Origin: a virus
Strand: one strand, 5' to 3'
DNA: 64,000 nucleotides
Virus record (IMG/VR): IMGVR_UViG_3300013233_000235
Location: 62,001-126,000 of that record
Shown: piece by piece, positions 1 to 64,000 of the stretch
How positions within the stretch are numbered: position 1 is the stretch's first letter
How the letters are laid out: every line of letters starts with the position of its first letter
Program-made: the position numbers and the translations under genes
Notes under the pieces: generated by a model
What the model was told of the DNA's origin: nothing
Seen by the model: only the letters and a program-made list of their open reading frames with translations
Database searches by the model: none

Positions 1-701
1 CTGTGGTATTGTCTCTTATCACCCATGATTGAAAGCTTACGCCATTTCGGTAGATGTTCCTCATTATAAATCTCATAGGCATCCGAATATGAATCCAACA
101 CCTCCCTAAAGGCACCACCCGTGGACCCACCGGTGTTGACGGCCAGGGATGCATTGATTACTAATGTGTTATACACAAACCCTTTTTCAGCCGATACACA
201 CATGTTACCAAAATGCCTCTTAGATGTGTTAGGCATGTTTTCCAATCCCGAGGCATGTTCTAGCATCACTCGCACGGTTATACGCTGGCGGCGCCAAAAC
301 CCCTTAATACCAATGGTGTTGGGGCCAATAAGGTAGACCTCCGATGTACCCTCGTGTGTGGGGTCACCTAAGGTGGAGGGCTCCAGGGTGTTATACCCGT
401 ATGAGGCGGACATAGCACTGGTTATATCACGGCCTTCCCTTAAGGATTTGGGGACTGTTATAGAGATGCCATGTTCGATATCCCTGGTGGGTAGCCCGAA
501 TAGATCGATGTCTTTGACAGTACCACTGACAACATTAATATCGGTCATGACAACCCCCCGAATCACATCTTCAACAACGCGGGACTCTACAGACGCCGCA
601 CCGTTATACATGGCCCCACCACTCAGATGGGCAGCGTGGATGAGGTCATTGGGGATTTCTCGGTATATTTTTTTTAATCCGTAACTAATGTGTGATTCCA
701 T
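1..701 (-). CDS. Hypothetical protein, 3' end outside the window
   Basis: An uninterrupted minus-strand frame runs from an ATG at 701-699 to the left window edge, giving 233 codons with no stop, so the C-terminus is missing. The start is supported by an AAAGGG Shine-Dalgarno seven bases upstream. The visible protein begins MESHISYGLKKIYREIP, is rich in beta-type hydrophobic stretches and Gly/Thr/Ser, and has no motif I recognise. It is transcribed divergently from phuZ and shares the 702-846 intergenic region with it. A virion structural role is possible but is only a guess. The frame is convincing because it is open along its whole length with a good ribosome site. Confidence 0.75.
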   Translation of the reverse strand, partial: MESHISYGLKKIYREIPNDLIHAAHLSGGAMYNGAASVESRVVEDVIRGVVMTDINVVSGTVKDIDLFGLPTRDIEHGISITVPKSLREGRDITSAMSASYGYNTLEPSTLGDPTHEGTSEVYLIGPNTIGIKGFWRRQRITVRVMLEHASGLENMPNTSKRHFGNMCVSAEKGFVYNTLVINASLAVNTGGSTGGAFREVLDSYSDAYEIYNEEHLPKWRKLSIMGDKRQYH

Positions 702-738
702 GGTGGCACCCTTTACTGTGTTCGGTGAATTGATAGGC

Positions 739-755
739 CTATATAACTACCATGA
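739..755 (+). promoter_or_regulatory. Putative early-type phage promoter upstream of phuZ
   Basis: CTATATAAC followed after four bases by ATGA. The same arrangement occurs before several other leading genes of the window. It lies about 92 bases upstream of the phuZ ATG. Function is inferred from recurrence and position only. Confidence 0.6.
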
Positions 756-846
756 TGGGTAACAACCCTTCATGCAGGCATACCATTTAAACATATGCCA
801 ATCTACATATTGTGCTTTTAGGCACACTACTTAATAGGAAAGTAAC

Positions 847-1902
847 ATGAACAAACATACATTGAGAATTTACGGCGGCGGCGGTGTTGGTGCAAACGCA
901 TTAATCCATGGGATCAACATCCCAGAGGAATTACAAAACGCTGGTGTGTTCCCACGAACACAGGCCGTGATCCTGGACACATCGGATGCCAACATCCGCG
1001 GCATGGAAGAACAGATGCTCGATCTGGGCATCACTGCGTTCCTTGTACCCGATGCACGCGGATTTGGTAAGGACCGCACAAAGGCGTACAAGGCTATTTC
1101 ACCCCACATTGCAACCATCCTGCAAGAGAATCCTGCTGGGGATTACAACATCGTGATCGGGGGAACCTCCGGTGCCAGCGGTAGCATCTTTGCCCACTTG
1201 CTGACAATGGAGCTGCTTAAACGGGGCGAGAACGTAGTGGTTATTCTTGTCGGCTCTATCGCATCAGCCATCGAGGCCGATAGCGCCAAGAAGGTGATTG
1301 AAGGTCTTCAGGGTGCCTGCGAGTCCAGCAAACGATCTTTGCCCTTCGTGTACTTAGAGAATGCCTCGTCACCTAATGAGGATATGCCATGGCAAATGCC
1401 CCAAGGCGATGCTGATAAAGAGATTGACCGCGTGGTTGGTTATCTGGCAATGATGACCTCTGGGAACCTGACGCGTTTGGATCATCGCGATGTGAGCAAC
1501 TTCTTACACCCTGACAAGGTTGTGAAGTCCGTGCCACCCCAGCTGACCCAACTTGTCGTTGGTAAAACCAACGACGACCATTGGTCGGAATACGTTGGTA
1601 AAACCATCACCACGATGTCCGCGCGACAATCGTCCGACACTGGGATACCGGCGTTGGAGAGCTTGTATGACACCGAGGGGTTTTATAAGCCAGAGATTCA
1701 CACTGGTAACAAGCTCAGTGACGCCCTCCCATCCACGGGGTTGGAAGATCTACTACTAGCCACCACAACTAAGGATGTGGCTGCGATCTACGAACACCTA
1801 ACCGAAGTGTGTGATACATATGAATCACACGCATCCAACCTTAGCAAAGCCAGTGCCATCTCATCATCATCCGATATGGGTGGGGATTGCATGGTCCTTT
1901 AA
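847..1902 (+). CDS. phuZ: PhuZ-like phage tubulin
   Basis: A tubulin/FtsZ-superfamily GTPase of 351 residues. Visible signatures: a glycine-rich first loop (G10-G13, VGAN), DTSDAN at 44-49 and GFGKDR at 72-77 (matching the PhuZ T2/T3 region), and the tubulin signature loop GGTSGASGS at 105-113. D188, D190 and D194 are candidates for the catalytic T7-loop acids. In phiKZ-like phages PhuZ forms dynamic filaments that centre and rotate the phage nucleus and carry capsids to it. The ATG has an AGGAAA ribosome site and an early-type promoter upstream, so the gene is probably monocistronic or leads the next small genes. The C-terminal tail has only two Asp residues, less acidic than I would expect for PhuZ. 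Confidence 0.85.
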   Translation: MNKHTLRIYGGGGVGANALIHGINIPEELQNAGVFPRTQAVILDTSDANIRGMEEQMLDLGITAFLVPDARGFGKDRTKAYKAISPHIATILQENPAGDYNIVIGGTSGASGSIFAHLLTMELLKRGENVVVILVGSIASAIEADSAKKVIEGLQGACESSKRSLPFVYLENASSPNEDMPWQMPQGDADKEIDRVVGYLAMMTSGNLTRLDHRDVSNFLHPDKVVKSVPPQLTQLVVGKTNDDHWSEYVGKTITTMSARQSSDTGIPALESLYDTEGFYKPEIHTGNKLSDALPSTGLEDLLLATTTKDVAAIYEHLTEVCDTYESHASNLSKASAISSSSDMGGDCMVL

Positions 1903-1908
1903 TAAATC

Positions 1909-1936
1909 GTACGGCGGGCGCTGATGCCCGCCGTAC
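1909..1936 (+). terminator. Strong hairpin after phuZ, no U-tract
   Basis: A perfect 11-bp stem (GTACGGCGGGC at 1909-1919 with its complement at 1926-1936) encloses a six-base loop. No T-run follows on either strand, so it may be an mRNA 3'-stabilising or processing stem rather than a simple intrinsic terminator. Confidence 0.5.
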
Positions 1937-1951
1937 AACATCGGAGGTAGC

Positions 1952-2410
1952 ATGACCACAAGTTTCATAATACCTATTAGTGGGAGGGATCTGCGAATAG
2001 CAATCCAAGCCACAAACAGGGAAATAGCCAATCCTAATTTTTTAACTACGTACCCAGTTTCCACCGAGGGTGGGGATGCGGTAGGGATTATATCGTACAT
2101 GGCCGGCGAGTTATTCTCAGCGTTATCCGGGTTAACCCACTTACCGGCACTACACGCTGTCGGTAAGGATACGCTTATCAACGTGGGTTTTTGGGTAAAC
2201 CCACTCGTATACAACTGGTACGATGTCGCTATAGATCGGCCAGCCATAAGGCGGTACCTAGCCCCCAATGGGCCCATACACGGTAGCGTGTCTACAGATT
2301 TGATGATGTCCGGGGGACTGCGAATAAACATTGTCACGGAAGGGGATACACATGGGGTTCATAGTCTCGCTAACGGTCTACGGAAGATCCCTAAGATCGG
2401 AGCTGTATGA
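1952..2410 (+). CDS. Hypothetical protein
   Basis: 152 residues, ATG preceded by GGAGG four bases upstream. First gene of a chain of seven small overlapping genes up to 5351 that are probably co-transcribed. No recognised domain; moderately hydrophobic with no clear membrane segment. Its 3' end overlaps the next gene by 59 bases, a long overlap for this phage. The function is unknown. Confidence 0.7.
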   Translation: MTTSFIIPISGRDLRIAIQATNREIANPNFLTTYPVSTEGGDAVGIISYMAGELFSALSGLTHLPALHAVGKDTLINVGFWVNPLVYNWYDVAIDRPAIRRYLAPNGPIHGSVSTDLMMSGGLRINIVTEGDTHGVHSLANGLRKIPKIGAV

Positions 2411-2915
2411 GATGTGCATAGACGCCGCTGGATGCACCCACTTGGAGGCGATGGCTATCGCCAACACCTTTCCATTACACGAAGCGATAGAAGCTTGCGC
2501 AAAGGATTTATGTGATAAACCGCTATACGACAGTATACAAGCGGGCTCACAAGACCACCTAAGACATGTCGTTGAGAAGGCAATTGACGATATGGTTTAT
2601 GGTGACCGTATGGGTGGTAGAGTAAAAATATCCGTGGCGGTATCCCTGGCCATGGATACTAAGGCCGCAGCCGAAGGGTTGCTATTCGGCATTGTTGACT
2701 CTAGGACCATCTGTGACTTAACCGGTAGGTTCAATGCGTACTTCTTTGATGACCGCTATGTGCCCGGGGAACACTACAACATGTTAAACGCGGCCGTACG
2801 TGGGCATGAGATGCGTATCACCGATGATGGGGACTACCGCATTTGGGATTGGATGCGCACCAATGGGAGGGGTTATGACAGCAGATGTGCGACATGGCAT
2901 TATACCCGCCGGTAA
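2352..2915 (+). CDS. Hypothetical protein
   Basis: 187 residues when started at the ATG at 2352, chosen because GGAAGGGG lies about eight bases upstream; an in-frame ATG at 2331 lacks such a site. The protein is predominantly helical with acidic stretches, including YFFDDRYVPGEHYN near residue 140. No family recognised. It overlaps both its upstream neighbour (59 bases) and its downstream neighbour (41 bases), consistent with translational coupling. Confidence 0.65.
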   Translation: MGFIVSLTVYGRSLRSELYEMCIDAAGCTHLEAMAIANTFPLHEAIEACAKDLCDKPLYDSIQAGSQDHLRHVVEKAIDDMVYGDRMGGRVKISVAVSLAMDTKAAAEGLLFGIVDSRTICDLTGRFNAYFFDDRYVPGEHYNMLNAAVRGHEMRITDDGDYRIWDWMRTNGRGYDSRCATWHYTRR

Positions 2916-3294
2916 GCTGGTTACAAATGTTAGGGCCCACCTAGATACACTAGGCCCACAGACCGTACAGATGGATACCGGGGAGGTAATAATGGAGGCG
3001 GTGGCATTGTCCATAGGTGGGGTCTCTGTGGAACCCGAGTACTTCGATGGTATGATGGACGAGTTCGGCATACCACCGGCTGTATACATGCCCATCTATG
3101 ATGTTATAATCGACATCGTGGATGCCGAGGTGATATCCAGGGCTAGGGATTTATTACCAGGTTACGACGAGATACATGTCGAGAACCGTGGTGATAACAC
3201 CATGATGCTATCCGCATGGATATCCGATGGGGATGATACCGGTAACTATCTGGATTACAACGGCGAGGCGGTGGATTGGAGGGATGGTGTATGA
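2875..3294 (+). CDS. Hypothetical acidic protein
   Basis: 139 residues from the ATG at 2875, which has a GGGAGGGG ribosome site; a longer in-frame start at 2800 has none. The protein is acidic with many Met and Asp residues (for example DGMMDEFGIPPAVYMP). No known motif. The stop overlaps the next start in an ATGA arrangement, indicating translational coupling within the small-gene operon. Confidence 0.65.
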   Translation: MTADVRHGIIPAGKLVTNVRAHLDTLGPQTVQMDTGEVIMEAVALSIGGVSVEPEYFDGMMDEFGIPPAVYMPIYDVIIDIVDAEVISRARDLLPGYDEIHVENRGDNTMMLSAWISDGDDTGNYLDYNGEAVDWRDGV

Positions 3295-3638
3295 GAACAC
3301 AACCTGTTATCACGGTAATATCGGATGCCGATAAGCTGATAATACCACAGTTCGGTTTCCCACACCTTCTTGCTAATACCCCCGAAAGACTTCTCTGCAA
3401 GCTTGACGAGCTATGTGGGGACCTGTTATCCAACCCTGAAAGCCTTATGGAAACGGCTGTGGATTTGCTTGGTGCTGAACTTGGTAAAGATCCGCAGCTT
3501 GACGAGTTGGCCGATGGGTTGTTAGCTGCGTTTACATACCCACCGCGTTTACCATGGTCGTATGAGGAGGTGGAGGACTACCTGATGGCGACTAGGTGGG
3601 GCAATCACCACCTACTGGTGTGGGTAGACCCCCCGTGA
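3291..3638 (+). CDS. Hypothetical protein
   Basis: 115 residues from ATG 3291, in an ATGA overlap with the stop of the preceding gene and with GGAGGGATG just upstream; the in-frame ATG at 3276 lies inside that ribosome site region and is less likely. Leucine-rich, helical and acidic in the middle. No family recognised. Confidence 0.65.
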   Translation: MRTQPVITVISDADKLIIPQFGFPHLLANTPERLLCKLDELCGDLLSNPESLMETAVDLLGAELGKDPQLDELADGLLAAFTYPPRLPWSYEEVEDYLMATRWGNHHLLVWVDPP

Positions 3639-4048
3639 CAGATGTAAACAGAGTTATATACCACCAGCGGGGTTTGCGTAAGATAGTGAGAGAGTATGGG
3701 GTCGAAGTCGAGACATATGTGGATCTACTTGAGGCTGCCTACTTTTACCTGCTGGTTAGTGAGGGGGGTCATGGGGGACTAGACTCCGTCATAGACTATA
3801 TCGAGGAGAACGTACCGCCAGCATTGTTAAACACACTCGATAGTGCATTGGGTGCACTTCTTATCGCGTATAACACATACGTACACCCCACCGAGATACC
3901 ATTTACAATGGTTGAACTGGAGATATATGGCTCGGTGACAGTGAACCTGTTAGGATCGATCACGGTGACATGCCCTAGCGGTGCCCGCACAGGCGTCACA
4001 GTACACAACCCATTCGGGAATTACCCCGAGTTTTTAGAGGACGAATAA
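3635..4048 (+). CDS. Hypothetical protein
   Basis: 137 residues if translation starts at the GTG at 3635, which forms a GTGA overlap with the previous stop, a junction used repeatedly here. An in-frame ATG at 3596 would add 13 residues; the ribosome site is weak for both, so the exact start is uncertain. The first half is helical, the second beta-rich. Unknown function. Confidence 0.6.
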   Translation: MTDVNRVIYHQRGLRKIVREYGVEVETYVDLLEAAYFYLLVSEGGHGGLDSVIDYIEENVPPALLNTLDSALGALLIAYNTYVHPTEIPFTMVELEIYGSVTVNLLGSITVTCPSGARTGVTVHNPFGNYPEFLEDE

Positions 4049-4458
4049 TGGTAGATTTCAAACCCGGGGACTACGTCAGCTTTAGTACGTATTACCCAAT
4101 ACGGGGAATCAGCAACTTTGTAGGCAAGGTACGGGCGACCCTAAGTAGCGAGTATTTGGCACCCACCAGTACCGCGCCAACCGATCATGTTAACGTGTAC
4201 CGCACGTTACCAGAGTCCATCAAACTGCTCACCAAAGATGATTGGGAAAGTTATGACTACGCCGCTATAGCTCTTCCAGACGGCAACGTGGTGCATATAG
4301 GCATCCCCTGGATTGTAGAGGCATCATTGTCGCTCAATAGTACCAGGTTTTTAGATGTACATATTGGCCCATTTAGCGATGCCGATGAGCTTGCTGTTAT
4401 AAACCTGCTAACATTAGCGGGATACCCTGTATTAAGTAGTAAAATAGGAGTCGAGTAA
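4048..4458 (+). CDS. Hypothetical protein, possible SH3-like barrel
   Basis: 136 residues, start in a TAATG overlap with the previous stop and GAGGA upstream. The N-terminal stretch FKPGDYVSFSTYY followed by a short strand GKVRATL resembles the opening of small SH3-like barrels, a weak structural impression. The rest is beta-rich with no catalytic signature. Confidence 0.6.
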   Translation: MVDFKPGDYVSFSTYYPIRGISNFVGKVRATLSSEYLAPTSTAPTDHVNVYRTLPESIKLLTKDDWESYDYAAIALPDGNVVHIGIPWIVEASLSLNSTRFLDVHIGPFSDADELAVINLLTLAGYPVLSSKIGVE

Positions 4459-5351
4459 TGAGCCGAGAATACACGTTCGCAGGTACCCCGGTTGCCGCAC
4501 TTAACGGCCCCCAGAGGTTGTCAGATGTGGTAGCCACATTTGCGCAGGTTGCCACACTAAATGTGGAAGTGGGCCCCGTGGAAACATCGGGCCAGTGTGA
4601 TTCAGCACTGACGGTGTTATATAAGACCCCGGTTGCTGGTAACCCCACTGGTCTAATTATGCGCCACCGGTATAGAAGTGGGAAAGGCGAAGATAAATTC
4701 CCACCAATCGCGGTATCGGATTGCGGTAATGCGGTAATACGCTTAAAACCATCGGGTAACTTTGGACTTAAGATGTACCTGATGATCGGAGGCAAATTCC
4801 AAAATATCGCATACACCCACCCCAACCCCCGTGGTGTTCAGGTTACGCCGGATATGCTTGAGAGCTTAGTATCCGCCGCTGTATACAACTTTAACCAGCA
4901 TATGGTGGATACCACCGCCTACATCTATGGTGAAACACTACCATACGACGCAACCAGTCAGATGGCATGGATAACTGTTAAAAGATCGCCACCCAAGGTG
5001 TCCAATGGTAACATTGACAAGTCGTCAGTGTACACATTGACATCCCCCGATGGCACGCTATTAACAAGGCCTGAAAGACTACTACAGTCAGAAGAGCGGC
5101 ATTTCAAAGTAGTCGATGGCCTGCTGTGCTATATCACCTTATTCTCCAACAATGGGTCAGGTGTGCAGCGCGGTGTACGACTCACGACGCGCCGTGTGAT
5201 GGACAAGCCCGCAGGCTACACCGGTGGCGATCTTACCAGCTCGTGCACCACCTGCATGGGTAGTGATAGCCTTATGACCACCGCCTGGGAGTATAAATCC
5301 ATGCAAGCCCATAAGGCCATGGACAAACTTTGCCACGAGCACTTCATGTAA
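4458..5351 (+). CDS. Hypothetical protein, last of small-gene operon
   Basis: 297 residues, start in a TAATG overlap with the previous stop and GGAGTCGAGTA upstream. Mostly beta-strand and loop content, Cys/His-containing C-terminus (SSCTTCMGSD around residue 260 and a final HEH), which could bind a metal but has no complete known pattern. Followed by an intrinsic terminator that closes the operon begun at 1952. Confidence 0.7.
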   Translation: MSREYTFAGTPVAALNGPQRLSDVVATFAQVATLNVEVGPVETSGQCDSALTVLYKTPVAGNPTGLIMRHRYRSGKGEDKFPPIAVSDCGNAVIRLKPSGNFGLKMYLMIGGKFQNIAYTHPNPRGVQVTPDMLESLVSAAVYNFNQHMVDTTAYIYGETLPYDATSQMAWITVKRSPPKVSNGNIDKSSVYTLTSPDGTLLTRPERLLQSEERHFKVVDGLLCYITLFSNNGSGVQRGVRLTTRRVMDKPAGYTGGDLTSSCTTCMGSDSLMTTAWEYKSMQAHKAMDKLCHEHFM

Positions 5352-5352
5352 T

Positions 5353-5387
5353 AAAAATCCCTAGCCTAGTGCTGGGGATTTTTTTTT
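5353..5387 (+). terminator. Intrinsic terminator
   Basis: AAATCCCTAGC pairs with GCTGGGGATTT (one T-G pair) and is followed by nine T residues. It ends the small-gene operon just before the DNA polymerase gene. Confidence 0.8.
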
Positions 5388-5427
5388 GCCCTAACCTGCA
5401 TATAGTAGGCGACTATAGGAGATCACC

Positions 5428-7533
5428 GTGCGCAACCCATTCAAAAAGGTACTTAAGAAATATACACGCGATTTAGATATTATTGGCAACTACGCCAAAG
5501 CTATGGCCAAAGTGCTATCCATATCAACTGGTACGGACTATGATAAGGCCCTAGCCTTTGTAAAATCCGAGATGCACCCAAAAGAGCCACGCATACGTGC
5601 GCTGGTAAAAACCCCAGGCGGAGATAGGGAGAAGCGGATAATCAAGCTGACCCCATTGCTGACATCCACTATGCATAAGAATCGGTACCTCAGTCCATCC
5701 GGCGTGGTATATGAGAACCCCGAGGTGGACCTGGCCCCTCTTGCTGAGTTCCAAGAATTAGGTATGGCGAATCGTAGTAAGGCTAAAGCTAAGAAGTTTG
5801 AAGCGCTGATGGCTGGCGATGCCGATGGCGAGCTGTTCTACGATAACACGCAACAGGGTATTAAGGTAAAGATCAACACCGTATCCGGTGCATGTGATTC
5901 AGCGTTTAACCCTTTGTACAACCCCTCCGGACACACCACCTTATCCAGTAATGGTAGGGTGGTAACCAGCTATTCCAATGCGACCGTGTCAAGAATGCTC
6001 ATGGGTAACAGGCATTATTTGTCCGCAGACATCTTGATAGCTGACATAGTCACATCGTTATCAGCGGTGGATATCGAGGCATCAAACCTGGTGGTGAGTA
6101 GCCGTGGCCTATATGTCCCATCGGCACTGGAATTAGCGGATGTGTTAATCACATGTCTGCGCAGGTATGATAGATCGCCGGCGGGGGCACAGAAGGCCCG
6201 TGAATTTATATTCGCGCTAACACCGGAGCAGCGCGCCGTAGCAGCATACACCGCAGACCTACACACTCTGAATAGATTCAACCCAGTGTTTACAAAGGGT
6301 TTGATAACGAGCCTAGCATTTCCTGAGGATATGCCACAGGAGGTGGCCGACGCCGAATTCGAAAACGCATCGGCTGAGATGGTCATCCATATGGGATTGG
6401 CCAACTATGAAGAGACCCGTGGTGTAAAGATATCCACTGCGAAAGAAAAAAAGCCAGAGGTGTACAAGCATCTATCCCAGACCGCTGCATCTACGGCGGC
6501 GGCAGTTGTGTCCAATGCTGATGTGTTTGAAACGTGGTTCACCACGGATTACATGAATCCCAATATTTATGATTACACCGAGAGTCTGCGTATAGGCTTA
6601 CCACTATCCGATACAGATAGTACCGTGTACTCAGTAGAAGAGTGGGTTATAAACTACTTTGGGGCTAACCGCTTCGATCAAGCCGGCGTGGCAGTGGCAT
6701 CAAGTATGTCATACCTGTTCAGTAGTTACCTAACACATGTGCTCATAAACCTGTCAAAGCAGTTGGGTGTTGTGGACAGACACCTGGAACTACTAGCCAT
6801 GAAGGGGGAATTTTACATACCAGCGTTGGCTGTGCCTCTGGCAACCAAACACTACTTCATGTATATCGCAGCGTGTGAGGGTAATGTGTATAACGAGTAT
6901 GACTTCGAAGCCAAAGGGGTTAACCTAAAGAACTCACGATTACCTGAGAAGGTTATCAATGAACTTAATGACTACATGAAGTATGTGCTGGATGTGGCTA
7001 TGGATAAACATGGCGTTGATATGCGAACACTGCTGGCCAAACCCGTGGAAGTGGCTAAGAATGTTGTGAATACCACCGATGCTGGAGACCCATCGTTCTC
7101 AGCCACAATCACCGTGCAGCATGCGGACAGCTATAAGGGTGATAACAACCCTACTTACAAGCAACATTTGTTTTGGAAGACCGCGTTCTCAGATGACTAC
7201 GGTTATGAAGAGCCACCGTATATCGCGTATAAACTCCCAGTCAAATTGACTAAAAAGAGCGAGGTTGTGGATTTTTTGAATGGGTGTGAGCCTGAGTTCA
7301 GAGCCAAGTTTGAAAGGGCTATGGAGCTTACAGGGAAGGTCAAGTTTACCAATATACACATACCGGCAACTTGCCTTAAAGAGGGGAGGGTGCCAACGGA
7401 ATTGATACCCATAATTGACAGTAAGCGGACAGAGGCCACCGTAACTACGGGGTTTCTTATCGCTCTTGAGACGTGCGGGGTGTTTAGACGTAACAAGCAT
7501 AAAACTAGGCGGTTATCGGAGGAGCGTATTTAG
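5428..7533 (+). CDS. Family B DNA polymerase, C-terminal half (motifs B and C)
   Basis: 701 residues from a GTG start with ATAGGAG upstream. It carries the polymerase motifs that the minus-strand gene at 36641-38308 lacks. Motif B is seen as QQGIKVKINTVSG, with K146, N150 and G154 matching K-x3-N-S-x-Y-G (Ser to Thr, Tyr to Ser). Motif C is LSDTDS at 393-398, giving catalytic D395 and D397. Further on, KGVNLKNSR at 496-504 matches the conserved KG-V/R region before the thumb. No exonuclease or motif A is present. I infer that this chain assembles with the other half to form the replicative polymerase inside the phage nucleus. The stop codon overlaps that of the convergent gene, with no terminator between. 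Confidence 0.85.
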   Translation: MRNPFKKVLKKYTRDLDIIGNYAKAMAKVLSISTGTDYDKALAFVKSEMHPKEPRIRALVKTPGGDREKRIIKLTPLLTSTMHKNRYLSPSGVVYENPEVDLAPLAEFQELGMANRSKAKAKKFEALMAGDADGELFYDNTQQGIKVKINTVSGACDSAFNPLYNPSGHTTLSSNGRVVTSYSNATVSRMLMGNRHYLSADILIADIVTSLSAVDIEASNLVVSSRGLYVPSALELADVLITCLRRYDRSPAGAQKAREFIFALTPEQRAVAAYTADLHTLNRFNPVFTKGLITSLAFPEDMPQEVADAEFENASAEMVIHMGLANYEETRGVKISTAKEKKPEVYKHLSQTAASTAAAVVSNADVFETWFTTDYMNPNIYDYTESLRIGLPLSDTDSTVYSVEEWVINYFGANRFDQAGVAVASSMSYLFSSYLTHVLINLSKQLGVVDRHLELLAMKGEFYIPALAVPLATKHYFMYIAACEGNVYNEYDFEAKGVNLKNSRLPEKVINELNDYMKYVLDVAMDKHGVDMRTLLAKPVEVAKNVVNTTDAGDPSFSATITVQHADSYKGDNNPTYKQHLFWKTAFSDDYGYEEPPYIAYKLPVKLTKKSEVVDFLNGCEPEFRAKFERAMELTGKVKFTNIHIPATCLKEGRVPTELIPIIDSKRTEATVTTGFLIALETCGVFRRNKHKTRRLSEERI

Positions 7534-8612
7534 AAGTCTTCTAAGGCGTTCTTTATCTCGAACCACTTGTCGGCTAGAGTGTCCGCCATTAGACCGTCCG
7601 GGTACTTATCCCATAGCCGGTTACTTCGAATGCTACGTGTGACTCGGCGTAACTCGGGGTGGATGACGGCCAGCTCGGCGTTAAACATGGTCCTGTATAG
7701 GAGCGCATTCACCAGCGGTATGCTGGCTGCAAATAGTATCGGGTAATTCGCATGGGTTTGCACCACCTGTACGTACGGGTACACATCCCGCTGCTCACCA
7801 CCGGATACCATCGGTATAGCTGACAAATATTCATACGGGCCTATATTGGATTCGTTTAATGGCTTCAGCACAGATGCCACATGTTTGCCTATATCGGGTA
7901 ATTTGTCGGCCATTACAAACGGGCGAGGATATTTGTGGTCGCAGCCGTGTGATGCACCGAGTGCGTTTAATCGGATGACACAGTCAAGCTGTGTGGCCAA
8001 CATCCCTGGGATAAGATGTTTAGATACAAAATCTGCGATGGTGTGCTTTTCCCCACTGGGGCGTAGTGCATTTTCTGCTGACCAGTACTTATACATAATG
8101 CCGAGTTCTTCCATACACACGCTGACCACGCTATGCAACCCGCTTGTGGATTTGTCTTTGGCCGACATTGGTAAAGCCCACATGGGTAGGTCGTAAGGCT
8201 GGTGCACGACTCGTAACGGCGTTAAGTCTACCCAGTTATCTGTGTCGACATCGTTGGCATCAACCAGCGAAAAATCGTGACACCGCATTAAGTAACAATC
8301 CGTATCCGCATAAAACAGCCCTGGATAAGTTGGATAGGCCTGCACGGTTGTGGATATCTTAACCTGGTGGCATAGTCTATCCCCATACTCGCGGTAATAG
8401 GAGTACACATCTATATCGTTGACATCTCTGGACGCCCCCATCGCGTGCAACAACCGCACAACCGGATGCGACCCAATCATCGCCCCAGCGTAATACCTTG
8501 CGTAATTACGTATAGATCTAACGTCGCGACGCAATAGCGTCATGGACCTATCGATGTGTATACTACCAACTTTGGACTTACCCACTTTAGGATCAACTAT
8601 TAACCGATGCAT
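7530..8612 (-). CDS. Hypothetical protein with acidic transferase-like motifs
   Basis: 360 residues; AAGGTACC precedes the ATG. Two acidic clusters stand out. Around residues 43-69, GAMIGSHPVVRLLHAMGASRDVNDIDV resembles a nucleotidyltransferase core (G-S, then D-x-D at D66/D68). Around 98-110, GLFYADTDCYLM resembles a DxD motif of glycosyltransferases or motif C of DNA polymerases. Neither match is complete, so a nucleotidyl- or glycosyl-transferase activity is only a suggestion. The gene converges on the DNA polymerase gene; the two stop codons share bases (TTAG at 7530-7533). The opposite-strand frames inside it are short and lack ribosome sites. Confidence 0.75.
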   Translation of the reverse strand: MHRLIVDPKVGKSKVGSIHIDRSMTLLRRDVRSIRNYARYYAGAMIGSHPVVRLLHAMGASRDVNDIDVYSYYREYGDRLCHQVKISTTVQAYPTYPGLFYADTDCYLMRCHDFSLVDANDVDTDNWVDLTPLRVVHQPYDLPMWALPMSAKDKSTSGLHSVVSVCMEELGIMYKYWSAENALRPSGEKHTIADFVSKHLIPGMLATQLDCVIRLNALGASHGCDHKYPRPFVMADKLPDIGKHVASVLKPLNESNIGPYEYLSAIPMVSGGEQRDVYPYVQVVQTHANYPILFAASIPLVNALLYRTMFNAELAVIHPELRRVTRSIRSNRLWDKYPDGLMADTLADKWFEIKNALEDF

Positions 8613-8739
8613 TTCGAGGTACCTTAAAAAGTAGACATGGTTCTATATGTATGAGCATTAACACTAATAACATTTTAGTGATAATGCGCCAAGGCGTATT
8701 TATCTATAAGATGTTTCTGGTTTCACCAACTGGTTAAAC

Positions 8740-8756
8740 CTATATAACCCTAATGA
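8740..8756 (+). promoter_or_regulatory. Putative early-type promoter of the shell gene
   Basis: CTATATAAC, four bases, ATGA, about 54 bases before the shell protein start. The rest of the 8613-8809 gap is AT-rich and holds no gene that I can see. Confidence 0.65.
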
Positions 8757-8809
8757 TAATGCACAAGCTTTATCATAACGGGGATTGCACCCCACCTAAG
8801 GAGTCATAA

Positions 8810-10732
8810 ATGGCTAAGATTAATGATAACACCCAGCACGGCAAGCCTGTAGAAGAAGAAGTACAGTTCGATGAAGATTCGGGCCACCATGGTCGTGGAC
8901 AACGTGGTGATGCCCCTGAGTTTGATCCCATGGACTGGGGTATGGCGATCCCGGGATCTGGGATTGAGGAGGGCGAGATGCTGGAGTTTACAAAGACCCT
9001 AGCGCTCACCGCTGATCAAAGCAGCAAACAGATGGCGTCCAGTCTGGGGGCGCCGGTGGACCTGAAGATCATCACTATCATGAGCAGCGATATCGCATGC
9101 CCAATGGTTGTGCTGGTGAATATGGAAGGTGGTCGCAAGTGCTGCTACGTCTACCTCATCGAGGCGATGTTGTCAACAACGCTGGCCCCTGAAATCATCC
9201 CACCCCGCGCAGGCACGATGAACCGTGAGGTGATCATTGACATGCCCACCATGCGGGTGTTTGATGCGGCAGCCATTGAGGTGGTGACCGAGTACGTAAT
9301 GGCTGAAACTAAGTGCGCTGAGCACGAGGTGGACATCCGTGGTTGGTGTGTCACCAAGAGTACCCCCACTTGGTCCAGCAAAGGTGTAGCTGGTAACTAC
9401 TTCTCGTTCGGCAGTCATGCCGTATTGGATCCTCTGCGCTCCAAGGCCAACCGAATTGGCTTGCGCAACTTAGTGCATAAGGGTATGACTCTTAAGAACA
9501 CCATCCGGTTAACACCCGGTAAGAGCGATCACATGTCCCTCACCGGTGAAGCACTCCGGGGTGATTTCGTGTGCACCCTGGAACTGTCCACCAAGCGTGA
9601 CAGTTCACGCCGTCGTGAAGTGACTATGGTCAACGACCGCAACCGCTCTAGACACCTTGTAACCACCACCGGTTACGTGGACTTTGCGCCTATCAGCGCT
9701 GTAGGTGCCACGCACAGTCGTGGGCAACAAGCTGGCCAGACACAGCCAGGGCACATTCCAGTGTTGGCGCTGACACAGGTCACGGGGCAATCAAAAGCAC
9801 GTCACCGCGACAGTGAAGATATCAACACCCCACTGTTAGGGCTCTGGTCTTTAGCACCCCTTATCTACCGTCGTGGATGGGCAGCTGTATTCAAGACCAC
9901 CCCTGGTAGTGAGTATGTGGCTGGGGACCTTGGTCTCCTGGCTTGCTCCCATGATCCATGGGGTGTTGGTGGTTCAGCCCTTGGTCGCGCGAACGTGGAT
10001 GCTAGCCCCATGGCCGTGGACAGTGATGATACATTCACCGTGAGCACCATGGCAAACCTGTGGACAACTGAGGGGGTCGTCATCGCCCTGGACATTGAGC
10101 GTGGCGGGCCTATCTACAACCTCCAGGTCTTTGAGAAAGCGGCGAACGGCGATACTGACGCTAACGGTCTCATCATCGCAGCAGCGGATGGTTTGACCGG
10201 CAATCGCTTCAGCCGCATGTGGGCGGATGTAAACAGCGACAATCCTGACGCCATGGTGATGCGTGAGCAGACCACCCAGATTCATCTGGGCAACTGCGTA
10301 AGCTCCAAAAACTCAGGCCTGGCTGACATCCGGGCACTGGATCACTTGACTGTTGCTGAAACAGACCCATCTGATCCGCAGTGGATTCGAAGTGTATGCG
10401 CGGGCACCCACCCAGGTGCTGATTCAAATGCCGTCATGGATCGCCGTAACGCGATTGAGAAGGTGTTGAATAACCCTGTAATTACGGGGCTGGCCGTGCG
10501 GGTATTTTACCGCGCACTGTTCATCAACACGTTCTACGCGGCGATGGACAAAGCAAGAGTGCGTGCGGAGATCATCTCTCCAATCGTTGACAACAACGTA
10601 TCTAACAACGGTATGGATGCGGACATGGTTACTGGCCTTGGCGGCAGTAACCCATTTGCCAGCAATGCCTCAGCTGGTGGGGCCGAGATGATCGGCTCAG
10701 CTTCACAGTGGCAACCCATTTACCGCCGATAG
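8810..10732 (+). CDS. chmA: Chimallin-like phage nuclear shell protein
   Basis: 640 residues with AAGGAG before the ATG, its own early-type promoter and a strong terminator, the arrangement of a very highly expressed single gene. Chimallin (ChmA) self-assembles into the proteinaceous shell that encloses replicating jumbo-phage DNA and excludes host nucleases; known members are of similar length. I identify it by size, isolated transcription unit and order: as in phiKZ (gp54 then gp55), the next gene is the beta-prime N-terminal RNA polymerase subunit. The first 50 residues are acidic, Gly/His-rich and probably disordered; the C-terminal 40 are Gly/Ala/Asn-rich. No membrane segment or enzyme motif is visible. 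Major capsid protein is the main alternative, but no prohead-type context is nearby. Confidence 0.75.
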   Translation: MAKINDNTQHGKPVEEEVQFDEDSGHHGRGQRGDAPEFDPMDWGMAIPGSGIEEGEMLEFTKTLALTADQSSKQMASSLGAPVDLKIITIMSSDIACPMVVLVNMEGGRKCCYVYLIEAMLSTTLAPEIIPPRAGTMNREVIIDMPTMRVFDAAAIEVVTEYVMAETKCAEHEVDIRGWCVTKSTPTWSSKGVAGNYFSFGSHAVLDPLRSKANRIGLRNLVHKGMTLKNTIRLTPGKSDHMSLTGEALRGDFVCTLELSTKRDSSRRREVTMVNDRNRSRHLVTTTGYVDFAPISAVGATHSRGQQAGQTQPGHIPVLALTQVTGQSKARHRDSEDINTPLLGLWSLAPLIYRRGWAAVFKTTPGSEYVAGDLGLLACSHDPWGVGGSALGRANVDASPMAVDSDDTFTVSTMANLWTTEGVVIALDIERGGPIYNLQVFEKAANGDTDANGLIIAAADGLTGNRFSRMWADVNSDNPDAMVMREQTTQIHLGNCVSSKNSGLADIRALDHLTVAETDPSDPQWIRSVCAGTHPGADSNAVMDRRNAIEKVLNNPVITGLAVRVFYRALFINTFYAAMDKARVRAEIISPIVDNNVSNNGMDADMVTGLGGSNPFASNASAGGAEMIGSASQWQPIYRR

Positions 10733-10758
10733 TAGTCGGTAAGTAGAAAGCGTTATAA

Positions 10759-10786
10759 AAGAAGGGCCTCGGCCCTTCTTTTTATT
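10759..10786 (+). terminator. Intrinsic terminator after shell gene
   Basis: AAGAAGGGC pairs with GCCCTTCTT around a four-base loop, followed by TTTATTTT. It would limit read-through from the strong shell gene into the RNA polymerase operon. Confidence 0.85.
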
Positions 10787-10809
10787 TTGGCATAACACAG
10801 GAATAGAAC

Positions 10810-12255
10810 ATGACTATCCGCTTAGAGCCATTTGATATTGACGAGTTATTTGCAACAGCCAGACTGCGGCCGATAATGCTTAATGACGTGCCATACAGCA
10901 CGCCAGAGGAGCGTAAAGCTTTCCAAGACCTCATCATGACGGTCTATGATAGCGACGCGCTGAGCTCAAGCCCGACATGCGCTTGTAAGACCAAGTTCCC
11001 CGGATACCTTGCAGGGATCATCTGCGTAAAATGTGGCACAGAGGTTGCTGCTATAACGGATGCCCCGATTGAGGCCAATGTCTGGATACGCAAGGGCCCT
11101 GGCACCAGGGGTATGGTTAACCCAATGCTTTGGATGGTGATTAGCGAGGCCGCTAGTACCAAGTCCCATAGTAAGGGCAGTGACTTCAACACCCTGAAGT
11201 GGTTCTGTAGTCCAAAGCATACTTACCCGAAGAGTGCTAAGTCTAAGAGTTGGCCCCTTATCCGCAAACTTGAAAAGAGCGGGTTAAAAAGGGGACTTAA
11301 CAGCTTTATAGATAACTACGATGAGGTCGTGGCTATCATAGCCACAGCAATCATACGCGTAGCAGACCGCAAGCTATTCCTAGCATTCACCGCACTGTTT
11401 AAACACGTGGCTTTCCCACAGCAGCTACCCATGCCATCCAAGATAGCACTGGTTATGGAGAAGTCCACACAGACCATCTTCGCTGATCTAACGATCGTGA
11501 ACGCTGTTAATGCCGCCAGAGGTGTACCCGAGTCCGATATGTTGGACAAGGATGTTAGTAGGACAGAGACAAGGTTCACAGCGGTCATTGACAACCTTGC
11601 CAAGTACTACTACGGGATCTACGGAAAACCTTTCGGTAAAAAGGCCGGATGGTTAAGACACGTCGCATTAGGATCCCGGCTACCATTCTCACTAAGGACG
11701 GTGATCTCATCGGAGTCTGGCGTCCATGATTACGAGTGTATCCGGATACCGTACACCGAGGCGATCATAACCTTCAAGGTGCATATACTTAACCATATGT
11801 TGCGGGAGGGTTGGTCCCATAGGTCTGCATGGGATTATATCGATGCACATACGTTAAAGCGCGATGACTATTTAGCCAACGTGTTTAATAAGCTGGTTGC
11901 GGACACACCCGGGGGCGAAGGCTTCTGGGCATTGCCGATACGTTACCCATCCTTGTACAGGGCATCCGCCCAGGGTTTACGTATCATCGGTACCACGGAT
12001 CTAACCACCGAGTTGTCAACGCTGGTCCTACTAGGGGCTAACGCGGATTTTGATGGCGACCAATTCACTATCAAGGTGGCCATAACAGCCGAGGAAGTCG
12101 AAGACTTCAAGATGTTACGCCCGCACTATGCGGTATTTTCGTATAACCACCCAACACGTCTCAATAACAATATGCGGTTACCTAATGCTGCCATGCTGGC
12201 AGTCGCGGATTGGTTTGATGAGGAAACCGACGAGTTAGAAGGAGTAGAGGTATGA
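10810..12255 (+). CDS. Non-virion RNA polymerase, beta-prime N-terminal subunit (gp55-like)
   Basis: 481 residues, AGGAA before the ATG. The catalytic Mg-binding loop of multi-subunit RNA polymerases is intact: NADFDGD at 411-417 with D413, D415 and D417. Near the N-terminus C57, C59, C72 and C75 (CAC...CVKC) form a probable zinc ribbon, as in bacterial beta-prime. In phiKZ-like phages beta and beta-prime are each broken into separate proteins, and the gene after the shell protein encodes this half. I therefore assign it to the non-virion polymerase that transcribes later genes inside the phage nucleus. Its partner fragments lie at 21224-23335 and 23335-25344. The beta N-terminal subunit is not in this window. 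Confidence 0.85.
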   Translation: MTIRLEPFDIDELFATARLRPIMLNDVPYSTPEERKAFQDLIMTVYDSDALSSSPTCACKTKFPGYLAGIICVKCGTEVAAITDAPIEANVWIRKGPGTRGMVNPMLWMVISEAASTKSHSKGSDFNTLKWFCSPKHTYPKSAKSKSWPLIRKLEKSGLKRGLNSFIDNYDEVVAIIATAIIRVADRKLFLAFTALFKHVAFPQQLPMPSKIALVMEKSTQTIFADLTIVNAVNAARGVPESDMLDKDVSRTETRFTAVIDNLAKYYYGIYGKPFGKKAGWLRHVALGSRLPFSLRTVISSESGVHDYECIRIPYTEAIITFKVHILNHMLREGWSHRSAWDYIDAHTLKRDDYLANVFNKLVADTPGGEGFWALPIRYPSLYRASAQGLRIIGTTDLTTELSTLVLLGANADFDGDQFTIKVAITAEEVEDFKMLRPHYAVFSYNHPTRLNNNMRLPNAAMLAVADWFDEETDELEGVEV

Positions 12256-12866
12256 TGATAACAGGGACAGTCGATGATGCGGCTGGTGCGGTATACGCAA
12301 AGCCCACGGTTGGGGTGATGGATTTAGCCGCTAGATCCACCGCCGAGTATGTGCGAACATTGCCAACTAGGCTAGCCTCCAGGGTAACCCCCATGATTAG
12401 GGAGTATCACGATAGGTTTGTTAACACCAGTGTCTCAGCAGTGGCATCGGCCATCCGTAATAAGGTGGAAAGCTACTTCTCCGCTGACGCCATACAGCTA
12501 ACACAAACCCCCCGAGACATGCAAACAGCTAACTTAGCCATGCGTAATGTGCTGATGGTCAGCCCGACTGCCAGACGGTTAAAGAAGGCTGGAACCATCA
12601 GCGGGTATGGTGACGATTATGAGGACACTACGCCACACCTGGAGGGTTCGCTAAGGCCTGACTACCGACGGGTGTATTGTGGGGTGTTTAGAAGGACCGA
12701 AGAGACCGTTAAGCATGAGCACTACTACGAACGACTATCTTCTGGCGAAGTGGCAATGAGTATGTACGAGCAGGCTATGGCGGTTGCATCCATTGATGCC
12801 CTAGAGGATATTCTCGAAGATGGCGGGGTAGATCCAACATCTGAGTGGAACGAATTCATGGGTTAA
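12252..12866 (+). CDS. Hypothetical protein
   Basis: 204 residues; the ATG overlaps the stop of the polymerase subunit gene (ATGA) and has GGAGTAGAGG upstream, so it is translationally coupled. Basic and helical N-terminal two thirds (many Arg), acidic C-terminus (DALEDILEDGG). No known domain. Coupling to an RNA polymerase subunit suggests, but does not show, a transcription-related role. Confidence 0.7.
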   Translation: MMITGTVDDAAGAVYAKPTVGVMDLAARSTAEYVRTLPTRLASRVTPMIREYHDRFVNTSVSAVASAIRNKVESYFSADAIQLTQTPRDMQTANLAMRNVLMVSPTARRLKKAGTISGYGDDYEDTTPHLEGSLRPDYRRVYCGVFRRTEETVKHEHYYERLSSGEVAMSMYEQAMAVASIDALEDILEDGGVDPTSEWNEFMG

Positions 12867-12875
12867 TAACTAGGA

Positions 12876-12898
12876 ATCCCCGCATATTCTGTGGGGAT
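12876..12898 (+). other. Intergenic hairpin
   Basis: ATCCCCGCA and TGTGGGGAT pair (one G-U) around a five-base loop between two genes. No T-run follows, so it is an attenuating or processing stem rather than a full terminator. Confidence 0.4.
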
Positions 12899-12912
12899 AA
12901 CAGGGGTACAAC

Positions 12913-13302
12913 ATGATACCAGCAGTACCAGTATTGGGGTCGGAAGGATGGGTTACAGATGGCGATCGCATGATGCGCCAACTGTACGCTCTTATTTTTT
13001 CAGCGGACCAAGCCCAGGATCCGATTTACAAAGACGCGGTGACATCGATGGGGTACCTTATACAGATGTATGGGTCCGACTCCTCCGCATTCCAGTCAAA
13101 TGTGACCACAGCCCTTAAAGGCATGTTCGGCAGATATTTTGACAACGTCAGTGTATCATTCACAGAGGCTAACGACCAATCAGCAGGTGGTCCAACCGGG
13201 TACGACCTGGAGATTATCGGCTGGCTAAGCGGCAAAAGACACACACTGCGGGATAGCATATCCAATGCACCCCTAACCGTAAAGAAGAGATTTGTTACAT
13301 AA
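12913..13302 (+). CDS. Hypothetical protein
   Basis: 129 residues, ATG with CAGGGG upstream. Begins MIPAVPVLGSEGWVTDGD. Helical first half with an aromatic-rich middle, then a beta-type C-terminus (YDLEIIGWLSGKRHTLRDSI). No family recognised. Lies 12 bases before the next gene and is probably in the same transcript. Confidence 0.65.
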   Translation: MIPAVPVLGSEGWVTDGDRMMRQLYALIFSADQAQDPIYKDAVTSMGYLIQMYGSDSSAFQSNVTTALKGMFGRYFDNVSVSFTEANDQSAGGPTGYDLEIIGWLSGKRHTLRDSISNAPLTVKKRFVT

Positions 13303-13314
13303 GGAGCTAGGTGT

Positions 13315-13836
13315 ATGAGAGACCCAGGCATTATGGGTGTTACCGAGTTTGCCGAACATGCGGCGATGGTATTAGCCGACACCCCCACCATTGCGGAGGC
13401 ACACTTCCGTAAATATGTAGCCGCGCTGTTTGACTTTACAGACAACGAAGAGTCAGAGAAGCTACGGACAGAGTGGATGATACAAGTGTGCATAGATCCC
13501 AGGCTACCATGTGATGTTGTGGATAAAGAGGGTAAAAAACTGTTCCGAGTCCCCCCCATGGCTCCGCCACTGGCAACCTTGTTGGATAAGGGCATCTCTG
13601 ACCAGATGACCCAGATTAGTGCAGCGTCTGAGATAAACCCATTTATGGGCAAGGCTATGGAGGCGGATTTCCTAACGAGCGACTTACATCGCATGAAGGT
13701 CACGCAGGAGGATATGCAAGGGTGGCGCACAATCGCCGCTTACTACGGGATAACACCTGCCAATGATAGTGGCCCCACTGCGACATCGGTGGATGCGGAT
13801 GGGCTCGATGAGCCGGATGAGGATGACGGCTGGTGA
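13315..13836 (+). CDS. Hypothetical protein
   Basis: 173 residues with AAGGAG before the ATG. Mixed helical protein ending in an acidic tail (EPDEDDGW), a tail type seen on proteins that interact with DNA-binding partners; that is only an analogy. Its stop overlaps the GTG start of the SbcD-like gene, so the two are translationally coupled and may work together. Confidence 0.65.
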   Translation: MRDPGIMGVTEFAEHAAMVLADTPTIAEAHFRKYVAALFDFTDNEESEKLRTEWMIQVCIDPRLPCDVVDKEGKKLFRVPPMAPPLATLLDKGISDQMTQISAASEINPFMGKAMEADFLTSDLHRMKVTQEDMQGWRTIAAYYGITPANDSGPTATSVDADGLDEPDEDDGW

Positions 13837-14969
13837 GGTATGGGTACCGCGATACGTTGCGCATGGCCTCTGTATCTGACATACACCTGTTTAACAGGCG
13901 TGTGTCTACGCAGGGGCTGTTAAGAGATCTCGATGCGGCATTCCCCAGAGGCGAAGAAACAAAGGCTTTAGATCTAATCCTACTACCCGGTGACCTGTTT
14001 GATAGGTTGGTGTACTTTAACAACGTGGACACCCAGATGTTCATGTTGTGGGCTGGCCGCTTCTTCCGAATGTGCGAAGAGTATGACATCATTATCCGTG
14101 TAAGTCGGGGCACCATATCCCATGATCGGGACCAAGGTATGTCCTTGAACACGGTGCACATGCTCACCGAATCGGGATGTGATTTTAGATACATTGACAC
14201 CCTGTATATAGAGCACATCGATAAACTCGATATAGACATCCTCTACATACCCGATGAGTGGCGACATGATACCGATGAGACCTGGCGAGATGTGCAGATG
14301 CTGTTAGCATCCAAAGGGTTGACTAAGGTTGATATAGCGCTGACGCACGGGTTCTTCGATCACCAGGCTCCAAATTTCCCGTGGGTTCCCAAGCATGTGA
14401 ATGCCAGATACGAGTCGATCGTTAGAAAGTACATTTGTAACGGCCACGACCACGATAGTCAGGTTTTTGGTAGGATTATCGTGCAGGGCTCCTTTGGACG
14501 ATTGGGGTATGGTGAGGAGGGTCCGAAGGGGCACTACCGGATTGAGTGTTTTGATAGAGATGATGATAAAGATGACACCATCAGATTTGTTGAAAACATG
14601 GGGGCCACAATCTTCAATACATACCACTTACATGGGTTGGCTGAGGCCGATGTGGACACCACGCTGGATGCTATAAATTGCCTGCCGGCGGGTTCACACG
14701 TGCGGGTCTATATTGGGAGAACCGATGAGAACTACGCCAAGGTGCAGTTTAAGGCAAAGTCCACCACCAATATACACTGGGATGTCAAGCAGCCCAAGGT
14801 AAAGGACACCACTAAAAAAGACCAGGCGGTTATAAAAAGACCGAAAGTGTCAACAGTGGTTATATCGCCAACATCTATAGAGACCCTGGTGGGGACTAGA
14901 TTGTCCCACAAGGATCACGATGAGGCGGATGTGCAAGAACACTTAAAACTACTTAAGGAGGTACTGTGA
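13833..14969 (+). CDS. SbcD/Mre11-like calcineurin-type nuclease
   Basis: 378 residues from a GTG in a GTGA overlap, with GAGGATGA upstream. Metallophosphoesterase motifs are visible in order: SDIH (D16, H18), GDLFDR at 53-58 (D54), RGTISHD at 92-98, THG at 171-173 (H172) and GHDH at 204-207 (H205, H207). The usual GNHD is changed: the metal-binding Asn is replaced by Ser before H97-D98. SbcD/Mre11 proteins trim and open DNA ends or hairpins with an SbcC/Rad50 ATPase; no SbcC-like gene is adjacent. The C-terminal 100 residues are Lys-rich and probably contact DNA or a partner. A role in replication-recombination in the phage nucleus is inferred. Confidence 0.75.
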   Translation: MRYGYRDTLRMASVSDIHLFNRRVSTQGLLRDLDAAFPRGEETKALDLILLPGDLFDRLVYFNNVDTQMFMLWAGRFFRMCEEYDIIIRVSRGTISHDRDQGMSLNTVHMLTESGCDFRYIDTLYIEHIDKLDIDILYIPDEWRHDTDETWRDVQMLLASKGLTKVDIALTHGFFDHQAPNFPWVPKHVNARYESIVRKYICNGHDHDSQVFGRIIVQGSFGRLGYGEEGPKGHYRIECFDRDDDKDDTIRFVENMGATIFNTYHLHGLAEADVDTTLDAINCLPAGSHVRVYIGRTDENYAKVQFKAKSTTNIHWDVKQPKVKDTTKKDQAVIKRPKVSTVVISPTSIETLVGTRLSHKDHDEADVQEHLKLLKEVL

Positions 14970-15757
14970 CAGATGAACGAGTATTAGGTGAAGACCTGGC
15001 TATATCGGTTGCATCAGCAGAACCTTTTCTGAAGGTGATTAACGGTGATGATGACCTAAAGGGGTTGGATGAGACTTGGTTCAACCTTAAAACTCACGTG
15101 CGTAACTACTTGGGCGCTTACGGAGACAAGGTGCCTAAAAAGCCTAGCACACTTGTAGCCGGCTGCGTTGAAGAGATCGAAGTTATAGAGGGCCTGTTAG
15201 CTGATAGCATGCCACTCGTTGTGTATAACACCGATCACAACAGTCTGTGCAAGGTCTTCCAACATGCCAGGCTTAAGTCACCGCGCACACCGAAGCAGTT
15301 GGAATACGCTAAGTACGAGAACGCCTTAGTCAATGGTGTGTTAGCGTCATACCCTGTCCGCCCCTATAAGCAGAAGCTTATCGGTGGGGGTAAAGCCGCA
15401 TGCATTATTACGCACCACCCTGCCAATCTATTGTCCCAGTACACCTTTAAGGAACTTGTACTGTTAGAGAGTCACACGGGTAACGTTAAGCGGAGGCTGG
15501 CTTGGAATAGTAAGCTAGTTCTACCAGGAGACGCCCCACGCATACCCTTTAACACGTTAACCCTGCAAGTGATGGGGGATGATAGCCAGTTCTTCTCTAT
15601 GAAGCAATCCGTTAAACGAGCGCTACTAGATTTGGCAACGTCCAATAAATGGACACCGATGACATCCGAGGCTAAGATATTAGCCAACTTAAAACACCTC
15701 GATGATAAGGAACAGGTGAATCTGTTCCGAACACTATTGAGATCAACCATAAGGTAA
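14966..15757 (+). CDS. Hypothetical protein
   Basis: 263 residues, GTG start in a GTGA overlap with the SbcD-like gene and AAGGAGG upstream. Mixed alpha/beta with a basic middle section (KSPRTPKQLEYAKYEN) and YKQKLIGGGKAAC near residue 130, which is glycine-rich but not a Walker A. Tight coupling to an SbcD-like nuclease suggests DNA metabolism; no family recognised. Confidence 0.65.
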   Translation: MTDERVLGEDLAISVASAEPFLKVINGDDDLKGLDETWFNLKTHVRNYLGAYGDKVPKKPSTLVAGCVEEIEVIEGLLADSMPLVVYNTDHNSLCKVFQHARLKSPRTPKQLEYAKYENALVNGVLASYPVRPYKQKLIGGGKAACIITHHPANLLSQYTFKELVLLESHTGNVKRRLAWNSKLVLPGDAPRIPFNTLTLQVMGDDSQFFSMKQSVKRALLDLATSNKWTPMTSEAKILANLKHLDDKEQVNLFRTLLRSTIR

Positions 15758-15762
15758 CAACC

Positions 15763-16422
15763 ATGGCCGAGTTTAAACCAACATACCCAGACACACATCT
15801 GGACCACCCATCCCTTAAACTGTACGGGATTGCCTGGGACGCGAACGATCTACGTAAGTCGCCGTGCTTGCAGGTAAAGATCAACAAATCAGGTGGCGTC
15901 ATTGGGATCTATACAAACAACCCCGCCGACGGCAGTCAGAAGCCCGTCAACATCCCACTATCATACCGTGGCCTGCACACTCTGCTAACCGCTATCGAAG
16001 ATTGTGCACGCGAAGATGACTTCGAACGCATTACCATTGTTTCAAAGGACCACACCTTTGTTAACAGAGTGCGTAGCCAGCAGCCTGAAGTGTTAGGTGA
16101 GTTTACAGTTGGCCGCGATGGTGTGGGTCGTGTATTGCTGTCGGTGGCCATCCCCGGTCGTAAGACATGTATGTTCGACTTCAATACTGATCGCACAATC
16201 GTTATCAATGACGCCACCGGTGCAGCCGCACCGGCAGCGGCAGTATCACGGAGAGAAGCCCGCTCGTGGACAAAGGCGCTGTATCCGATTATCGAACGCT
16301 TGTTCAATGATCGGTACAAGCACTACCGACCTGACCCCGCTGCAAAGAGTGGTGGTAGCAATGGTGGTGGTAACAACGGCGGTAAAGCATGGGAAGCCGG
16401 TGGCGGAGACGTCTACGGCTAA
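15763..16422 (+). CDS. Candidate single-strand nucleic-acid-binding protein
   Basis: 219 residues, AAGGT before the ATG, terminator just after. About 185 residues of ordered alpha/beta sequence end in a Gly/Asn-rich tail (KSGGSNGGGNNGGKAWE) and a short acidic tip (GGGDVYG). That layout, folded core plus flexible glycine tail plus acidic tip, is typical of single-strand-binding proteins. Chimallin C (ChmC), a jumbo-phage RNA-binding protein reported to have a nucleic-acid-binding fold, is an alternative I cannot exclude. No OB-fold or other signature can be proved by eye. Last gene of the operon that starts at 10810. Confidence 0.5.
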   Translation: MAEFKPTYPDTHLDHPSLKLYGIAWDANDLRKSPCLQVKINKSGGVIGIYTNNPADGSQKPVNIPLSYRGLHTLLTAIEDCAREDDFERITIVSKDHTFVNRVRSQQPEVLGEFTVGRDGVGRVLLSVAIPGRKTCMFDFNTDRTIVINDATGAAAPAAAVSRREARSWTKALYPIIERLFNDRYKHYRPDPAAKSGGSNGGGNNGGKAWEAGGGDVYG

Positions 16423-16435
16423 CATATAGCAGCAT

Positions 16436-16480
16436 AAGCACCCACCCGGTCCGCAATGGATCGGGTGGTGCCTTTTTTTA
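16436..16480 (+). terminator. Intrinsic terminator
   Basis: A long GC-rich stem (GCACCcACCCGGTCC with GGATCGGGTGGTGC, one bulge, one G-U) followed by seven T residues. It closes the operon of RNA polymerase subunit, SbcD-like and candidate SSB genes. Confidence 0.85.
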
Positions 16481-16521
16481 TACCGTAACCATGATTATCT
16501 GGACCTGGTATATTAATAAGT

Positions 16522-16538
16522 CTATATAATACTAATGA
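16522..16538 (+). promoter_or_regulatory. Putative early-type promoter
   Basis: CTATATAAT, four bases, ATGA, about 19 bases before the start codon at 16557: the shortest leader of this promoter class in the window. Confidence 0.6.
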
Positions 16539-16556
16539 AAGCAATAAGGAGTATGC

Positions 16557-18035
16557 ATGAAATTTTTCATAAACCCCGATGGTGTTCAGGGTAAGAGGTT
16601 GTATACCGAGCATAACGGCTTAGAGCTACATTGGTACACCACCGATTTGTTGTCCACGCTGGGCAAGAAATCCACGGAGGACGTCTATGGTTTGGTGAAC
16701 ACATACATTTCAGGTATGTCGTCCACGGCTGTTAACAAGCTGTATAAGCTATACGTGGATATTTACATCTACATGGACAACATCACTGAGGTGCCCACCG
16801 ATAACAGCACCTTCACTGAGTTCTTTATCGCTTTATGCGACATCATAAAGCCAGCCGATGTTAAGAAGTGGTTAATCGGCCGCAAGCTCATTTACTACTC
16901 GCCGGAGACGATGGTGGAATACGATGGGTCAAATATCCGTGAGAAGACCTACATCCTATCGGAGTACGATGATCTAGTAGTGCTGGCGTTCATGTGTAGA
17001 ATCGCGTTACCCGTATGGGGTGGGTATGCCAGGCTACAGCGGGTTAAGGATGCGTATTACAAGGAGACGAGCGCAATCGCATTATTGCAGGGTACTCCCA
17101 TCCAGGACCTACCCGCAATGGCTAGATTGCAAAGCTATTGTGATGCGTCAGTGGAGATGATCGGGGACGACGTATCGGCGGGCATACTCAAACACATGGG
17201 TACGAGTGAAATGCCCGGCTATTTCATAGCTAGCGCCCTCGTCAGGTGTGCCACGGTGGTCAGGATACATCCCCCCGCAGATGGTGGCGAGAATAAGAAG
17301 AACTTGATAGCACTGATCTATTCCACACTCACCGGGTTGATGACAACCTTCTCTACGGGTGTTAAGGATAAACGGTCTAATAAGTTCAGAGCCGATGATG
17401 GTGAGGAAAGTGTAACCGAGCAGTATCGCCGCAGTCAGGTGGTGGCCGATTACGCCGTTGTTACCGCGTCGGTGTTCATGGACGATATGACCATGGTCGC
17501 CAACACACTGGTCCCCCCCGTAGACGTCGGCAGGTGTAACAGTTATCTTGAAATGCTGAACAGTTCCGGTAATACGGTGTTCTCTATAGCTGGGTATCAC
17601 ACACCTTTGTGCGCCATAGTTGTAAAACAAGTTGTACACCCTAGGACCCTGACACTCATATCAAGGGACACATTCATGAAGGTCATCGCCGTTAGCGCGG
17701 CATACTACCACGAGCGTGGAAACATAGAACTGGCCAGATTACTAATGTCCCCATGGGAGTTGGTTGAAACGGGTGGCGGCCCATTGGGTAGGTGTTACCC
17801 ATTCAAAGCGTTAACGGAAGAAAATGAAGAGGTCTTGGATAAACTGTACCCATATAAAAGGAGGGACAATAAAGGCAGGGTTTTAGCTAACCCTGGAGAG
17901 GAAATGATAGAAGGTATTATCCGAGAGATAAATACCTACGGTTACCCACACGGTGATACCATGGTACCACTGGATCTACGTAACATCATCACAGACATTC
18001 TAACACAAGGTGAAGAATATGTCAGAAGCGATTAA
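16557..18035 (+). CDS. Probable fifth subunit of non-virion RNA polymerase (gp68-like)
   Basis: 492 residues, AAGGAG before the ATG; an overlapping ATG at 16553 is out of frame. The protein is helical throughout with no recognisable enzyme motif. The assignment rests on position and length: in phiKZ the promoter-specificity-type subunit gp68 (about 520 residues, no obvious homology to sigma) comes before gp71-73 (beta C) and gp74 (beta-prime C) with two genes between, exactly the arrangement here. If right, it would bind the core polymerase and recognise promoters. The leading gene of an early operon through 20774. Confidence 0.5.
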   Translation: MKFFINPDGVQGKRLYTEHNGLELHWYTTDLLSTLGKKSTEDVYGLVNTYISGMSSTAVNKLYKLYVDIYIYMDNITEVPTDNSTFTEFFIALCDIIKPADVKKWLIGRKLIYYSPETMVEYDGSNIREKTYILSEYDDLVVLAFMCRIALPVWGGYARLQRVKDAYYKETSAIALLQGTPIQDLPAMARLQSYCDASVEMIGDDVSAGILKHMGTSEMPGYFIASALVRCATVVRIHPPADGGENKKNLIALIYSTLTGLMTTFSTGVKDKRSNKFRADDGEESVTEQYRRSQVVADYAVVTASVFMDDMTMVANTLVPPVDVGRCNSYLEMLNSSGNTVFSIAGYHTPLCAIVVKQVVHPRTLTLISRDTFMKVIAVSAAYYHERGNIELARLLMSPWELVETGGGPLGRCYPFKALTEENEEVLDKLYPYKRRDNKGRVLANPGEEMIEGIIREINTYGYPHGDTMVPLDLRNIITDILTQGEEYVRSD

Positions 18036-19548
18036 ACTGGGGCATGCTGCCTTAGGTAAACTACGGCGCCCTAAATCAATCGGGGGCCGTCCGGATGGAC
18101 GCCAGGGTTTGGAGTTCATCAGAGCTGTATTCACAGAGGTGCAAGGGGAACATAACCAGCACCACCGTCCGTTCCAGTTAAAGAATAGCGAGGACCTCAG
18201 GGAGAGTTTCGCCAGAGCCACCGGCGATGGTAGTACTATCACCCAGTCCACGGTTGCCCCTGTGGCAGCACAGATGCTGGGCATGTCGGAACAATCGCAC
18301 GGGGTGGTTAAGATCCCCAATGGCTGGGATACCAAACGGTTCTCTTATGTGATCGAGGTGCGCACGACAACAGGTATGATCACTAAACGGGAAACCATGC
18401 AGGGGTTTACTGATTATGCCGAATACTCAAGGAGGACGGGCAAGATCGACCCCAACACGATGTTGCGGATAAACTCCCATAGCACTGTGATGGAGCCGCG
18501 CTCATCAACACACCCCAACGCACCTGTGCGATACGGGCAATCGAGAAAAACCGTTGTGCTACAACCTGTAGATATCGAATCCGCAGGTGAAACCCACAGT
18601 GCTGTAACAACGTTGCGGCCAGTGGATGCGCTGACCAAAGCTGATACCATCCAGGAGTATATCAGCGATACCACCCGGGATTATCGTGTGGGCATTCACG
18701 GCCCTTACACAGCATCTCGGCAGGAGAATAACAGCTCGGCATCGTACGTCACCAGGTTATTCGGGGCTTACAAAGAAGCTTCGGCTGCTAATAGCCACGG
18801 CCTGGACCCGATTGATAGCATCGCCGCCGCCAGCCACAGTAGCCGTATCCAGGAAGAAACATCGTCAGATAGTCGGCTGATACGCCACCTCATGGACACC
18901 ACCGAGTTTGGAAGAACTGGTGTTCTAAACTTGGGGGACATGTTAAAGGCTTTCCCAGAGATGGCTGAAAGTAGAGACTTTAACATCTTCACACTTCCAG
19001 ACAAACTGCCGTCGTCTGTCCGTGACGAGTATGACCACTTAGGTGGGGTGAACCTGGAAACAAGTGTGGTGCATCTGGCCAACAACGCATTACTCAGTGT
19101 GATGGGGCTGATGGCTGTGGGTACGTATAGCTTCTCTATGCACAATTACACCCATGATGGCACAGTGGAGTTCGGGTTTATGGGCGGTCAGGAGACTTAC
19201 CAAACAGTCAACCCGAATTCAAAGATGTCCTATATCCAGGACAACTTGATGGGCACCTTACCAGCCCAGATCCTATCATACGGTGTGGATGATTTCGAGG
19301 TGACGATAAAAGCTAATGCCATGGGCTCTAGCATCGTGACCGTGTCACTAAACGGTGGTGAACCATACACATTGAGTGTGGCAAACTACACCGATGCGTT
19401 GACCACCCCAACGCTGGCTGCTAGCGCGCATGAGTTGGCCACCATGGCTGTTAAATGCCGGGATATTCTCGGTGATGTGATTAAGCCGTCCGATATGGAC
19501 ACGCCCGCGTATTTCGACAACGATCCTGATGATAATCTATTTCTGTAG
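18019..19548 (+). CDS. Hypothetical protein (gp69-position)
   Basis: 509 residues if started at the ATG at 18019, which has AAGGTGA six bases upstream; an in-frame GTG at 18010 would lengthen it by three residues. It overlaps the previous gene by 17 bases. Ser/Thr/His-rich first half with likely disorder, more ordered second half with strands, acidic end (DNDPDDNLFL). No known domain. Sits between the gp68-like and beta C-terminal RNA polymerase genes. Confidence 0.75.
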   Translation: MSEAIKLGHAALGKLRRPKSIGGRPDGRQGLEFIRAVFTEVQGEHNQHHRPFQLKNSEDLRESFARATGDGSTITQSTVAPVAAQMLGMSEQSHGVVKIPNGWDTKRFSYVIEVRTTTGMITKRETMQGFTDYAEYSRRTGKIDPNTMLRINSHSTVMEPRSSTHPNAPVRYGQSRKTVVLQPVDIESAGETHSAVTTLRPVDALTKADTIQEYISDTTRDYRVGIHGPYTASRQENNSSASYVTRLFGAYKEASAANSHGLDPIDSIAAASHSSRIQEETSSDSRLIRHLMDTTEFGRTGVLNLGDMLKAFPEMAESRDFNIFTLPDKLPSSVRDEYDHLGGVNLETSVVHLANNALLSVMGLMAVGTYSFSMHNYTHDGTVEFGFMGGQETYQTVNPNSKMSYIQDNLMGTLPAQILSYGVDDFEVTIKANAMGSSIVTVSLNGGEPYTLSVANYTDALTTPTLAASAHELATMAVKCRDILGDVIKPSDMDTPAYFDNDPDDNLFL

Positions 19549-19559
19549 GAGCAGACTGT

Positions 19560-20774
19560 ATGAGCAAAAAGAAGTTGATAAACCACTACCTGGCCGTATT
19601 GGAAGATGTGGGCATTGTGGTGAATGACGAGGGGTGTCTGGGTAGAGACATCGTTGACAAAGACGGGGACTCGACCTTCAAGCCGATTAAGGTCGTGCTG
19701 GATGGTACTAAAGAGCCCCGTATGGTGCACATGCCCATGCAAGAGTTACTTGATGCGGAGGACTCATGTGATCGGGTATATTTCCACCCCCTGTCTGAGA
19801 ACATCGCACTTGGACAAAGTGAGGTACTGACTATGCTTACAGAGATGGTGAGTATCCAGTTGGGATCCCGATACATCAAGGGTATCACGGCGCTACTATC
19901 TGTAGCCTCTGACGAAGAGGGGCATGCTAAGCTGACAAATAAACTTAGCAAGCTGATAAACAAAGGCTTCAGCGGCGATGTGTCTAAAGCAACTTATGAG
20001 ACGGGCTGGCTCAAGGGGGTTCTCCACAAACTGATGGCAAAGGCGAAGGCCCGACATGTTGTAAAGATTTTCCACAGACGTAACCGCAAAGTGGATGGTA
20101 AGAAGCACTCACGCGTTACAACCATCTCATTCCAACTGCTTGACAAAGACTTCTTTGGAGTCAAGCTAACCAAGGTGGCAGAAAAAGCAATCGAGGATGC
20201 TAACACGATCCTTGTATCCGACGGTACCTACGCATGCGGTTCATCCGCATCTGTGGCCCCATACTACCAGGCGCTGATGGAGTGCTTCCATGAAGTCTCA
20301 TCTGAAATGGATAGAAGCTTGCACATTCTACGCAAGTACATCCCACGGTATAAAGCCTTCGATGGTGAATGGTTAGGGGATTATCCGAAACTACGCAAGT
20401 GGTATAAAGAGGATATGCCCGTAGCTTTGCTAGGCAATCGCGGGGTTGGGGGCGGCGAGGTTACCGATGAGGAGGTGGCAGCCGAGTCTGCGCCGGCCAG
20501 GGTTAAACCTAGTGAACGACGGGTCGATAAAAAGGGACCCACCTTTAGGCCACCCACTGGCGCTAACGCGCCTAGACAGGTGGCAAACCATCACAGGCAT
20601 GTACAGCCACAGCGGCGCGCATATCTTAGGGAAGAGACGCCCACATACAGTGAGGCGCACGCACCTAGACGGCATCGGGGGCCGACCCCCATAGGTAACA
20701 CTATGGGCCAGCCTTCCAGGCGCCCACAACCATTACGACCGCGACACGGCGGCGAAAGAAAAGCTAGGATCTAA
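19560..20774 (+). CDS. Hypothetical protein with basic Pro/Arg-rich tail (gp70-position)
   Basis: 404 residues, TAGGAG before the ATG. The first 290 residues look folded and largely helical with a Lys/Arg patch (RRNRKVDGKKHSR). The last 110 residues are Pro-, Arg-, His- and Gln-rich and almost certainly disordered, with several RR/RP pairs (PQRRAY, APRRHRG, QPSRRPQ). Such tails commonly bind nucleic acid or the nuclear shell; this is inference. Followed by a terminator shared with the convergent gene at 20815. Confidence 0.75.
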   Translation: MSKKKLINHYLAVLEDVGIVVNDEGCLGRDIVDKDGDSTFKPIKVVLDGTKEPRMVHMPMQELLDAEDSCDRVYFHPLSENIALGQSEVLTMLTEMVSIQLGSRYIKGITALLSVASDEEGHAKLTNKLSKLINKGFSGDVSKATYETGWLKGVLHKLMAKAKARHVVKIFHRRNRKVDGKKHSRVTTISFQLLDKDFFGVKLTKVAEKAIEDANTILVSDGTYACGSSASVAPYYQALMECFHEVSSEMDRSLHILRKYIPRYKAFDGEWLGDYPKLRKWYKEDMPVALLGNRGVGGGEVTDEEVAAESAPARVKPSERRVDKKGPTFRPPTGANAPRQVANHHRHVQPQRRAYLREETPTYSEAHAPRRHRGPTPIGNTMGQPSRRPQPLRPRHGGERKARI

Positions 20775-20778
20775 ACAT

Positions 20779-20813
20779 AATAAAACCCCGGGTAACTACG
20801 GGGTTTTATTTTT
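20779..20813. terminator. Bidirectional intrinsic terminator
   Basis: AATAAAACCCCG pairs perfectly with CGGGGTTTTATT; T-runs on the plus strand and A-runs on the other side make it usable by both convergent genes. Confidence 0.85.
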
Positions 20814-20814
20814 G

Positions 20815-21153
20815 TCAGAATACTAATTTTCTCGATAGGTAAGTGTCCAACAACTTACGCAATACGCTGGGATCTATAAGCATGATACCAACGCCCTCGT
20901 ACACCCAGTCCGATGACTGCTGTAAATTATTCACACGCATGGTTGCCCACATGTGCTCCGGCGGTACACCAACAGTTGCCAGGTACCCGTACAGGTCGCC
21001 ACGATGCCTGGTAGATTCTAACCCATTTGGATGCGTTAAGTTACTGAGTGACCCAGCCCTTAACCCAGCCATGTTGTCTTCTACGATCTGCCTGTACCCA
21101 GCGGTGTAATAACCCTGGTCACCAATCGGTGGTATGAAATTACGGATAAACAT
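20815..21153 (-). CDS. Small hypothetical protein
   Basis: 112 residues on the minus strand; AAGGAA lies seven bases before the ATG. The plus-strand frame over the same stretch (20843-21109) has no ribosome site and is rejected. Begins MFIRNFIPPIGDQGYYTAGY. No family recognised. Its upstream region overlaps the promoter of the divergent beta C-terminal gene, so the two may be co-regulated. Confidence 0.65.
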   Translation of the reverse strand: MFIRNFIPPIGDQGYYTAGYRQIVEDNMAGLRAGSLSNLTHPNGLESTRHRGDLYGYLATVGVPPEHMWATMRVNNLQQSSDWVYEGVGIMLIDPSVLRKLLDTYLSRKLVF

Positions 21154-21174
21154 GGTTTTATTCCTTTCTTAGAA

Positions 21175-21190
21175 CTATATAACTAGAGCG
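21175..21190 (+). promoter_or_regulatory. Putative early-type promoter of beta/beta-prime operon
   Basis: CTATATAACT preceded by TTAGAA, as in the cassettes at 33.5 and 63.6 kb, but without the ATGA that follows in the others. It is 40 bases upstream of the start at 21224. The core is near-palindromic, so it might also serve the divergent gene. Confidence 0.55.
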
Positions 21191-21223
21191 GTAGCACATT
21201 GTCTACCTAAGTAAGAGGACTTT

Positions 21224-23335
21224 ATGTACGAGAATGATTACAAGTACGCTATAACTGACGCCCCGCTAATACCTGAATACGCTGGCATTAGCGCGGCCAG
21301 GACACCATTCATGGCGTTTATATCAGCAGGGCGGGCACAGATGGCGGCCACGCAGGCTACACAAGTCCCCGTTATGCGCAGTCCAGAGTTAGCTAGGACT
21401 ATGACGGGTTTTGAGGACCAGATGTCGGAGTACATCAATGACATCCGCACACCATGCAATTTGGTTGTAAAGAAGATAGTCCAGAAATATCCCAACGTGG
21501 TGGGGTCGGATAAATTCCCATTCAATCCACTGAGTACTATACTCTACCAAGATGAGGATACCGGTGAGTATGGCTACTTCGACATACCGATGCACTCCAA
21601 CCAGATCAATCGTGTGCACGAAACTTTCAGCTTCCCATATATATTAACCAGCGTGGGTAAGGCTCTGTATAAGGGCCAGTGTATACCAATGGGCACGGTG
21701 ATCGCCACGTCCCCATCGGTGGATGACGCAGGGCTGTACAGGTCCGGCGTCAATGCTAATGTGGCCACGATGTCCGCACCACCGGGTATCGAGGATGGTT
21801 TCTGGGTGATGGATGAGTACCTGCACAAAACCCAACCGTCGGCGACAGTTACCTATACAGGGGAGTGGGGTAGAAAGAAGGTGCCGGTAAACACATATGG
21901 GACCGTGGATCGAATGATGCCGTTTCCAGCACTCGGTGCACATGTGCGTGACGATGGACTGCTGTTTGGGTTCAGGGAGACCGATAAGGTATTCAATGGC
22001 ATCGACATGACGGCCAAGGAACTGCTACGGCCCGATCGCATACATGATGATCTTGTGTATGTAGAGAAGGGTGCAGTGGGTGGGGTTGTGACCGACATCA
22101 CCATAATTTCGCCGTTAGCAGAGGGTAATAAAGTTCCTGAAACACCCAGTGGTATGGAAACTGCGGCAGAAGTTTACGCCGATGCATACACACGCTACTG
22201 GGACACCATCCTGGACTTTTACCAGCATGGTAAATCTGCACATAGGTCTAGCCACGACGCCATGCGGTTAACACCTGGTTTGCAGACGCTCATCACCAGG
22301 GCATTGGGGCACCGTCCAAATTCCGCCATGAAAGGTCAACGGGTGGTACGTAACCGGAAGAATGTGATCAAGCTCACATGTAATACGAAGCCGGTAGACG
22401 AGTGGCGGGTATCGATCACCATCACTTTTTACTACCCCACTGGGAATGGGGCTAAGCTATCCAACAGGATGGGGCATAAGGGCGTGGGTTGTCGGGTAAG
22501 CCCTCGTGAGCACATGCCTCGGGACGAGTTCGGCAATGTGTGTGATGTGGTATATTTTCACCAAGGCTCTGTGGCCAGACTTAACCCGGGGCAGTACTAC
22601 GAGCATTACATCAATGCTGTTAAACGCGATGTATCCATAGACATCAGAGCTTTGGTGAAACGCGGGGAAATGGATGCGGCTTGGGATCTGTTCGATAGGT
22701 ACACCTACGCACTAAGTCGTACATCCCACAGCTACCTAGAGGGTATGTCCCAGGATGATAAAGATGACGTCATATACGCCATTGTGCAGGACGGTATATA
22801 CGACGTGTTAACCGTGGGGGACCCCGATATCAATATGGGGATCGTGGCCCGACTTAATAAGGTTAGACGGCCTAACAAGTCTAGACTTACTTATGTCGAC
22901 CAGCAGGGTAAAACCGTGGTAACAAGGCGCCCTGTCCTAATCGGCGAGATCCAGATGGTGGTGCTGGATAAAATTAAGCACATGCCTATGGCTGTAAGTG
23001 GTGTTTTGAGAAACCACCATGGGTTGGTATCACCCCAGAACGCCAGCACAAAGCACCGGACACCTGGCAAACAGCAGGCCGCCCGGGTAATAGGTGAGTC
23101 AGAATCAAGAACCCTGTCAGGGGCTATTGGCGGTAAAGCGGTATCACGCATACTGACAAGCGGGCACGACCCGGTTGTGCATCGGGATGAGGTGCTAGGC
23201 ATCATGCGGGCTGACAACCCATCGCTGCCACACACCCCCCCGCACAGGGACAAACCAGTGCGAGGGAGAGCAATCCAGTTTATACACAGCATGTTTAACT
23301 GGACAGGTATAAGCATTGTAAACACAGAGGATTAA
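21224..23335 (+). CDS. Non-virion RNA polymerase, beta C-terminal subunit (gp71-73-like)
   Basis: 703 residues, AAGAGGA before the ATG. The conserved block of the bacterial beta C-terminus is present: RMGHKGVGCRVSPREHMP starting at R415 (compare GRHGNKGV...EDMP), then DEFGNVCDVVY and LNPGQYYEH, the counterpart of MNIGQ. K419 is in the position of the active-centre Lys after the GHK/GNK turn. In phiKZ the equivalent product is numbered across gp71-73 because the locus is interrupted; here the frame is continuous with no insertion. The stop overlaps the start of the beta-prime C-terminal gene, so the two subunits are translationally coupled. Confidence 0.85.
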   Translation: MYENDYKYAITDAPLIPEYAGISAARTPFMAFISAGRAQMAATQATQVPVMRSPELARTMTGFEDQMSEYINDIRTPCNLVVKKIVQKYPNVVGSDKFPFNPLSTILYQDEDTGEYGYFDIPMHSNQINRVHETFSFPYILTSVGKALYKGQCIPMGTVIATSPSVDDAGLYRSGVNANVATMSAPPGIEDGFWVMDEYLHKTQPSATVTYTGEWGRKKVPVNTYGTVDRMMPFPALGAHVRDDGLLFGFRETDKVFNGIDMTAKELLRPDRIHDDLVYVEKGAVGGVVTDITIISPLAEGNKVPETPSGMETAAEVYADAYTRYWDTILDFYQHGKSAHRSSHDAMRLTPGLQTLITRALGHRPNSAMKGQRVVRNRKNVIKLTCNTKPVDEWRVSITITFYYPTGNGAKLSNRMGHKGVGCRVSPREHMPRDEFGNVCDVVYFHQGSVARLNPGQYYEHYINAVKRDVSIDIRALVKRGEMDAAWDLFDRYTYALSRTSHSYLEGMSQDDKDDVIYAIVQDGIYDVLTVGDPDINMGIVARLNKVRRPNKSRLTYVDQQGKTVVTRRPVLIGEIQMVVLDKIKHMPMAVSGVLRNHHGLVSPQNASTKHRTPGKQQAARVIGESESRTLSGAIGGKAVSRILTSGHDPVVHRDEVLGIMRADNPSLPHTPPHRDKPVRGRAIQFIHSMFNWTGISIVNTED

Positions 23336-25344
23336 TGATGTATAAAGTAACATGTGATGAATTACTAACCCGCTCGTATAAGGAGTTGCTACTACTACCC
23401 GACGGCTACTGGGATGTAACAATGCAAGATGGGCAAGTGGTTAACGGAACCAAGCGTAGGTTTATATACTCCCACCACCATTGGCGGGTAATGAACAAGT
23501 TCCCGGGCGGTAAACTGACGCCACTGGCCTACATTGGATACCACATGGGGGCAAACGATGCAACCGGATATTCGGATCGTCCGGCCGGTGGTCAGGTGAA
23601 GATGGGGCATGATATAACGATGGCCACGAGAGTCTTGTGGGATATTTACAATGGCTATATCGCGGCTAATGATCTGGAAGATCCAGATAATGAGATTTTC
23701 TATGACGTTGTGCACTCAGTATACTACGCCCAGAACCACATTTACAACATGTACGCCAGGGATTTAGGGGCGTACATGTCAGGCGCAGACCTGGAAGACT
23801 TCATTCAGGTGACTGAACACCCAACCATCGTTAGGGCCGTGGCTGGTGCTAAAGATGGCACCATGTCACTGCCAGATGTTTACGCCTTGGTTCTTGATAC
23901 CCTAAGCGATCTAGGTAAGGGGTACCGCAGTAACGGCATCGGATTATTGGCCAGAACCAATATGCTGAACAACAAACAGATCGCCCAGCTGGTGGGGCTG
24001 CGTGGGCGGGTTATATCGGCAGATGGTCGGGTTTACGGCCAGCCTATTACCGAGTCGTACATGTCGGGCCTCAGGTCTGTTTACGACCATGCCACAGAGT
24101 CCAGAGGTGCCTCACTTGCTGAGTACAGCACCGATGGCCCGTTAAAGGACTCAGAGTACGGGAACCGTAGGGTACAGCAAACCTGCGCGGTAATCAAAAA
24201 GATCACCGGCGAAGATTGTGGTACACCGCATTACCTAACCTGGTACGTCGGCCATGTGAATAGCATGATGGGAAAAACATTTAGAATGCCGGATGGTGAG
24301 TGGCAGACCTTTGATGGTTCCCAGGATATAAAGCATCGGGTGGTACACCTCAAGTCCATAACCAAGTGCCAAAATGTGGATACCGGTACCGCGTGTAAAG
24401 CCTGTGCTGGGACAATACATAGGGTGTTGCCAAAGAGGTCCAACCTCGGCTTAAACGCAAGCTCCTATATCCAGGGGGTTGTATCCCAACTCATGATGGG
24501 GGTAAAGCATGTACTCCAATCCAAAGAGTCGGCCGTGATGGATATAACTGACCATGATACCCAGTGGTTTAAGTACGGCAACGGTGATAAATCCACCATC
24601 GTATCTAGACATGGCAGCAAAATCCAGCGCCGCATGATTCGCATCAGCAAGGCCGAGTTCAAAGGGCGTAATACAATAGCCAGCGCCGGTATGGACGTGA
24701 ATAGCGTACTGCTTAGCAAGTTCAGTGCCATACAAACAATCCAGATATCCCAGGCTGATAAAGATGGTAAGCAGATTGGGGCGTGGTATAGCAAGAACTG
24801 TGTTGTTGGTGGGAAACCCGCGATTCTCTCCCGGGATGTATTACGGGCGGTTAATGCGAATGGTTATGCTGACGACGGTGCCCATATTGTTGTACAACTC
24901 GGGGATTGTAAAGACATGGCGTTACTGGTAACGGCTCGCCGATATGAGTCGCACACCGACAGGGCCAATGAGATGTCTACCTTCTTATTCTCCAAGGATG
25001 ATAAGAAACGATCTCTCAAATCCAACAGTTGTATAACCGGTATGCGGACCGTGGAGGAGGCAATGGCCGCACTTATCGAAATGATCACACCCATCAATGA
25101 TGACTTCAACCTACTTAACATTGAGGTGTTGGTTAGGGCATGTATGGCAGTCAATGGGGTGGATGATTTCTCGCTGCCTAGAGGTGGTGATGACTTTAGA
25201 TTCATCACCATTGGATCAGCGATGACCAACCGATGTGTATCAACGGGGTTGATTTACCAAGGGCAACGCAAGACTCTAATGAACCCGATCACCTATCTAC
25301 AGGATCGGGTAAACACACACGAGATGGATTACGTTATAGGCTAG
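23335..25344 (+). CDS. Non-virion RNA polymerase, beta-prime C-terminal subunit (gp74-like)
   Basis: 669 residues; two adjacent ATGs (23335 and 23338) follow a GAGG, the second better spaced. It contains the bridge-helix to trigger-loop region of beta-prime: SRGASLAEYSTDGPLKDSEYG and ITGEDCGT match the bacterial stretch ending EDDCGT. Cysteines in the KCQ...TACKACAG stretch suggest a zinc site, and NLGLNASSYIQGVVSQLM corresponds to the start of the trigger loop. Sequence continues beyond this for about 270 residues, unlike the virion paralogue at 31584. Works with the subunits at 10810 and 21224. A terminator follows. Confidence 0.85.
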   Translation: MMYKVTCDELLTRSYKELLLLPDGYWDVTMQDGQVVNGTKRRFIYSHHHWRVMNKFPGGKLTPLAYIGYHMGANDATGYSDRPAGGQVKMGHDITMATRVLWDIYNGYIAANDLEDPDNEIFYDVVHSVYYAQNHIYNMYARDLGAYMSGADLEDFIQVTEHPTIVRAVAGAKDGTMSLPDVYALVLDTLSDLGKGYRSNGIGLLARTNMLNNKQIAQLVGLRGRVISADGRVYGQPITESYMSGLRSVYDHATESRGASLAEYSTDGPLKDSEYGNRRVQQTCAVIKKITGEDCGTPHYLTWYVGHVNSMMGKTFRMPDGEWQTFDGSQDIKHRVVHLKSITKCQNVDTGTACKACAGTIHRVLPKRSNLGLNASSYIQGVVSQLMMGVKHVLQSKESAVMDITDHDTQWFKYGNGDKSTIVSRHGSKIQRRMIRISKAEFKGRNTIASAGMDVNSVLLSKFSAIQTIQISQADKDGKQIGAWYSKNCVVGGKPAILSRDVLRAVNANGYADDGAHIVVQLGDCKDMALLVTARRYESHTDRANEMSTFLFSKDDKKRSLKSNSCITGMRTVEEAMAALIEMITPINDDFNLLNIEVLVRACMAVNGVDDFSLPRGGDDFRFITIGSAMTNRCVSTGLIYQGQRKTLMNPITYLQDRVNTHEMDYVIG

Positions 25345-25348
25345 TAAG

Positions 25349-25378
25349 AACCACCCCGAAGTGGGGTGGTTTTTTTAT
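25349..25378 (+). terminator. Intrinsic terminator
   Basis: AACCACCCC and GGGGTGGTT pair around GAAGT, followed by a T-run. It closes the beta/beta-prime operon. Confidence 0.85.
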
Positions 25379-25417
25379 ATGCAATCCCTAATCTAGTATA
25401 CTTGAGGAGGGTAATAA

Positions 25418-26953
25418 ATGACTATACGTATCGACGTATATAGCCACGGCTTTGATGTTACGCTACAAAGTGCCGAAGAGAGGGCTTGTTTACTGGGGTA
25501 TGCTGCGAGACTCGCGGTATTTGATGACGTGTGGGACCCCGCACTTCGGAGAAAGGTCCGGAAGGTCAAAGAGGTGTACTCGACAGCAAACAAAGCGCGT
25601 ACAACTTTTGGATTCCCCATAGCTGAACTACCAACGGTCACCAACTACCTACGGGCAAATGGGCAGACGGTCGAGCAACCCATCATCCACACCCCGACCC
25701 TGGGTGCACCAATCCAACTGCCGATAAAGGACGGCATGGCCCCGAAAGCCGAGCAGATAGAGATCGTTGATTTCTTAGCAGTACCCGATAAAACTATTAG
25801 GGTACTGCCTTTGAAAACTGGCGGTGGTAAAACGGCATCATCCATCTTTGCCATCGGTAAGCTGTCAGTGCGCACCGTGCTAACCATGAGCAACCAGCAT
25901 ATCGTGACATGGCTTCGGGAGTTCGATAAGTTCACAGATATCGACACATCCCGGATATACATGGCTAATAGCATGGTTGCACTTGAGAAGCTGGTAGTGC
26001 TAGCAAAAGATGGCGAGATGGAATACGACATAGTGACCATAAGCATCTCGATCCTGCGCAACTATATAACGGCTTATTATGCGGAAGGCAAGACTCTAGA
26101 CGGCGTGTCTCCACGTGAGCTGTATGGTATTCTGGGGATCGGGTGCGTGGTTACCGATGAATCACATGAGAACTGTCACGCGGTTACGGTTCAGGCTATA
26201 ACGATGCATGTGCCAAGGTGTATCTACCTATCCGCGACTTTGATCGATGATGCCCCACATGTGATGGAACAGTATAGAAAGCTGTTCCCCATGTCGGAGC
26301 GGTACGCGGGGGGCGGACACAACGATCACGCCATCGTTAACTCGGTGTTCTACTCCCATGCGTTGACAACTGGTATGAAGTATAAGGGGACCCGTGGGTA
26401 TAGCCACATCCTTTATGAAGACTGGTTGATGGAAGATCCCACACGGTTGCGTAACTATGTGAAGATGCTATTGGTATTTCTTGAGGACGGTTATCTCAAA
26501 GACTACCAAGAAAATCAGGTCGCACTCTTCTACTTTGCTAGGGTCGCCATGTGTGATATTGTGTGTGATATGATGCGCGGCCTTATAACAGAAAGACTGC
26601 TGGAAGAGCATGGTCACGTCTTGCGCATAAACGCCTACACTGGTGTAACGGATGAGAGTGTATTGTATTCAACCGATATCATACTCACCACAGTGGGATC
26701 ATGTGGCACCGGCAAGGATATACCCAATCTAGTAGCAGCCTTCGCAGGCATCGCTATCAAGTCGTCCAAGAAGAATCTACAGATGTTAGGCAGGCTTAGG
26801 AAACCAGCTAACTACCCGGGGTTGTTACCCAAGTACTACTACTTTAATTGTTTGGCAATACCCGAACACATGAAGTACGCTAGAGAGAAACGAACACTAT
26901 TCATAGGCGAATGCGCAGAGCAGCACGTCATCCGAACGAACATACATGTATAG
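25418..26953 (+). CDS. Superfamily 2 DNA/RNA helicase
   Basis: 511 residues with GAGGAGGG before the ATG. Helicase motifs in order: Walker A KTGGGKT at 133-139, motif II DESH at 247-250 (DEAH type), motif III SAT at 272-274, and motif VI QMLGRLR at 455-461. The overall size and layout resemble UvsW-like phage helicases that unwind branched DNA and recombination intermediates. The N-terminal 120 residues are a separate domain. In phiKZ a helicase lies at the same place, right after the polymerase block, as I recall. ATP-driven remodelling of DNA or RNA in the phage nucleus is the likely role. Confidence 0.85.
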   Translation: MTIRIDVYSHGFDVTLQSAEERACLLGYAARLAVFDDVWDPALRRKVRKVKEVYSTANKARTTFGFPIAELPTVTNYLRANGQTVEQPIIHTPTLGAPIQLPIKDGMAPKAEQIEIVDFLAVPDKTIRVLPLKTGGGKTASSIFAIGKLSVRTVLTMSNQHIVTWLREFDKFTDIDTSRIYMANSMVALEKLVVLAKDGEMEYDIVTISISILRNYITAYYAEGKTLDGVSPRELYGILGIGCVVTDESHENCHAVTVQAITMHVPRCIYLSATLIDDAPHVMEQYRKLFPMSERYAGGGHNDHAIVNSVFYSHALTTGMKYKGTRGYSHILYEDWLMEDPTRLRNYVKMLLVFLEDGYLKDYQENQVALFYFARVAMCDIVCDMMRGLITERLLEEHGHVLRINAYTGVTDESVLYSTDIILTTVGSCGTGKDIPNLVAAFAGIAIKSSKKNLQMLGRLRKPANYPGLLPKYYYFNCLAIPEHMKYAREKRTLFIGECAEQHVIRTNIHV

Positions 26954-26961
26954 GAAAACAT

Positions 26962-28044
26962 ATGAGAATCGAGTACTGGGATTTACAGACATTCATCCAA
27001 GACATCGTAAACGCTGTACCCGAAGAAGGGGCGATGTATAAACAGCCAATCGCTATTGAACATACCACCAACATTGAAACGTTGGATGAGGCCATGGCGG
27101 TGGCGGATATAATCCGACTGCATAAGGCCGACTTCCACTTCACCGTAACCATGCGGTCCGCTATCACAGTGCTGGATCTACTGGCATACACCTTCGTGGA
27201 TAAAGACAACAGATGCATCTCCCCAGGCATCTCTGTAACAATGTCTGTGGATACACCCGTGTACGGCATCGTCAATGGTAGAGCGGCAGCGACGATTCTA
27301 GCCCACCATGAGAGCCGTGTGGAGAGACTTATCCAGTTGGTATGCCTAGGGTATGATATTAAGCCAAACGTCCTTACGATGGACATAGGGGCCAACAAAC
27401 GGATGTCATCGGATGACCTCATCGCGGCCGGCAACATCACCAACACACTGTACACCGGACCCCTGTATGCCAAGATGCGCCGTAATGCACACATCGACCG
27501 CGTTTATGGGGAGCGGTTTGGGGATATTACCATGTATGGTAACCGTAGTAATGTGATCAACTATGTGATAACAGACCGCGTTAGAACAGCCGACACCGTG
27601 GCACTCCTAGACATGTTACACGACCTCGGGGAATCACGCGCACCACGTCGGGAGGTCATCATCTGGGTCAGCACAACGGCTATGGATGATCACGTTGCAG
27701 GTGTTACGCTAGCCACCTGTATGAAGAACGAGCCATCACGATTTAGCACCATCTGTGTCGGGGGGGCTAGAACTGGCGGTGCATTGGTATTCTGCGCTGG
27801 TAACTATACGGACCGCAACGTTGCCAGTAACGCCGTAGTCACACTGGATGCGTATAGTGCAGAGGGTCTGGGTGTATCGGTGAACGGTATGTCCGATGTG
27901 TTATTAGGTAGCCAGCAATGGACCCGCGCGTGGAAGGACGCGGTCAATCTCCCACCAAATATTATCCACGACATTCATAAAGAAACCATGCATGTTAAAC
28001 CGAAGGAGTTAGTTGGCATGGGCTTGGCGGACGGATACATTTAA
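26962..28044 (+). CDS. ClpP/crotonase-fold-like protein lacking the catalytic triad
   Basis: 360 residues from ATG 26962 (AGGAAA upstream); an in-frame ATG at 26911 lies inside the helicase gene. The C-terminal half resembles ClpP-type sequences: GGARTGGALVFCAG lies where ClpP has its G-x-A-A-S-M-G-A elbow, followed by NAVVTLDAY and a closing helix KPKELVGMGLADGYI like the usual EA...GLVDEI. The nucleophilic Ser and the His are not at the expected places. The N-terminal half shows a similar rhythm ending SSDDLIAAGNI, suggesting a duplicated fold. I infer a structural or scaffold relative of ClpP rather than a protease. Confidence in the gene is high, in the fold low. Confidence 0.7.
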   Translation: MRIEYWDLQTFIQDIVNAVPEEGAMYKQPIAIEHTTNIETLDEAMAVADIIRLHKADFHFTVTMRSAITVLDLLAYTFVDKDNRCISPGISVTMSVDTPVYGIVNGRAAATILAHHESRVERLIQLVCLGYDIKPNVLTMDIGANKRMSSDDLIAAGNITNTLYTGPLYAKMRRNAHIDRVYGERFGDITMYGNRSNVINYVITDRVRTADTVALLDMLHDLGESRAPRREVIIWVSTTAMDDHVAGVTLATCMKNEPSRFSTICVGGARTGGALVFCAGNYTDRNVASNAVVTLDAYSAEGLGVSVNGMSDVLLGSQQWTRAWKDAVNLPPNIIHDIHKETMHVKPKELVGMGLADGYI

Positions 28045-28049
28045 AGCAT

Positions 28050-28090
28050 AAACAGATCCCCGGTTTTTAGCCGGGGATCTGTTTATATGT
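28050..28090. terminator. Bidirectional terminator
   Basis: A perfect 14-bp stem (AAACAGATCCCCGG with CCGGGGATCTGTTT) around a seven-base loop separates convergent genes; a T-run follows on the plus strand. The stop codon of the minus-strand gene lies in the stem. Confidence 0.85.
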
Positions 28091-28571
28091 TTTTTTTAGC
28101 CTTAGCGGCCGCCTTTTCAAGATCAGTTAATACATTATCAACCTCAGCACTTTCATTAGCAGCGGACATAGTACATATGCGGTGCAACTCTTTGAAAGCA
28201 TATGGGGTCAAAGACATCAACTCCAGGATGGACATGCCACATTTATCTGGCATTTTAGCTTCCACCATTTTCTGTAGCACATTTACAGCAGGGCTGTGTT
28301 TAGCCATTTGCGATACGCGATTATGTGTCATAGTGGGCACAGGGTTAGTCAGTGTCGGACCTTCGTGTAACCCGAGATGTGTGTCTATCCTATCCATCGA
28401 TAGAATCTTGTTGGCGACCCCATTGTAGCATGGGGGTGCCTTCAACATATCCTCGATGATGGCGACGTGCACCTCATCTTCTATGACCCATCCAGCGGTC
28501 AGCTCAGGGACAACGAGTACATCTATTTCGTCGCCAGTCGACGCTTTGTGGTACGAAGTGCCCGTCTCCAT
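28083..28571 (-). CDS. Frameshift extension ORF of the gp26-like gene (gp51-like position)
   Basis: 162 residues if initiated at the ATG at 28571, but that ATG has no Shine-Dalgarno and lies inside the upstream gene. The frame is the -1 frame of the upstream gene and is open back to a T TTT TTC heptamer at 28589-28583, so I think it is made mainly as the C-terminal part of a 685-residue fusion. The protein is helical, with SILELMSLTPYAFKELHRI and a Lys-rich end. In T4 the tail hub assembly proteins gp26 and gp51 are neighbouring genes, which makes a tail-assembly role plausible; this is inference. Ends at the bidirectional terminator. Confidence 0.7.
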   Translation of the reverse strand: METGTSYHKASTGDEIDVLVVPELTAGWVIEDEVHVAIIEDMLKAPPCYNGVANKILSMDRIDTHLGLHEGPTLTNPVPTMTHNRVSQMAKHSPAVNVLQKMVEAKMPDKCGMSILELMSLTPYAFKELHRICTMSAANESAEVDNVLTDLEKAAAKAKKNI

Positions 28572-30139
28572 ACCGTCGTACCGAAAAAATAACCTAACAC
28601 ATTGATAGGTAACATACCAGTGGCCACATCAGCACCCTCAGCTTGCTGCTTACCACAGCTTGGGCAGGCATAATCGAATACCCCACACGCGGAGATCTTA
28701 CAAGACATTTTGTACTCGTTGATTGCCTTTTCGATTACATCTTGGGCATCCATGTCGCCAGACATGTCGGACAATACACGGGCGATAGTATCGCTATCCT
28801 CAATCACCCGAATATCATCGGCGGTTGGATCGTGGTACTTGATCTTATCTACCCAGCATGAGTTCTTACGCAGGGCCGTACTGGATTCAAATTCACGGAT
28901 GTAGCTAACACGTGCCTTAACACGGCTATCTTCATCCCCATCCCCATCCATAGCCATGACCTTGTCAGTCATTTCAGAGATACGGGCGATCCACTCTAAA
29001 CCTGCGTTGATATACTCGCTGGTTTTAGGAGTCTTAATAACAAGTGTTACAGTAGACTCACCGAATTCAGCAACGACCTCGGTGGTATCGGCCATAAGTG
29101 CCTGCATCTTTTCAATTTCTTCCACGGTATGCGTGCCGCTGCCAGCGCCCATGAAGTCGGATACCTCGGATGGGATCCGGGATGCGTCGTATACGTGGGT
29201 CTTAGCAAAGTTGATCAGGGAATCCCAATGGAAGGTTTGATCAGCTAAATCAACCTTGAGGGGCACCTCGTAGCTGCATGCGTCCGTATCCTCATGTTTG
29301 CATCGGTGAGCAATGGGGTACCCTGATGGGTATATGGCTTCGAGAGCGCCTGACATAAGGGCTTCGTGGTCTCGGATGTCGAGTAGGTTGAGCATGATGT
29401 CGATCTCACCCTTAACCCAACCCTTGATGTTGGTCTTCTCAACATGGCTCAAAATAAACCCGATGATGATGCTTTGAATAGCACTATCTGAGCCACTGAT
29501 GTGGTAACCATTGGTATTGTAACCAGTGTCTAGGCGGCGGGCCTGTAACTGCACTGCCAGCGAGATGACGTCGCTCTGGCTGAACGCACCAATCTGCACA
29601 GTAAAACATGATGCCACCAAAGGTATGGTTTTCGCTGTACCCAGGCCTAGTGACTTTCTAATGCTATCCAGAGCGGTATTACCGGTCACGATGGTCTGAT
29701 CAGTCTTAGAGGCACCAGCATTGCGGATGTACGCGACGCCATTGGAGCCTGTAACTTTCTGACAGTACTTTGCTTCAGGGCGGTTAAAAAATTCCGCGTA
29801 CTCACCGGCACTATACGCGTTGTAATACATCGCACCGAGTGCGCTACCGTGGGCCCTAATCTTGGATGAACTACCGACTTTATCAGTATCATCCCAGACG
29901 CTTTCAGCATACTTGAGATTGAGGGCATCCAATTCATCTTTCGCTACACCACTCATAGGGAGGTTTAGCGGGTAGTACCGCAGCTTGGCATTGTCCACCT
30001 CAGTGACTGATTTTACCGCATCGGCAACGTCATCGAATCTGGTGCTGGATACATCGACGGCAGTCTGGGAGACCCCGTCTGACACAGGGGTGGCTTCTGG
30101 TTCGTTATTACCTTGGGGCTTATCTTGTTCAGTAGTCAT
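28523..30139 (-). CDS. Probable tail/baseplate hub assembly protein, T4 gp26-like C-terminus
   Basis: 538 residues, weak GGAAA before the ATG. The N-terminal 30 residues are low-complexity. The C-terminus has a Cys cluster (CKISACGVFDYACPSCGKQ) followed by a hydrophobic end (LPINVLGYFF), the same plan as the zinc-type C-x2-C and final GLQSFFL of T4 gp26, though this protein is more than twice as long. Right after it the frame continues with a basic tail, while a slippery heptamer allows a switch to the -1 frame. Two products are therefore expected: 538 residues, and about 685 by frameshift. Tail assembly chaperones of long-tailed phages classically use this device. Confidence 0.7.
   Translation of the reverse strand: MTTEQDKPQGNNEPEATPVSDGVSQTAVDVSSTRFDDVADAVKSVTEVDNAKLRYYPLNLPMSGVAKDELDALNLKYAESVWDDTDKVGSSSKIRAHGSALGAMYYNAYSAGEYAEFFNRPEAKYCQKVTGSNGVAYIRNAGASKTDQTIVTGNTALDSIRKSLGLGTAKTIPLVASCFTVQIGAFSQSDVISLAVQLQARRLDTGYNTNGYHISGSDSAIQSIIIGFILSHVEKTNIKGWVKGEIDIMLNLLDIRDHEALMSGALEAIYPSGYPIAHRCKHEDTDACSYEVPLKVDLADQTFHWDSLINFAKTHVYDASRIPSEVSDFMGAGSGTHTVEEIEKMQALMADTTEVVAEFGESTVTLVIKTPKTSEYINAGLEWIARISEMTDKVMAMDGDGDEDSRVKARVSYIREFESSTALRKNSCWVDKIKYHDPTADDIRVIEDSDTIARVLSDMSGDMDAQDVIEKAINEYKMSCKISACGVFDYACPSCGKQQAEGADVATGMLPINVLGYFFGTTVWRRALRTTKRRLATK
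28583..28589 (-). promoter_or_regulatory. Probable -1 ribosomal frameshift site
   Basis: On the minus strand the zero frame reads TAT TTT TTC GGT, giving the heptamer T TTT TTC of the X-XXY-YYZ type. After a -1 slip the frame reads on through CGG TAC GAC GGT ATG into the 28083-28571 ORF without a stop. The downstream ORF has no ribosome site of its own. No stimulator structure was established. Confidence 0.65.
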
Positions 30140-30165
30140 AAAATTTCCATAAGGTTGTTATAACA

Positions 30166-30185
30166 GACGGGCCAAATGGCCCGTC
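30166..30185 (-). other. Intergenic hairpin between minus-strand genes
   Basis: GACGGGCC-AAAT-GGCCCGTC, a perfect 8-bp stem, lies between the genes ending at 30190 and starting at 30139. No T-run follows on the minus strand; an attenuator or processing stem is possible. Confidence 0.45.
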
Positions 30186-30189
30186 GTGG

Positions 30190-30657
30190 TTACTCTGCGG
30201 GGGCGATGGTTGCCACGGGTTCTACAGCGGTCTCTTCAGCACTATCCAGATCTTGGAAAGCCGCCATTAAATCACCCAGCACCACTACGGCGTTGGCATT
30301 AATGGTATCAAACACTTCTGTAATCTGTGAATGGAGATCGTGGTATGTGAAAATGTGTGCAGATTTTACACAGCCCGTGTAATTTGGAATGGCGAGTTTG
30401 ATAGCACGTAGGCGCTTAGATTGCTCTGTTAGAGAAACCACGGCGGCGTGTAGTGCGACAACCCGTCCATCGGTCATGATGCTGCTCAGCGATTCCTGGC
30501 GGTTAAACACCGAAAGTCCAGTAGCGGTTCGGGTGATCATACCGTCCATCATGAGCCAGTAGTTACGCAGTTCTTTCCAAGTCATGTGGGTAACACTTTT
30601 TTCGGACTTACGCATAGTTTTCTTTCGCTTATTGTTGGGCTTTTTATTCTTCTTCAC
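30190..30657 (-). CDS. Hypothetical protein with Lys/Arg-rich N-terminus
   Basis: 155 residues from a GTG at 30657, chosen because TTGGAG lies six bases upstream; the TTG further out overlaps that site. The first 20 residues are strongly basic (KKNKKPNNKRKKTMRKSEK), the rest helical with an acidic C-terminus. Upstream of the gp26-like gene on the same strand and probably co-transcribed with it, so perhaps involved in tail assembly. No family recognised. Confidence 0.6.
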   Translation of the reverse strand: MKKNKKPNNKRKKTMRKSEKSVTHMTWKELRNYWLMMDGMITRTATGLSVFNRQESLSSIMTDGRVVALHAAVVSLTEQSKRLRAIKLAIPNYTGCVKSAHIFTYHDLHSQITEVFDTINANAVVVLGDLMAAFQDLDSAEETAVEPVATIAPAE

Positions 30658-30760
30658 AGCAATCTCCAATGAGTATGATAGTCAACATATACAGAAATAC
30701 ATATTTTTTAATGACGGGGTCGGCAATCCTATGAACTCTAACCGCATGAGGGCGATACCG

Positions 30761-31597
30761 ATGATTTACGACATACCTGAAATTCTTTATAAGGCTGTAT
30801 GGTTTACGTCACATGAGCGTGTGAAGCTATACACGCGTTGCGAGATGTGTTTTAATAAGCTTAATTATGGCTCGCATGACCTGGCACTAGAGCTGCTAAT
30901 GGACCTCGATGGAGATGGGGCCACCATGAGCTACGAGATGGCCAACATCTACACCGATGCGTTGGTCGATGTATTAGCCGGTCACGGGGTACAGGTGTTA
31001 CCCGATGTCTCTATACACAACCTTTACAGAATGGTCAGCGGCCTAATAAGCTTATCCGATGGACATGAGTTATTAAATGGGATCCCGCCGGACATGCCCG
31101 AAAATGACCCAGAGGCTAGCTTAGCATACCTGTTGGCCGAAGTCGGCAAGATGACCAGATTGGACGGGCACATGTCGATAGCAGGTGTGGACGGCAATCT
31201 GATTAAACGCATACTAGACATCAATGTGCGCGAAGACGAAGTCGACCCCGACGACATCCCAGACACCAGACACATAGTTAGTAGACTAAAAGAATTTGAT
31301 AGCCGCAACGGTGGTAAATACCCGGTAGTACGCGGGTTCATCAAGGACTATCGTATATTCCCCATTCAGCCCACACATGCCTTGGATGTGCTGGCAGGCA
31401 AAATAGCCGATACCCCATCCCCTGTAACCGCTTCTCTAGAAGTTGCTGCTATCCTACTGGCCAGCGAGTTACCATCGGCAGACCTTAAACAAGAGTACTA
31501 CGTTAGAGTATCTGATAATTTCGAGGGCACATTGATGTTAAACATGTTGCGTGAAGTGGACAATGCACTGATAGGATACGGTAATGAAAAAACTTGA
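30761..31597 (+). CDS. Hypothetical protein preceding virion RNA polymerase subunit
   Basis: 278 residues if started at the ATG at 30761, which has GAGGG eight bases upstream; in-frame ATGs at 30731 and 30746 are alternatives. The far-upstream start at 30584 would run through the divergent gene and is rejected. Helical, acidic in the middle (REDEVDPDDIPD). Overlaps the next gene by 14 bases, so is translationally coupled to the virion RNA polymerase fragment and may be packaged or assembled with it. Confidence 0.65.
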   Translation: MIYDIPEILYKAVWFTSHERVKLYTRCEMCFNKLNYGSHDLALELLMDLDGDGATMSYEMANIYTDALVDVLAGHGVQVLPDVSIHNLYRMVSGLISLSDGHELLNGIPPDMPENDPEASLAYLLAEVGKMTRLDGHMSIAGVDGNLIKRILDINVREDEVDPDDIPDTRHIVSRLKEFDSRNGGKYPVVRGFIKDYRIFPIQPTHALDVLAGKIADTPSPVTASLEVAAILLASELPSADLKQEYYVRVSDNFEGTLMLNMLREVDNALIGYGNEKT

Positions 31598-32960
31598 GGT
31601 CATGCGGCTAGCCCACAAGAGCCGACTTATATACACCAGATCGTGGTTAATGAGAGCTTTCTCTATCCCATACCCTACTGATAATGAAGATGACACCGCT
31701 TACGAGAACATGGATATCGAGTCCCGCAGATTGGCTGACCCCGACGTGTTCGCGCTGGATACAACAGATCCATTTTACTCAGAGGTGGGGTATTATGCTT
31801 TCAACTTCGATCAGTTCCGACCTGGGTACATCAGGGTTCTTAGCGATGGTAAATGCGTGGTTCTAAATACTGAATACGAGTTCGAGGCCATCGAAGACCA
31901 TAAAAAGGGCAGCGAGGTCTTTAGCGCAACAGAGGCCGTAAAGCTAAAGAAAGGTGACTACCCCGTGGTCGATCGGGATATGGATACCTTCTACAGCACA
32001 CTGGTAACCAACTTCTTAGTATGGGAATACGCATTCGGTAAAAAGGTCCCATACACCAATGCCCAATTCAAGCCCAAGACCATCGATGCATACATAGCGG
32101 GTGCACTTAAATCGGGAGAGATAACTGTAGCCGAATACCGCGATCATACAAAAGGTCTGGGTATGATGACCTGTCTGCTGGCCGTATGCGTACCATCCGC
32201 CACACCCAAGTCAGCAACAGGTCACCCCGATAGAAAGAAACTGCGGACTAAGTTACTCAAAGAGAATGCAGACAAGCTATCCGACCCAGCCACTATGGCC
32301 AAAATAGAAATGGCAATGGTGGCCCAGGATAAAGAATATCTTAAGGGTGACCCGTCTGATAGGTTTTATACTGACAAGCAGTACGCCGTTGCTAGGAAAC
32401 GTATGTACGGCATGTTCGGTGGTGAGCCCGACATCATGGACCCCACTAAGTATAACCTAGCATCAAGATCTTTAGAAGAGGGCATCGAGGCCAAAGATCT
32501 ACCAATGATGATAAACAGCTTGCGCATGGGTAGTTACATGCGTGGAACAGAAACTGCCAACGGTGGTCAGGCAGCCAAACTTGCAGCTAGACTGTACCAG
32601 AATACCAAGTTGGAAGGAGAGGACTGTAAATCAACATATGGGGTGTTAACATATGTGACACCGTATAACCTGGTCAAACTCAAAGGGCGGTATGTGGTAA
32701 GTAAGGGGAAAACTAAGCCCATCGGCGATACCAAGGCCCTCCTAGGCAAGTATGTGTACCTGCGTGCACCACCCGCCTGTAAGGTTAAACACGGTAACTA
32801 CTGCCCCATATGCATGGGCGATGCGGTGACAGAATCCAAAGTGGGGCTTGGTCCGCAAGCATCCGCCGTGGGCAGTGAGTTACTGGGTATATCCTTAGCA
32901 CTATTCCATGGTAGAAAGATGTCCACCGTGAAGTACCAACCCGAGTGGTCTATACAGTAG
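31584..32960 (+). CDS. Virion RNA polymerase, beta-prime bridge-helix/trigger-loop fragment (gp80-like)
   Basis: 458 residues, start inside the previous gene's last codons. SYMRGTETANGGQAAKLAAR followed by EGEDCKS aligns by eye with the beta-prime bridge helix (TALKTANSGYLTRR...EDDCGT). CKVKHGNYCPICMGD is a zinc-type Cys cluster. The end, LGISLALFHGRKMSTVK, matches the start of the trigger loop. The protein stops about ten residues later, where the non-virion paralogue at 23335 continues for hundreds of residues, so the remainder must come from another gene. Position matches phiKZ gp80. Virion polymerases are injected with the DNA and read the early promoters. Confidence 0.8.
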   Translation: MKKLEVMRLAHKSRLIYTRSWLMRAFSIPYPTDNEDDTAYENMDIESRRLADPDVFALDTTDPFYSEVGYYAFNFDQFRPGYIRVLSDGKCVVLNTEYEFEAIEDHKKGSEVFSATEAVKLKKGDYPVVDRDMDTFYSTLVTNFLVWEYAFGKKVPYTNAQFKPKTIDAYIAGALKSGEITVAEYRDHTKGLGMMTCLLAVCVPSATPKSATGHPDRKKLRTKLLKENADKLSDPATMAKIEMAMVAQDKEYLKGDPSDRFYTDKQYAVARKRMYGMFGGEPDIMDPTKYNLASRSLEEGIEAKDLPMMINSLRMGSYMRGTETANGGQAAKLAARLYQNTKLEGEDCKSTYGVLTYVTPYNLVKLKGRYVVSKGKTKPIGDTKALLGKYVYLRAPPACKVKHGNYCPICMGDAVTESKVGLGPQASAVGSELLGISLALFHGRKMSTVKYQPEWSIQ

Positions 32961-32990
32961 GGTATAACTGGTTTCGCCCATATGTCAGAA

Positions 32991-33007
32991 CTATATAACT
33001 TGTATGA
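32991..33007 (+). promoter_or_regulatory. Putative early-type promoter with hairpin leader
   Basis: CTATATAAC, four bases, ATGA, followed by the leader stem AAGAGA...TCTCTT (33005-33024). Same leader as at 33506, 62553 and 63641. Confidence 0.65.
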
Positions 33008-33042
33008 AGAGACGCATTGATCTCTTACCTTGGAGTTTAGTT

Positions 33043-33426
33043 ATGAACGAAGAAAATGTATATGCACCAGTGTATCCCCCTCAAGCCGTCGTCACGCAAC
33101 TTGTTAACAGAGATTTGCGCATGACAAAGTTACTCAGCACGGATGTCGAACCTAAGGTGTTGGCAGCTTACATACCAGCCGGATCAGCTATTGGTTGGTG
33201 GGTATTAACACAGATGGGGGCCGATAACCCGCCCGTCATCATGGGCACCGCACACGGCGATACCACGGGGGTGGTGAGGCTCAGCTTCGCCGTTAAAACC
33301 GACGATTGGTGGGCGTCGGATTTTTACAACTGTGTCATATCCACCGTGGGTGATAAAATGGAGTTCGACGAGTATACGTTAACCATGTTGCCAGACAACA
33401 TGTGTCGGATCACAGCCGGCGGTTAA
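33043..33426 (+). CDS. Small hypothetical cassette protein
   Basis: 127 residues from the ATG at 33043 with TTGGAG upstream; the in-frame ATG at 33004 is part of the promoter-leader motif and lacks a ribosome site. Begins MNEENVYAPVYPPQ. Mixed alpha/beta, aromatic-rich. One of several small single-gene cassettes, each with the same promoter-leader and a TTCG-loop terminator. Early expression suggests a host-takeover or defence-related role, but that is inferred from the promoter class only. Confidence 0.65.
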   Translation: MNEENVYAPVYPPQAVVTQLVNRDLRMTKLLSTDVEPKVLAAYIPAGSAIGWWVLTQMGADNPPVIMGTAHGDTTGVVRLSFAVKTDDWWASDFYNCVISTVGDKMEFDEYTLTMLPDNMCRITAGG

Positions 33427-33443
33427 CCACCTCTCATAAAGTC

Positions 33444-33470
33444 AGCCCCTTCGGGGGCTTTCTTTTTTAT
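33444..33470 (+). terminator. Intrinsic terminator with TTCG loop
   Basis: AGCCCC-TTCG-GGGGCT followed by TTCTTTTTT. Near-identical to the ends of the cassettes at 62.5 and 63.6 kb. Confidence 0.85.
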
Positions 33471-33530
33471 TTGTTTCCCTGCATTCTTAGAACTATATAA
33501 CTACTATGAAGAGACACGTTGATCTCTTAT
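33454..33530 (+). repeat. Terminator-promoter-leader module, copy 1
   Basis: From the right arm of the terminator through GGGGCTTTCTTTTTTATT, TTTCC, the TATATAAC promoter and the AAGAGA/TCTCTT leader stem. Copies 2 (62501-62577) and 3 (63589-63665) match it closely. A promoter-leader-only copy lies at 32991-33029. Confidence 0.8.
33493..33509 (+). promoter_or_regulatory. Putative early-type promoter with hairpin leader
   Basis: CTATATAAC, four bases, ATGA, then the AAGAGA/TCTCTT leader stem. Drives the three-gene cassette 33547-35202. Confidence 0.65.
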
Positions 33531-33546
33531 GTTGAAGGATGTTGAT

Positions 33547-34287
33547 ATGAGTAAAGTAAAGATGCGCAAAATAAGATTCACCGGCACAGCCGATCCGTAT
33601 CCGATGGATACGTTTTGCAACACCGCACTGTGCATCCGTGGGACATCCACCGATGATATACAAAAGCACATCCCACCGGCCCTGTGGGACCAGTGGGGGG
33701 ATGCGGTGCCAGCGGGCTTATGTGACAATACAACCCGCTGGCACCTTTCACCAATGGCGTATGGGGAAACCCATCCGCCGACGTTCCCATCAATAGCTTA
33801 TGTTGCCATGACTGGTAGTAATATCAGCACCATGCATGTGCGGGTGGCTGTTAGCCATAATAGTACGTGGCACATCGATAGTTACCCGGGCGGATGCGTG
33901 GTTGGGGAGGCCCCCTGCACAGGGGTGGCTTTTGGGAAGTACCTATTAACGGTAACCCAACCAGGGTATGGGCTAATAACAACACCGTGGACCGCCCCAA
34001 CCATCGACTTACCAAGTGGTGAGTTCGTGGTAAAGAAAGAACCATGGTTCATGTCGGCGGATATATTCGCTGGCAGCCCTCTACCGCAACCAACCCACGT
34101 GGATAGATATTCGAATGACACCTGTATGTTCGATATCATGTGGTTTAATGGCAGCGATCCAGTCATTGTACTACCGGATGGCCGTGGTAGTTACGTCTAC
34201 GGACACATCGGGCGTAAGGATCTATCCATTACCAGTGTCGGTAACAAGTCCACAGTAACACCAACTAGGGGTACAAGCAATGCTTAA
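33547..34287 (+). CDS. Hypothetical cassette protein
   Basis: 246 residues from the ATG at 33547 with GAAGGA upstream; the in-frame ATG at 33529 sits in the leader. Pro/Trp/Cys/His-rich with many short strands (for example NTTRWHLSP and STWHIDSYPGG), probably a compact beta-rich protein. Overlaps the next gene by eight bases. No family recognised. First gene of an early-type three-gene unit. Confidence 0.65.
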   Translation: MSKVKMRKIRFTGTADPYPMDTFCNTALCIRGTSTDDIQKHIPPALWDQWGDAVPAGLCDNTTRWHLSPMAYGETHPPTFPSIAYVAMTGSNISTMHVRVAVSHNSTWHIDSYPGGCVVGEAPCTGVAFGKYLLTVTQPGYGLITTPWTAPTIDLPSGEFVVKKEPWFMSADIFAGSPLPQPTHVDRYSNDTCMFDIMWFNGSDPVIVLPDGRGSYVYGHIGRKDLSITSVGNKSTVTPTRGTSNA

Positions 34288-34852
34288 AAAATACATCGGC
34301 AAGATTTGCACAGTGGTCAGAAACAGCGAGCAGCTTAGCACGTACTGGGCGGATGGTGAGGTCGCATTCACCTTGGAGTTCCAGATCGCCAACACTGGTA
34401 ACGGCCCTGCTATCGAAGCAGTGGTCTGTGATACGTCGTTAACCACAGCCGTGTTCGGCAAGATGATCGTAGAAGTGGCCCCAGGTATGGTAACAGTCTT
34501 TGGTGTAGGTATCCACACCATCGGTGATGGGGCCAAGGTTATGATAACAGAGCCGGTAGCTCCTTTGCGGGAGTTCCTTCTACTGATGTCCGGATGGTGG
34601 GGGCGTCGGATAGATGTGGTAAGTGGGGTCAGCACCTATTTGGGGACGGCTAGCCAGCATGCGCTGGTGAATTATAGCCGTTGCGTTAAAGACGGGGTGA
34701 TATGTACTAAACTGGATGTGGTTAGCACCCCATCTGGACAAACTCTGACGTACGCGTACGTCGGACTTGCAGATGAAGATTACGCCAGCACGGCACCATT
34801 CACTAGAAAGGACCCCGAGTTCTTACTAATTGGGGATAAGCTGAAGCCATGA
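34280..34852 (+). CDS. Hypothetical cassette protein
   Basis: 190 residues, AGGGG before the ATG. Its opening LKKYIGKICTVVR resembles the opening of the partial protein at 63680 (LDKYLGKALTCRR), suggesting the two are distant paralogues in duplicated cassettes. Beta-rich, Val/Gly/Thr-rich middle. Function unknown. Confidence 0.65.
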   Translation: MLKKYIGKICTVVRNSEQLSTYWADGEVAFTLEFQIANTGNGPAIEAVVCDTSLTTAVFGKMIVEVAPGMVTVFGVGIHTIGDGAKVMITEPVAPLREFLLLMSGWWGRRIDVVSGVSTYLGTASQHALVNYSRCVKDGVICTKLDVVSTPSGQTLTYAYVGLADEDYASTAPFTRKDPEFLLIGDKLKP

Positions 34853-35202
34853 ACATCCAGTTGAGTGTGACCACGCTATACGGCGGCCCAGCTGTATACA
34901 AAGACAATGGTCACGTCGATGGTTGGGGCGGTGAATTATTAGGATGCCATGGTAAGATCGAATCCCTGGCACGATACGCACTGGCCGGGGATGGGCACTC
35001 CTATGCACTGTCCAAGGCTGTGTACACTGATGGGTATATGGTGTTGCGTTTAACCGTCCCAACCCCCCTCGGGTTAGCGGCTGTGGTGGTCAACGGGGTA
35101 TCTGCTATCCACAAGGTGGGTACCCCAGCAGTATGGTCGTGTGGGGAAACAACCATATACTTTAACGAGTTCATGGATCGCGCCATGATACATTCAGCGT
35201 AA
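34849..35202 (+). CDS. Small hypothetical cassette protein
   Basis: 117 residues; ATGA overlap with the previous stop and GGGGATAAGCTGAAG upstream. Beta-rich, begins MNIQLSVTTLYGGPAVY. Last gene of the cassette, followed by a terminator. The minus-strand frame over the same stretch lacks a ribosome site. Function unknown. Confidence 0.6.
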   Translation: MNIQLSVTTLYGGPAVYKDNGHVDGWGGELLGCHGKIESLARYALAGDGHSYALSKAVYTDGYMVLRLTVPTPLGLAAVVVNGVSAIHKVGTPAVWSCGETTIYFNEFMDRAMIHSA

Positions 35203-35210
35203 CTAACCAT

Positions 35211-35246
35211 AAAAAGACCCCCTTAATCGGGAGTCTTTTTTTTTTA
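35211..35246 (+). terminator. Intrinsic terminator
   Basis: AAAAAGACCCCC pairs imperfectly with GGGAGTCTTTTT, followed by a continuous T-run. Confidence 0.8.
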
Positions 35247-35270
35247 TTTGGAATCAAGCATATCTCAATG

Positions 35271-35287
35271 ACATATAACTAAAATGG
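35271..35287 (+). promoter_or_regulatory. Putative early-type promoter, diverged
   Basis: ACATATAAC, four bases, ATGG: one mismatch in each half compared with the other members of the class. It precedes the TraB-like gene by about 53 bases. Confidence 0.5.
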
Positions 35288-35339
35288 ATATAGGCGTTTT
35301 GACTTATATCACTATGGCTTAACAGCCAGGAGCTTTACC

Positions 35340-35942
35340 ATGACTGATTTCACAAGCGGTGCTATCTTCACGAACAGCCTGGTCACCCTAATGGGGACTA
35401 TACATCTTGATACGGTACCTCCCATGCGGTACATGTCAGCATGGGAGGCGGCTGATGTCCGCCTTATCGAGATGAGCAAGAGTACCTACGAAGAAGTGTA
35501 TAACGAGGAGGCGAAGGCCTACTTGGCCAAGGTTGGTGCCATGGATGGTGCCACATTCCCCGAAGGTTTTAACCCGACGCGTGCTGGATGTGAACTACAT
35601 CTGAGCGACATATCCCCGGCCACTGGCGGTGTTGAGCCTGCCACGGGCGCCATAGCTGATTATAAGGGGGTATTCGCCGAGATGGCGGAGCTACCACAAG
35701 ATTTCGTATGGGAGGCCTGGCGGGCCTTCCGCAAATTTGAGCCTGTGGAGTTATGTAACACCCCCGAGTTAGGGCCGCTCCACATCCAGCGAAACAGGGA
35801 TATGGTCGAGGGTCTCCTTCGGGAGATAGAGGACAACCCAGGCCGTAAGGTGTGTTTGGCCGTTGGCATCGGCCACTTGATGGGCCCCCACGGGGTACAA
35901 CACTTGTTGAAAGAAGCAGGGGTGGAGTTAGAAAGAATATAA
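35340..35942 (+). CDS. TraB/GumN (Tiki-like) family protein
   Basis: 200 residues, CAGGAG before the ATG. The two GxxH motifs that define TraB/PrgY/GumN and Tiki proteins are present: GTIH at 19-22 and GIGH at 176-179 followed by LMG. Between them, QRNRDM at 150-155 matches the conserved Arg-Asn. The closing pattern (VCLAVGIGHLMGPHGVQHLL) is typical of the family, whose His and Glu residues are thought to bind metal; members include the Tiki proteases and pheromone-shutdown factors. It is shorter than usual family members. There is no signal peptide, so it would act in the cytoplasm. Single-gene unit with its own promoter and terminator. Confidence 0.7.
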   Translation: MTDFTSGAIFTNSLVTLMGTIHLDTVPPMRYMSAWEAADVRLIEMSKSTYEEVYNEEAKAYLAKVGAMDGATFPEGFNPTRAGCELHLSDISPATGGVEPATGAIADYKGVFAEMAELPQDFVWEAWRAFRKFEPVELCNTPELGPLHIQRNRDMVEGLLREIEDNPGRKVCLAVGIGHLMGPHGVQHLLKEAGVELERI

Positions 35943-35975
35943 AAAGAAGCCTGGCTAAATGCCAGGCTTCTTTTA
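35942..35975. terminator. Bidirectional intrinsic terminator
   Basis: AAAAGAAGCCTGGC-TAAAT-GCCAGGCTTCTTTT, a perfect 14-bp stem, lies between convergent genes and has T-runs in both senses. Confidence 0.85.
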
Positions 35976-35995
35976 GGGGTATTATTTTTTTGCTA

Positions 35996-36631
35996 TCAAT
36001 CCATGCCGAAAGTTGCTTCGAGCGTGGTGATGATAGAGTCAGCAACAGTGGGGGTCATAAGCTCGCGGAGAGCATCCCAATCTTGCAACCGGATAACCTG
36101 TGCACGGGTATCAGGGTTGGCACAATCACTGGCCAGGTTCAAAAGTGTTTCCGCTTCGATGCGTGGCCCAGGGCGGCTCCAAATATTTTCAGAGTACGCA
36201 CGGAACAAGTGGGTACCATTCAATGCAACATTCTTCTTATCGGACATTTTGTCCATCAAGTAATTGAATGATGCACGGCCTTCTTCGATATCCGCTGATG
36301 CCAAGCGGCTGACCAGGCTGTTAGCCAGATTAGCAGATGCTGCTACGAATGGTTTACCAACCATATCAGAGCCATGCGCGATGGCCTTACCATCACCCCA
36401 ATCTTCGCAGTATGCATCGACCAGTTTCTTGAATCCCGCTACAGGGCTTGACACTGCCGCAGGCTTAGCAGCAACAGCCTCGGCAACGGGTGCCACTTGT
36501 ACGGGTGGGGGTTGCTTTACATCTGGGACATCCTTAACCACTGGGTTAGACACATCAGCCTTTTGCACCGGTTCAGCCGCATGTGTTGGAGCCTTATTAG
36601 AGAAACCCGAGTTACCTTTATTACCTTTCAT
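35996..36631 (-). CDS. Hypothetical protein downstream of DNA polymerase N-terminal half
   Basis: 211 residues from the ATG at 36631; the in-frame ATG at 36637 touches the AAGGA ribosome site, so the second start is better spaced. The first 70 residues are Pro/Ala/Val/Lys-rich and disordered (for example VKQPPPVQVAPVAEAVAAKP), the rest a compact helical domain. It lies ten bases after the polymerase gene on the same strand and is probably co-transcribed, so it could be a replication accessory factor. No family recognised. Confidence 0.7.
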   Translation of the reverse strand: MKGNKGNSGFSNKAPTHAAEPVQKADVSNPVVKDVPDVKQPPPVQVAPVAEAVAAKPAAVSSPVAGFKKLVDAYCEDWGDGKAIAHGSDMVGKPFVAASANLANSLVSRLASADIEEGRASFNYLMDKMSDKKNVALNGTHLFRAYSENIWSRPGPRIEAETLLNLASDCANPDTRAQVIRLQDWDALRELMTPTVADSIITTLEATFGMD

Positions 36632-36640
36632 ACTCATTCC

Positions 36641-38308
36641 TTACGATTTATGCTGGATAAACAATTTATACCTACTTAACATAGTATCAATGCTCGGTAA
36701 GCCGTATAGATCTTTGCCAAGGGCTAGGGCATTCGCTTTAACAGAGGTGAGGTTAACCAAACACCTCCGTAGATCCGCCTCACGCATACCCTCAATGGCG
36801 CAGATCTCAAAAAGGGTAGTACCCTTAGAGTTGTTAGACATAATGCCGCCAACTGGGTATGACGATACGATGTCCGTATCGGCGCAGTGGGTGAACACCC
36901 TACACGCCGCATTATAACAAGCCTTGAGTACATTACTAAGGCTAGGCATCGATAGCTTGGATGATACCGTGGCTATCCAACCACGCCTTGACATGATCTC
37001 GGCATCCAGATCCGTTTTCATGGTCTCACCAGTACACGCTAAGACCTTAGAACGATCATTCAAGAAGAAGTGGTAATCATCTGACAAGGTGGTTGGCCCA
37101 GAGGCCATGCGCGGCACCTCTGATATACCGGCCGCTCCAGAGAACCGTCTAGACAGATCGCCAGTCTTAAGATCCAACTCGTGCATAAGCAGCGAATCGT
37201 TGATGTTGTATACAAGGTATTCGATCTTGTGGTAACGCTGCATCAACTTATGCCAATCGATCTTGGATAGGCCTTCACCCAACCCCATCGTCAGCTTACG
37301 CTTACCAAGCATAACTGATGTCACGTTATCAAGGCTGTATGATGACATGTTCTTCTTACCGACACGGTTACGCTTGAAGAAAACCATGGCGTCAACAAAA
37401 TCAAAGGAAGACATGGTCTTAACAACATGCCACCTATCCGCGACATGCACAGGTGTCGTGCTACCATCGGGTCTTTTCTTTTGTGCCTGCGCCTCACGCC
37501 AGTAGAATGACTTGTACTTATCAGGTACGGCTGGGTCTGAGAAGATATACTTGGGGTCAATCCCCGCACGTTTAAGATCCCTAAGCATAAACTCCATATC
37601 AGCTTTAATGCTCCACGTCGACACAATGTCGGGCTTAAGCTTATGCGCAGTACCCATCATACACTTAATGCAGCCGACCGAGTCTTCAGCCACTTTAATG
37701 TAGAGCTTAAGTCCCAGCTTTTTAGCCGTCTCCCCCAACTCTTTCTCAAAGAGCTCCATGACCTTGTTCTCATGATCATCGACGTTGGCCACAAAAGCCT
37801 CTGTGTAGGACAAAATGATGTACCCACCACCGATGTATGTCCCGGCAATGATCTCCCCTTCAGCGCTATACACATTGGTCTCATAATCCAACTGGGCCAC
37901 ATCACGCTCCGGCGCGAATGAGCCGGCCCCCTTGGCATACTCGTACTTAGCAATTACGGGCGGCGTCACGTCAATGCCGTAAATGTAGGGGTTGTTTTTA
38001 ATCCTACCCAACCATGCGTTGCCAGGGATCTTTAGAACGCGGGATATATTGCGGGCTAGATGACTCCGCCTAGAGCGGTACTCATTTAGATTCTCCATGA
38101 GCTCGTGTTCTTTTTTATACTTGTGAGTCTTACGGACACCAGGCTTACTAATCCAGAATGGGTACTCCCGATTCTCCTTCAGAACCATTTTTTTTGTGAT
38201 GGTACCATCTTCACCGCGATAAGCCTCCTTTATAAAAAGTGCGTCATCACCTGATCCGTCAGATGCTTCACTATAGTGTGCGGTAATACAGGCTTTCTGT
38301 ACGATCAT
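36641..38308 (-). CDS. Family B DNA polymerase, N-terminal half (exonuclease and motif A)
   Basis: 555 residues, AGGAAG before the ATG. Proofreading 3'-5' exonuclease motifs are visible: ExoI LDYET (D141, E143), ExoII around WSIKADMEF (D237), ExoIII YNIND (Y367, D371). Polymerase motif A follows as DTDIVSSYP (D479, Y484). The chain then ends about 70 residues later, before motif B; motifs B and C are on the plus-strand gene at 5428-7533. A single polypeptide of the family would be about 1250 residues, roughly the sum of the two. I infer a heterodimeric replicative polymerase. It shares its 66-base upstream region with the divergent metalloprotease-like gene. Confidence 0.85.
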   Translation of the reverse strand: MIVQKACITAHYSEASDGSGDDALFIKEAYRGEDGTITKKMVLKENREYPFWISKPGVRKTHKYKKEHELMENLNEYRSRRSHLARNISRVLKIPGNAWLGRIKNNPYIYGIDVTPPVIAKYEYAKGAGSFAPERDVAQLDYETNVYSAEGEIIAGTYIGGGYIILSYTEAFVANVDDHENKVMELFEKELGETAKKLGLKLYIKVAEDSVGCIKCMMGTAHKLKPDIVSTWSIKADMEFMLRDLKRAGIDPKYIFSDPAVPDKYKSFYWREAQAQKKRPDGSTTPVHVADRWHVVKTMSSFDFVDAMVFFKRNRVGKKNMSSYSLDNVTSVMLGKRKLTMGLGEGLSKIDWHKLMQRYHKIEYLVYNINDSLLMHELDLKTGDLSRRFSGAAGISEVPRMASGPTTLSDDYHFFLNDRSKVLACTGETMKTDLDAEIMSRRGWIATVSSKLSMPSLSNVLKACYNAACRVFTHCADTDIVSSYPVGGIMSNNSKGTTLFEICAIEGMREADLRRCLVNLTSVKANALALGKDLYGLPSIDTMLSRYKLFIQHKS

Positions 38309-38374
38309 AATTCTTCCTATTCTAGTTTCGGTCTACTTCATACGAACTGGTGTAGAAATATAAGGGATAAATCC

Positions 38375-39655
38375 ATGAATACCCATCTTCGCACGGCGGT
38401 CGGTCTGCAAGCCATCGACCACCAGAATAGCAACCCATTGGGGCCGGCCATCGAGCTGTGCCTTAGACAACTCCGTGAATCACGGCATGTCACCACTAAA
38501 CACATGCGCGATAGCATGCTGTCCAGTGTTATCACCAAACACACCAATATAAAAAATAAGATCAGCGTAAAAGGGCACGACTACCCAGCCGCTGTCCAAG
38601 TACCCTATCTCGATGACAATCATCCACTGTTAGCACATTATGCTGAACACTGGCGGGTTGGCGGAGATGCTGGCGAGCTGTTTATCAAGGGTCAGCGTGC
38701 CATCGGGTGGGTTGATCGTAAGCGGGGCCGTGTGGAGGGGGTGTTTAAGAATGTCGAGTGCACATTCTATCTAGGCACCGTGTGGCTTGAGAAAGGCGCA
38801 GTTGTAAACATCCGACAGATGACCGGAATCATTCTGCATGAGATCGGCCATGTATTCTCATACTTCGAGCTCATTGGAAGAACAGCAACAGCAAACTACA
38901 TTCTGGCCAATCTATCAGCCCGGTTATTAAACACTGATCAGAGTCAGGATGTCAAGATCGAGTTTATCGAAAAGATCGGTAAAAACACGGGCATGTCTTT
39001 CGAAGACCCCACTATCATCGCCAGAGCTGGTAGCAAAGATGAGCTACAGATTTTATTGTTATCGGATACAACGCGGGCCGTAAGAAAAGAGCTCGGTGAA
39101 AATGTGTACGATGAGCGCGGGTTTGAGAAGTTAGCAGATCAATTCGCCACCCGCATGGGCTATGGTAAGGACGTGGTGACAGGGTTGGATGCCGTTTATC
39201 GACAGAACCCATTGTGGGAGCAGGCTTACCGGGGATGGGCCGCACACCTGTTCGTCCAGGGTGCTTACGTTATGTGGATCATGGTTAACCTAGCATTCTT
39301 TAAATACTCCCCCATCGGCGCAGGCATCACCATCTTCGCATTCCTATTTAGCGATCCTTATGCCGAGACATATGACCCCATCATCCGTCGGTATAAAAGT
39401 ATCCGCAACGATATGGTGCGGAGATTGAAAGCCAAGGGTTACCCACCAGCAATGGCCAAACAGGTTATCGCAGACATCGATGCTATCGATAAAGTGATGG
39501 AAGCGCTGTCTGATAAACCCGATGTACAGACGCTGATGTATGATACATTACGTCTAGGTAGCTATAGCCGTAATTTAACAAACATCCAGATGGCTGTCGA
39601 AGATTTGGCATCCAATGAAGCGTTCGTGGCTGCCGCCCGACTTAAGGAACTTTAA
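38375..39655 (+). CDS. Membrane-associated HExxH zinc metalloprotease-like protein
   Basis: 426 residues from the ATG at 38375 with TAAGGGA upstream; the longer frame from 38276 runs into the divergent gene. ILHEIGHVF gives the zinc motif H155-E156-x2-H159, and FEKLADQFATRMGYG (E251, D255) resembles the E-x3-D third-ligand site of M48-type peptidases. Residues 290-326 form a hydrophobic hairpin of one or two membrane segments. A virion-associated or membrane-acting protease is likely, possibly for entry or host takeover. Context: first gene of the virion block. The substrate is unknown. Confidence 0.75.
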   Translation: MNTHLRTAVGLQAIDHQNSNPLGPAIELCLRQLRESRHVTTKHMRDSMLSSVITKHTNIKNKISVKGHDYPAAVQVPYLDDNHPLLAHYAEHWRVGGDAGELFIKGQRAIGWVDRKRGRVEGVFKNVECTFYLGTVWLEKGAVVNIRQMTGIILHEIGHVFSYFELIGRTATANYILANLSARLLNTDQSQDVKIEFIEKIGKNTGMSFEDPTIIARAGSKDELQILLLSDTTRAVRKELGENVYDERGFEKLADQFATRMGYGKDVVTGLDAVYRQNPLWEQAYRGWAAHLFVQGAYVMWIMVNLAFFKYSPIGAGITIFAFLFSDPYAETYDPIIRRYKSIRNDMVRRLKAKGYPPAMAKQVIADIDAIDKVMEALSDKPDVQTLMYDTLRLGSYSRNLTNIQMAVEDLASNEAFVAAARLKEL

Positions 39656-39657
39656 GC

Positions 39658-40500
39658 ATGCAATATGAGATCATGGAAAGTAAGCCACGGCTAACCTTCG
39701 AAGAACTGCACACCTTTATAATTGGCCGATCATTCTCATCTAATGAGATGCGCCATCTACATACCGCCCTGTATGCATTCTGGGTGTTAGAGCATATGGG
39801 TGATACCTTTCAAAAGTACGAGGGTGACCGTAGCACACCGGCATATCTTGCACAATTGGACGCAGTTGTTGATCATATCGATCGCAAGCATATGTTTAAC
39901 CGCAATGCCGTTAAACGCGCCCTGCGTAACTTCGGGGTCAGGTTCTCCCCGGCCCACAATGCTCTTTGTGACAAGGATGCGTCGATGACCCCTGCAATGC
40001 TGTACACGTACATGGGTAAATCGGATGCCGCTGAACTAGCCGCTGAAGCCAGACCACATGGTTGGGGCACGCTTTGGCGGATGTTAAGACGATTTCACCC
40101 AGACAATCTGACTGAGGGCGTGCCCCCCACCGCCACCGATTACGTTAATACAGACACACTGTCGATACTGGAAGCGGTGAACATACTGAAACCATACCCA
40201 ATTGTAAGAAGCCGGCGTGGCGCATTATCGCACCGACTTCGCACACTATGCTGGATTAACAGGGTGTTAAGCACTTACGGGGATGATAAGCTATCCCTGC
40301 TGGAGTTTGTGGATGTGGCCAGGATCATTAGCCGTTTCTACCCAGCATACCTATCGGCGGTTGTGGATGACCCATCTGTTAGCCCAGCTATGAACCCAAT
40401 GATGAGCAAGGAATTGGACGACCTATATGCCCACTGGGCAAAACTGGCCAATGAGCAGAGTGCAGCCAAAACCGTGGAGAGCAAAGATGACCATGCTTGA
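39658..40500 (+). CDS. Hypothetical protein
   Basis: 280 residues, AAGGA ten bases before the ATG, starting two bases after the previous stop. Helical, with a His/Arg-rich middle (HGWGTLWRMLRRFHPDN). No family recognised. Its end overlaps the start of the next gene by 14 bases. Placement between a metalloprotease-like protein and an inner-body-like protein suggests a virion protein. Confidence 0.7.
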   Translation: MQYEIMESKPRLTFEELHTFIIGRSFSSNEMRHLHTALYAFWVLEHMGDTFQKYEGDRSTPAYLAQLDAVVDHIDRKHMFNRNAVKRALRNFGVRFSPAHNALCDKDASMTPAMLYTYMGKSDAAELAAEARPHGWGTLWRMLRRFHPDNLTEGVPPTATDYVNTDTLSILEAVNILKPYPIVRSRRGALSHRLRTLCWINRVLSTYGDDKLSLLEFVDVARIISRFYPAYLSAVVDDPSVSPAMNPMMSKELDDLYAHWAKLANEQSAAKTVESKDDHA

Positions 40501-41719
40501 TATAGACATAGAAGCCCCGGACTTAACACCGGTCGATAACCTCACACCCATCACCTCCGCATTACTGGCCACCCTTATCGGTGTTGATAAGGATGGTATA
40601 TCTAAGGCGGATGTGGTTGGATTACAGGGTATCTGCCCAGACCTACTTACGGATGATGTTATCTTGGAGTCCTATACAGAGTACCCATCCGGGGTGAATC
40701 TGGAGCATGGGATGCAGGGTATCTTGAAAAGCATCTGGGATGCTATTTGGAACTCCATCAAATTCGTGTTTACAGCCATTTGGAAAGGGCTTGCATGGAT
40801 CTACGATAAGACCATGAACCTGTTTCTGGGTAAATCGGCCAGGGCTAGTGGCAAGGCGACAGATGTATTAAAGGATATCCGGGCTGGGGCCAAGGTAGAT
40901 CTTGATATGTATTACAACACTGGCAATGCCCTATCCGAGTACATCGAAGAGAATGGCGGGGACTTCAAATCAGTAATCGCAGACCTCGGCCCAAGCCTTG
41001 ATGGCTTCCGTATGTGTCTTGCCAGCAATGGTATTATTGCGACCCTGGCGGCTACAGCCAACACCGCTGCTAACAAGGAGAACACCGACGATATGGATGG
41101 GGCCGCCGACCTATTCCGTAAAGATATAGAAGCTGCTGGTAAAGACGTTGTGACTGGTAAATTGTATAAAGATGTGTACCCGTCGCTAGCCAAAGCTGCC
41201 GATCGGGTAAAATCCTCTTTAGCCAATGGTAAATATAGCAGCTCCAGTAGTGCTGATAATAAGCGCGCCGGGGATGGGCACGTGATTGACATCGGCGACG
41301 CGATGATAGCACCTGTGCGTATAGCTGGCAGAAATTTGGCCGTAGTGAAGGCCCTCAGGAGGGGTAAGCGCCGCATGACCGGTACAGACCGACCAGACCA
41401 AGCACAATCGGTAAAGTCGTTTGAGGTAATCTCTGAGTACCAGAAGAGTGCCGCAGCCGCTGTATCGCCAATGAAAAAGGATAAGGCCGCAGCCAACAAA
41501 GCCAAGAATAAGAACCACAAGTTACCAAAAATGCCCAAAAATGCCAGCGCTGAGGTCACCCAATCAATCAAGGCGGCATCGGCCTTGATAAGCCAGGGTA
41601 TCACGATCATAAAGCACATCTACAACTCATCCAAGTGGAATTTGGAAACGGTGGTGGCGATAACCGCTGAGCAGGCCAATATGGTCGATAGGTTCGCAGC
41701 AGCAACTGCTAGCAAATAA
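40487..41719 (+). CDS. Inner-body-like virion protein, divergent member
   Basis: 410 residues from ATG 40487 (GTGGAGAGCAAAG upstream). It shares the plan of the six paralogues at 48384-56434: an acidic N-terminus with G-hydrophobic-Q motifs (GLQ 45-47, GMQ 75-77), then an amphipathic Trp-rich helix (GILKSIWDAIWNSIKF...), then a divergent Ala/Lys-rich domain. phiKZ inner-body proteins are a comparable family, processed by the prohead protease and ejected with the DNA. It lies 6.7 kb upstream of the main cluster and has only two motif copies, so it is the most diverged member. A terminator follows. Confidence 0.65.
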   Translation: MTMLDIDIEAPDLTPVDNLTPITSALLATLIGVDKDGISKADVVGLQGICPDLLTDDVILESYTEYPSGVNLEHGMQGILKSIWDAIWNSIKFVFTAIWKGLAWIYDKTMNLFLGKSARASGKATDVLKDIRAGAKVDLDMYYNTGNALSEYIEENGGDFKSVIADLGPSLDGFRMCLASNGIIATLAATANTAANKENTDDMDGAADLFRKDIEAAGKDVVTGKLYKDVYPSLAKAADRVKSSLANGKYSSSSSADNKRAGDGHVIDIGDAMIAPVRIAGRNLAVVKALRRGKRRMTGTDRPDQAQSVKSFEVISEYQKSAAAAVSPMKKDKAAANKAKNKNHKLPKMPKNASAEVTQSIKAASALISQGITIIKHIYNSSKWNLETVVAITAEQANMVDRFAAATASK

Positions 41720-41725
41720 GTGTAT

Positions 41726-41756
41726 AAGAAGCCGGGCAAATGCCCGGCTTCTTTTT
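41726..41756. terminator. Bidirectional intrinsic terminator
   Basis: AAGAAGCCGGGC-AAAT-GCCCGGCTTCTT, a perfect 12-bp stem with flanking T-run, between convergent genes. Confidence 0.85.
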
Positions 41757-44619
41757 ATGTAACGTCGGTATAAAAACTAACCTGGATGGATTCTACAATA
41801 TCCACCTTACCAGTGCTGGTGTACTTAGATTCTGTGGCTATGGAAAACTCCCGGCCCTCATCTAATATCCTGGCATTACTCCACTGACCGATGGGCTCGC
41901 CAATGGTCACATCGATGACATCCGCGCCACCATTAACCATCAGAACTCTGGTTATAGCACCTGTGGATAAAACGCCACCACGGATTATGCCAGCCAGTGC
42001 TGCCTTTGTGGAGCTTGTTATACGGCTACGGATAGATTCATCCGCGTAAGCGATGGGTGTCAGCATGTAGTTTATAGTAAAGGAAACAGCAGTGCTTACC
42101 AATACAGTTAACTCACCATCAACCACCGCTAATACCTCACCCATGTTACGGATAGGCTGGTACAGCAGTGTGGTCTCTTCCAATAAGCTTGGATCCATAA
42201 CCCCCAGTTCGTCCAAAAAACCACCTATGTATCTAGGGATATCCGCCACGTAAGTCTCGGCCCAGTTGGTGGTGGCAAACATGTACCTAGCATCAAATGT
42301 GATGGGCGTGAAGCTCCAAACATATCGTTCGTCCCTAGCTAGCATCAACTTACCCGCACGATCGACCATTGGCTCACCCACGCGTTTGTAGTACACAGGT
42401 TCCCCATCCGAGCCGATCTTTGGATCACCGGGTTTGGTTAGTACCTCAAATACAGGCTTCCCATCTTCTCCAACCGTCCATATAAGCTTATCCGAGCTAT
42501 CCCGCTTATAAGTGTACCTGTCGTGAAGTTCCGGGATGTCCTCGTGGTACTGCAATGGTACCGCTGGTATGAGTACAGCGTGTGACCTACAAGCCACGTT
42601 GTGTAGACGTTTGCCGAAGGACACCTCTATGAGCTCACGACTGATGCCGGTGGAACCTTGTCGACCGGTGAACGCAATGTCCCCATCGAACCCGCCGATG
42701 GGGATGTTACTGTTTTCTGGTGACAGATAGAACACATCGAAGTCCCCGGTGATAGGGATATCCACCGGTTGATAATCCCCGTCTTTCCCAAGCATACTGT
42801 TCACACGCAGGTTATCATCACCATCGATATCCAGTGTGGTATCGATTGTGAACACCAGATCGAACCATGTCTCGGTGCGGTTGCTTTCTTCAACGGTGAT
42901 GTGGTATGGCTGGTTATGTACATCGATAAAGCGGAGTTGGGCACCAAAGCCTGTGATATTCTCTGGACCAATAACCACGATGGTGATTTTGTACTGTGGC
43001 CCAACCCTGGTCACAGTTACAGACTTGGTTTGCAGCACATACGGGGAGGCTTCATTAGATGCCAACCACTTGCGTTTATCACTTGTTGGGGCCGTTAGGT
43101 CGTAAACACGGGCTGTGTATAAACCACCATCTGTGTCAAGGACATAGTGGTAGGGCCCAAATATGTATACGTTACGATTCAGCTCATCAGCGAGGTCTTC
43201 CGGGGACATGTCCCGCAGATTATCCATAACGCTTTTGCGAACCACCTCAGATATACCATTGTAGTTACGATATATCTGCTCAGGGGTGACTGTTATCCGA
43301 CCACCATTCTTTATGATGGTACTAGGGTCCATATCAAACTCTTCGGTATCAATGGTTACCTGATCCGTTAACACACCGATACCGGAGCTGAGTGGGGACG
43401 CAGCCGACGCTGGTAATCGCTTGCCACAAATGAAGAGCTTGTCTGTGACGGTATTCTTAGTGCGATACATGCTGTAGCCAAGATCCCGCAAACCAAAACT
43501 CAACTCTTGGAAGGTTATCATGGCCCTACGATCATTGCTTCGGTATATAACCCTGTTACGAACCTCGCTGTAGCTTAACTCATCTCTACCACCACTGACA
43601 ATGGAGTTAGAGAAAAAGATAGCATCATTGATGGATGATAAGGATATCACGCGGGGGTCGAATCGATCAGCAAAACTGTTCCAGTGCACATCGTAATCAT
43701 CCGACTGGTAATCTGATAGATCTTTACTGTATCCACCCACAGTCGTGTAGATGTCCAATCGGATATTGTCACCAACGCTCTGGTTGGTTAAATATACCTC
43801 AGGCAGCTTGACCTCCAACTTACCCGGAGATACCTTTACCTGCAACGTGGGTATCGTGACATCGTAATTCAAACCACTCAGAGTTGTCTCCATCGGAAAC
43901 CACGCCCCCCCATTCTTTTGGTGGAAGGCCTTCACCAATAGAAACTTATCAGCAATGGGGTGTGTGTAGTTAAACCCAGTGGCAATGGATACCGATTCTG
44001 TGATGCGTTCCCCGAACACTTGCTTAACCGGCAACTCGATAACAAGCTTATCCTCAGTACCATCGTTGGTAACATGGTAATTCACCACAGTCCCACCACC
44101 TGGGTTTAAGGGGTCATCGAATGAGTTATCGTAATACACCTGCACAGTGTTGTTAGGTGATACCGCAATGTGTATGGGGCGCATGGTGCACCAGTGCGTG
44201 CCAGCCACCAGTATATCGGTCTCTGCCGGGATTACATGCCGTTTAAGCACGCCGGTCGGATCTTTCACCGCTAACGCCACCGTGGTATCAAGTGGTAACA
44301 CCAGTGTTATAACAGCACTAGCTGGTGAAGCGAACAGGTCCAGATAATCATTATCAGACATGTGGTTGTATAGGTCTTCATAACCCTGCGCCAGTACGGG
44401 GTATGTCGGTCTAACCCCACCTTCGGCCTTCAGAGCTGAGCCACTGGCCATGACCGCCGAGCTCACCATCAACCACACGAACGGGTTAGTTGGATCGCGT
44501 AACTCCAGGGTGTTATCCAGAGCCTCCTCTAGCACATCCAGCGACGCCCCATGTATAAGACTCGGATCACTGTAATAAAGAGCCGTCTCGGCCTTAAGTT
44601 TTTTAGCTGCATCGTTCAT
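41755..44619 (-). CDS. Large virion structural protein, possible baseplate wedge (gp6-like)
   Basis: 954 residues, the largest protein of the window; AGGAAC before the ATG. The N-terminal 110 residues (LEEALDNTLELRDPTNPFVW, then YPVLAQGYEDLYNHMSDNDY) form a conserved-looking helical block that reminds me of baseplate wedge proteins. The remainder is beta-rich with many Thr/Val/Asp strands, typical of tail or baseplate components. Assignment to the wedge is tentative. It follows the gene at 44630 on the same strand by ten bases, so the two are co-transcribed and probably neighbours in the virion. Confidence 0.7.
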   Translation of the reverse strand: MNDAAKKLKAETALYYSDPSLIHGASLDVLEEALDNTLELRDPTNPFVWLMVSSAVMASGSALKAEGGVRPTYPVLAQGYEDLYNHMSDNDYLDLFASPASAVITLVLPLDTTVALAVKDPTGVLKRHVIPAETDILVAGTHWCTMRPIHIAVSPNNTVQVYYDNSFDDPLNPGGGTVVNYHVTNDGTEDKLVIELPVKQVFGERITESVSIATGFNYTHPIADKFLLVKAFHQKNGGAWFPMETTLSGLNYDVTIPTLQVKVSPGKLEVKLPEVYLTNQSVGDNIRLDIYTTVGGYSKDLSDYQSDDYDVHWNSFADRFDPRVISLSSINDAIFFSNSIVSGGRDELSYSEVRNRVIYRSNDRRAMITFQELSFGLRDLGYSMYRTKNTVTDKLFICGKRLPASAASPLSSGIGVLTDQVTIDTEEFDMDPSTIIKNGGRITVTPEQIYRNYNGISEVVRKSVMDNLRDMSPEDLADELNRNVYIFGPYHYVLDTDGGLYTARVYDLTAPTSDKRKWLASNEASPYVLQTKSVTVTRVGPQYKITIVVIGPENITGFGAQLRFIDVHNQPYHITVEESNRTETWFDLVFTIDTTLDIDGDDNLRVNSMLGKDGDYQPVDIPITGDFDVFYLSPENSNIPIGGFDGDIAFTGRQGSTGISRELIEVSFGKRLHNVACRSHAVLIPAVPLQYHEDIPELHDRYTYKRDSSDKLIWTVGEDGKPVFEVLTKPGDPKIGSDGEPVYYKRVGEPMVDRAGKLMLARDERYVWSFTPITFDARYMFATTNWAETYVADIPRYIGGFLDELGVMDPSLLEETTLLYQPIRNMGEVLAVVDGELTVLVSTAVSFTINYMLTPIAYADESIRSRITSSTKAALAGIIRGGVLSTGAITRVLMVNGGADVIDVTIGEPIGQWSNARILDEGREFSIATESKYTSTGKVDIVESIQVSFYTDVT

Positions 44620-44629
44620 ATCAGAGTTC

Positions 44630-45688
44630 CTATAATTTACCGAGGGTTATACCCAGCGAGTTATAAACGCGCCTATACTGGGTGTCTGTTACCCACCACT
44701 CCAGTTCATTGATCTTGGATATGCGCGGATACCCGTGGTAGTTAAAGGCCACGCGTTCCGAGGGGTTAAGTTTAACCATGTACATCTTTCTACTGGAATC
44801 GCGCATCATCGGGTTGAACATACCTACCACACGGTTGAAGTTAACCACGGTGATGGGGTCATTTATTCTACACCCGAAGGCCTTAAACCGCGTGTTTACC
44901 TGGCCCCGATCGGGCACACTTATCGAATCGCTTGTGAAGTTACCATCCGCCCCGTTAGGTACACCGTCTGGATATGATGCACCAACTGAGTATGTTTTAC
45001 GCACCCATGTTCTGGTGTTATCCAGCACGAGTCGGTATATGCACGTGTTGTAATCAATCTTACGACCCACGATGTACTGTGGATATGGGGCCATCGTGCC
45101 AACATACACCGCTTTAGCATAAATAACCCAGGCAGCTAATAGCGCCGTAATTGGGTCACCATCCATGTTACGGAAGCTGGCTGATAAGTCATAGGTCCCG
45201 TAGTACTCAACATTATCAGCGATCCAGCCTGTGACTTCTTTGCGCTTACCCTCCTTAGATATGTACGATTCAGCCTTTTCGTCTGGCCAACCCGACATGC
45301 TTAATAGGGAGTTCGACAGCACCGGTATGAATGCTTGTAGGTCGTCTATAACCTCGGACCGGGGTGTGCGAGTACCAGCACCAACCCTATAAATAGTCTG
45401 CCCATTGCTATCTAAAACCCTAGGGGATAGGGTCGCCCGTATAGCCGCTGCCATAGTCTGGGTACCATCCGCCGCCAAATGTGTTAGCCGGCGTACCGCC
45501 ATTAGGTTATCGTATGATAAATTAAGGTTAGGCTTAGTAAAAAATGTCATGCCTTGGTTATCGAAATTTGCTGGGGCTGGGTTACCCGTGCCACGATGGT
45601 TCATGCCATTCATGACGTTAAGGGTATGGGCTCCGCGAACCCCTTTACCAGATAACGCCAGCACTCTTTCTATGTCATCACTATACAT
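44630..45688 (-). CDS. Virion structural protein
   Basis: 352 residues from the ATG at 45688; a TTG further upstream would read through the ribosome site and is rejected. The Shine-Dalgarno CCGGAG is half of a palindrome shared with the divergent gene at 45709. Beta-rich with Gly/Asn/Thr loops and ending in NELEWWVTDTQYRRVYN. Immediately upstream of the large structural gene on the same strand, hence probably a baseplate or tail partner. No family recognised. Confidence 0.7.
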   Translation of the reverse strand: MYSDDIERVLALSGKGVRGAHTLNVMNGMNHRGTGNPAPANFDNQGMTFFTKPNLNLSYDNLMAVRRLTHLAADGTQTMAAAIRATLSPRVLDSNGQTIYRVGAGTRTPRSEVIDDLQAFIPVLSNSLLSMSGWPDEKAESYISKEGKRKEVTGWIADNVEYYGTYDLSASFRNMDGDPITALLAAWVIYAKAVYVGTMAPYPQYIVGRKIDYNTCIYRLVLDNTRTWVRKTYSVGASYPDGVPNGADGNFTSDSISVPDRGQVNTRFKAFGCRINDPITVVNFNRVVGMFNPMMRDSSRKMYMVKLNPSERVAFNYHGYPRISKINELEWWVTDTQYRRVYNSLGITLGKL

Positions 45689-45692
45689 GAAC

Positions 45693-45704
45693 AACTCCGG
45701 AGTT
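45693..45704. promoter_or_regulatory. Palindromic Shine-Dalgarno shared by divergent genes
   Basis: AACTCCGGAGTT reads the same on both strands. On the plus strand CCGGAG is eight bases before ATG 45709; on the minus strand CCGGAG is six bases before ATG 45688. Only 20 bases separate the two start codons. Confidence 0.8.
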
Positions 45705-45708
45705 AAAG

Positions 45709-46773
45709 ATGAGCGAGGATACAAACGAAGGGTTTCTAAAAACTCTAAATACGGTGGTCATGAAGACACGCGAGTTAGGAACGGATTCTTTATCAGAAGC
45801 CACCCTCGCAACACGACTGACACCAATGGTGCTTATTGACAGCGCACTCACAAGAGCCGATGATAATAATCTGCATAACATCCTTCAAACCATGAGTGGT
45901 ATTTATGCGGCACATTACATGCAGGCGGTCACCATCGCAAATGTGGAATCTATCCGGACAACCCATTACCTGGACAAATTTGCCACAACACCTAAGCGTT
46001 TAAGCGAGGGTAGCGTTGATAAATGGGCTGGCCGTATGGAGGCTGTTTCGGAAGGCACACAGGGCTTTATCGAGAATGGCGCACTGCTACCAACGTATGG
46101 TCTACAGAAGGTGAAAGAACCAGCACTGGATGAGCATGTGAACCTGGCGGTGGGTCGCCAAATTGTCGTCAGAGTCGGCATTGGGGAGAACTCGGTTGAG
46201 CTACCAGTCACACTACAACTGATGCCGCAGATCATCCATACCGACGCCTTGCCAAACGTGTTGGCACAGATCACCGATGATAGGTCTTATAAAGGTAGGT
46301 ATCATAAGTACCGTGCTGGGGAAATCGAAAACTGGGTTGACTATGCCTTTGGTCTAGATCTTATCGACCAAGATAAAAAGCTATTACTGAGCGATGAGAC
46401 AGGCTTATATGCGACGGCCAGAGAGAAACAGACTCGTGGATGGATCGCCACCTTGACATCAGGTCAGAAGACCATCAACATCGCATCCGCCATGGCGATC
46501 ATGGATAAGAACTCCCAAGATGCCTTACAGATGGCACTTGGTGGTAAACTTAAGCGCGCACGAGTTCGTGAAAAGTATTTTGTGGAAACCATGTCCATGA
46601 TGCTAGTTATGGTGGATACCTTAATGCAATCGGTAACCATCTACCAGCGCGGCATCGCTGAGGCTGGAACGTACACCTTCAAGGACATTGAGAAAGCTAG
46701 CCGTAATGCTAACGGTATGGATCTCACGGCCGTATTGCAGGCGTACAAAATGGGCGATGCACCATCACTTTAA
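45709..46773 (+). CDS. Virion protein, unknown
   Basis: 354 residues; CCGGAG before the ATG. Mixed alpha/beta; a Met-rich helix (YFVETMSMMLVMVDTLMQ) lies near residue 290. It is first of a four-gene run up to 49694. Because the divergent gene starts 20 bases away, its promoter must lie inside that gene. A structural or morphogenesis role is inferred from context; no family recognised. Confidence 0.7.
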   Translation: MSEDTNEGFLKTLNTVVMKTRELGTDSLSEATLATRLTPMVLIDSALTRADDNNLHNILQTMSGIYAAHYMQAVTIANVESIRTTHYLDKFATTPKRLSEGSVDKWAGRMEAVSEGTQGFIENGALLPTYGLQKVKEPALDEHVNLAVGRQIVVRVGIGENSVELPVTLQLMPQIIHTDALPNVLAQITDDRSYKGRYHKYRAGEIENWVDYAFGLDLIDQDKKLLLSDETGLYATAREKQTRGWIATLTSGQKTINIASAMAIMDKNSQDALQMALGGKLKRARVREKYFVETMSMMLVMVDTLMQSVTIYQRGIAEAGTYTFKDIEKASRNANGMDLTAVLQAYKMGDAPSL

Positions 46774-46789
46774 CCCGGGGAGAGTAGGA

Positions 46790-47728
46790 ATGGCAAAGCG
46801 GATAGGGTACGGGAGTACTAGAAGGAAGGGACGGGCGACTGTCATTGGAGCCACAAAGGCTTTTGTGAGTGGACTTATACCCACGTTTGAGAAATCACGA
46901 GTGCTGGACGACCTTGATGATATTTATAAATCATTGGAGCAAGTGCCGGCGATGTACACCCTTGATAGCGAACTTTTTATACCGCTATTAAAGGTTGGGT
47001 TCCCAGACCTGATCAGAGGCATCGAACGAAACCAGAAACATTACCATGGGGACTTCTTCCGGTCAGTTAAGTTCATTGCTGAAGAGCGGCATAAAGAGCG
47101 CAATGAGTTTATGGATTACATTGATGAGGTCATCGGGCCAGTTATCGATAAAGATGATCTGGACTATCGCAAGCTACAACTGTTGCGATACACCGATGGG
47201 CTGGCATTCTTCAACCTGTATAGCCGAAAACTGATGATCTATTTGACCAACCAGTTAATCGACGACCCAGCTATTGTATCCCCCGTCGACCAGCTTGATG
47301 AGAAGTTTATCAAGGATAGCGTTAACCAGTTGACTTTCACAATGGTTATGCGATCTTTGGCTTACGACATCAAGTACATTAAAGATGCGATGGTGAGCAT
47401 CGGCCATATCCAGTTTGACCCCGATACCCACGACATGGTGATGGCGGAACGCAGTAAGACTGTGGACCCCATTGGCCAAGCCATGATCCCCGGCATCGGC
47501 GATCTGGTGCACGCTGTTGGTAAGATGTACAACATGTGGGTTAAAGGTCGCAGAGATTTAGCGCAGGAAGAGGTAGAGCGACTGCGTATCCAAGTTGTAC
47601 TACTTAACCGTAAACTGGATTCGACGACCACTAAAGAGGAGTCGGCGAAACTGGTTAGACAGATTGAGTATTACAATAACCGGATTAACAAAATCTCAGC
47701 TAAGATGGATGCACTGGTCGAGGATTAG
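46790..47728 (+). CDS. Virion protein with C-terminal coiled coil
   Basis: 312 residues from ATG 46790 with GGGGAGAGTAGGA upstream; the in-frame ATG at 46688 lies inside the preceding gene. Basic N-terminus (MAKRIGYGSTRRKGR), a long helical body, and a heptad-rich C-terminal coiled coil from about residue 255. Likely a head or tail morphogenesis protein by context. No family recognised. Confidence 0.7.
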   Translation: MAKRIGYGSTRRKGRATVIGATKAFVSGLIPTFEKSRVLDDLDDIYKSLEQVPAMYTLDSELFIPLLKVGFPDLIRGIERNQKHYHGDFFRSVKFIAEERHKERNEFMDYIDEVIGPVIDKDDLDYRKLQLLRYTDGLAFFNLYSRKLMIYLTNQLIDDPAIVSPVDQLDEKFIKDSVNQLTFTMVMRSLAYDIKYIKDAMVSIGHIQFDPDTHDMVMAERSKTVDPIGQAMIPGIGDLVHAVGKMYNMWVKGRRDLAQEEVERLRIQVVLLNRKLDSTTTKEESAKLVRQIEYYNNRINKISAKMDALVED

Positions 47729-47736
47729 GGGGGCAT

Positions 47737-48258
47737 ATGTACAGACTATTGGGGGATAATGAGTATCAGATACTCAAAGATTTAATTGAACGGAGACAGT
47801 CCGTAGCAACCGACCGATGGACTTTACTGGATATCCTTAGCGGCTGCCGCCTTGTATATAAGGCCCGGTACCAACCTGCTACTGAGGATCGGTCACAAAA
47901 TGCGGTTGTTGAAATATATGATCTTATGAAGGATCTGCTTCGCACCCGTAAGGGGCATGAGTGGGTATCCGGGGAATCCGTGTCACCATTCTTTTATCTA
48001 GCTTTTGATAGCACACCAATTGATCGGGATGATAGAAGATTGGCACATGAGCTTAGTCTAGAAGCCATGATGGGGGAGGTATTAGGCAAAGAGAATGTAC
48101 CTAGGAGCACGCTATTTGCTCTGATTCCACCTACTTCTGTCGAGAGAATATATAGCGCGTTATCAATTTTATACGTGATAAACACGCTGCGTAGATCTTG
48201 GCAGGAACCAGGCTTCGACAAAAACATGGATGGACGTGAGCAGAATGCGTCCAGATAG
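47737..48258 (+). CDS. Hypothetical protein
   Basis: 173 residues, AGGGGGG before the ATG. Helical, mixed charge, no recognised motif. It ends the short operon begun at 45709; the following 125-base gap holds an imperfect hairpin with a T-run (48331-48357) and then the leader of the highly expressed inner-body-like genes. The function is unknown. Confidence 0.65.
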   Translation: MYRLLGDNEYQILKDLIERRQSVATDRWTLLDILSGCRLVYKARYQPATEDRSQNAVVEIYDLMKDLLRTRKGHEWVSGESVSPFFYLAFDSTPIDRDDRRLAHELSLEAMMGEVLGKENVPRSTLFALIPPTSVERIYSALSILYVINTLRRSWQEPGFDKNMDGREQNASR

Positions 48259-48330
48259 TGGTAGGGAAAGACCCGATATACACCCTAATCATCAGCTTAT
48301 AACGAGTGGTGGGTAGGTCAGAATTCCAAC

Positions 48331-48357
48331 TAACCATACCGCGGTTATGGATTTTTT
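48331..48357 (+). terminator. Weak intrinsic terminator
   Basis: TAACC/GGTTA or CCATA/TATGG can pair around CCGCGG, followed by six T residues. The stem is imperfect. Confidence 0.4.
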
Positions 48358-48383
48358 AAACACATCGATGGGAAAGTTTTACT

Positions 48384-49694
48384 ATGAGCTATTTGAAGAA
48401 CTACATGGGCGGCGGCGTCGCTACCCAATTTGAAGAACACGACGTGACCGGCATGCAAAGCCTCGAATTGGCATGTGAAATGGCCGATCTCGAAGATGCA
48501 GACATGCTGCACAACGATATTGAAGATGCCATCCGCATGGCTGGTGAAACTGAAGCCGGTCTACAAGCATTATTGCCAGACATGTACAATCCAAACAACA
48601 GCCGCATGAACACTGCCGATAAAGCATACATCGCCGCTGGTGTAAACTTCCATCTGATGAACGCCGGTATTACCGATGATCCAGGTATGCAGGGTGTTGC
48701 CGATGCATGGAAAGCTGTTAAAGACTGGGCTATCAAATTGTGGCGCTCCATTGTAGCTTTGTATGACCGTGCCGTAGCCGCTGTAACCAAATGGCTCGAA
48801 AAGATGTTCGGCCCTATCACCAAACTCAAAGCTCGCGCAGAAGCGTTGAAAACTAAAGCTGATGAATCTGATGGTACCCCCAAAGAAGCCAATTTGAAAA
48901 TCGGTGCTCAGCGCAAATATCTGGATACAGCCAAAGCGGCATCCAGTAGCATGAATCTGACGATGCTCGGTGGTGCCAAAAGTGGTGCCGAAGATTTCTT
49001 CAAAAAACATATGCCCAACATTTCTGAAGCTCTAACCGAAGGTTTGTCGGATGCAGCGGCATTGATCGGCGGTGACAAAGATGCTGAAGAAATCAAAACG
49101 GCTGTTAACAATGTGGCCACCACTTACAATGCGGCGATGATTGTGTTAGCAGATAAAGATGTGGCTAAAAATGATTTGCCCGAAGATCTATCTGCCGGCA
49201 AATCCAAGGTCACAGCCAATGACCCTATCATGGGTAATGGTCGCTTCTATAGCTCAGTTCCAACCAAAGATGGTGATAAAGATCAGCGCATCGGCACCAT
49301 GTCCTTCCATGGCCCCACTGGTAAAGCCTTCAAAGACATGAAAGATGAAAACCTGAAAGCATTGACTTCAGGCGAGATCTCTACCCAGTGCGATGGTATT
49401 ATGGAAATGTGCGATGTCCTACTTGACACCCGCATTGTCAAAGACTTGACCACTCTGTCGAAAGACCTCAAAAGTCAAGGCAACGACATCAGCAAAGCTA
49501 TGGCCAAAGATAGCGACAAAAATGCCAAGATCAAAGGTCAAGTCAAAAGCATGATGACTGATATTGCTAAGGGCGGTGCCAACCTGCGTAACCCAGCTAA
49601 AGGCTTCATTGCCCACAGCACTACCACCCTGTCTGCTGTCTACAGTTTCTGCTCAAGTAGCTTCGATAACCTCGAAGTAAAAGGCGATTCCTAA
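48384..49694 (+). CDS. Inner-body-like virion protein, paralogue 1
   Basis: 436 residues, weak GGGAAAG before the ATG. Acidic N-terminal region with three G-hydrophobic-Q motifs (GMQ 23-25, GLQ 59-61, GMQ 101-103), the last directly followed by a Trp-containing amphipathic helix (DAWKAVKDWAIKLWRSIVA). The rest is a Lys/Ala/Asp-rich helical domain. Codons differ from neighbouring genes (AAA, GAA and GGT preferred), as expected for strong expression. By analogy with phiKZ inner-body proteins it would be packed in the capsid, trimmed by the prohead protease and ejected with the DNA; this is inference from architecture and position. Confidence 0.65.
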   Translation: MSYLKNYMGGGVATQFEEHDVTGMQSLELACEMADLEDADMLHNDIEDAIRMAGETEAGLQALLPDMYNPNNSRMNTADKAYIAAGVNFHLMNAGITDDPGMQGVADAWKAVKDWAIKLWRSIVALYDRAVAAVTKWLEKMFGPITKLKARAEALKTKADESDGTPKEANLKIGAQRKYLDTAKAASSSMNLTMLGGAKSGAEDFFKKHMPNISEALTEGLSDAAALIGGDKDAEEIKTAVNNVATTYNAAMIVLADKDVAKNDLPEDLSAGKSKVTANDPIMGNGRFYSSVPTKDGDKDQRIGTMSFHGPTGKAFKDMKDENLKALTSGEISTQCDGIMEMCDVLLDTRIVKDLTTLSKDLKSQGNDISKAMAKDSDKNAKIKGQVKSMMTDIAKGGANLRNPAKGFIAHSTTTLSAVYSFCSSSFDNLEVKGDS

Positions 49695-49723
49695 GCAACA
49701 TCTAACCCACCATTCAATTTGAG

Positions 49724-49745
49724 GCAGTTGGTAACAACCGACTGC
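49724..49745 (+). other. Intergenic hairpin
   Basis: GCAGTTGGT-AACA-ACCGACTGC pairs over nine bases (one U-G) just before the ribosome site of the gene at 49761. No T-run; possibly a translation-regulating or processing stem. Confidence 0.4.
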
Positions 49746-49760
49746 TCTCCGGAGCTTAAT

Positions 49761-51008
49761 ATGAACCAATTACGTAACGCATTGGGTATGTCTTCCCATG
49801 CAGGATCTTCAGCCAGTGCAGATGATTTGTACGAACAAGCTGAACAGCAAGCCACCTATCGTGAGCTGCGCAAAATGAACAACGATTGCAATAGCTTAGA
49901 AGCAGCCCATATTGGCATGCAGTCTTTGCAACGCATCGGTGGTAAGGGTAATACCGCTGCATTGATTGCATCTGCGAACAGCATGTTGCAAGCAATGGGT
50001 ATTGATCCCGAAGAAAACTCTCTACCTGGTATGCAGAGCTTTGGCCCATCTGACACCACCGCTGGTATGCAGGGTATTGGTGCCTGGTTGAAACGCATCT
50101 GGGATGCGATTGTAAAGTTCTTTAAGGACATTTACAAGAAAGTGGCTGACTGGTTTAACGGTGTTGACAAAGAAGCCAAGAAGATCAAAGGTGCTAACGC
50201 TAAACTGCGCACCTTCCTGGAAGGCTTGGCGGATGACGCCGAATCCAAAAATGATAAGGTCAGCATGAGCAAGTCTTATGCATACCTGATCAGCAATGGC
50301 AAGATCGACCACGATGATAAAAAAATCCATGTTAAAAACATCGAAGCGGCTATCAAATCGTACCACACCGACACCGTGATCAAGTTCTACAATGACTACG
50401 CCGATAAAGTGGTCGAAGCATTGGAGAAAGATGGTGTCGAAAAGGCTGCCACTGATACTGCCACAGGTGCGGCTAAAACAGATCTCGCCACCGCAATGAA
50501 AACTGAGTTTAAGATTGAGGGTACCAACACCACAGTCCCAATGATCGCAAACGGTACGATCAAGTTTAAGGACGCGGGTGCAGCGGCGACCGAGGGGGAG
50601 ACCGCCCCCACCATGGCGGCAGTTGTGTATGATATCGGTACACGCGCTGATGACACCACTGGTCGAATCGATGTAAATGTCGATAGCCCTGAGAACATCA
50701 TCGAAGTCCTTGATACTTCTGACACATTGTGCGATCACTCCATGATCGGTGTTGGCAAGGTTGACAAGGAAAAGAAAGACCTTGAAAAACAGGGTGCACG
50801 CATCATCAAAGCTATGGATGCTTTCAACGCCAAAGTGGCAGATGATACATCCAAACACTCCAACATCAATAAAGATGTCATCACCGAATTTATGAAGCTG
50901 GCTCGCCAGACTCGTACTGACGGTTCCGTGACTCTGATCCGCGATGTATTGAAGACTGCTAAAACTCTGTCTTCTATGGCTGGTAAACTTGGTTCAGAGT
51001 ACCGTTAA
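49761..51008 (+). CDS. Inner-body-like virion protein, paralogue 2
   Basis: 415 residues from ATG 49761 with CCGGAG upstream; the in-frame start at 49719 is upstream of the hairpin. Begins MNQLRNALGM, matching the MNALRAALGM opening of the next paralogues. Three GMQ motifs (52-54, 90-92, 102-104), the last followed by the amphipathic helix GIGAWLKRIWDAIVKFFKDI. Lys-rich helical remainder. Codon choice again resembles a strongly expressed gene. A processed, ejected internal head protein is the working assumption. Confidence 0.65.
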   Translation: MNQLRNALGMSSHAGSSASADDLYEQAEQQATYRELRKMNNDCNSLEAAHIGMQSLQRIGGKGNTAALIASANSMLQAMGIDPEENSLPGMQSFGPSDTTAGMQGIGAWLKRIWDAIVKFFKDIYKKVADWFNGVDKEAKKIKGANAKLRTFLEGLADDAESKNDKVSMSKSYAYLISNGKIDHDDKKIHVKNIEAAIKSYHTDTVIKFYNDYADKVVEALEKDGVEKAATDTATGAAKTDLATAMKTEFKIEGTNTTVPMIANGTIKFKDAGAAATEGETAPTMAAVVYDIGTRADDTTGRIDVNVDSPENIIEVLDTSDTLCDHSMIGVGKVDKEKKDLEKQGARIIKAMDAFNAKVADDTSKHSNINKDVITEFMKLARQTRTDGSVTLIRDVLKTAKTLSSMAGKLGSEYR

Positions 51009-51014
51009 TAGCGA

Positions 51015-51095
51015 TCTCTAACTAACTAAAAATAGCCGGGGCTTCGGCCCCGGCTGTTATAAAGGAAAAACTATGAATGCATTAAGAGCAGCGCT
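51015..51095 (+). repeat. 81-bp direct repeat, copy 1
   Basis: Identical over 81 bases to 52360-52440. It contains a TTCG hairpin (AGCCGGGGC-TTCG-GCCCCGGCT at 51034-51055), the ribosome site AAAGGAAAA and the first codons of the following gene. In copy 2 the left end is also the coding end of the preceding paralogue. Confidence 0.9.
51034..51055 (+). terminator. TTCG hairpin between inner-body genes
   Basis: A perfect 9-bp GC stem with a TTCG loop, followed by TGTTAT rather than a T-run. Partial termination or mRNA end protection is likely. The identical stem recurs at 52379-52400. Confidence 0.55.
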
Positions 51096-52374
51096 TGGAA
51101 TGAGTAACACCGGTGATGGGTATACCCCACCGGATACTCGTGATGCCGGCGATATCCTTGCGGATTCAGTAGCATGTGGTTTCCAGTCATTAGACAGTAT
51201 GTTTACCCAGTTGGGTGCCTACCATACCACCGTAGAAGACATCGAGTCAACAGCGGGCTTACAGTGGCTGTACGATGATGGTGTGACGGATGGTGTACAG
51301 TTTATTGGAAAGGCCATCAAAGCGGTCTGGAAGGCCATTGTGGATACCATTAAATGGATCGGTAAACAGATGAAACGATTCTGGAAGTGGGTGTTCGGTG
51401 ATGCGAAGACCGAGGGTAATGGCAAGAAGGGATCCAAGTACGAGAAGGGTGGGCCTAAGAAGATGACCCCTGGGTATGCCCGCATATTGGTAAAGGTTGA
51501 TGGGTGGAAAACCTTAGCCGCTGCTGCCGCCAATGACGATTCCTCTCTAAATGAGTTGTTCACAGCGGTCCATGGGTACTCTAAACTAGCGCTACCGGAT
51601 ACAGAGCACGCAGCCGCCAAAGAAAAACTAAAGAACAACCTGGGATACTTCACATCAGATGGGTCGTTTACCACCACGGTGCCACCAGACCATAAACCAT
51701 TGAAAGCTTTTCATAGAGCCATGCTCGCCGAGGCATTTGATGTAGCGGGGGCTGGTGGATTTACGTTCGCCAATAACCCCCCCAGCCATCGGGTTATTAA
51801 AATTAACCCGCGGGGGTACGAGCATATTAACACGGTTGTAAATACAGCCGACGACGATACGGATACATTACAAGCACTTGTGCGCGAGTTCGTGTTATCA
51901 ATCGTGGGGTATTTTGAGTCAGTAGGTGGTGCAGTAAACGACAGAACCGATGCTGGCATGCATATACAGTACGAGGGTGGCGGCTCCAAATACCACATTG
52001 TGACCATCAATGGTGGCGTCGGTGTAGTAATCGGCTGGACGCCGCCCTCTGGTGGTGGGGCCATAGAAACCATGCCTACCACCGTCCCACCCATGCTGAA
52101 TAACAGGCTCATAGGGGACGATGTCGAAAAGGAATATGAGAAAGAGATCACACACTACCGGGATAAATTGGCCGAATGCCAGGCGCTTGGTGATAAAACC
52201 ATAAAGGTGGTCGAGGGGTGGGAAAACAATAAGGAAGCGGCTGCCGAAATAGCCAAGAGAACCGCGGAATCGCTTAAGGCAGATACCGACGCCATGGTAA
52301 AACATATTAAAAGTATGAGCACTGCTTTGACTGCTCAGGCAATGTTATTGGCTGTTGCCTCTCTAACTAACTAA
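51073..52374 (+). CDS. Inner-body-like virion protein, paralogue 3
   Basis: 433 residues, AAAGGAAAA before the ATG. Motifs GFQ 36-38, GLQ 62-64 and GVQ 74-76, the last abutting the cationic helix FIGKAIKAVWKAIVDTIKW. A central module (SKLALPDTEHAAAKEKLKNN) is shared with paralogues 4 and 5, and the C-terminus ends LLAVASLTN like theirs (LLAIGALTN, LLAIAALTN). The N-terminal 60 codons are nearly identical to those of the gene at 53744, not to the adjacent one, so the array is mosaic. The role is inferred as for the other members. Confidence 0.65.
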   Translation: MNALRAALGMSNTGDGYTPPDTRDAGDILADSVACGFQSLDSMFTQLGAYHTTVEDIESTAGLQWLYDDGVTDGVQFIGKAIKAVWKAIVDTIKWIGKQMKRFWKWVFGDAKTEGNGKKGSKYEKGGPKKMTPGYARILVKVDGWKTLAAAAANDDSSLNELFTAVHGYSKLALPDTEHAAAKEKLKNNLGYFTSDGSFTTTVPPDHKPLKAFHRAMLAEAFDVAGAGGFTFANNPPSHRVIKINPRGYEHINTVVNTADDDTDTLQALVREFVLSIVGYFESVGGAVNDRTDAGMHIQYEGGGSKYHIVTINGGVGVVIGWTPPSGGGAIETMPTTVPPMLNNRLIGDDVEKEYEKEITHYRDKLAECQALGDKTIKVVEGWENNKEAAAEIAKRTAESLKADTDAMVKHIKSMSTALTAQAMLLAVASLTN

Positions 52375-52440
52375 AAATAGCCGGGGCTTCGGCCCCGGCT
52401 GTTATAAAGGAAAAACTATGAATGCATTAAGAGCAGCGCT
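52360..52440 (+). repeat. 81-bp direct repeat, copy 2
   Basis: Exact copy of 51015-51095, spaced 1345 bases from it. It includes the last codons and stop of paralogue 3, the TTCG hairpin, the ribosome site and the first codons of paralogue 4. Confidence 0.9.
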
Positions 52441-53722
52441 GGGCACAGACACCGGCGAGACAGACCCCACGCCTAGACGTGCGGATGGGGCGGGCCTTGA
52501 GATATCGATTGTGGTAGGGCTACAGTCCGTTGAGAGCATGGTGAACCAAATCGCGGCATACTCTCAGGCTCAAGCTGGTATGGACGATTCCCCGGGGTTA
52601 CAGGCGCTATATGGTGACGGTGATACAGATGGCATGCAGTTTATAGGCAAGGCCCTCAAGTCCATCTGGGATGCTATCTTTCGGGTACTCAAATGGGTTG
52701 GGCAGCAGATGCGCCGATTCTGGAAGTGGGTGTTCGGCAGTGGGGGTGCGGATGGTAATGATAAGAAGGGCTCTAGGTACGAGAAGAGCGGGCCTAAGAA
52801 GCTACCCAAGCCTGTCGCCGAGTTATTGGTGATTACCGATAAGTGGCGGGTATTGGCCGAAGAGGCTGCTGGTGGCAATGATGAGTCACTTGACGAGTTG
52901 TTTAAAGGCACCCATGGGTTTTCTAAACTATCTCTGCCTGATACAGAGCATGCCGCTGCTAAAGAAAAACTAAAGAACAACTTGGAGTATTTTAAAGCAG
53001 GGGCAGAGTTCACCGTGGGGGTCCCACCCGATCATGCCGAGCTATTAGCACACCATGAGTACTTGTTAAAAAATGGTGAGGATGTGGCAAGTGGTTCCGG
53101 ACTGGCGTATAAGAATGTGATCATCGGTGCCGCGCACACCCAGGTTATACTTAAAAACTACTGGGATATGACGGATAAGATAAACTCTATAAAAAACACC
53201 AAGGCATCCCTAAAAGAGTATGTGGATGGGGTGGTGGAAGAAGTGCGTAAGAGTGTGGTCCCACATATGGTGGATAACGCCCCACTCCCGGCTGATGACG
53301 CCAAGATTACCACGTACAGATATACCAATGGTGGGGCCACGGTTATATTGCACACCGACAAAGGTGGGGTGGGTGTACGGATTGGCTGGGAAGAACCGCA
53401 CGGTGAGGGGGTTTTCACAACGATGCCCACCACGGTAGGCCCAATCCAGACCGATGGTATATACAGCGATTTAGAAAAAGCCACACATCACGCATTTGTA
53501 ACCACGATGGATATGGCTAAATACGCCAAGGAAAATGTGGATAAGATCTTAACCACCCTTAAGTCCTGGGACGTGAACAAAGAAGCCGGCGCAATGATGG
53601 CCAAACATATATCTGCGGGCCTAAAGGAAGATGCCAAGATTTTTATGGCGATAGTGCCCACCACCACCCATCAGATAAAGGCTTTGGCTATCTTGCTAGC
53701 TATTGGGGCTTTAACCAACTGA
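52418..53722 (+). CDS. Inner-body-like virion protein, paralogue 4
   Basis: 434 residues, AAAGGAAAA before the ATG inside the 81-bp repeat. Motifs GLQ 34-36, GLQ 60-62 and GMQ 72-74, then FIGKALKSIWDAIFRVLKW. Carries the shared SKLSLPDTEHAAAKEKLKNN module and the LLAIGALTN end. The region between about residues 210 and 400 is unlike the neighbours, apart from a GGVGVRIGW segment like the GVGVVIGW of paralogue 3. Confidence 0.65.
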   Translation: MNALRAALGTDTGETDPTPRRADGAGLEISIVVGLQSVESMVNQIAAYSQAQAGMDDSPGLQALYGDGDTDGMQFIGKALKSIWDAIFRVLKWVGQQMRRFWKWVFGSGGADGNDKKGSRYEKSGPKKLPKPVAELLVITDKWRVLAEEAAGGNDESLDELFKGTHGFSKLSLPDTEHAAAKEKLKNNLEYFKAGAEFTVGVPPDHAELLAHHEYLLKNGEDVASGSGLAYKNVIIGAAHTQVILKNYWDMTDKINSIKNTKASLKEYVDGVVEEVRKSVVPHMVDNAPLPADDAKITTYRYTNGGATVILHTDKGGVGVRIGWEEPHGEGVFTTMPTTVGPIQTDGIYSDLEKATHHAFVTTMDMAKYAKENVDKILTTLKSWDVNKEAGAMMAKHISAGLKEDAKIFMAIVPTTTHQIKALAILLAIGALTN

Positions 53723-53743
53723 GTAACTACACGAAGGAAAGCT

Positions 53744-55054
53744 ATGAATGCATTAAGAGCAGCGCTTGGAATGAGTAACACCGGTGGTGGGTATACCCCA
53801 CCGGATACCCGCAATACTGGTGACATCCTTACAGATTCAGTAGCATGTGGTTTTCAGTCATTAGACAGTATGTTTACCCAGTTGGGTGCTTACCACGATA
53901 CGGCGGCCGACATCGAGTCAATCCCGGGCCTGCAATGGCTGTACGATAGTGGTGTAACCGACGGCGTACAGTTCATTGGAACTGCCATCAAAGCGGTCTG
54001 GAAGGCGATTACCGGCATTATTAAGTGGGTCGGTAAACAAATGAAACGATTCTGGAAGTGGGTGTTCGGTGGGAAGACCGCTGGCGGTAACGGTACGGCG
54101 GGATCCAAGTTCGAGAAAGAAGGTCCTAAAAAGGTGCAGTATGATATCGCAAAGGTGTATGTTGAGACAGACAAGTGGAAAGTCTTAGCAGAAGAAGCTA
54201 TTGATGGTAAAGATGCATCCTTGGACGAGTTGTTCACAGCGGTCCATGGGTACTCTAAACTATCACTGCCTGATACTGAGCATGCCACGGCTAAAGAAAA
54301 ACTAAAGAACAACTTGGAATACTTTAAGGATGGTGCCAAGTACACCGTAAGCATCCCAGCGGACCACGCTGTGCTAAAACAGTACCACAGCACGCTGTTA
54401 GCAAGTGGGATAGATGTTGATCCCGATGTGGACACCGCAGGCTTCACATACGTGGGCAGGGGGCCTACACCCCGGGTACTAGCCATTGTATCAAAGGCCG
54501 ATGCTAACTACTTAACAGACCTTGCTAGCATAGACGGTAAGGAGGAGGAGCTACGGGTCATTGGTAATACACTGCTTGAGGCAGTCGAGGCCGAGCTAAC
54601 AGCTAAGGGGTATAAGCGGAAAGGCGTTCGCGCTGGCATGGGGGACTATACCCACCCCGCCGGTGGGGTTGAGTACCGCACCTACAACACAACCAACCTC
54701 ATTGGATTACGTGTACAGTGGTCAGAAAACGATGACAACGCGGTGCTTGAATTACCACTCACCACTGGTACCATGGGTCCGGGGTATCTATATGGTACCG
54801 ATGCTGTGAAGAAAATCATTGCTGGGTTTGATACCCTTAAAGAGTCTATAGACCATGTGGGGAAACTAGCAGAAAAGGCCGTCGGCCACATCAAGGGGTG
54901 GAAGGAATCGGAGAAGCTAGGTACAAATATCGCTAAGTTGGTTATGGACAAGGTTAAGGCTGATAATTTGGCTGCGACCAACTATGTGAAAACAGCGACA
55001 GTTCAGATCAAGGCGGTAGCAGTCCTTCTGGCCATTGCGGCTTTAACCAACTGA
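53744..55054 (+). CDS. Inner-body-like virion protein, paralogue 5
   Basis: 436 residues, GAAGGAAAG before the ATG. Its first 60 residues are nearly those of paralogue 3 (MNALRAALGMSNTGGGYTPP), with GFQ 36-38, GLQ 62-64 and GVQ 74-76, then FIGTAIKAVWKAITGIIKW. The shared SKLSLPDTEHATAKEKLKNN module and LLAIAALTN end are present. Residues 225-400 are divergent. It looks like a recombinant or partly converted copy of paralogue 3. Confidence 0.65.
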   Translation: MNALRAALGMSNTGGGYTPPDTRNTGDILTDSVACGFQSLDSMFTQLGAYHDTAADIESIPGLQWLYDSGVTDGVQFIGTAIKAVWKAITGIIKWVGKQMKRFWKWVFGGKTAGGNGTAGSKFEKEGPKKVQYDIAKVYVETDKWKVLAEEAIDGKDASLDELFTAVHGYSKLSLPDTEHATAKEKLKNNLEYFKDGAKYTVSIPADHAVLKQYHSTLLASGIDVDPDVDTAGFTYVGRGPTPRVLAIVSKADANYLTDLASIDGKEEELRVIGNTLLEAVEAELTAKGYKRKGVRAGMGDYTHPAGGVEYRTYNTTNLIGLRVQWSENDDNAVLELPLTTGTMGPGYLYGTDAVKKIIAGFDTLKESIDHVGKLAEKAVGHIKGWKESEKLGTNIAKLVMDKVKADNLAATNYVKTATVQIKAVAVLLAIAALTN

Positions 55055-55096
55055 TAAATTACCCCGGGGTAATCCCACGGGGCGATAAGGACAACT

Positions 55097-56434
55097 ATGA
55101 ATGCATTAAGAGCAGCATTAGCAGACAACCCGATCCCAGTACACCCCGTGTACAATGGTGGCGAAGACTTCACCTGCCCATCCGTGGGTATACAGTCTAT
55201 ATCAGACATGCTTGACCAGATATCAGAGCTGGGCGAGTCCCGCGAATATATAAAAGACTGCGCTGGATTACAAACACTGTATTCTGACGGTGATACAGAT
55301 GGCATGCAGTTTATTGGAAAGGCCATCAAAGCTGTATGGGAGGCAATTGTAGCGGTGATTAGCTGGGTTGGTAAACAGTTTAAGAGATTCTTTGACTGGC
55401 TAACTGGCGGCAGTGGCGGCGGTAAAGGAGCTAAGGGTAGTAGCATCACGATATCAGTATGGCGTAATAACGGGCCACCCGATATCCCCATCAAACTCAG
55501 TGCCGCATATGTGCGCATGGAGAAGATAGTCCTCCTGGCCATAGCCGTAAAAGAAGACAGGGATGACAAGGATTCCCTAAACAAGTTATATGCCGAGCTG
55601 CGGATGTCGTCACCAAAGGCCCCATCCGATAGCGGTGACGAGAAAAACTGGCATGCCAACCTGCTAAGTAACATTGATGACCTAGCTGATGCCTACGACG
55701 GCATCACGTGCCCATATGTTGGGGAGTTTGCCGATGGTACCACCCTGTACAACGCACTATCTGCGGAGGGGGCCACTCTGGGTGACGTGGTACCTGAAAC
55801 TGAAGATATGATGTATTTCCCCTACGACGGCTTGGCGGACTCGTTAAGGGAATCCGTATTCAAGATAATAAAGGAGATCGACGATCTAGACGAGAGTGAT
55901 TATGATGAAGGTGTGAAGTTAGTGAAGGCCCTGCGCATAGCCCTCGATGATATGTATCTTAGCAAGGATGGTACTACTCCTATGGTTAAAGAGGACCACA
56001 TAGATTTCCGCAGGATCAGTCTCGGAAACAACGAGACCTACATACGCATAACCACGACGTCCGATATGACACTCAGGGTTGCCACCACACACGGTGGTCG
56101 TGGTAAACTGACACCTAAGAAATCCACCGAAGTAACATTCGACGCTAGATTCCTTTCACCACCAGCCGTCAAGGAATACAAAAAAACAGTGGATGCCGCA
56201 CTGAAAAAATATGAAGAATCCCATAAACTTATACGGGGTATGAGTGTCGATAAATGGGCTAGGGAGAACCAAGATGCCCCGACCGCCAAAGCCAAACTGT
56301 CTGCCACAAATGTGGCTATCAAATTGTACCAGGGTGATATGGATAACCTCAAGCATGAGGTTAAGCGAGCAATGGTGGTGGCCGAGCTAGCTATAAAACT
56401 GATTGCCGGCAAGATGTTGTACACCAAGGGGTAG
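55097..56434 (+). CDS. Inner-body-like virion protein, paralogue 6
   Basis: 445 residues, AAGGACAA before the ATG. Opening MNALRAALAD, motifs GIQ 31-33, GLQ 57-59 and GMQ 69-71, then FIGKAIKAVWEAIVAVISW and a Gly/Ser linker (GGSGGGKGAKGSS). It lacks the PDTEHA module and the LTN ending of paralogues 3-5, so only the N-terminal module is shared. Last of the contiguous array, followed by an imperfect hairpin. Confidence 0.65.
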   Translation: MNALRAALADNPIPVHPVYNGGEDFTCPSVGIQSISDMLDQISELGESREYIKDCAGLQTLYSDGDTDGMQFIGKAIKAVWEAIVAVISWVGKQFKRFFDWLTGGSGGGKGAKGSSITISVWRNNGPPDIPIKLSAAYVRMEKIVLLAIAVKEDRDDKDSLNKLYAELRMSSPKAPSDSGDEKNWHANLLSNIDDLADAYDGITCPYVGEFADGTTLYNALSAEGATLGDVVPETEDMMYFPYDGLADSLRESVFKIIKEIDDLDESDYDEGVKLVKALRIALDDMYLSKDGTTPMVKEDHIDFRRISLGNNETYIRITTTSDMTLRVATTHGGRGKLTPKKSTEVTFDARFLSPPAVKEYKKTVDAALKKYEESHKLIRGMSVDKWARENQDAPTAKAKLSATNVAIKLYQGDMDNLKHEVKRAMVVAELAIKLIAGKMLYTKG

Positions 56435-56441
56435 CTATTAA

Positions 56442-56471
56442 TATCCAACAGATGTCTAACCATATGTTGGA
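56442..56471 (+). other. Hairpin after the inner-body array
   Basis: ATCCAACA and TGTTGGAT pair around a long loop, followed by ACTTTAAT. A weak terminator or processing stem. Confidence 0.4.
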
Positions 56472-56498
56472 TACTTTAATAACCTGATGGGATTACAC

Positions 56499-57101
56499 AT
56501 GAAAAAGTTCTTTAGTCGTAATAGTGGCACCGTAGGCCTACTAGCCGCAGTGGTGGCCTTTTGTGGATTCGTGTACTTTATTTACGCGGGGTACACCTAC
56601 GAGATTCACAAGGTAACTAACTGTAGGGCCACTGCGTCCGCATGGACAACCGCTGAGTTTAGTGAGACCACTGTGGAAGTGTGCACAACACGGCGCTCAG
56701 AACAGCGCGTACGCGTAATCACGGGTGAGCGATACACCCACTACTACACTGAGAGTTACCCATGTGAGCGTACCAACTATTGGTCCGAGGTCGCTAGCCA
56801 TACGGCAACACTTGTCACAGTGAACGGGGAGTTTGATGAACCAGAAATGCCGTTCACTGTGCGTGGCATGGCCGCTATTCCCAACGCACCACGGGGTCAA
56901 TGGGAAGGATCTAGAAGAAACTTCGATAGGTACAAAGCTAGAAGCGATCGTGAACTAATCGTTACGACCACAGATGGGGGCGGTAAACAGCATACGGCCG
57001 AGCGACCATTCTCTGAAAACGAGCAGTGCGTTAATAACCTTGGTAGGCTGGCTACTATAACCCACTGGTATGGTCGAAGATCAGGTGGTATGAAGTACTG
57101 A
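56499..57101 (+). CDS. Signal-anchored protein, cell-envelope facing
   Basis: 200 residues from ATG 56499 (GATGGG upstream, weak; an in-frame ATG at 56487 would add four residues). A basic start (MKKFFSRN) is followed by one hydrophobic segment at about 11-31 (TVGLLAAVVAFCGFVYFIYAG), then a soluble domain with several Cys residues. This predicts an inner-membrane anchor with a periplasmic or lumenal domain. Not a lipoprotein: no lipobox. It may act at the envelope during infection or lysis; no spanin or holin family is recognisable. Confidence 0.65.
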   Translation: MKKFFSRNSGTVGLLAAVVAFCGFVYFIYAGYTYEIHKVTNCRATASAWTTAEFSETTVEVCTTRRSEQRVRVITGERYTHYYTESYPCERTNYWSEVASHTATLVTVNGEFDEPEMPFTVRGMAAIPNAPRGQWEGSRRNFDRYKARSDRELIVTTTDGGGKQHTAERPFSENEQCVNNLGRLATITHWYGRRSGGMKY

Positions 57102-57148
57102 CATTACTCATTATATGGGTAGTTAGATAGTTGTAACCGAACGGTATG

Positions 57149-57176
57149 AAAAGTCAGCAGGATCGCTGACTTTTTA
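57149..57176 (+). terminator. Intrinsic terminator
   Basis: AAAAGTCAGC-AGGATC-GCTGACTTTTT, a perfect ten-base stem with a terminal T-run. Confidence 0.8.
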
Positions 57177-57213
57177 TGCTGCCATCCATAATTCTAGTAA
57201 TGAGGGGCTAATA

Positions 57214-58749
57214 ATGCCATACGTGACACTTGTGATACCGCAGCATGAGGTGACCGTATCGCGGCCCATCATGCAGAGTTTGATGGAGGATCTGGTTACG
57301 GCGTTTGCGTTACCAGCGGATACCAAGATTATACACGAGGAGAAGTTCGCTGGCAATCCCAATGTCGGGACCAAAGAGGGGGAGAAGAACAAAGGTGCTA
57401 AGACTGGACCCAACCCCTCGGGTAACCATATCTATGCCGCCTATGAAGAGACGTACGATGAGGCCGATATAATCAATAATAACGTATACGGCGGCGGCTA
57501 TATCCCAATCATGCGGGACGATGCGCTGGGCATTTTATTGCAGCCCACTTACGCAACGGTCAAACTGGATATCAATGTAAAGATCCGGTTCAGAAGTAAG
57601 ACCCAGATGAACAGTGTTAGGAGAGCTATGCGGTTAGCTAGCTCGCTGAGTAATCTGAACTACCGACACGCCGTTCAGTATAACTACTCATTACCGGAAA
57701 CCATTCTTTTATACCTGTACGACGCATACATGCTTAGAAACAATGTGGCAGGTTATGGGGACTCCTTGGCGGAATGGTTAGACCAATCATTTATACGCGG
57801 TCGCATATCACGAACCACGGCGGATGGTAAGAACGCCACATTAGCGGTAGACGAGGTACAAGACAACATCTATGGAAGATACGGCACGGATGTTTTTTAT
57901 AACGAGCCTGAAACCGAGGACGGTAACTACGAGATGTCATTTCAGTACCTGATTGAGTATAAGCAGATACTAGCGGTGGTGTTCAAATACCCCAACGTGA
58001 TACACAACCAGGACATAGATGGGTTCTACAATAAGGCGTGGAACCCACCACAGCATGTTGGCACACCACCCACCCCCGATCGGGACTTCGCCACTATACC
58101 AGAACAGCTAAAAATACCTTACCGATATGTCGGCGATGGTGGGGTGCGGCTAGATCCGACTGATGACTGGTTTCCCAAGAATGCTATCCCCAATTATGCC
58201 ACCCTTGTGATAGCACCGTTATTAACAGACCCCGAGCATATACACCAGCTGTTTAACATCTACGATATCGAAGATGTGTTACCACCGGGTGTCCTGGATT
58301 ACATCGTGGGTGGTATAGCTGAAGCGATTGAGCCGTACCAGTCACCATACCACATGGCGGTATATAGGGTTGGCGAAGATGAGATCGAAGTAACCCTAGC
58401 TGTGGACAATGCTGGCAATGTTACATCCGTGCTACCGATGGATCTGCGTAAACGGTATTATCTGCGGGTATCTTACCTAACAGATTTTGGTCGATTAACC
58501 GTGGCCCAGACTACCCACCTGCGTACCAACCCGGATGTATGTGAGCTGGCATTCAGGGTGATATACCCCCCTGTAACCCTGAACACAGATGGGTGGCTAA
58601 CAACTGTTCGTAGTGGTGGCATAATCACCGTTAAATCATTTAGGGATAGTGTTAAAAGACTGCCGGGCACTAACCGCATCTTTAAAGAACTCACACTCAG
58701 GTCAGACAACCTGGTACAAACAACCAACATTATAACCAGGAGGCTATGA
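57214..58749 (+). CDS. Virion structural protein
   Basis: 511 residues, GAGGGG before the ATG. Beta-rich with a helical segment (SVRRAMRLASSLSNLNYRH) around residue 135 and a hydrophobic C-terminal third. A low-complexity loop (EGEKNKGAKTGPNPSG) lies near residue 55. First of a four-gene overlapping block of structural-type proteins following the inner-body array, as in phiKZ. Tail, neck or head completion is possible; no family recognised. Confidence 0.7.
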   Translation: MPYVTLVIPQHEVTVSRPIMQSLMEDLVTAFALPADTKIIHEEKFAGNPNVGTKEGEKNKGAKTGPNPSGNHIYAAYEETYDEADIINNNVYGGGYIPIMRDDALGILLQPTYATVKLDINVKIRFRSKTQMNSVRRAMRLASSLSNLNYRHAVQYNYSLPETILLYLYDAYMLRNNVAGYGDSLAEWLDQSFIRGRISRTTADGKNATLAVDEVQDNIYGRYGTDVFYNEPETEDGNYEMSFQYLIEYKQILAVVFKYPNVIHNQDIDGFYNKAWNPPQHVGTPPTPDRDFATIPEQLKIPYRYVGDGGVRLDPTDDWFPKNAIPNYATLVIAPLLTDPEHIHQLFNIYDIEDVLPPGVLDYIVGGIAEAIEPYQSPYHMAVYRVGEDEIEVTLAVDNAGNVTSVLPMDLRKRYYLRVSYLTDFGRLTVAQTTHLRTNPDVCELAFRVIYPPVTLNTDGWLTTVRSGGIITVKSFRDSVKRLPGTNRIFKELTLRSDNLVQTTNIITRRL

Positions 58750-59966
58750 TGGCACTTCGTAAAAGACGAGAAGTCGACCCAGACGCACCACCACCCAAGC
58801 CGCGCGTGGCTACCGACTACGTACATTACAGCAATAAGGATAGCACGTACCGGCCGATAACATCACTAGATGGCACCCCGTGGGAATTGATCACTTACTA
58901 CAGGCAGATGTTGGGGGAGGGGCAATCGCCAACGCCGCTCGATACGGGGTTGGATGTGACCCTACAGCAGTACGAGGCCGTTGACCGTCTGCGTATATCG
59001 GTGACCTCTGATCTAACGATGTCGACAGACTCCGAAACGGGTATAACCGAAACGACCGGTGATGCGATGGTGTACCCGGATACTATTGACCCAGTCGTTG
59101 GGGATATGTTTACAGCAATCCTCGATTTAAACCGTGTTGCGGTGCTGGTGGTGACAGAAGCCACCCCGCTATCACTGTATCGCAAGCCTGTGTACGAAAT
59201 CTCTTACAAAGTCTATGGGATAGACTCCACGGATATGGTTGCGGACCTCCATAACAAGGCATCTGCCAAAACAGTGTTTGATGTGGATCGGCACAACCGT
59301 GGGGAAGAGGCCGTTATAAGTTATACAGCGGCCAATGTTTTGTACAACTATACAGAGCTCGTGAGAGAACTATATAGCTCGCTAATTGATAACTATTACG
59401 ACAGTGATTTCAGAACGCTGGTTTACAAAACAGACGATGAAGTTATCTACGACCCCATGGTGGTTGAGTTCCTTAACAGGATACTACCCAGGCGACACCG
59501 GGGGACAAACCCCAGACCCGAAGCACACATGGATGGCTTGTCACCAGATTACCTTAATCGGCGGACCATATGGCGGGCCATATTACGTGGACACACCGTG
59601 GGTATGAGCAAGTTCCCAAGATCACTTGTTGTGACAGATGTATTGAGCTTATCCAACCTATCACTGTGGTACACCCTCGCGTCATCCGGTATTCCAAATG
59701 TGTTAGTGGCTGATGGCGGGTGGTCAGCAACAGGGGCGACCACAGAAGCCCCATACGTGCTGTCTAACAGCTTTTACGATAACAATGCTGATGAGATGCC
59801 GGAGTTCGACAAGATGATCTATAGCGCCATTACCGTGAGCCCCATTCTAGATGGTGATATAGTGCTAGAGATCGAAGAGCTGAGTGGTACCGATATAGGG
59901 TCTGGCCATTTTTATAAGACCATATTACTTATATGGATCTTAATTCAACAGCTTAAGGAGTTTTAA
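58746..59966 (+). CDS. Virion structural protein
   Basis: 406 residues; two tandem ATGs (58746, 58749) follow a strong AGGAGG, the second better spaced, and the gene overlaps the previous stop. Basic/Pro-rich N-terminus (RKRREVDPDAPPPKPR), beta-rich body, hydrophobic end (YKTILLIWILIQQLKEF). Same block as the gene at 57214, so probably part of the same subassembly. No family recognised. Confidence 0.7.
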   Translation: MMALRKRREVDPDAPPPKPRVATDYVHYSNKDSTYRPITSLDGTPWELITYYRQMLGEGQSPTPLDTGLDVTLQQYEAVDRLRISVTSDLTMSTDSETGITETTGDAMVYPDTIDPVVGDMFTAILDLNRVAVLVVTEATPLSLYRKPVYEISYKVYGIDSTDMVADLHNKASAKTVFDVDRHNRGEEAVISYTAANVLYNYTELVRELYSSLIDNYYDSDFRTLVYKTDDEVIYDPMVVEFLNRILPRRHRGTNPRPEAHMDGLSPDYLNRRTIWRAILRGHTVGMSKFPRSLVVTDVLSLSNLSLWYTLASSGIPNVLVADGGWSATGATTEAPYVLSNSFYDNNADEMPEFDKMIYSAITVSPILDGDIVLEIEELSGTDIGSGHFYKTILLIWILIQQLKEF

Positions 59967-59968
59967 AC

Positions 59969-60748
59969 ATGGGAAGAACCAACGAACTAGCCAAAATAAT
60001 CTTCGATAGACTTTACACCATCGAGTGTAAAGTGAGTACCTACGAGGATACTGTGGCGATACCCAAGGTTATGGGTGTGCGAATGGCCAGTGGTATAACG
60101 AGTGGTACGCACAAAGTTGTACACACCCGCGATACGGCACGGGATGAGATGCTGATGGAGAGGTTAGCTGGCATTTCGCGTTACTCCGGTAACGAGAAGC
60201 ATGATACCAAGCTGGCCAACACCGTGCGTAGGTACAACCTTAGTATCAATGTCATGGTGGAGATCATAAATAACGAGGAATCGTTTAAGTTGATTGACCC
60301 AAAGGCCTCCATTGAGATCGCTGATACACTGATGGAGTACTATGATGCATTAACCGGCGGCGGTAGTATTCTATCGGTAAACCGAAAGAAGGCCTTCGTG
60401 GATACAGATGCTAGTAAGATCCACGCACTTTATGTGGCCATGTTACCCATGGCTGATAAGGTTGCAGACCACCTTACCAACGGCTTGGCTGACGACGATC
60501 TAAATGATATCTTCATGGATTGGGGCATTGCTGGGTTGGCGGATGTACCATATAGCCCGCGTGATCCAGCCTTGGATAAACCAGCTGCCCCCGCACGGCC
60601 GGTTATCAGACATGGGGTCGCGCCGGTCCGCCCAGGGCCGATTGGTAAAACCGCGACCTTTAGAAAGCCGGTCAATACCGGAACACCAAAGCGGCCAACA
60701 CAGCGGGATATCGATGCATCCCGTCGCAAGGATGTGCTGAGTTTCTGA
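59969..60748 (+). CDS. Virion-block protein with Pro/Arg-rich tail
   Basis: 259 residues, TAAGGAG before the ATG. A helical first 190 residues are followed by a Pro/Ala/Arg/Lys-rich tail (KPAAPARPVIRHGVAPVRPG) that should be disordered. The tail may be a flexible linker or a tether in the virion. Starts two bases after the previous stop. No family recognised. Confidence 0.7.
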   Translation: MGRTNELAKIIFDRLYTIECKVSTYEDTVAIPKVMGVRMASGITSGTHKVVHTRDTARDEMLMERLAGISRYSGNEKHDTKLANTVRRYNLSINVMVEIINNEESFKLIDPKASIEIADTLMEYYDALTGGGSILSVNRKKAFVDTDASKIHALYVAMLPMADKVADHLTNGLADDDLNDIFMDWGIAGLADVPYSPRDPALDKPAAPARPVIRHGVAPVRPGPIGKTATFRKPVNTGTPKRPTQRDIDASRRKDVLSF

Positions 60749-60759
60749 GGATAACATAA

Positions 60760-62121
60760 ATGAGCATACTAGCACCCGGGGCTTATGAAGAGCTCCTGGA
60801 GTTAGGCAAGGCGCCAGGATACCAGACCTTATGGAATATCGATACGCGGATATTCGTTAACGGTGAAGCGGCGTCGGTGCTTAACACCGTATCAATTGTT
60901 AGCAGTTTTCTTTTTTCTTCCCAGTATTACGGGTACAGGTTCCTGACGATAATGGTCGACCCACTCGTGCACAGATTGATGCTAAACAATCTCGACAGTA
61001 TAACAATCGAGATAACTAAACGGCAAGCCTTTGATAACGTGAAAGTGGATACAGAGATATACACATACTCGCGCATGTTCAGGGCACAGCTTACAAATGC
61101 CATGAACAGGGATCTGATGGCGATCGAGCGGGGGGGTGCCACGTCTGGACATATTGCCCAACTCGGTGTGTCGGACACAGTGGTACTACAGTTCTTTGAA
61201 CCTTTCTTAGAAGACTATAGGCTCAGGGAGATCAGCACGGTGTACCGCAAAAGTACGCTAGCTGGCATACTAAAGACCGCACTGGGCGGGCCTATCCCCA
61301 AAACCGCTAGTCCACAGGTGCTCGCGGCCGAGGATTACAATGGGTTAAGGGGGGTCACCGTACACCCACCCGATAACGACACCTTGTATGAGCAGCTACC
61401 CATACCACCTAAACGGTTAGTGGACCTACCAAGGTTTTTGCAGGAAACGCACGGCCTATACGCGTGCGGGGTAGGGTCGCATATATACAACGGGATTTAT
61501 TACATATTCCCAATACTGCGATACACCGACTTCCAAGAAGCTGAACGTACTGTGACTATTGTGAACATACCTGTTACAGAGATACCTTACATGGATAAGA
61601 CATTCATGTATAGATCAAAACAGTTGTTCATCTTCTCGACCGGGGATACCATCCACCTGGATGCATCGGAAGAGGTGGCCCAGAATATAGGCACCGGGGT
61701 TCGCTTCACTTTGGCCAGCGACCTTATGGCTAACACCCATGTTAACAGTAACAACAAAGCGACGTTTGACCATGATAAGCTGGTTAAAGAGTATTCCATT
61801 AATCAAAGGCCATCCGGGCTGCATAATACCAAGATGCTGGATAGGGTGTTTACAGATAACCCTTTCCCAGCGTTATCTACAATGGCTGAAGGTCTGGGCA
61901 CCAAGCTCATACTACATTGGGATCGTGCTGACCCTAAACTGTTGTACCCCGGTATGCAGATACGTGTCCTGTATAGGCGGGGCATCGAGACTAACCAGAT
62001 ATTCGGCACACTTGTATCCTTAACGGTGTTTGAGGCCCCTGGTACAGACGCTATCATGGATAACCATTATGTAACCAGTTGCGATTTAACCATTCATATA
62101 CGGAGGATGCAGGATGCTTGA
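60760..62121 (+). CDS. Virion structural protein
   Basis: 453 residues, GAGGATAACATAA before the ATG. Alternating helices and strands, with a long beta-rich second half (LYPGMQIRVLYRRG, then FGTLVSLTVFEAPG) of the kind found in baseplate hub or tail proteins; this is only an impression. Last large gene of the block. Its end overlaps the next gene by eight bases. Confidence 0.7.
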   Translation: MSILAPGAYEELLELGKAPGYQTLWNIDTRIFVNGEAASVLNTVSIVSSFLFSSQYYGYRFLTIMVDPLVHRLMLNNLDSITIEITKRQAFDNVKVDTEIYTYSRMFRAQLTNAMNRDLMAIERGGATSGHIAQLGVSDTVVLQFFEPFLEDYRLREISTVYRKSTLAGILKTALGGPIPKTASPQVLAAEDYNGLRGVTVHPPDNDTLYEQLPIPPKRLVDLPRFLQETHGLYACGVGSHIYNGIYYIFPILRYTDFQEAERTVTIVNIPVTEIPYMDKTFMYRSKQLFIFSTGDTIHLDASEEVAQNIGTGVRFTLASDLMANTHVNSNNKATFDHDKLVKEYSINQRPSGLHNTKMLDRVFTDNPFPALSTMAEGLGTKLILHWDRADPKLLYPGMQIRVLYRRGIETNQIFGTLVSLTVFEAPGTDAIMDNHYVTSCDLTIHIRRMQDA

Positions 62122-62476
62122 ACCTAAATGGGAACAACGTGGTAAACTACTTATTGGTGATGTGGCCGTGTACCTCTACTGGGACTATATGGAAGACGTT
62201 ATTGATGACGGGGTATTTAGCTTGGGAGCCGGCTGGTACGTTGTATACGCATATCGCTCTAACGGTAGGTTTAGGTCGTGGTTGCTAAGCGGCCGGCTTA
62301 GACGGGTTATGCGGTGCTGTAGGGGGACAGTTGCCAAGGAGTTAATGGGACGGGCTGATAAAGTAATTGACATCGGTGTTACGGCTGCCACTGGGGTCAT
62401 CACTATCGATGGCAAACCCGTGCCCCGGATATCCCAACACCGGTGGTACCTATCCAATTTACGAATATCTAACTAG
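62114..62476 (+). CDS. Small hypothetical protein
   Basis: 120 residues, CGGAGGATGCAGG before the ATG, overlapping the previous gene's end. Compact alpha/beta, Arg-rich middle (RFRSWLLSGRLRRVMRCCRG). Followed by a terminator. No family recognised. Confidence 0.65.
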   Translation: MLEPKWEQRGKLLIGDVAVYLYWDYMEDVIDDGVFSLGAGWYVVYAYRSNGRFRSWLLSGRLRRVMRCCRGTVAKELMGRADKVIDIGVTAATGVITIDGKPVPRISQHRWYLSNLRISN

Positions 62477-62483
62477 CTGTATA

Positions 62484-62516
62484 AGCGGGCCCCAACTATG
62501 GGGGCTTTCTTTTTTA
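62484..62516 (+). terminator. Intrinsic terminator
   Basis: AAGCGGGCCCC and GGGGGCTTT pair imperfectly around AACTAT, then TCTTTTTT. Ends the virion block. Confidence 0.75.
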
Positions 62517-62577
62517 TTTGTTTCCATACATTCTCAAGACTATATAACTTGTATGAAGAGACACTTTGATCTCTTAT
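62501..62577 (+). repeat. Terminator-promoter-leader module, copy 2
   Basis: GGGGCTTTCTTTTTTATT, TTTCCATACATTCT, promoter and AAGAGA/TCTCTT leader stem, nearly identical to copies at 33454-33530 and 63589-63665. Confidence 0.8.
62540..62556 (+). promoter_or_regulatory. Putative early-type promoter with hairpin leader
   Basis: CTATATAAC, four bases, ATGA, then the leader stem at 62556-62575. Drives the two-gene cassette 62595-63574. Confidence 0.65.
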
Positions 62578-62594
62578 AGTGAAAGGGTTTAATT

Positions 62595-62978
62595 ATGAAT
62601 GAAGAAATCACAGACGTGCTAGTGGCGCTATTAGGCACACTACGTGGCAAGCAACTGGTATTTAAAGCCGCCCCCCCGGACGATTTGCCAGAGACCCACG
62701 ACGCGATGGGTGCAAACCCGGCATTCCAATTAACACTTCCCGGAGAGTTGTACGTAGCACTCCACCCAAAACGGTCCCCGGGGTCAGAGGGCTATGACTA
62801 CGCGGTGGTATGGGATCGCATATCCGGTGATGATGATTGGCGGCGATGTGGGTCACTGTTGTTAAAAGAGGCCCCTGGGGTGGGAATCATATTTGGTGGC
62901 CACTTGCTGATGGACGTGCCCCACAAAGTATCTGGCGATGGCCCGCAGAGACTCACACTTGTGGAGTTATCCCGATGA
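62595..62978 (+). CDS. Small hypothetical cassette protein
   Basis: 127 residues, AAAGGG before the ATG. Begins MNEEITDVLVALLG; the cassette at 33043 also opens with MNEE, but the rest differs. Mixed alpha/beta. Stop overlaps the next start (ATGA). Early-type promoter with the conserved leader. The function is unknown. Confidence 0.65.
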   Translation: MNEEITDVLVALLGTLRGKQLVFKAAPPDDLPETHDAMGANPAFQLTLPGELYVALHPKRSPGSEGYDYAVVWDRISGDDDWRRCGSLLLKEAPGVGIIFGGHLLMDVPHKVSGDGPQRLTLVELSR

Positions 62979-63574
62979 AGGGTGGTACAGGGGATGCCTA
63001 CGAGGGGCGGTGGTTCGAACTCTCGACCCTGCGCCACCTAGTTAAAGCCTTTAAAGATAAAGGTATAACAGTGGCTTCATTGGGCTGGGCTGATACAGAG
63101 GGCAGTCTAAACCCTGATTTCGCATGTATGGCATCACCGATAGAATCCCCATGTGGTAAGATCACCACCGAGTCTCTGGAGTGGATATTGAGCAATACCA
63201 TCACCATGCGGTGCGATCGCGGGTTCGGCTCACAAGCCCATATTTGCACACAGCACGATGGGAAGTCACACATACTCAATTATGAGACGGATGGGCTCCG
63301 TACAGCCCGGCGGATATTTATGGATGACAGCACCGTTCTCGACTGCGCAAGATCTGGGGATGGTAGGCTATGGGTTATAACCCGCCGTGGGTTGTACAAG
63401 TTCTTACCAGATACATTTGGGTGGGGCAATGTGGGCACCCTAGTCGGAGAAGAATTCCCAGTATGTTGGGATATGGTTTCCTCGATGACGCCTACAGAAA
63501 CAGGTGTATCCGTTACGGGTTTCTCGGAGCTCATTGGTTGCGCCGGAGTACGTGTCAGCGCATCTGGCGAATAA
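62975..63574 (+). CDS. Hypothetical cassette protein
   Basis: 199 residues from ATG 62975, in an ATGA overlap with GTGGAG upstream; the longer frame from 62837 overlaps the previous gene and lacks a ribosome site. Cys-containing, beta-rich C-terminal half with a repeating strand rhythm (GRLWVITRRGLYKFLPD). Followed by a TTCG terminator. No family recognised. Confidence 0.65.
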   Translation: MKGGTGDAYEGRWFELSTLRHLVKAFKDKGITVASLGWADTEGSLNPDFACMASPIESPCGKITTESLEWILSNTITMRCDRGFGSQAHICTQHDGKSHILNYETDGLRTARRIFMDDSTVLDCARSGDGRLWVITRRGLYKFLPDTFGWGNVGTLVGEEFPVCWDMVSSMTPTETGVSVTGFSELIGCAGVRVSASGE

Positions 63575-63580
63575 TAAGTT

Positions 63581-63607
63581 AGCCCTTCGGGGCTTTCTTT
63601 TTTATTT
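63581..63607 (+). terminator. Intrinsic terminator with TTCG loop
   Basis: AGCCC-TTCG-GGGCT then TTCTTTTTT. Confidence 0.8.
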
Positions 63608-63665
63608 GTTTCCATACATTCTTAGAACTATATAACTTGTATGAAGAGACACTTTGATCTCTTGT
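63589..63665 (+). repeat. Terminator-promoter-leader module, copy 3
   Basis: Same order and nearly the same bases as copies 1 and 2. Confidence 0.8.
63628..63644 (+). promoter_or_regulatory. Putative early-type promoter with hairpin leader
   Basis: CTATATAAC, four bases, ATGA, then the AAGAGA/TCTCTT leader stem, about 36 bases before ATG 63680. Confidence 0.65.
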
Positions 63666-63679
63666 ATAGGAGTTTAGTT

Positions 63680-64000
63680 ATGAGCATACTTGATAAATAC
63701 TTAGGCAAAGCCTTGACGTGCCGCCGATCCACCTTAGTGGAATTCGATGCCAGAGTGCCGTATTACAGAGAATACGCACTGCCTAACGGGCAGGTGGTGT
63801 TTACGCATATTGTCGTAAACAGGGGGCCCAACGAGCTGGGTCACGGGGTTATACTCGGAGGGGCGGGCGGTGATATCATTAAGACGTTAGAAGAAAGTGA
63901 TGACCCTATCATCATGGCGGCTGTCGCCGCACCAACAGAAGGGTTGGATGTCATAATGTTTCGCCGGTATGTGATAGTAACTTTGCCAGGGGCCGTTGCC
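63680..64000 (+). CDS. Hypothetical cassette protein, 3' end outside the window
   Basis: 107 codons are visible, open to the window edge; AGGAGTTTAGTT precedes the ATG. The opening LDKYLGKALTCRR resembles that of the protein at 34280 (LKKYIGKICTVVR), supporting duplication of cassettes between the two loci. Beta-rich. The function is unknown. Confidence 0.6.
   Translation, partial: MSILDKYLGKALTCRRSTLVEFDARVPYYREYALPNGQVVFTHIVVNRGPNELGHGVILGGAGGDIIKTLEESDDPIIMAAVAAPTEGLDVIMFRRYVIVTLPGAVA

Follow-up and report, generated by a model that had tools for sequence, protein, structure and literature searches.

The window analysed here, a stretch of 64,000 nucleotides, comes from an IMG/VR phage record of 204 kb. 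Its minus strand carries ORF1, a homologue of phiKZ gp77, and a second ORF that overlaps the 3' end of ORF1 (Table 1). Counted from its ATG, this downstream ORF (28083-28571, minus strand) has 162 aa; counted from the slippery heptamer, it has 166 aa. The window phage has multisubunit RNA polymerase genes and encodes chimallin, indicating that it is phiKZ-like and probably a nucleus-forming jumbo phage. A megablast search against phages gave no match.

Table 1. Features of the window, numbered from its first nucleotide
Feature	Positions	Strand	Basis
Chimallin-type nuclear-shell protein, phrog_4795	8810-10732	+	
Perfect 12-bp inverted repeat with A-rich loop, ACAGATCCCCGG-CTAAAAA-CCGGGGATCTGT	28052-28082	.	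Sequence
-1 extension RYDGMETG...KKNI, 166 aa, phrog_12109 homologue	28083-28583	-	
ORF1, zero-frame product, 538 aa, phiKZ gp77 homologue (phrog_4585)	28523-30139	-	ORF list, homology
Zero-frame tail 3' of the slip site, GTTVWRRALRTTKRRLATK, then stop; apparently dual-coded with the -1 frame	28523-28582	-	
Candidate hairpin GGTACGA...TCGTACC, 7-bp outer stem	28550-28582	-	z about -1.3 to -2.5 by segment folded
Slippery heptamer T TTT TTC, predicted -1 ribosomal frameshift site	28583-28589	-	In phase; position conserved in all relatives
CPSC (Cys492/Cys495), probable zinc-ribbon knuckle near the ORF1 C-terminus	28655-28666	-	Near-invariant columns in two alignments
Gene upstream of ORF1, 159 aa, at the phiKZ gp78 position	30190-30669	-	ORF list, gene order of relatives

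The neighbours of ORF1 are gp78-like, RNA polymerase, helicase and Clp-like genes, and the tape-measure gene is not among them. The gene order gp78-gp77 is likewise found in relatives, and the upstream gene is probably co-transcribed with ORF1. The inverted repeat lies directly 3' of the -1 ORF stop, between convergent genes, and is likely a terminator shared by both. The gene convergent with the frameshift unit (26911-28044, plus strand) gave a Clp-protease-like match (PF00574), and the Vibrio relatives L001, L018 and L019 have separate Clp protease genes at this position. Elsewhere in the window, six ORFs of about 435 aa each stand in tandem (48384-56434, plus strand). The third to fifth are mutually 43-47% identical, the sixth is 27-31% identical to those, and the first weakly matches internal head proteins; we read this array as the expansion of one family, of either ejected or head proteins.

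Zero-frame reading over the heptamer gives TAT TTT TTC, which fits X XXY YYZ in the right phase. A slip by -1 would yield ...GYFF|RYDGMETG, with GYFFRYDGMETG as the predicted junction sequence, and a fusion of 519 + 166 = 685 aa. Upstream of the heptamer, the -1 frame meets a stop at 15 codons, with no ATG, GTG or TTG in between. The ATG at 28571, 4 codons past the slip site, is not preceded by a Shine-Dalgarno-like purine run at normal spacing. An earlier note on this DNA had claimed the heptamer in correct phase, a -1 ORF open from it, a nearby ATG without Shine-Dalgarno and a fusion of about 685 residues beside a 538-residue product, and all of these were borne out. TTTTTTC occurs 7 times in the window, compared with 4.75 ± 2.0 times in shuffles. 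By itself, the heptamer is not above chance; the conservation of the homologous position in every relative examined is.

The -1 frame in phiKZ-like relatives

The relatives comprised 26 isolate records and 53 IMG/VR loci, 79 in total; together with the window, there were 80 sequences, some of them near-duplicates, and 27 at the isolate level. The isolate records span many phiKZ-like genera (phiKZ, 201phi2-1, Noxifer, Goslar, SPN3US, RAY, Moabite, FBKp24, BONAISHI, a Halocynthia phage and others), and the ORF1 homologues include phiKZ gp77, 201phi2-1 gp136 and SPN3US gp39. The gp77 homologue reached the same FF/LF site in 27/27 isolate-level and 53/53 IMG/VR sequences. In relatives, this site is 8-44 codons ahead of the zero-frame stop, and the -1 frame stays open for 149-178 aa past it. 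When ORF1 was compared with distant phages by tblastn, the alignments did not extend past residue 519-523, where the heptamer encodes FF.

The slip position was found in all 79 relatives, and a canonical heptamer in 56 of the 80 sequences (TTTTTTT in 33, TTTTTTC in 22 and TTTTTTG in 1). Non-canonical sites were A/G-TTTTTT or A/G-TTTTTC in 17 sequences and CTT TTT in 7 sequences of one marine clade; the relaxed versions belong to two clades. The earlier note had held that relatives lacking the heptamer, or having a stop between it and the ORF, would speak against the frameshift. Relatives of the first kind do exist (24/80), but all 80 sequences retain the join to the -1 ORF; no relative of the second kind was found, the -1 frame being open in all 79.

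From the slip site up to the first ATG, GTG or TTG codon, the -1 frame of the 27 isolate-level sequences had no stop in 1,080 codons, and the +1 frame over the same stretches had 83 stops in 1,076 codons. At 3/64 per codon, and with relatedness ignored, the chance of such a stop-free frame is approximately 10^-22. In the segment from the zero-frame stop to the first ATG, substitutions at the first, second and third -1 codon positions numbered 186, 145 and 477, respectively, counted over overlapping and hence not independent sequence pairs. Many members have conserved -1 residues (FFYPS..., F-F-x-P and HVxxxxFG) ahead of their first ATG. The lack of stops, the third-position bias and these conserved residues indicate that the -1 frame is translated although it has no start codon to itself, so that the frame must change at the slip site or close to it. 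Moreover, the first ATG of phiKZ-like relatives is 18-157 codons past the slip site, a distance that speaks against independent initiation across the family; at 4 codons, the window is unusual.

The zero-frame tails of relatives have 8-44 aa, are often FFTLxxQK-like and are alike between distant lineages, so that the overlap appears to be dual-coded. A tblastn search with the -1 extension alone gave no match, the extension being too diverged. From comparison of the sequences, we strongly infer a -1 frameshift in the phiKZ gp77 family. The jumbo-phage version that the earlier note had said would be a notable variant is a trait of the whole gp77 family and not peculiar to the window phage.

No pseudoknot or hairpin common to the phiKZ-like family was found. 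The candidate hairpin of the window directly follows the heptamer (spacer 0 nt), and it is doubtful as a stimulator because it is too close. Clade-specific stems with 5-6-nt spacers were found in L066-L072 (z about -2 to -3) and in several of L079-L093. L066-L072 form a marine phiKZ-like clade in which the heptamer has been lost (CTT TTT), the -1 join has been kept and a strong stem lies 5 nt downstream. This clade is a natural experiment on frameshift signals.

Likeness of the two parts to gp26 and gp51

As the earlier note had described, ORF1 ends in a Cys cluster and a hydrophobic segment: CPSC is near-invariant in alignments, and FF is at the heptamer. A second conserved Cys pair is C280/C288. 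The AlphaFold2 model of ORF1, built with 39 sequences, had a pLDDT of 73.5 and a pTM of 0.75, with residues ~1-110 predicted to be disordered and the gp26-like region at ~169-521. Foldseek with this model returned the phiKZ-like family first and then T4-like hub proteins: a 'baseplate hub subunit' of Rhizobium phage AF3 (prob 1.00, E 4.7e-3, TM by target 0.53) and a T4-like 'baseplate hub assembly protein' (prob 0.97, TM by target 0.55), both matches covering just part of the larger query. Nothing was returned from the PDB.

The C-terminus of T4 gp26 reads ...CPECGKTHAHVIRGLKEFFELL, and its CPEC is placed relative to FF as the CPSC of ORF1 is. By hhalign, columns 191-519 of the ORF1 family aligned with columns 10-239 of gp26; this match was weak (p 0.0024, prob 12%), and it was collinear from gp26 residue ~10 to the end, including the Cys pairs and FF. 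PF12322 scored above its cut-off in none of 21 gp77 proteins, with T4, S-SCSM1 and Kevin positive, and the phiKZ-like genomes searched held no PF12322 match except a sub-threshold one elsewhere in FLC6. These fold and profile comparisons support a remote likeness of ORF1 to gp26 in predicted fold and layout. ORF1 is not filed in PF12322, because the profile alignment is weak and the Pfam match is lacking. The gp26-like assignment of the earlier note therefore holds for the fold search, the C-terminal layout and the collinear but weak profile alignment, and fails for Pfam PF12322.

Residues 100-168 of the -1 extension are confidently predicted to form a helical domain, whose helices follow the same pattern as those in the tail of T4 gp51. 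Profile comparison of this domain with the gp51 tail was suggestive (p 0.049) and weaker than that of ORF1 with gp26. Foldseek matches of the -1 extension were limited to small unnamed phage ORFs.

In marine T4-like phages, all 80 gp26 loci (L094-L173) had T TTT TTC and a -1 frame leading into gp51. The marine gp26 ends with TTT TTC plus one or two codons, and the -1 product, FFR[IVL][GA]M.HMDLENYFRLNFALMQYHKYSLTEIENM.PWERDIYV..., has 60-66 aa where a contig end does not cut it. Approximately 10 nt downstream lies a partly covarying hairpin, whose inner pairs are formed in 79-96% of the sequences; over all nine proposed pairs, the figure is 64%, compared with 33-49% in shifted registers. Vibrio phage D482 also has T TTT TTC at the end of gp26, followed in the -1 frame by gp51 (CPKCG...EDFF|R), and a scan for further vibriophage gp26 loci found none. 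S-SCSM1 was considered as a +1 case and dropped; because of an 11-nt insertion, it stands apart from the other marine phages. In the Ackermannviridae loci L030 (2438-3360) and L175, a gp26-like gene is followed by a gp51-tail-like ORF in the -1 frame, which is open from just before a GTT TTC ATC stop. The canonical heptamer is absent there, and a relaxed or one-tRNA slip site is possible.

Cyanophage and marine vibriophage gp51 have been described as being without the first ~200 residues, with no mention of frameshifting (Sullivan et al., PMC3037559). Cyanophage gp51 probably represents the frameshifted tail of gp26 rather than a truncated gene, and the ~200 absent residues would be supplied by the frameshift from gp26.

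T4 itself is an exception in its own group, since the marine T4-like phages have the predicted frameshift. The end of its gene 26 has no slip site but TTC TTT GAG and an immediate -1 stop. Genes 26 and 51 (L028, 3803-5229) are on opposite strands and are paralogues, PF12322 matching both; gene 51 alone has an extra C-terminal domain, and the last ~50 residues of gp51 match the marine -1 product in an alignment that begins at FF. As a gp26 paralogue that carries a T-like tail, gp51 is the counterpart of the whole frameshift fusion, so that T4 seems to encode the short form (gp26) and the long form (gp51) of one system in two genes. The statement in the earlier note that T4 keeps gp26 and gp51 as separate genes is thus right as to two genes and no slip site, but gp51 does not correspond simply to the downstream part.

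The proposed expression unit and its alternatives

We consider it highly probable that ORF1 and the next ORF are one expression unit, which by -1 frameshifting gives a lambda G/GT-like chaperone pair for tail or hub assembly. For lambda, a review describes how gpG and its frameshift-extended form, gpGT, load the tape-measure and tail-tube proteins (PMC5009743). For T4, PMC3004832 gives both gp26 and gp51 as hub-assembly chaperones, of which gp51 does not occur in the virion. For slippage in vivo, product ratio, binding partners and chaperone role, we infer the following scheme. Most ribosomes would read ORF1 to its own stop and produce the 538-aa protein, and some would move back by one base at T TTT TTC, as they decode the Phe-Phe near the C-terminus, then read 166 more codons and produce the fusion. 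The shared large domain, remotely T4 gp26-like and with its probable C-terminal zinc ribbon, may bind the tape-measure or hub substrate, and the frameshifted C-terminal helical 'T' domain may recruit tail-tube or hub partners. The ratio of short to long chaperone would be set by slippage.

A real frameshift might also serve another purpose, gp77 being a structural component, of the hub or otherwise, or a factor for host takeover beside the RNA polymerase genes. The neighbourhood of RNA polymerase subunit, helicase and Clp-like genes without a tape measure fits this reading, as do the failure of PF12322 and the labels 'baseplate protein' and 'baseplate hub' given to the gp77 homologue in the AH06 and MJ359 records. 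However, the fold matches are to gp26/gp51-type hub-assembly proteins, and genuine gp26/gp51 of marine T4-like phages carry the same predicted frameshift. In addition, the 201phi2-1 record notes a mass-spectrometry identification for the neighbour gp138 and none for gp136, and three papers on the SPN3US virion do not name gp39/gp40 in their main text; this silence is weak negative evidence, as expected for non-virion chaperones. We therefore regard a role other than chaperone as unlikely.

Separate translation of two proteins, in which re-initiation or coupling past the ORF1 stop would start the second ORF at an internal ATG and the openness of the -1 frame upstream is incidental, appears very improbable. 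Annotators have put starts at internal ATGs (BONAISHI ORF88c, SPN3US_0040 and phiKZ 076.4), and an ATG follows the slip site closely in the window and, usually at 3 or 6 codons, in marine T4-like loci. Nevertheless, the window ATG has no Shine-Dalgarno sequence, the distant first ATG of the relatives often lies beyond conserved -1 residues, a stop-free frame with third-position bias precedes any ATG, and the second domain of T4 is fused to a gp26-like domain. Slightly less probable still is slippage of RNA polymerase on the T run instead of the ribosome: runs of 8-9 T's in 18/80 sequences would suit it, but 29/80 have just 5-6 (the window 6), the codon phase and FF position are what is kept, and some clades have stems at ribosomal spacing.

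As to the origin of the ribosomal frameshift unit, we lean towards a frameshifted gp26-gp51-type chaperone that was ancestral to phiKZ-like and T4-like contractile-tailed phages, with T4 and its close relatives using gene duplication instead (gp26 short, gp51 long). The two hub chaperones of T4 would then be G and GT, that is, one system.

Significance and comparison with known systems

Frameshifted tail-assembly chaperones are a known kind. In the open-access literature searched (subscription journals may differ), there was no report of a phiKZ-like frameshift, in a zinc-ribbon protein of 490-705 residues, or of a marine gp26/gp51 frameshift. The PRFect paper (PMC10885494) makes no mention of gp26, baseplate or jumbo phages. 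With the present results, phiKZ gp77, a hypothetical gene in every phiKZ-like relative examined, gains a probable function and a correct gene model, its second part having been mis-annotated as a separate gene, and the 'truncated' gp51 of marine T4-like phages would be explained by frameshifting. T4 hub assembly, long obscure, would be linked to the lambda G/GT mechanism, which is directly testable in T4, phiKZ and cyanophages.

Among the phiKZ-like phages, the families of phiKZ gp77, 201phi2-1 gp136 and SPN3US gp39 (phrog_4585 and phrog_12109) have homologues of both parts and an identical slip position. Their records differ from the arrangement proposed here in listing hypothetical proteins only, with the second part as a separate short gene or a partial one (phiKZ 076.4, 80 aa).

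For tail-assembly chaperone frameshifts, PMC5009743 cites Xu, Hendrix and Duda (2004). Like lambda gpG/gpGT, the phiKZ-like unit would give a short abundant product and a longer -1 product, with a heptamer near the 3' end (here by sequence only) and a small helical second domain. Unlike in lambda, the zero-frame protein is far larger and has a probable zinc ribbon, the site is TTTTTTC/T and not lambda-type, and the gene does not adjoin the tape-measure gene; no sequence similarity to the lambda proteins was shown.

The gp26 and gp51 of T4 and marine phages share with the phiKZ-like proteins the CPxC...FF C-terminal layout, a collinear but weak profile alignment, a fold match and a helical tail domain past FF. 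The phiKZ-like ORF1 differs from gp26 in being 2.5 times longer and unmatched by PF12322, and its -1 extension has 149-178 aa, compared with 60-66 in marine T4-like phages. T4 differs in its two paralogous genes on opposite strands without a slip site, whereas marine T4-like gp26-gp51 agrees with the window in T TTT TTC, in the -1 join and in the junction FFR.

Follow-up and report, generated by a model that had tools for sequence, protein, structure and literature searches.

The record IMGVR_UViG_3300013233_000235 (204,041 bases) is a 204-kb phiKZ-like giant phage. The window, which is the whole stretch of 64,000 nucleotides analyzed here, corresponds to bases 62001-126000 of this record, and eight loci with L-numbered coordinates cover the remainder of the record. 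The region between 36.6 and 57 kb of the window is syntenic with genes 44 to 54 of Salmonella phage SPN3US, and six proteins encoded at 48384-56434 occupy the place of SPN3US gp53/gp54 (Table 1). Two of the six, the 48384 and 49719 proteins (proteins are designated by the first base of their genes), match the phiKZ_IP profile PF12699 of Pfam with 77 and 75 bits, respectively (cut-off 27). The 40487, 51073, 52418, 53744 and 55097 proteins have no PF12699 match in the Pfam profile search and share with the two PF12699 members only the leader and/or a module consisting of cleavage site and helix, and because of this they are named inner-body-like. The gene of the 40487 protein sits between the gp46 and gp48 homologues, and a local alignment of its product to SPN3US gp47 has also been found. 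Because this alignment is short and of low identity, the gp47 assignment rests mainly on synteny. An eighth protein outside the window has the same build as these seven.

Table 1 Genes and cleavage sites of the head-maturation system (a slash marks the cut)
Feature	Coordinates	Strand	Sites and remarks
SPN3US gp45 homologue (phrog_2767)	38375..39655	+	AVGLQ-12/AID at 38402-38410, aligned with proven ASE-20/S
SPN3US gp47 homologue, essential ejected head protein	40487..41719	+	GLQ-47/GICP, GMQ-77/GILKSIWDAIW; synteny and short local alignment
GLQ site of gp47 homologue	40619..40627	+	aligned with SPN3US gp47 AVE/S, proven by mass spectrometry (PMC10052503 Table 2)
GMQ maturation site (predicted) of gp47 homologue	40709..40717	+	precedes helix GILKSIWDAIWNSIKFVFTAIWKGLAW
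SPN3US gp50 homologue (phrog_3239)	45709..46773	+	GTQ-118/GF, GLQ-133/KV; SPN3US counterpart proven ATE-127/SS
Inner-body protein (phiKZ_IP, PF12699)	48384..49694	+	GMQ-25, GLQ-61, GMQ-103/GVADAWKAVKDW
Last (maturation) site GMQ of 48384 protein	48684..48692	+	predicted
Inner-body protein (phiKZ_IP, PF12699)	49719..51008	+	GMQ-68, GMQ-106, GMQ-118/GIGAWLKRIWDAI, numbered from TTG 49719
Last (maturation) site GMQ of 49719 protein	50064..50072	+	predicted
Inner-body-like paralogue	51073..52374	+	GFQ-38/SL, GLQ-64/WL, GVQ-76/FIGKAIKAVWKAI
Amphipathic Trp/Lys helix of 51073 protein	51301..51396	+	aa 77-108, directly after last site
Inner-body-like paralogue	52418..53722	+	GLQ-36/SV, GLQ-62/AL, GMQ-74/FIGKALKSIWDAI
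Inner-body-like paralogue	53744..55054	+	GFQ-38/SL, GLQ-64/WL, GVQ-76/FIGTAIKAVWKAI
Inner-body-like paralogue	55097..56434	+	GIQ-33/SI, GLQ-59/TL, GMQ-71/FIGKAIKAVWEAI
Eighth protein, build as in the seven, outside window	L008:6729-8318		GLQ, then GCQ/GIGSMIKGVWGAIVSLIGRILKW
S80 prohead protease	L002:5377-6183		PF20034, 1.5e-54, 185 bits (cut-off 23.4)

The seven proteins contain the 20 copies of G-[MLVIF]-Q that an earlier note on this DNA had counted, two in the gp47 homologue and three in each of the other six. The same note placed all copies within about 105 N-terminal residues, which holds if the 49719 gene starts at the in-frame ATG 49761, its probable start, and fails if residues are counted from TTG 49719. 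At the rate found in the rest of the proteome, only 0.46 copies would be expected in the seven N-termini, and 2000 runs of shuffled N-termini gave a mean of 1.0 and a maximum of 6, compared with 18 observed in fixed 105-residue windows. The 20 copies do not represent 20 independent events because four of the seven proteins are recent tandem paralogues, three of which are 40-48% identical to one another. This close kinship favors the view that the tripeptides arose by chance and were multiplied when the genes duplicated recently. However, the four distinct lineages among the seven still hold 11 copies, and the protease, the capsid protein, the portal and the gp45 and gp50 homologues carry the motif as well. 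Such an origin is refuted by the statistics and the independent lineages, and its probability is negligible. The P2 residue is not always hydrophobic, as GTQ and GCQ are also found. In all seven proteins the last copy lies directly before an amphipathic Trp/Lys helix, as had been described before. The search for G-x-Q in other virion proteins that the earlier note proposed finds it in the capsid protein, the portal, the protease and the homologues of gp45, gp50 and gp262, so that the motif is not limited to the seven proteins.

Several of these sites coincide with cleavage sites proven in SPN3US (PMC10052503). The sequence AVGLQ/AI of the gp45 homologue aligns with AVASE/SI of SPN3US, VVGLQ/G of the gp47 homologue aligns with VAVE/S, and GTQ/GF of the gp50 homologue occupies the place of ATE-127/SS. 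In many relatives the counterpart consists of two Glu sites with the pattern xKE/SY..GLPSLE/SF. The major capsid protein (PF25620, 359 bits, above the cut-off) has sites at GMQ-43, GLQ-70 and GTQ-128, and GTQ-128/AFEEKD, the predicted propeptide site, corresponds to the proven cut ATE-130/YYTNKD of SPN3US. The ungapped agreement is best for the gp45 and gp47 homologues; in the gp50 homologue and the capsid protein the residues are separated by gaps and were matched on flanking sequence, and in the capsid protein also on the wider alignment. In the portal, GYQ-190 and GFQ-238 lie in the correct part of the protein, with no clean alignment to the proven SPN3US portal sites.

When a position matrix built solely from the 20 sites of the seven proteins was run on the 191 others, the capsid protein took rank 2, the protease 3, the gp45 homologue 6, the homologue of gp262 (a suspected protease substrate in SPN3US) 7 and the portal 10 (Mann-Whitney p=1.6e-4). 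Refinement of the motif gives [AP]-G-[LM]-Q/[SGA]-[ILVFM], with 33 sites in 15 proteins. P1' is S, G or A in 25 of the 33 sites compared with 8 of 40 other G-x-Q tripeptides of the genome (p=2e-6), and P2' is I, L, V, F or M in 32 of 33 compared with 10 of 40 (p=8e-11). Neither P1' nor P2' played a part in choosing the seven-protein sites. The 33 sites are partly dependent, since four of the proteins are paralogues, and the 24 non-redundant ones still give p below 1e-6. The proteins at L008 6729 and L008 8330 and the gp262 homologue entered the site set partly by way of the matrix; in the proteins chosen by homology only (the protease, the capsid protein, the portal and the gp45 and gp50 homologues, nine sites), the preference is found in 8 of 9 sites at P1' and in 8 of 9 at P2'. 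Counting against a protease site, several P1' residues (F, W and K) are not small.

The S80 prohead protease is encoded outside the window. Its catalytic triad H78, S153 and D179 is intact and is invariant across 111 S80 proteins. The protease has a single G-phi-Q/small site, PGMQ-205/SADA, at the C-terminal autocleavage position, where a cut is predicted. The location of PGMQ-205/S matches that of the autocleavage site AQE-203 of SPN3US gp245 and of PGLE/S or PALE/S in many relatives, and it lies downstream of a K-[YWF]-x-S segment, as is usual in family S80. GLM/SS stands in place of the second of the Glu sites conserved in the tail. Residue 105 is Arg, whereas 105 of 110 relatives have His there, and residue 185 is Asp, whereas all 110 have Gly. 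Sequence comparison nominates R105 and D185 as candidate residues that may set the P1 specificity; a solved structure of an S80 relative was sought to place the S1 pocket and none was found. In a tree of the 111 S80 proteins, the protease has the longest end branch (2.37) and an unsure placement amid Glu-type enzymes, and because it sits among these enzymes, Glu is most simply the ancestral state. The family trait of Glu at P1 is replaced by Gln at the aligned sites of this phage. The S80 membership stands because P1 Glu is a trait of specificity and not the definition of the family.

The Glu rule has been reported for the proteases of T4, phiKZ, 201phi2-1 (29 sites) and SPN3US (PMC9026906). 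Among phage records and IMG/VR, the autocleavage site has Glu at P1 in all 110 other non-identical S80 proteases, 101 of these sites being found by pattern and nine by eye (A[QR]E/S in the SPN3US group and PAE/G in sm033), and Glu sites are likewise present in each of five S80 loci added later, three from GTDB-scan records and two from additional IMG/VR records. The aligned P1 residue is also Glu in the capsid proteins of 28 of 28 relatives and in 26 of 27 gp45 homologues, and among the relatives compared Gln occupies aligned P1 positions in this phage only. Searches of IMG/VR with the protease, the capsid protein, the terminase and the inner-body proteins yielded no close relative. Likewise, an alignment of terminases contained 80 distant relatives (the best at 41%) and no close one, scanning the GTDB genomes for terminases turned up six distant contigs and no close relative, and in tblastn searches of two inner-body proteins against known phages one had no match and the other had one weak match. 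The Gln state is found in one genome, so that the proposed switch from Glu to Gln is a single case among the genomes compared. Codon reassignment was considered and rejected: the P1 Gln residues are encoded by both CAA and CAG, and invariant Glu elsewhere, E75 of the protease, by an ordinary GAG.

The G-x-Q tripeptides are very probably cut sites of the S80 prohead protease of the phage itself, whose P1 specificity would have changed from Glu to Gln. The motif, its statistics, homology and the site alignments together point to cleavage after Gln and to the S80 protease as the putative cutter. One alternative is that G-x-Q stays uncut and serves for capsid targeting or docking, by binding to the scaffold or the shell. 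The motif does lie in acidic leaders, and the leaders of phiKZ-like phages probably also target proteins into the prohead (PMC5694885). However, the protease has it in its C-terminal tail and the capsid protein carries it too, it is aligned with proven cut positions, and the P1' and P2' preferences resemble the subsite pattern of a protease, which makes docking very improbable. It is marginally less probable again that the S80 protease has kept its requirement for Glu, with a different protease cutting the Gln sites or with deamidation turning the Gln into Glu beforehand. The generality of the Glu rule in T4, phiKZ, 201phi2-1 and SPN3US would favor this, but the autocleavage site of the protease also has Gln, the codons reveal no recoding, and conserved S80 residues are altered (H105 to R and G185 to D) in a protein whose end branch is the longest in the tree. 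The proposal of the earlier note that the prohead protease cuts at G-x-Q, Gln having replaced Glu, is thus strongly supported by the SPN3US alignments and by the protease, capsid protein and portal of the phage.

Cleavage at the last site would remove the acidic leader and leave the amphipathic helix at the N-terminus, as the earlier note had suggested. The leaders have a net charge of -6 to -14, and the stretch after the last site has three to four tryptophans and a net positive charge. In all seven proteins, the hydrophobic moment of the helix reaches the 98.5-100th percentile when compared with every 18-mer that the genome encodes. An AlphaFold2 model of the 51073 paralogue has a single helix at residues 73-108 with low confidence (pLDDT 54 overall); the model, poor as a whole, supports no more than a leader of low confidence and a long helix after it. 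The four paralogues at 51073-56434 share with the others little beyond the leader and the stretch of site plus Trp helix, and this stretch is common also to the gp47 homologue and the eighth protein. Because it is shared by otherwise unlike proteins, it can be regarded as a module of about 35 residues joined to differing bodies. The mature N-termini of SPN3US gp53 and gp54 have been proven to be GWKETLKDLFERF and SLWDDIKAFLQRIFDWLK, respectively, so that an amphipathic helix follows the last cut there too (PMC10052503). Inner-body (phiKZ_IP) proteins of relatives have a like build with Glu, for example VSVE/GIKDTIKRVWEAV and VALE/GIKEVLREWWQKF. Since gp53, gp54 and other phiKZ_IP proteins show the pattern with Glu, the removal of an acidic leader that exposes a Trp-bearing amphipathic helix is a family-wide, ancestral trait, and helix exposure is not tied to Gln sites.

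The helix most likely binds a surface, either that of the host inner membrane or early-infection vesicle or that of the inner-body core. Early phage DNA and injected proteins sit in a membrane-bounded vesicle (PMC12908238). A role at the membrane of this vesicle, predicted from the moment and the charge of the helix, is a reasonable guess of somewhat less than even probability, and a role in packing of the inner body is likewise a reasonable guess. There is close to an even chance that the cut is real and the helix is an assembly element for inner-body packing or for binding of core and DNA, with no membrane action; this concerns the helix only and is compatible with cleavage by the S80 protease. 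Inner-body proteins form an ordered core, and the helix is conserved in SPN3US gp53 and gp54 and in many phiKZ_IP proteins. However, those forms of the helix that are most cationic and Trp-rich resemble membrane-surface helices, and the vesicle location of injected proteins also argues against a purely structural role, although neither point is decisive. The view of the earlier note that this is a pro-peptide system special to ejected proteins that open the membrane finds no support in that form. A signal peculiar to membrane-active proteins is rejected because the capsid protein, the portal and the protease carry the same motif, which is a general head-maturation signal. A membrane role of the helix is plausible; that it would open or cross a membrane goes beyond the evidence.

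The system closely resembles that of SPN3US gp245 (Scheuch et al. 2023, PMC10052503) in the S80 family, the triad, the C-terminal autocleavage position, the substrates (gp45, gp47, gp50, the gp53/54 type, the capsid protein and the portal) and the several cuts per leader. In contrast, gp245 cuts after A-x-E, whereas G-x-Q stands at the aligned sites of this phage; SPN3US has two proteins in the gp53/54 region, whereas this phage has six; and a gp225 homologue was sought in the record and not found. The S80 protease gp175 of phiKZ also belongs to a system in which cluster-encoded inner-body proteins (gp93, gp95 and gp97) are cleaved and injected into the host (PMC10449902). However, its motif is S/A-x-E (PMC9026906) and its identity to the protease of this phage is about 31% or less. 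T4 gp21 (L/I-x-E) is likewise a Ser protease that acts inside the prohead on the capsid protein, the core and internal proteins, but it has Glu at P1 and the internal-protein leaders are short (10-20 residues). Proteases of the 3C/3CL type of RNA viruses prefer a hydrophobic P2, Gln at P1 and a small P1'. Their fold and mechanism are unrelated to those of the S80 protease, and the likeness is an analogy with no claim of homology.

During head assembly, the S80 protease would cut itself near its C-terminus (GMQ-205/S), process the capsid and portal precursors, and make two or three cuts in the acidic and probably disordered leader of each inner-body protein. The final cut would make a cationic, Trp-rich amphipathic helix the mature N-terminus of proteins that are carried in the head and ejected along with the DNA. 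To judge from the aligned sites, the change appears to be a coordinated switch of P1 from Glu to Gln across the head-maturation system, so far in one phage. Since all sites must change together, the P1 residue should be fixed in an essential enzyme that has many substrates. A phage with a switched P1 would allow one to test directly how the change occurs and which residues set P1, would provide a motif for predicting processed head proteins of uncultured phages, and may offer a protease with unusual specificity. The vague idea that inner-body proteins carry a surface-active helix released by cleavage is also given the form of a defined module, a site and a Trp helix, across the phiKZ_IP family. 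It is unlikely, though worth stating, that the maturation system has been re-keyed as a whole, with at least 33 sites of about 15 structural proteins having moved together with the S80 protease, such that the heads of this phage are no longer matured by the proteases of other phiKZ-like phages, nor theirs by its own. If true, cleavage specificity would be a barrier between co-infecting giant phages.

The proposed site in the homologue of SPN3US gp262 lies close to the position of an AVE/S motif in the Salmonella phage protein, a suspected but unproven substrate, and this proximity suggests that gp262 is cut. The best-scoring match in the motif scan, a phrog_4682 protein, is predicted to be a new processed head protein. 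The eighth inner-body-like protein is encoded far from the inner-body cluster.

Proposed cut sites (slash, cut) and other features at loci elsewhere in the phage record
Feature	Location	Strand	Remarks
SPN3US gp262 homologue	L003:10975-12348	-	GLQ-20/AID site
phrog_4682 protein (function unknown)	L008:8330-9217	-	short leader ending DPGMQ/GVTED
Eighth inner-body-like protein	L008:6729-8318	-	GLQ and GCQ sites; same helix as other seven
Tail-fibre-like protein, 3738 residues	L001:5775-16988	-	peptidase/endolysin-type domain near residues 3026-3190

The inner-body protein at window:49719-51008 likely starts at ATG 49761 rather than TTG 49719; the sequence there, MNQLRNALGMSS, resembles the MNALRAALG of the four paralogues.

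The S80 prohead protease (L002:5377-6183) carries Asp at residue 185, a column occupied by Gly in all 110 relatives, and Arg at residue 105, where 105 of the 110 have His. HEIGH, as in zinc metallopeptidases, is present in the gp45 homologue (window:38375-39655), and SPN3US gp45 has HEVGH at the matching position. This homologue is a possible second protease in the head.
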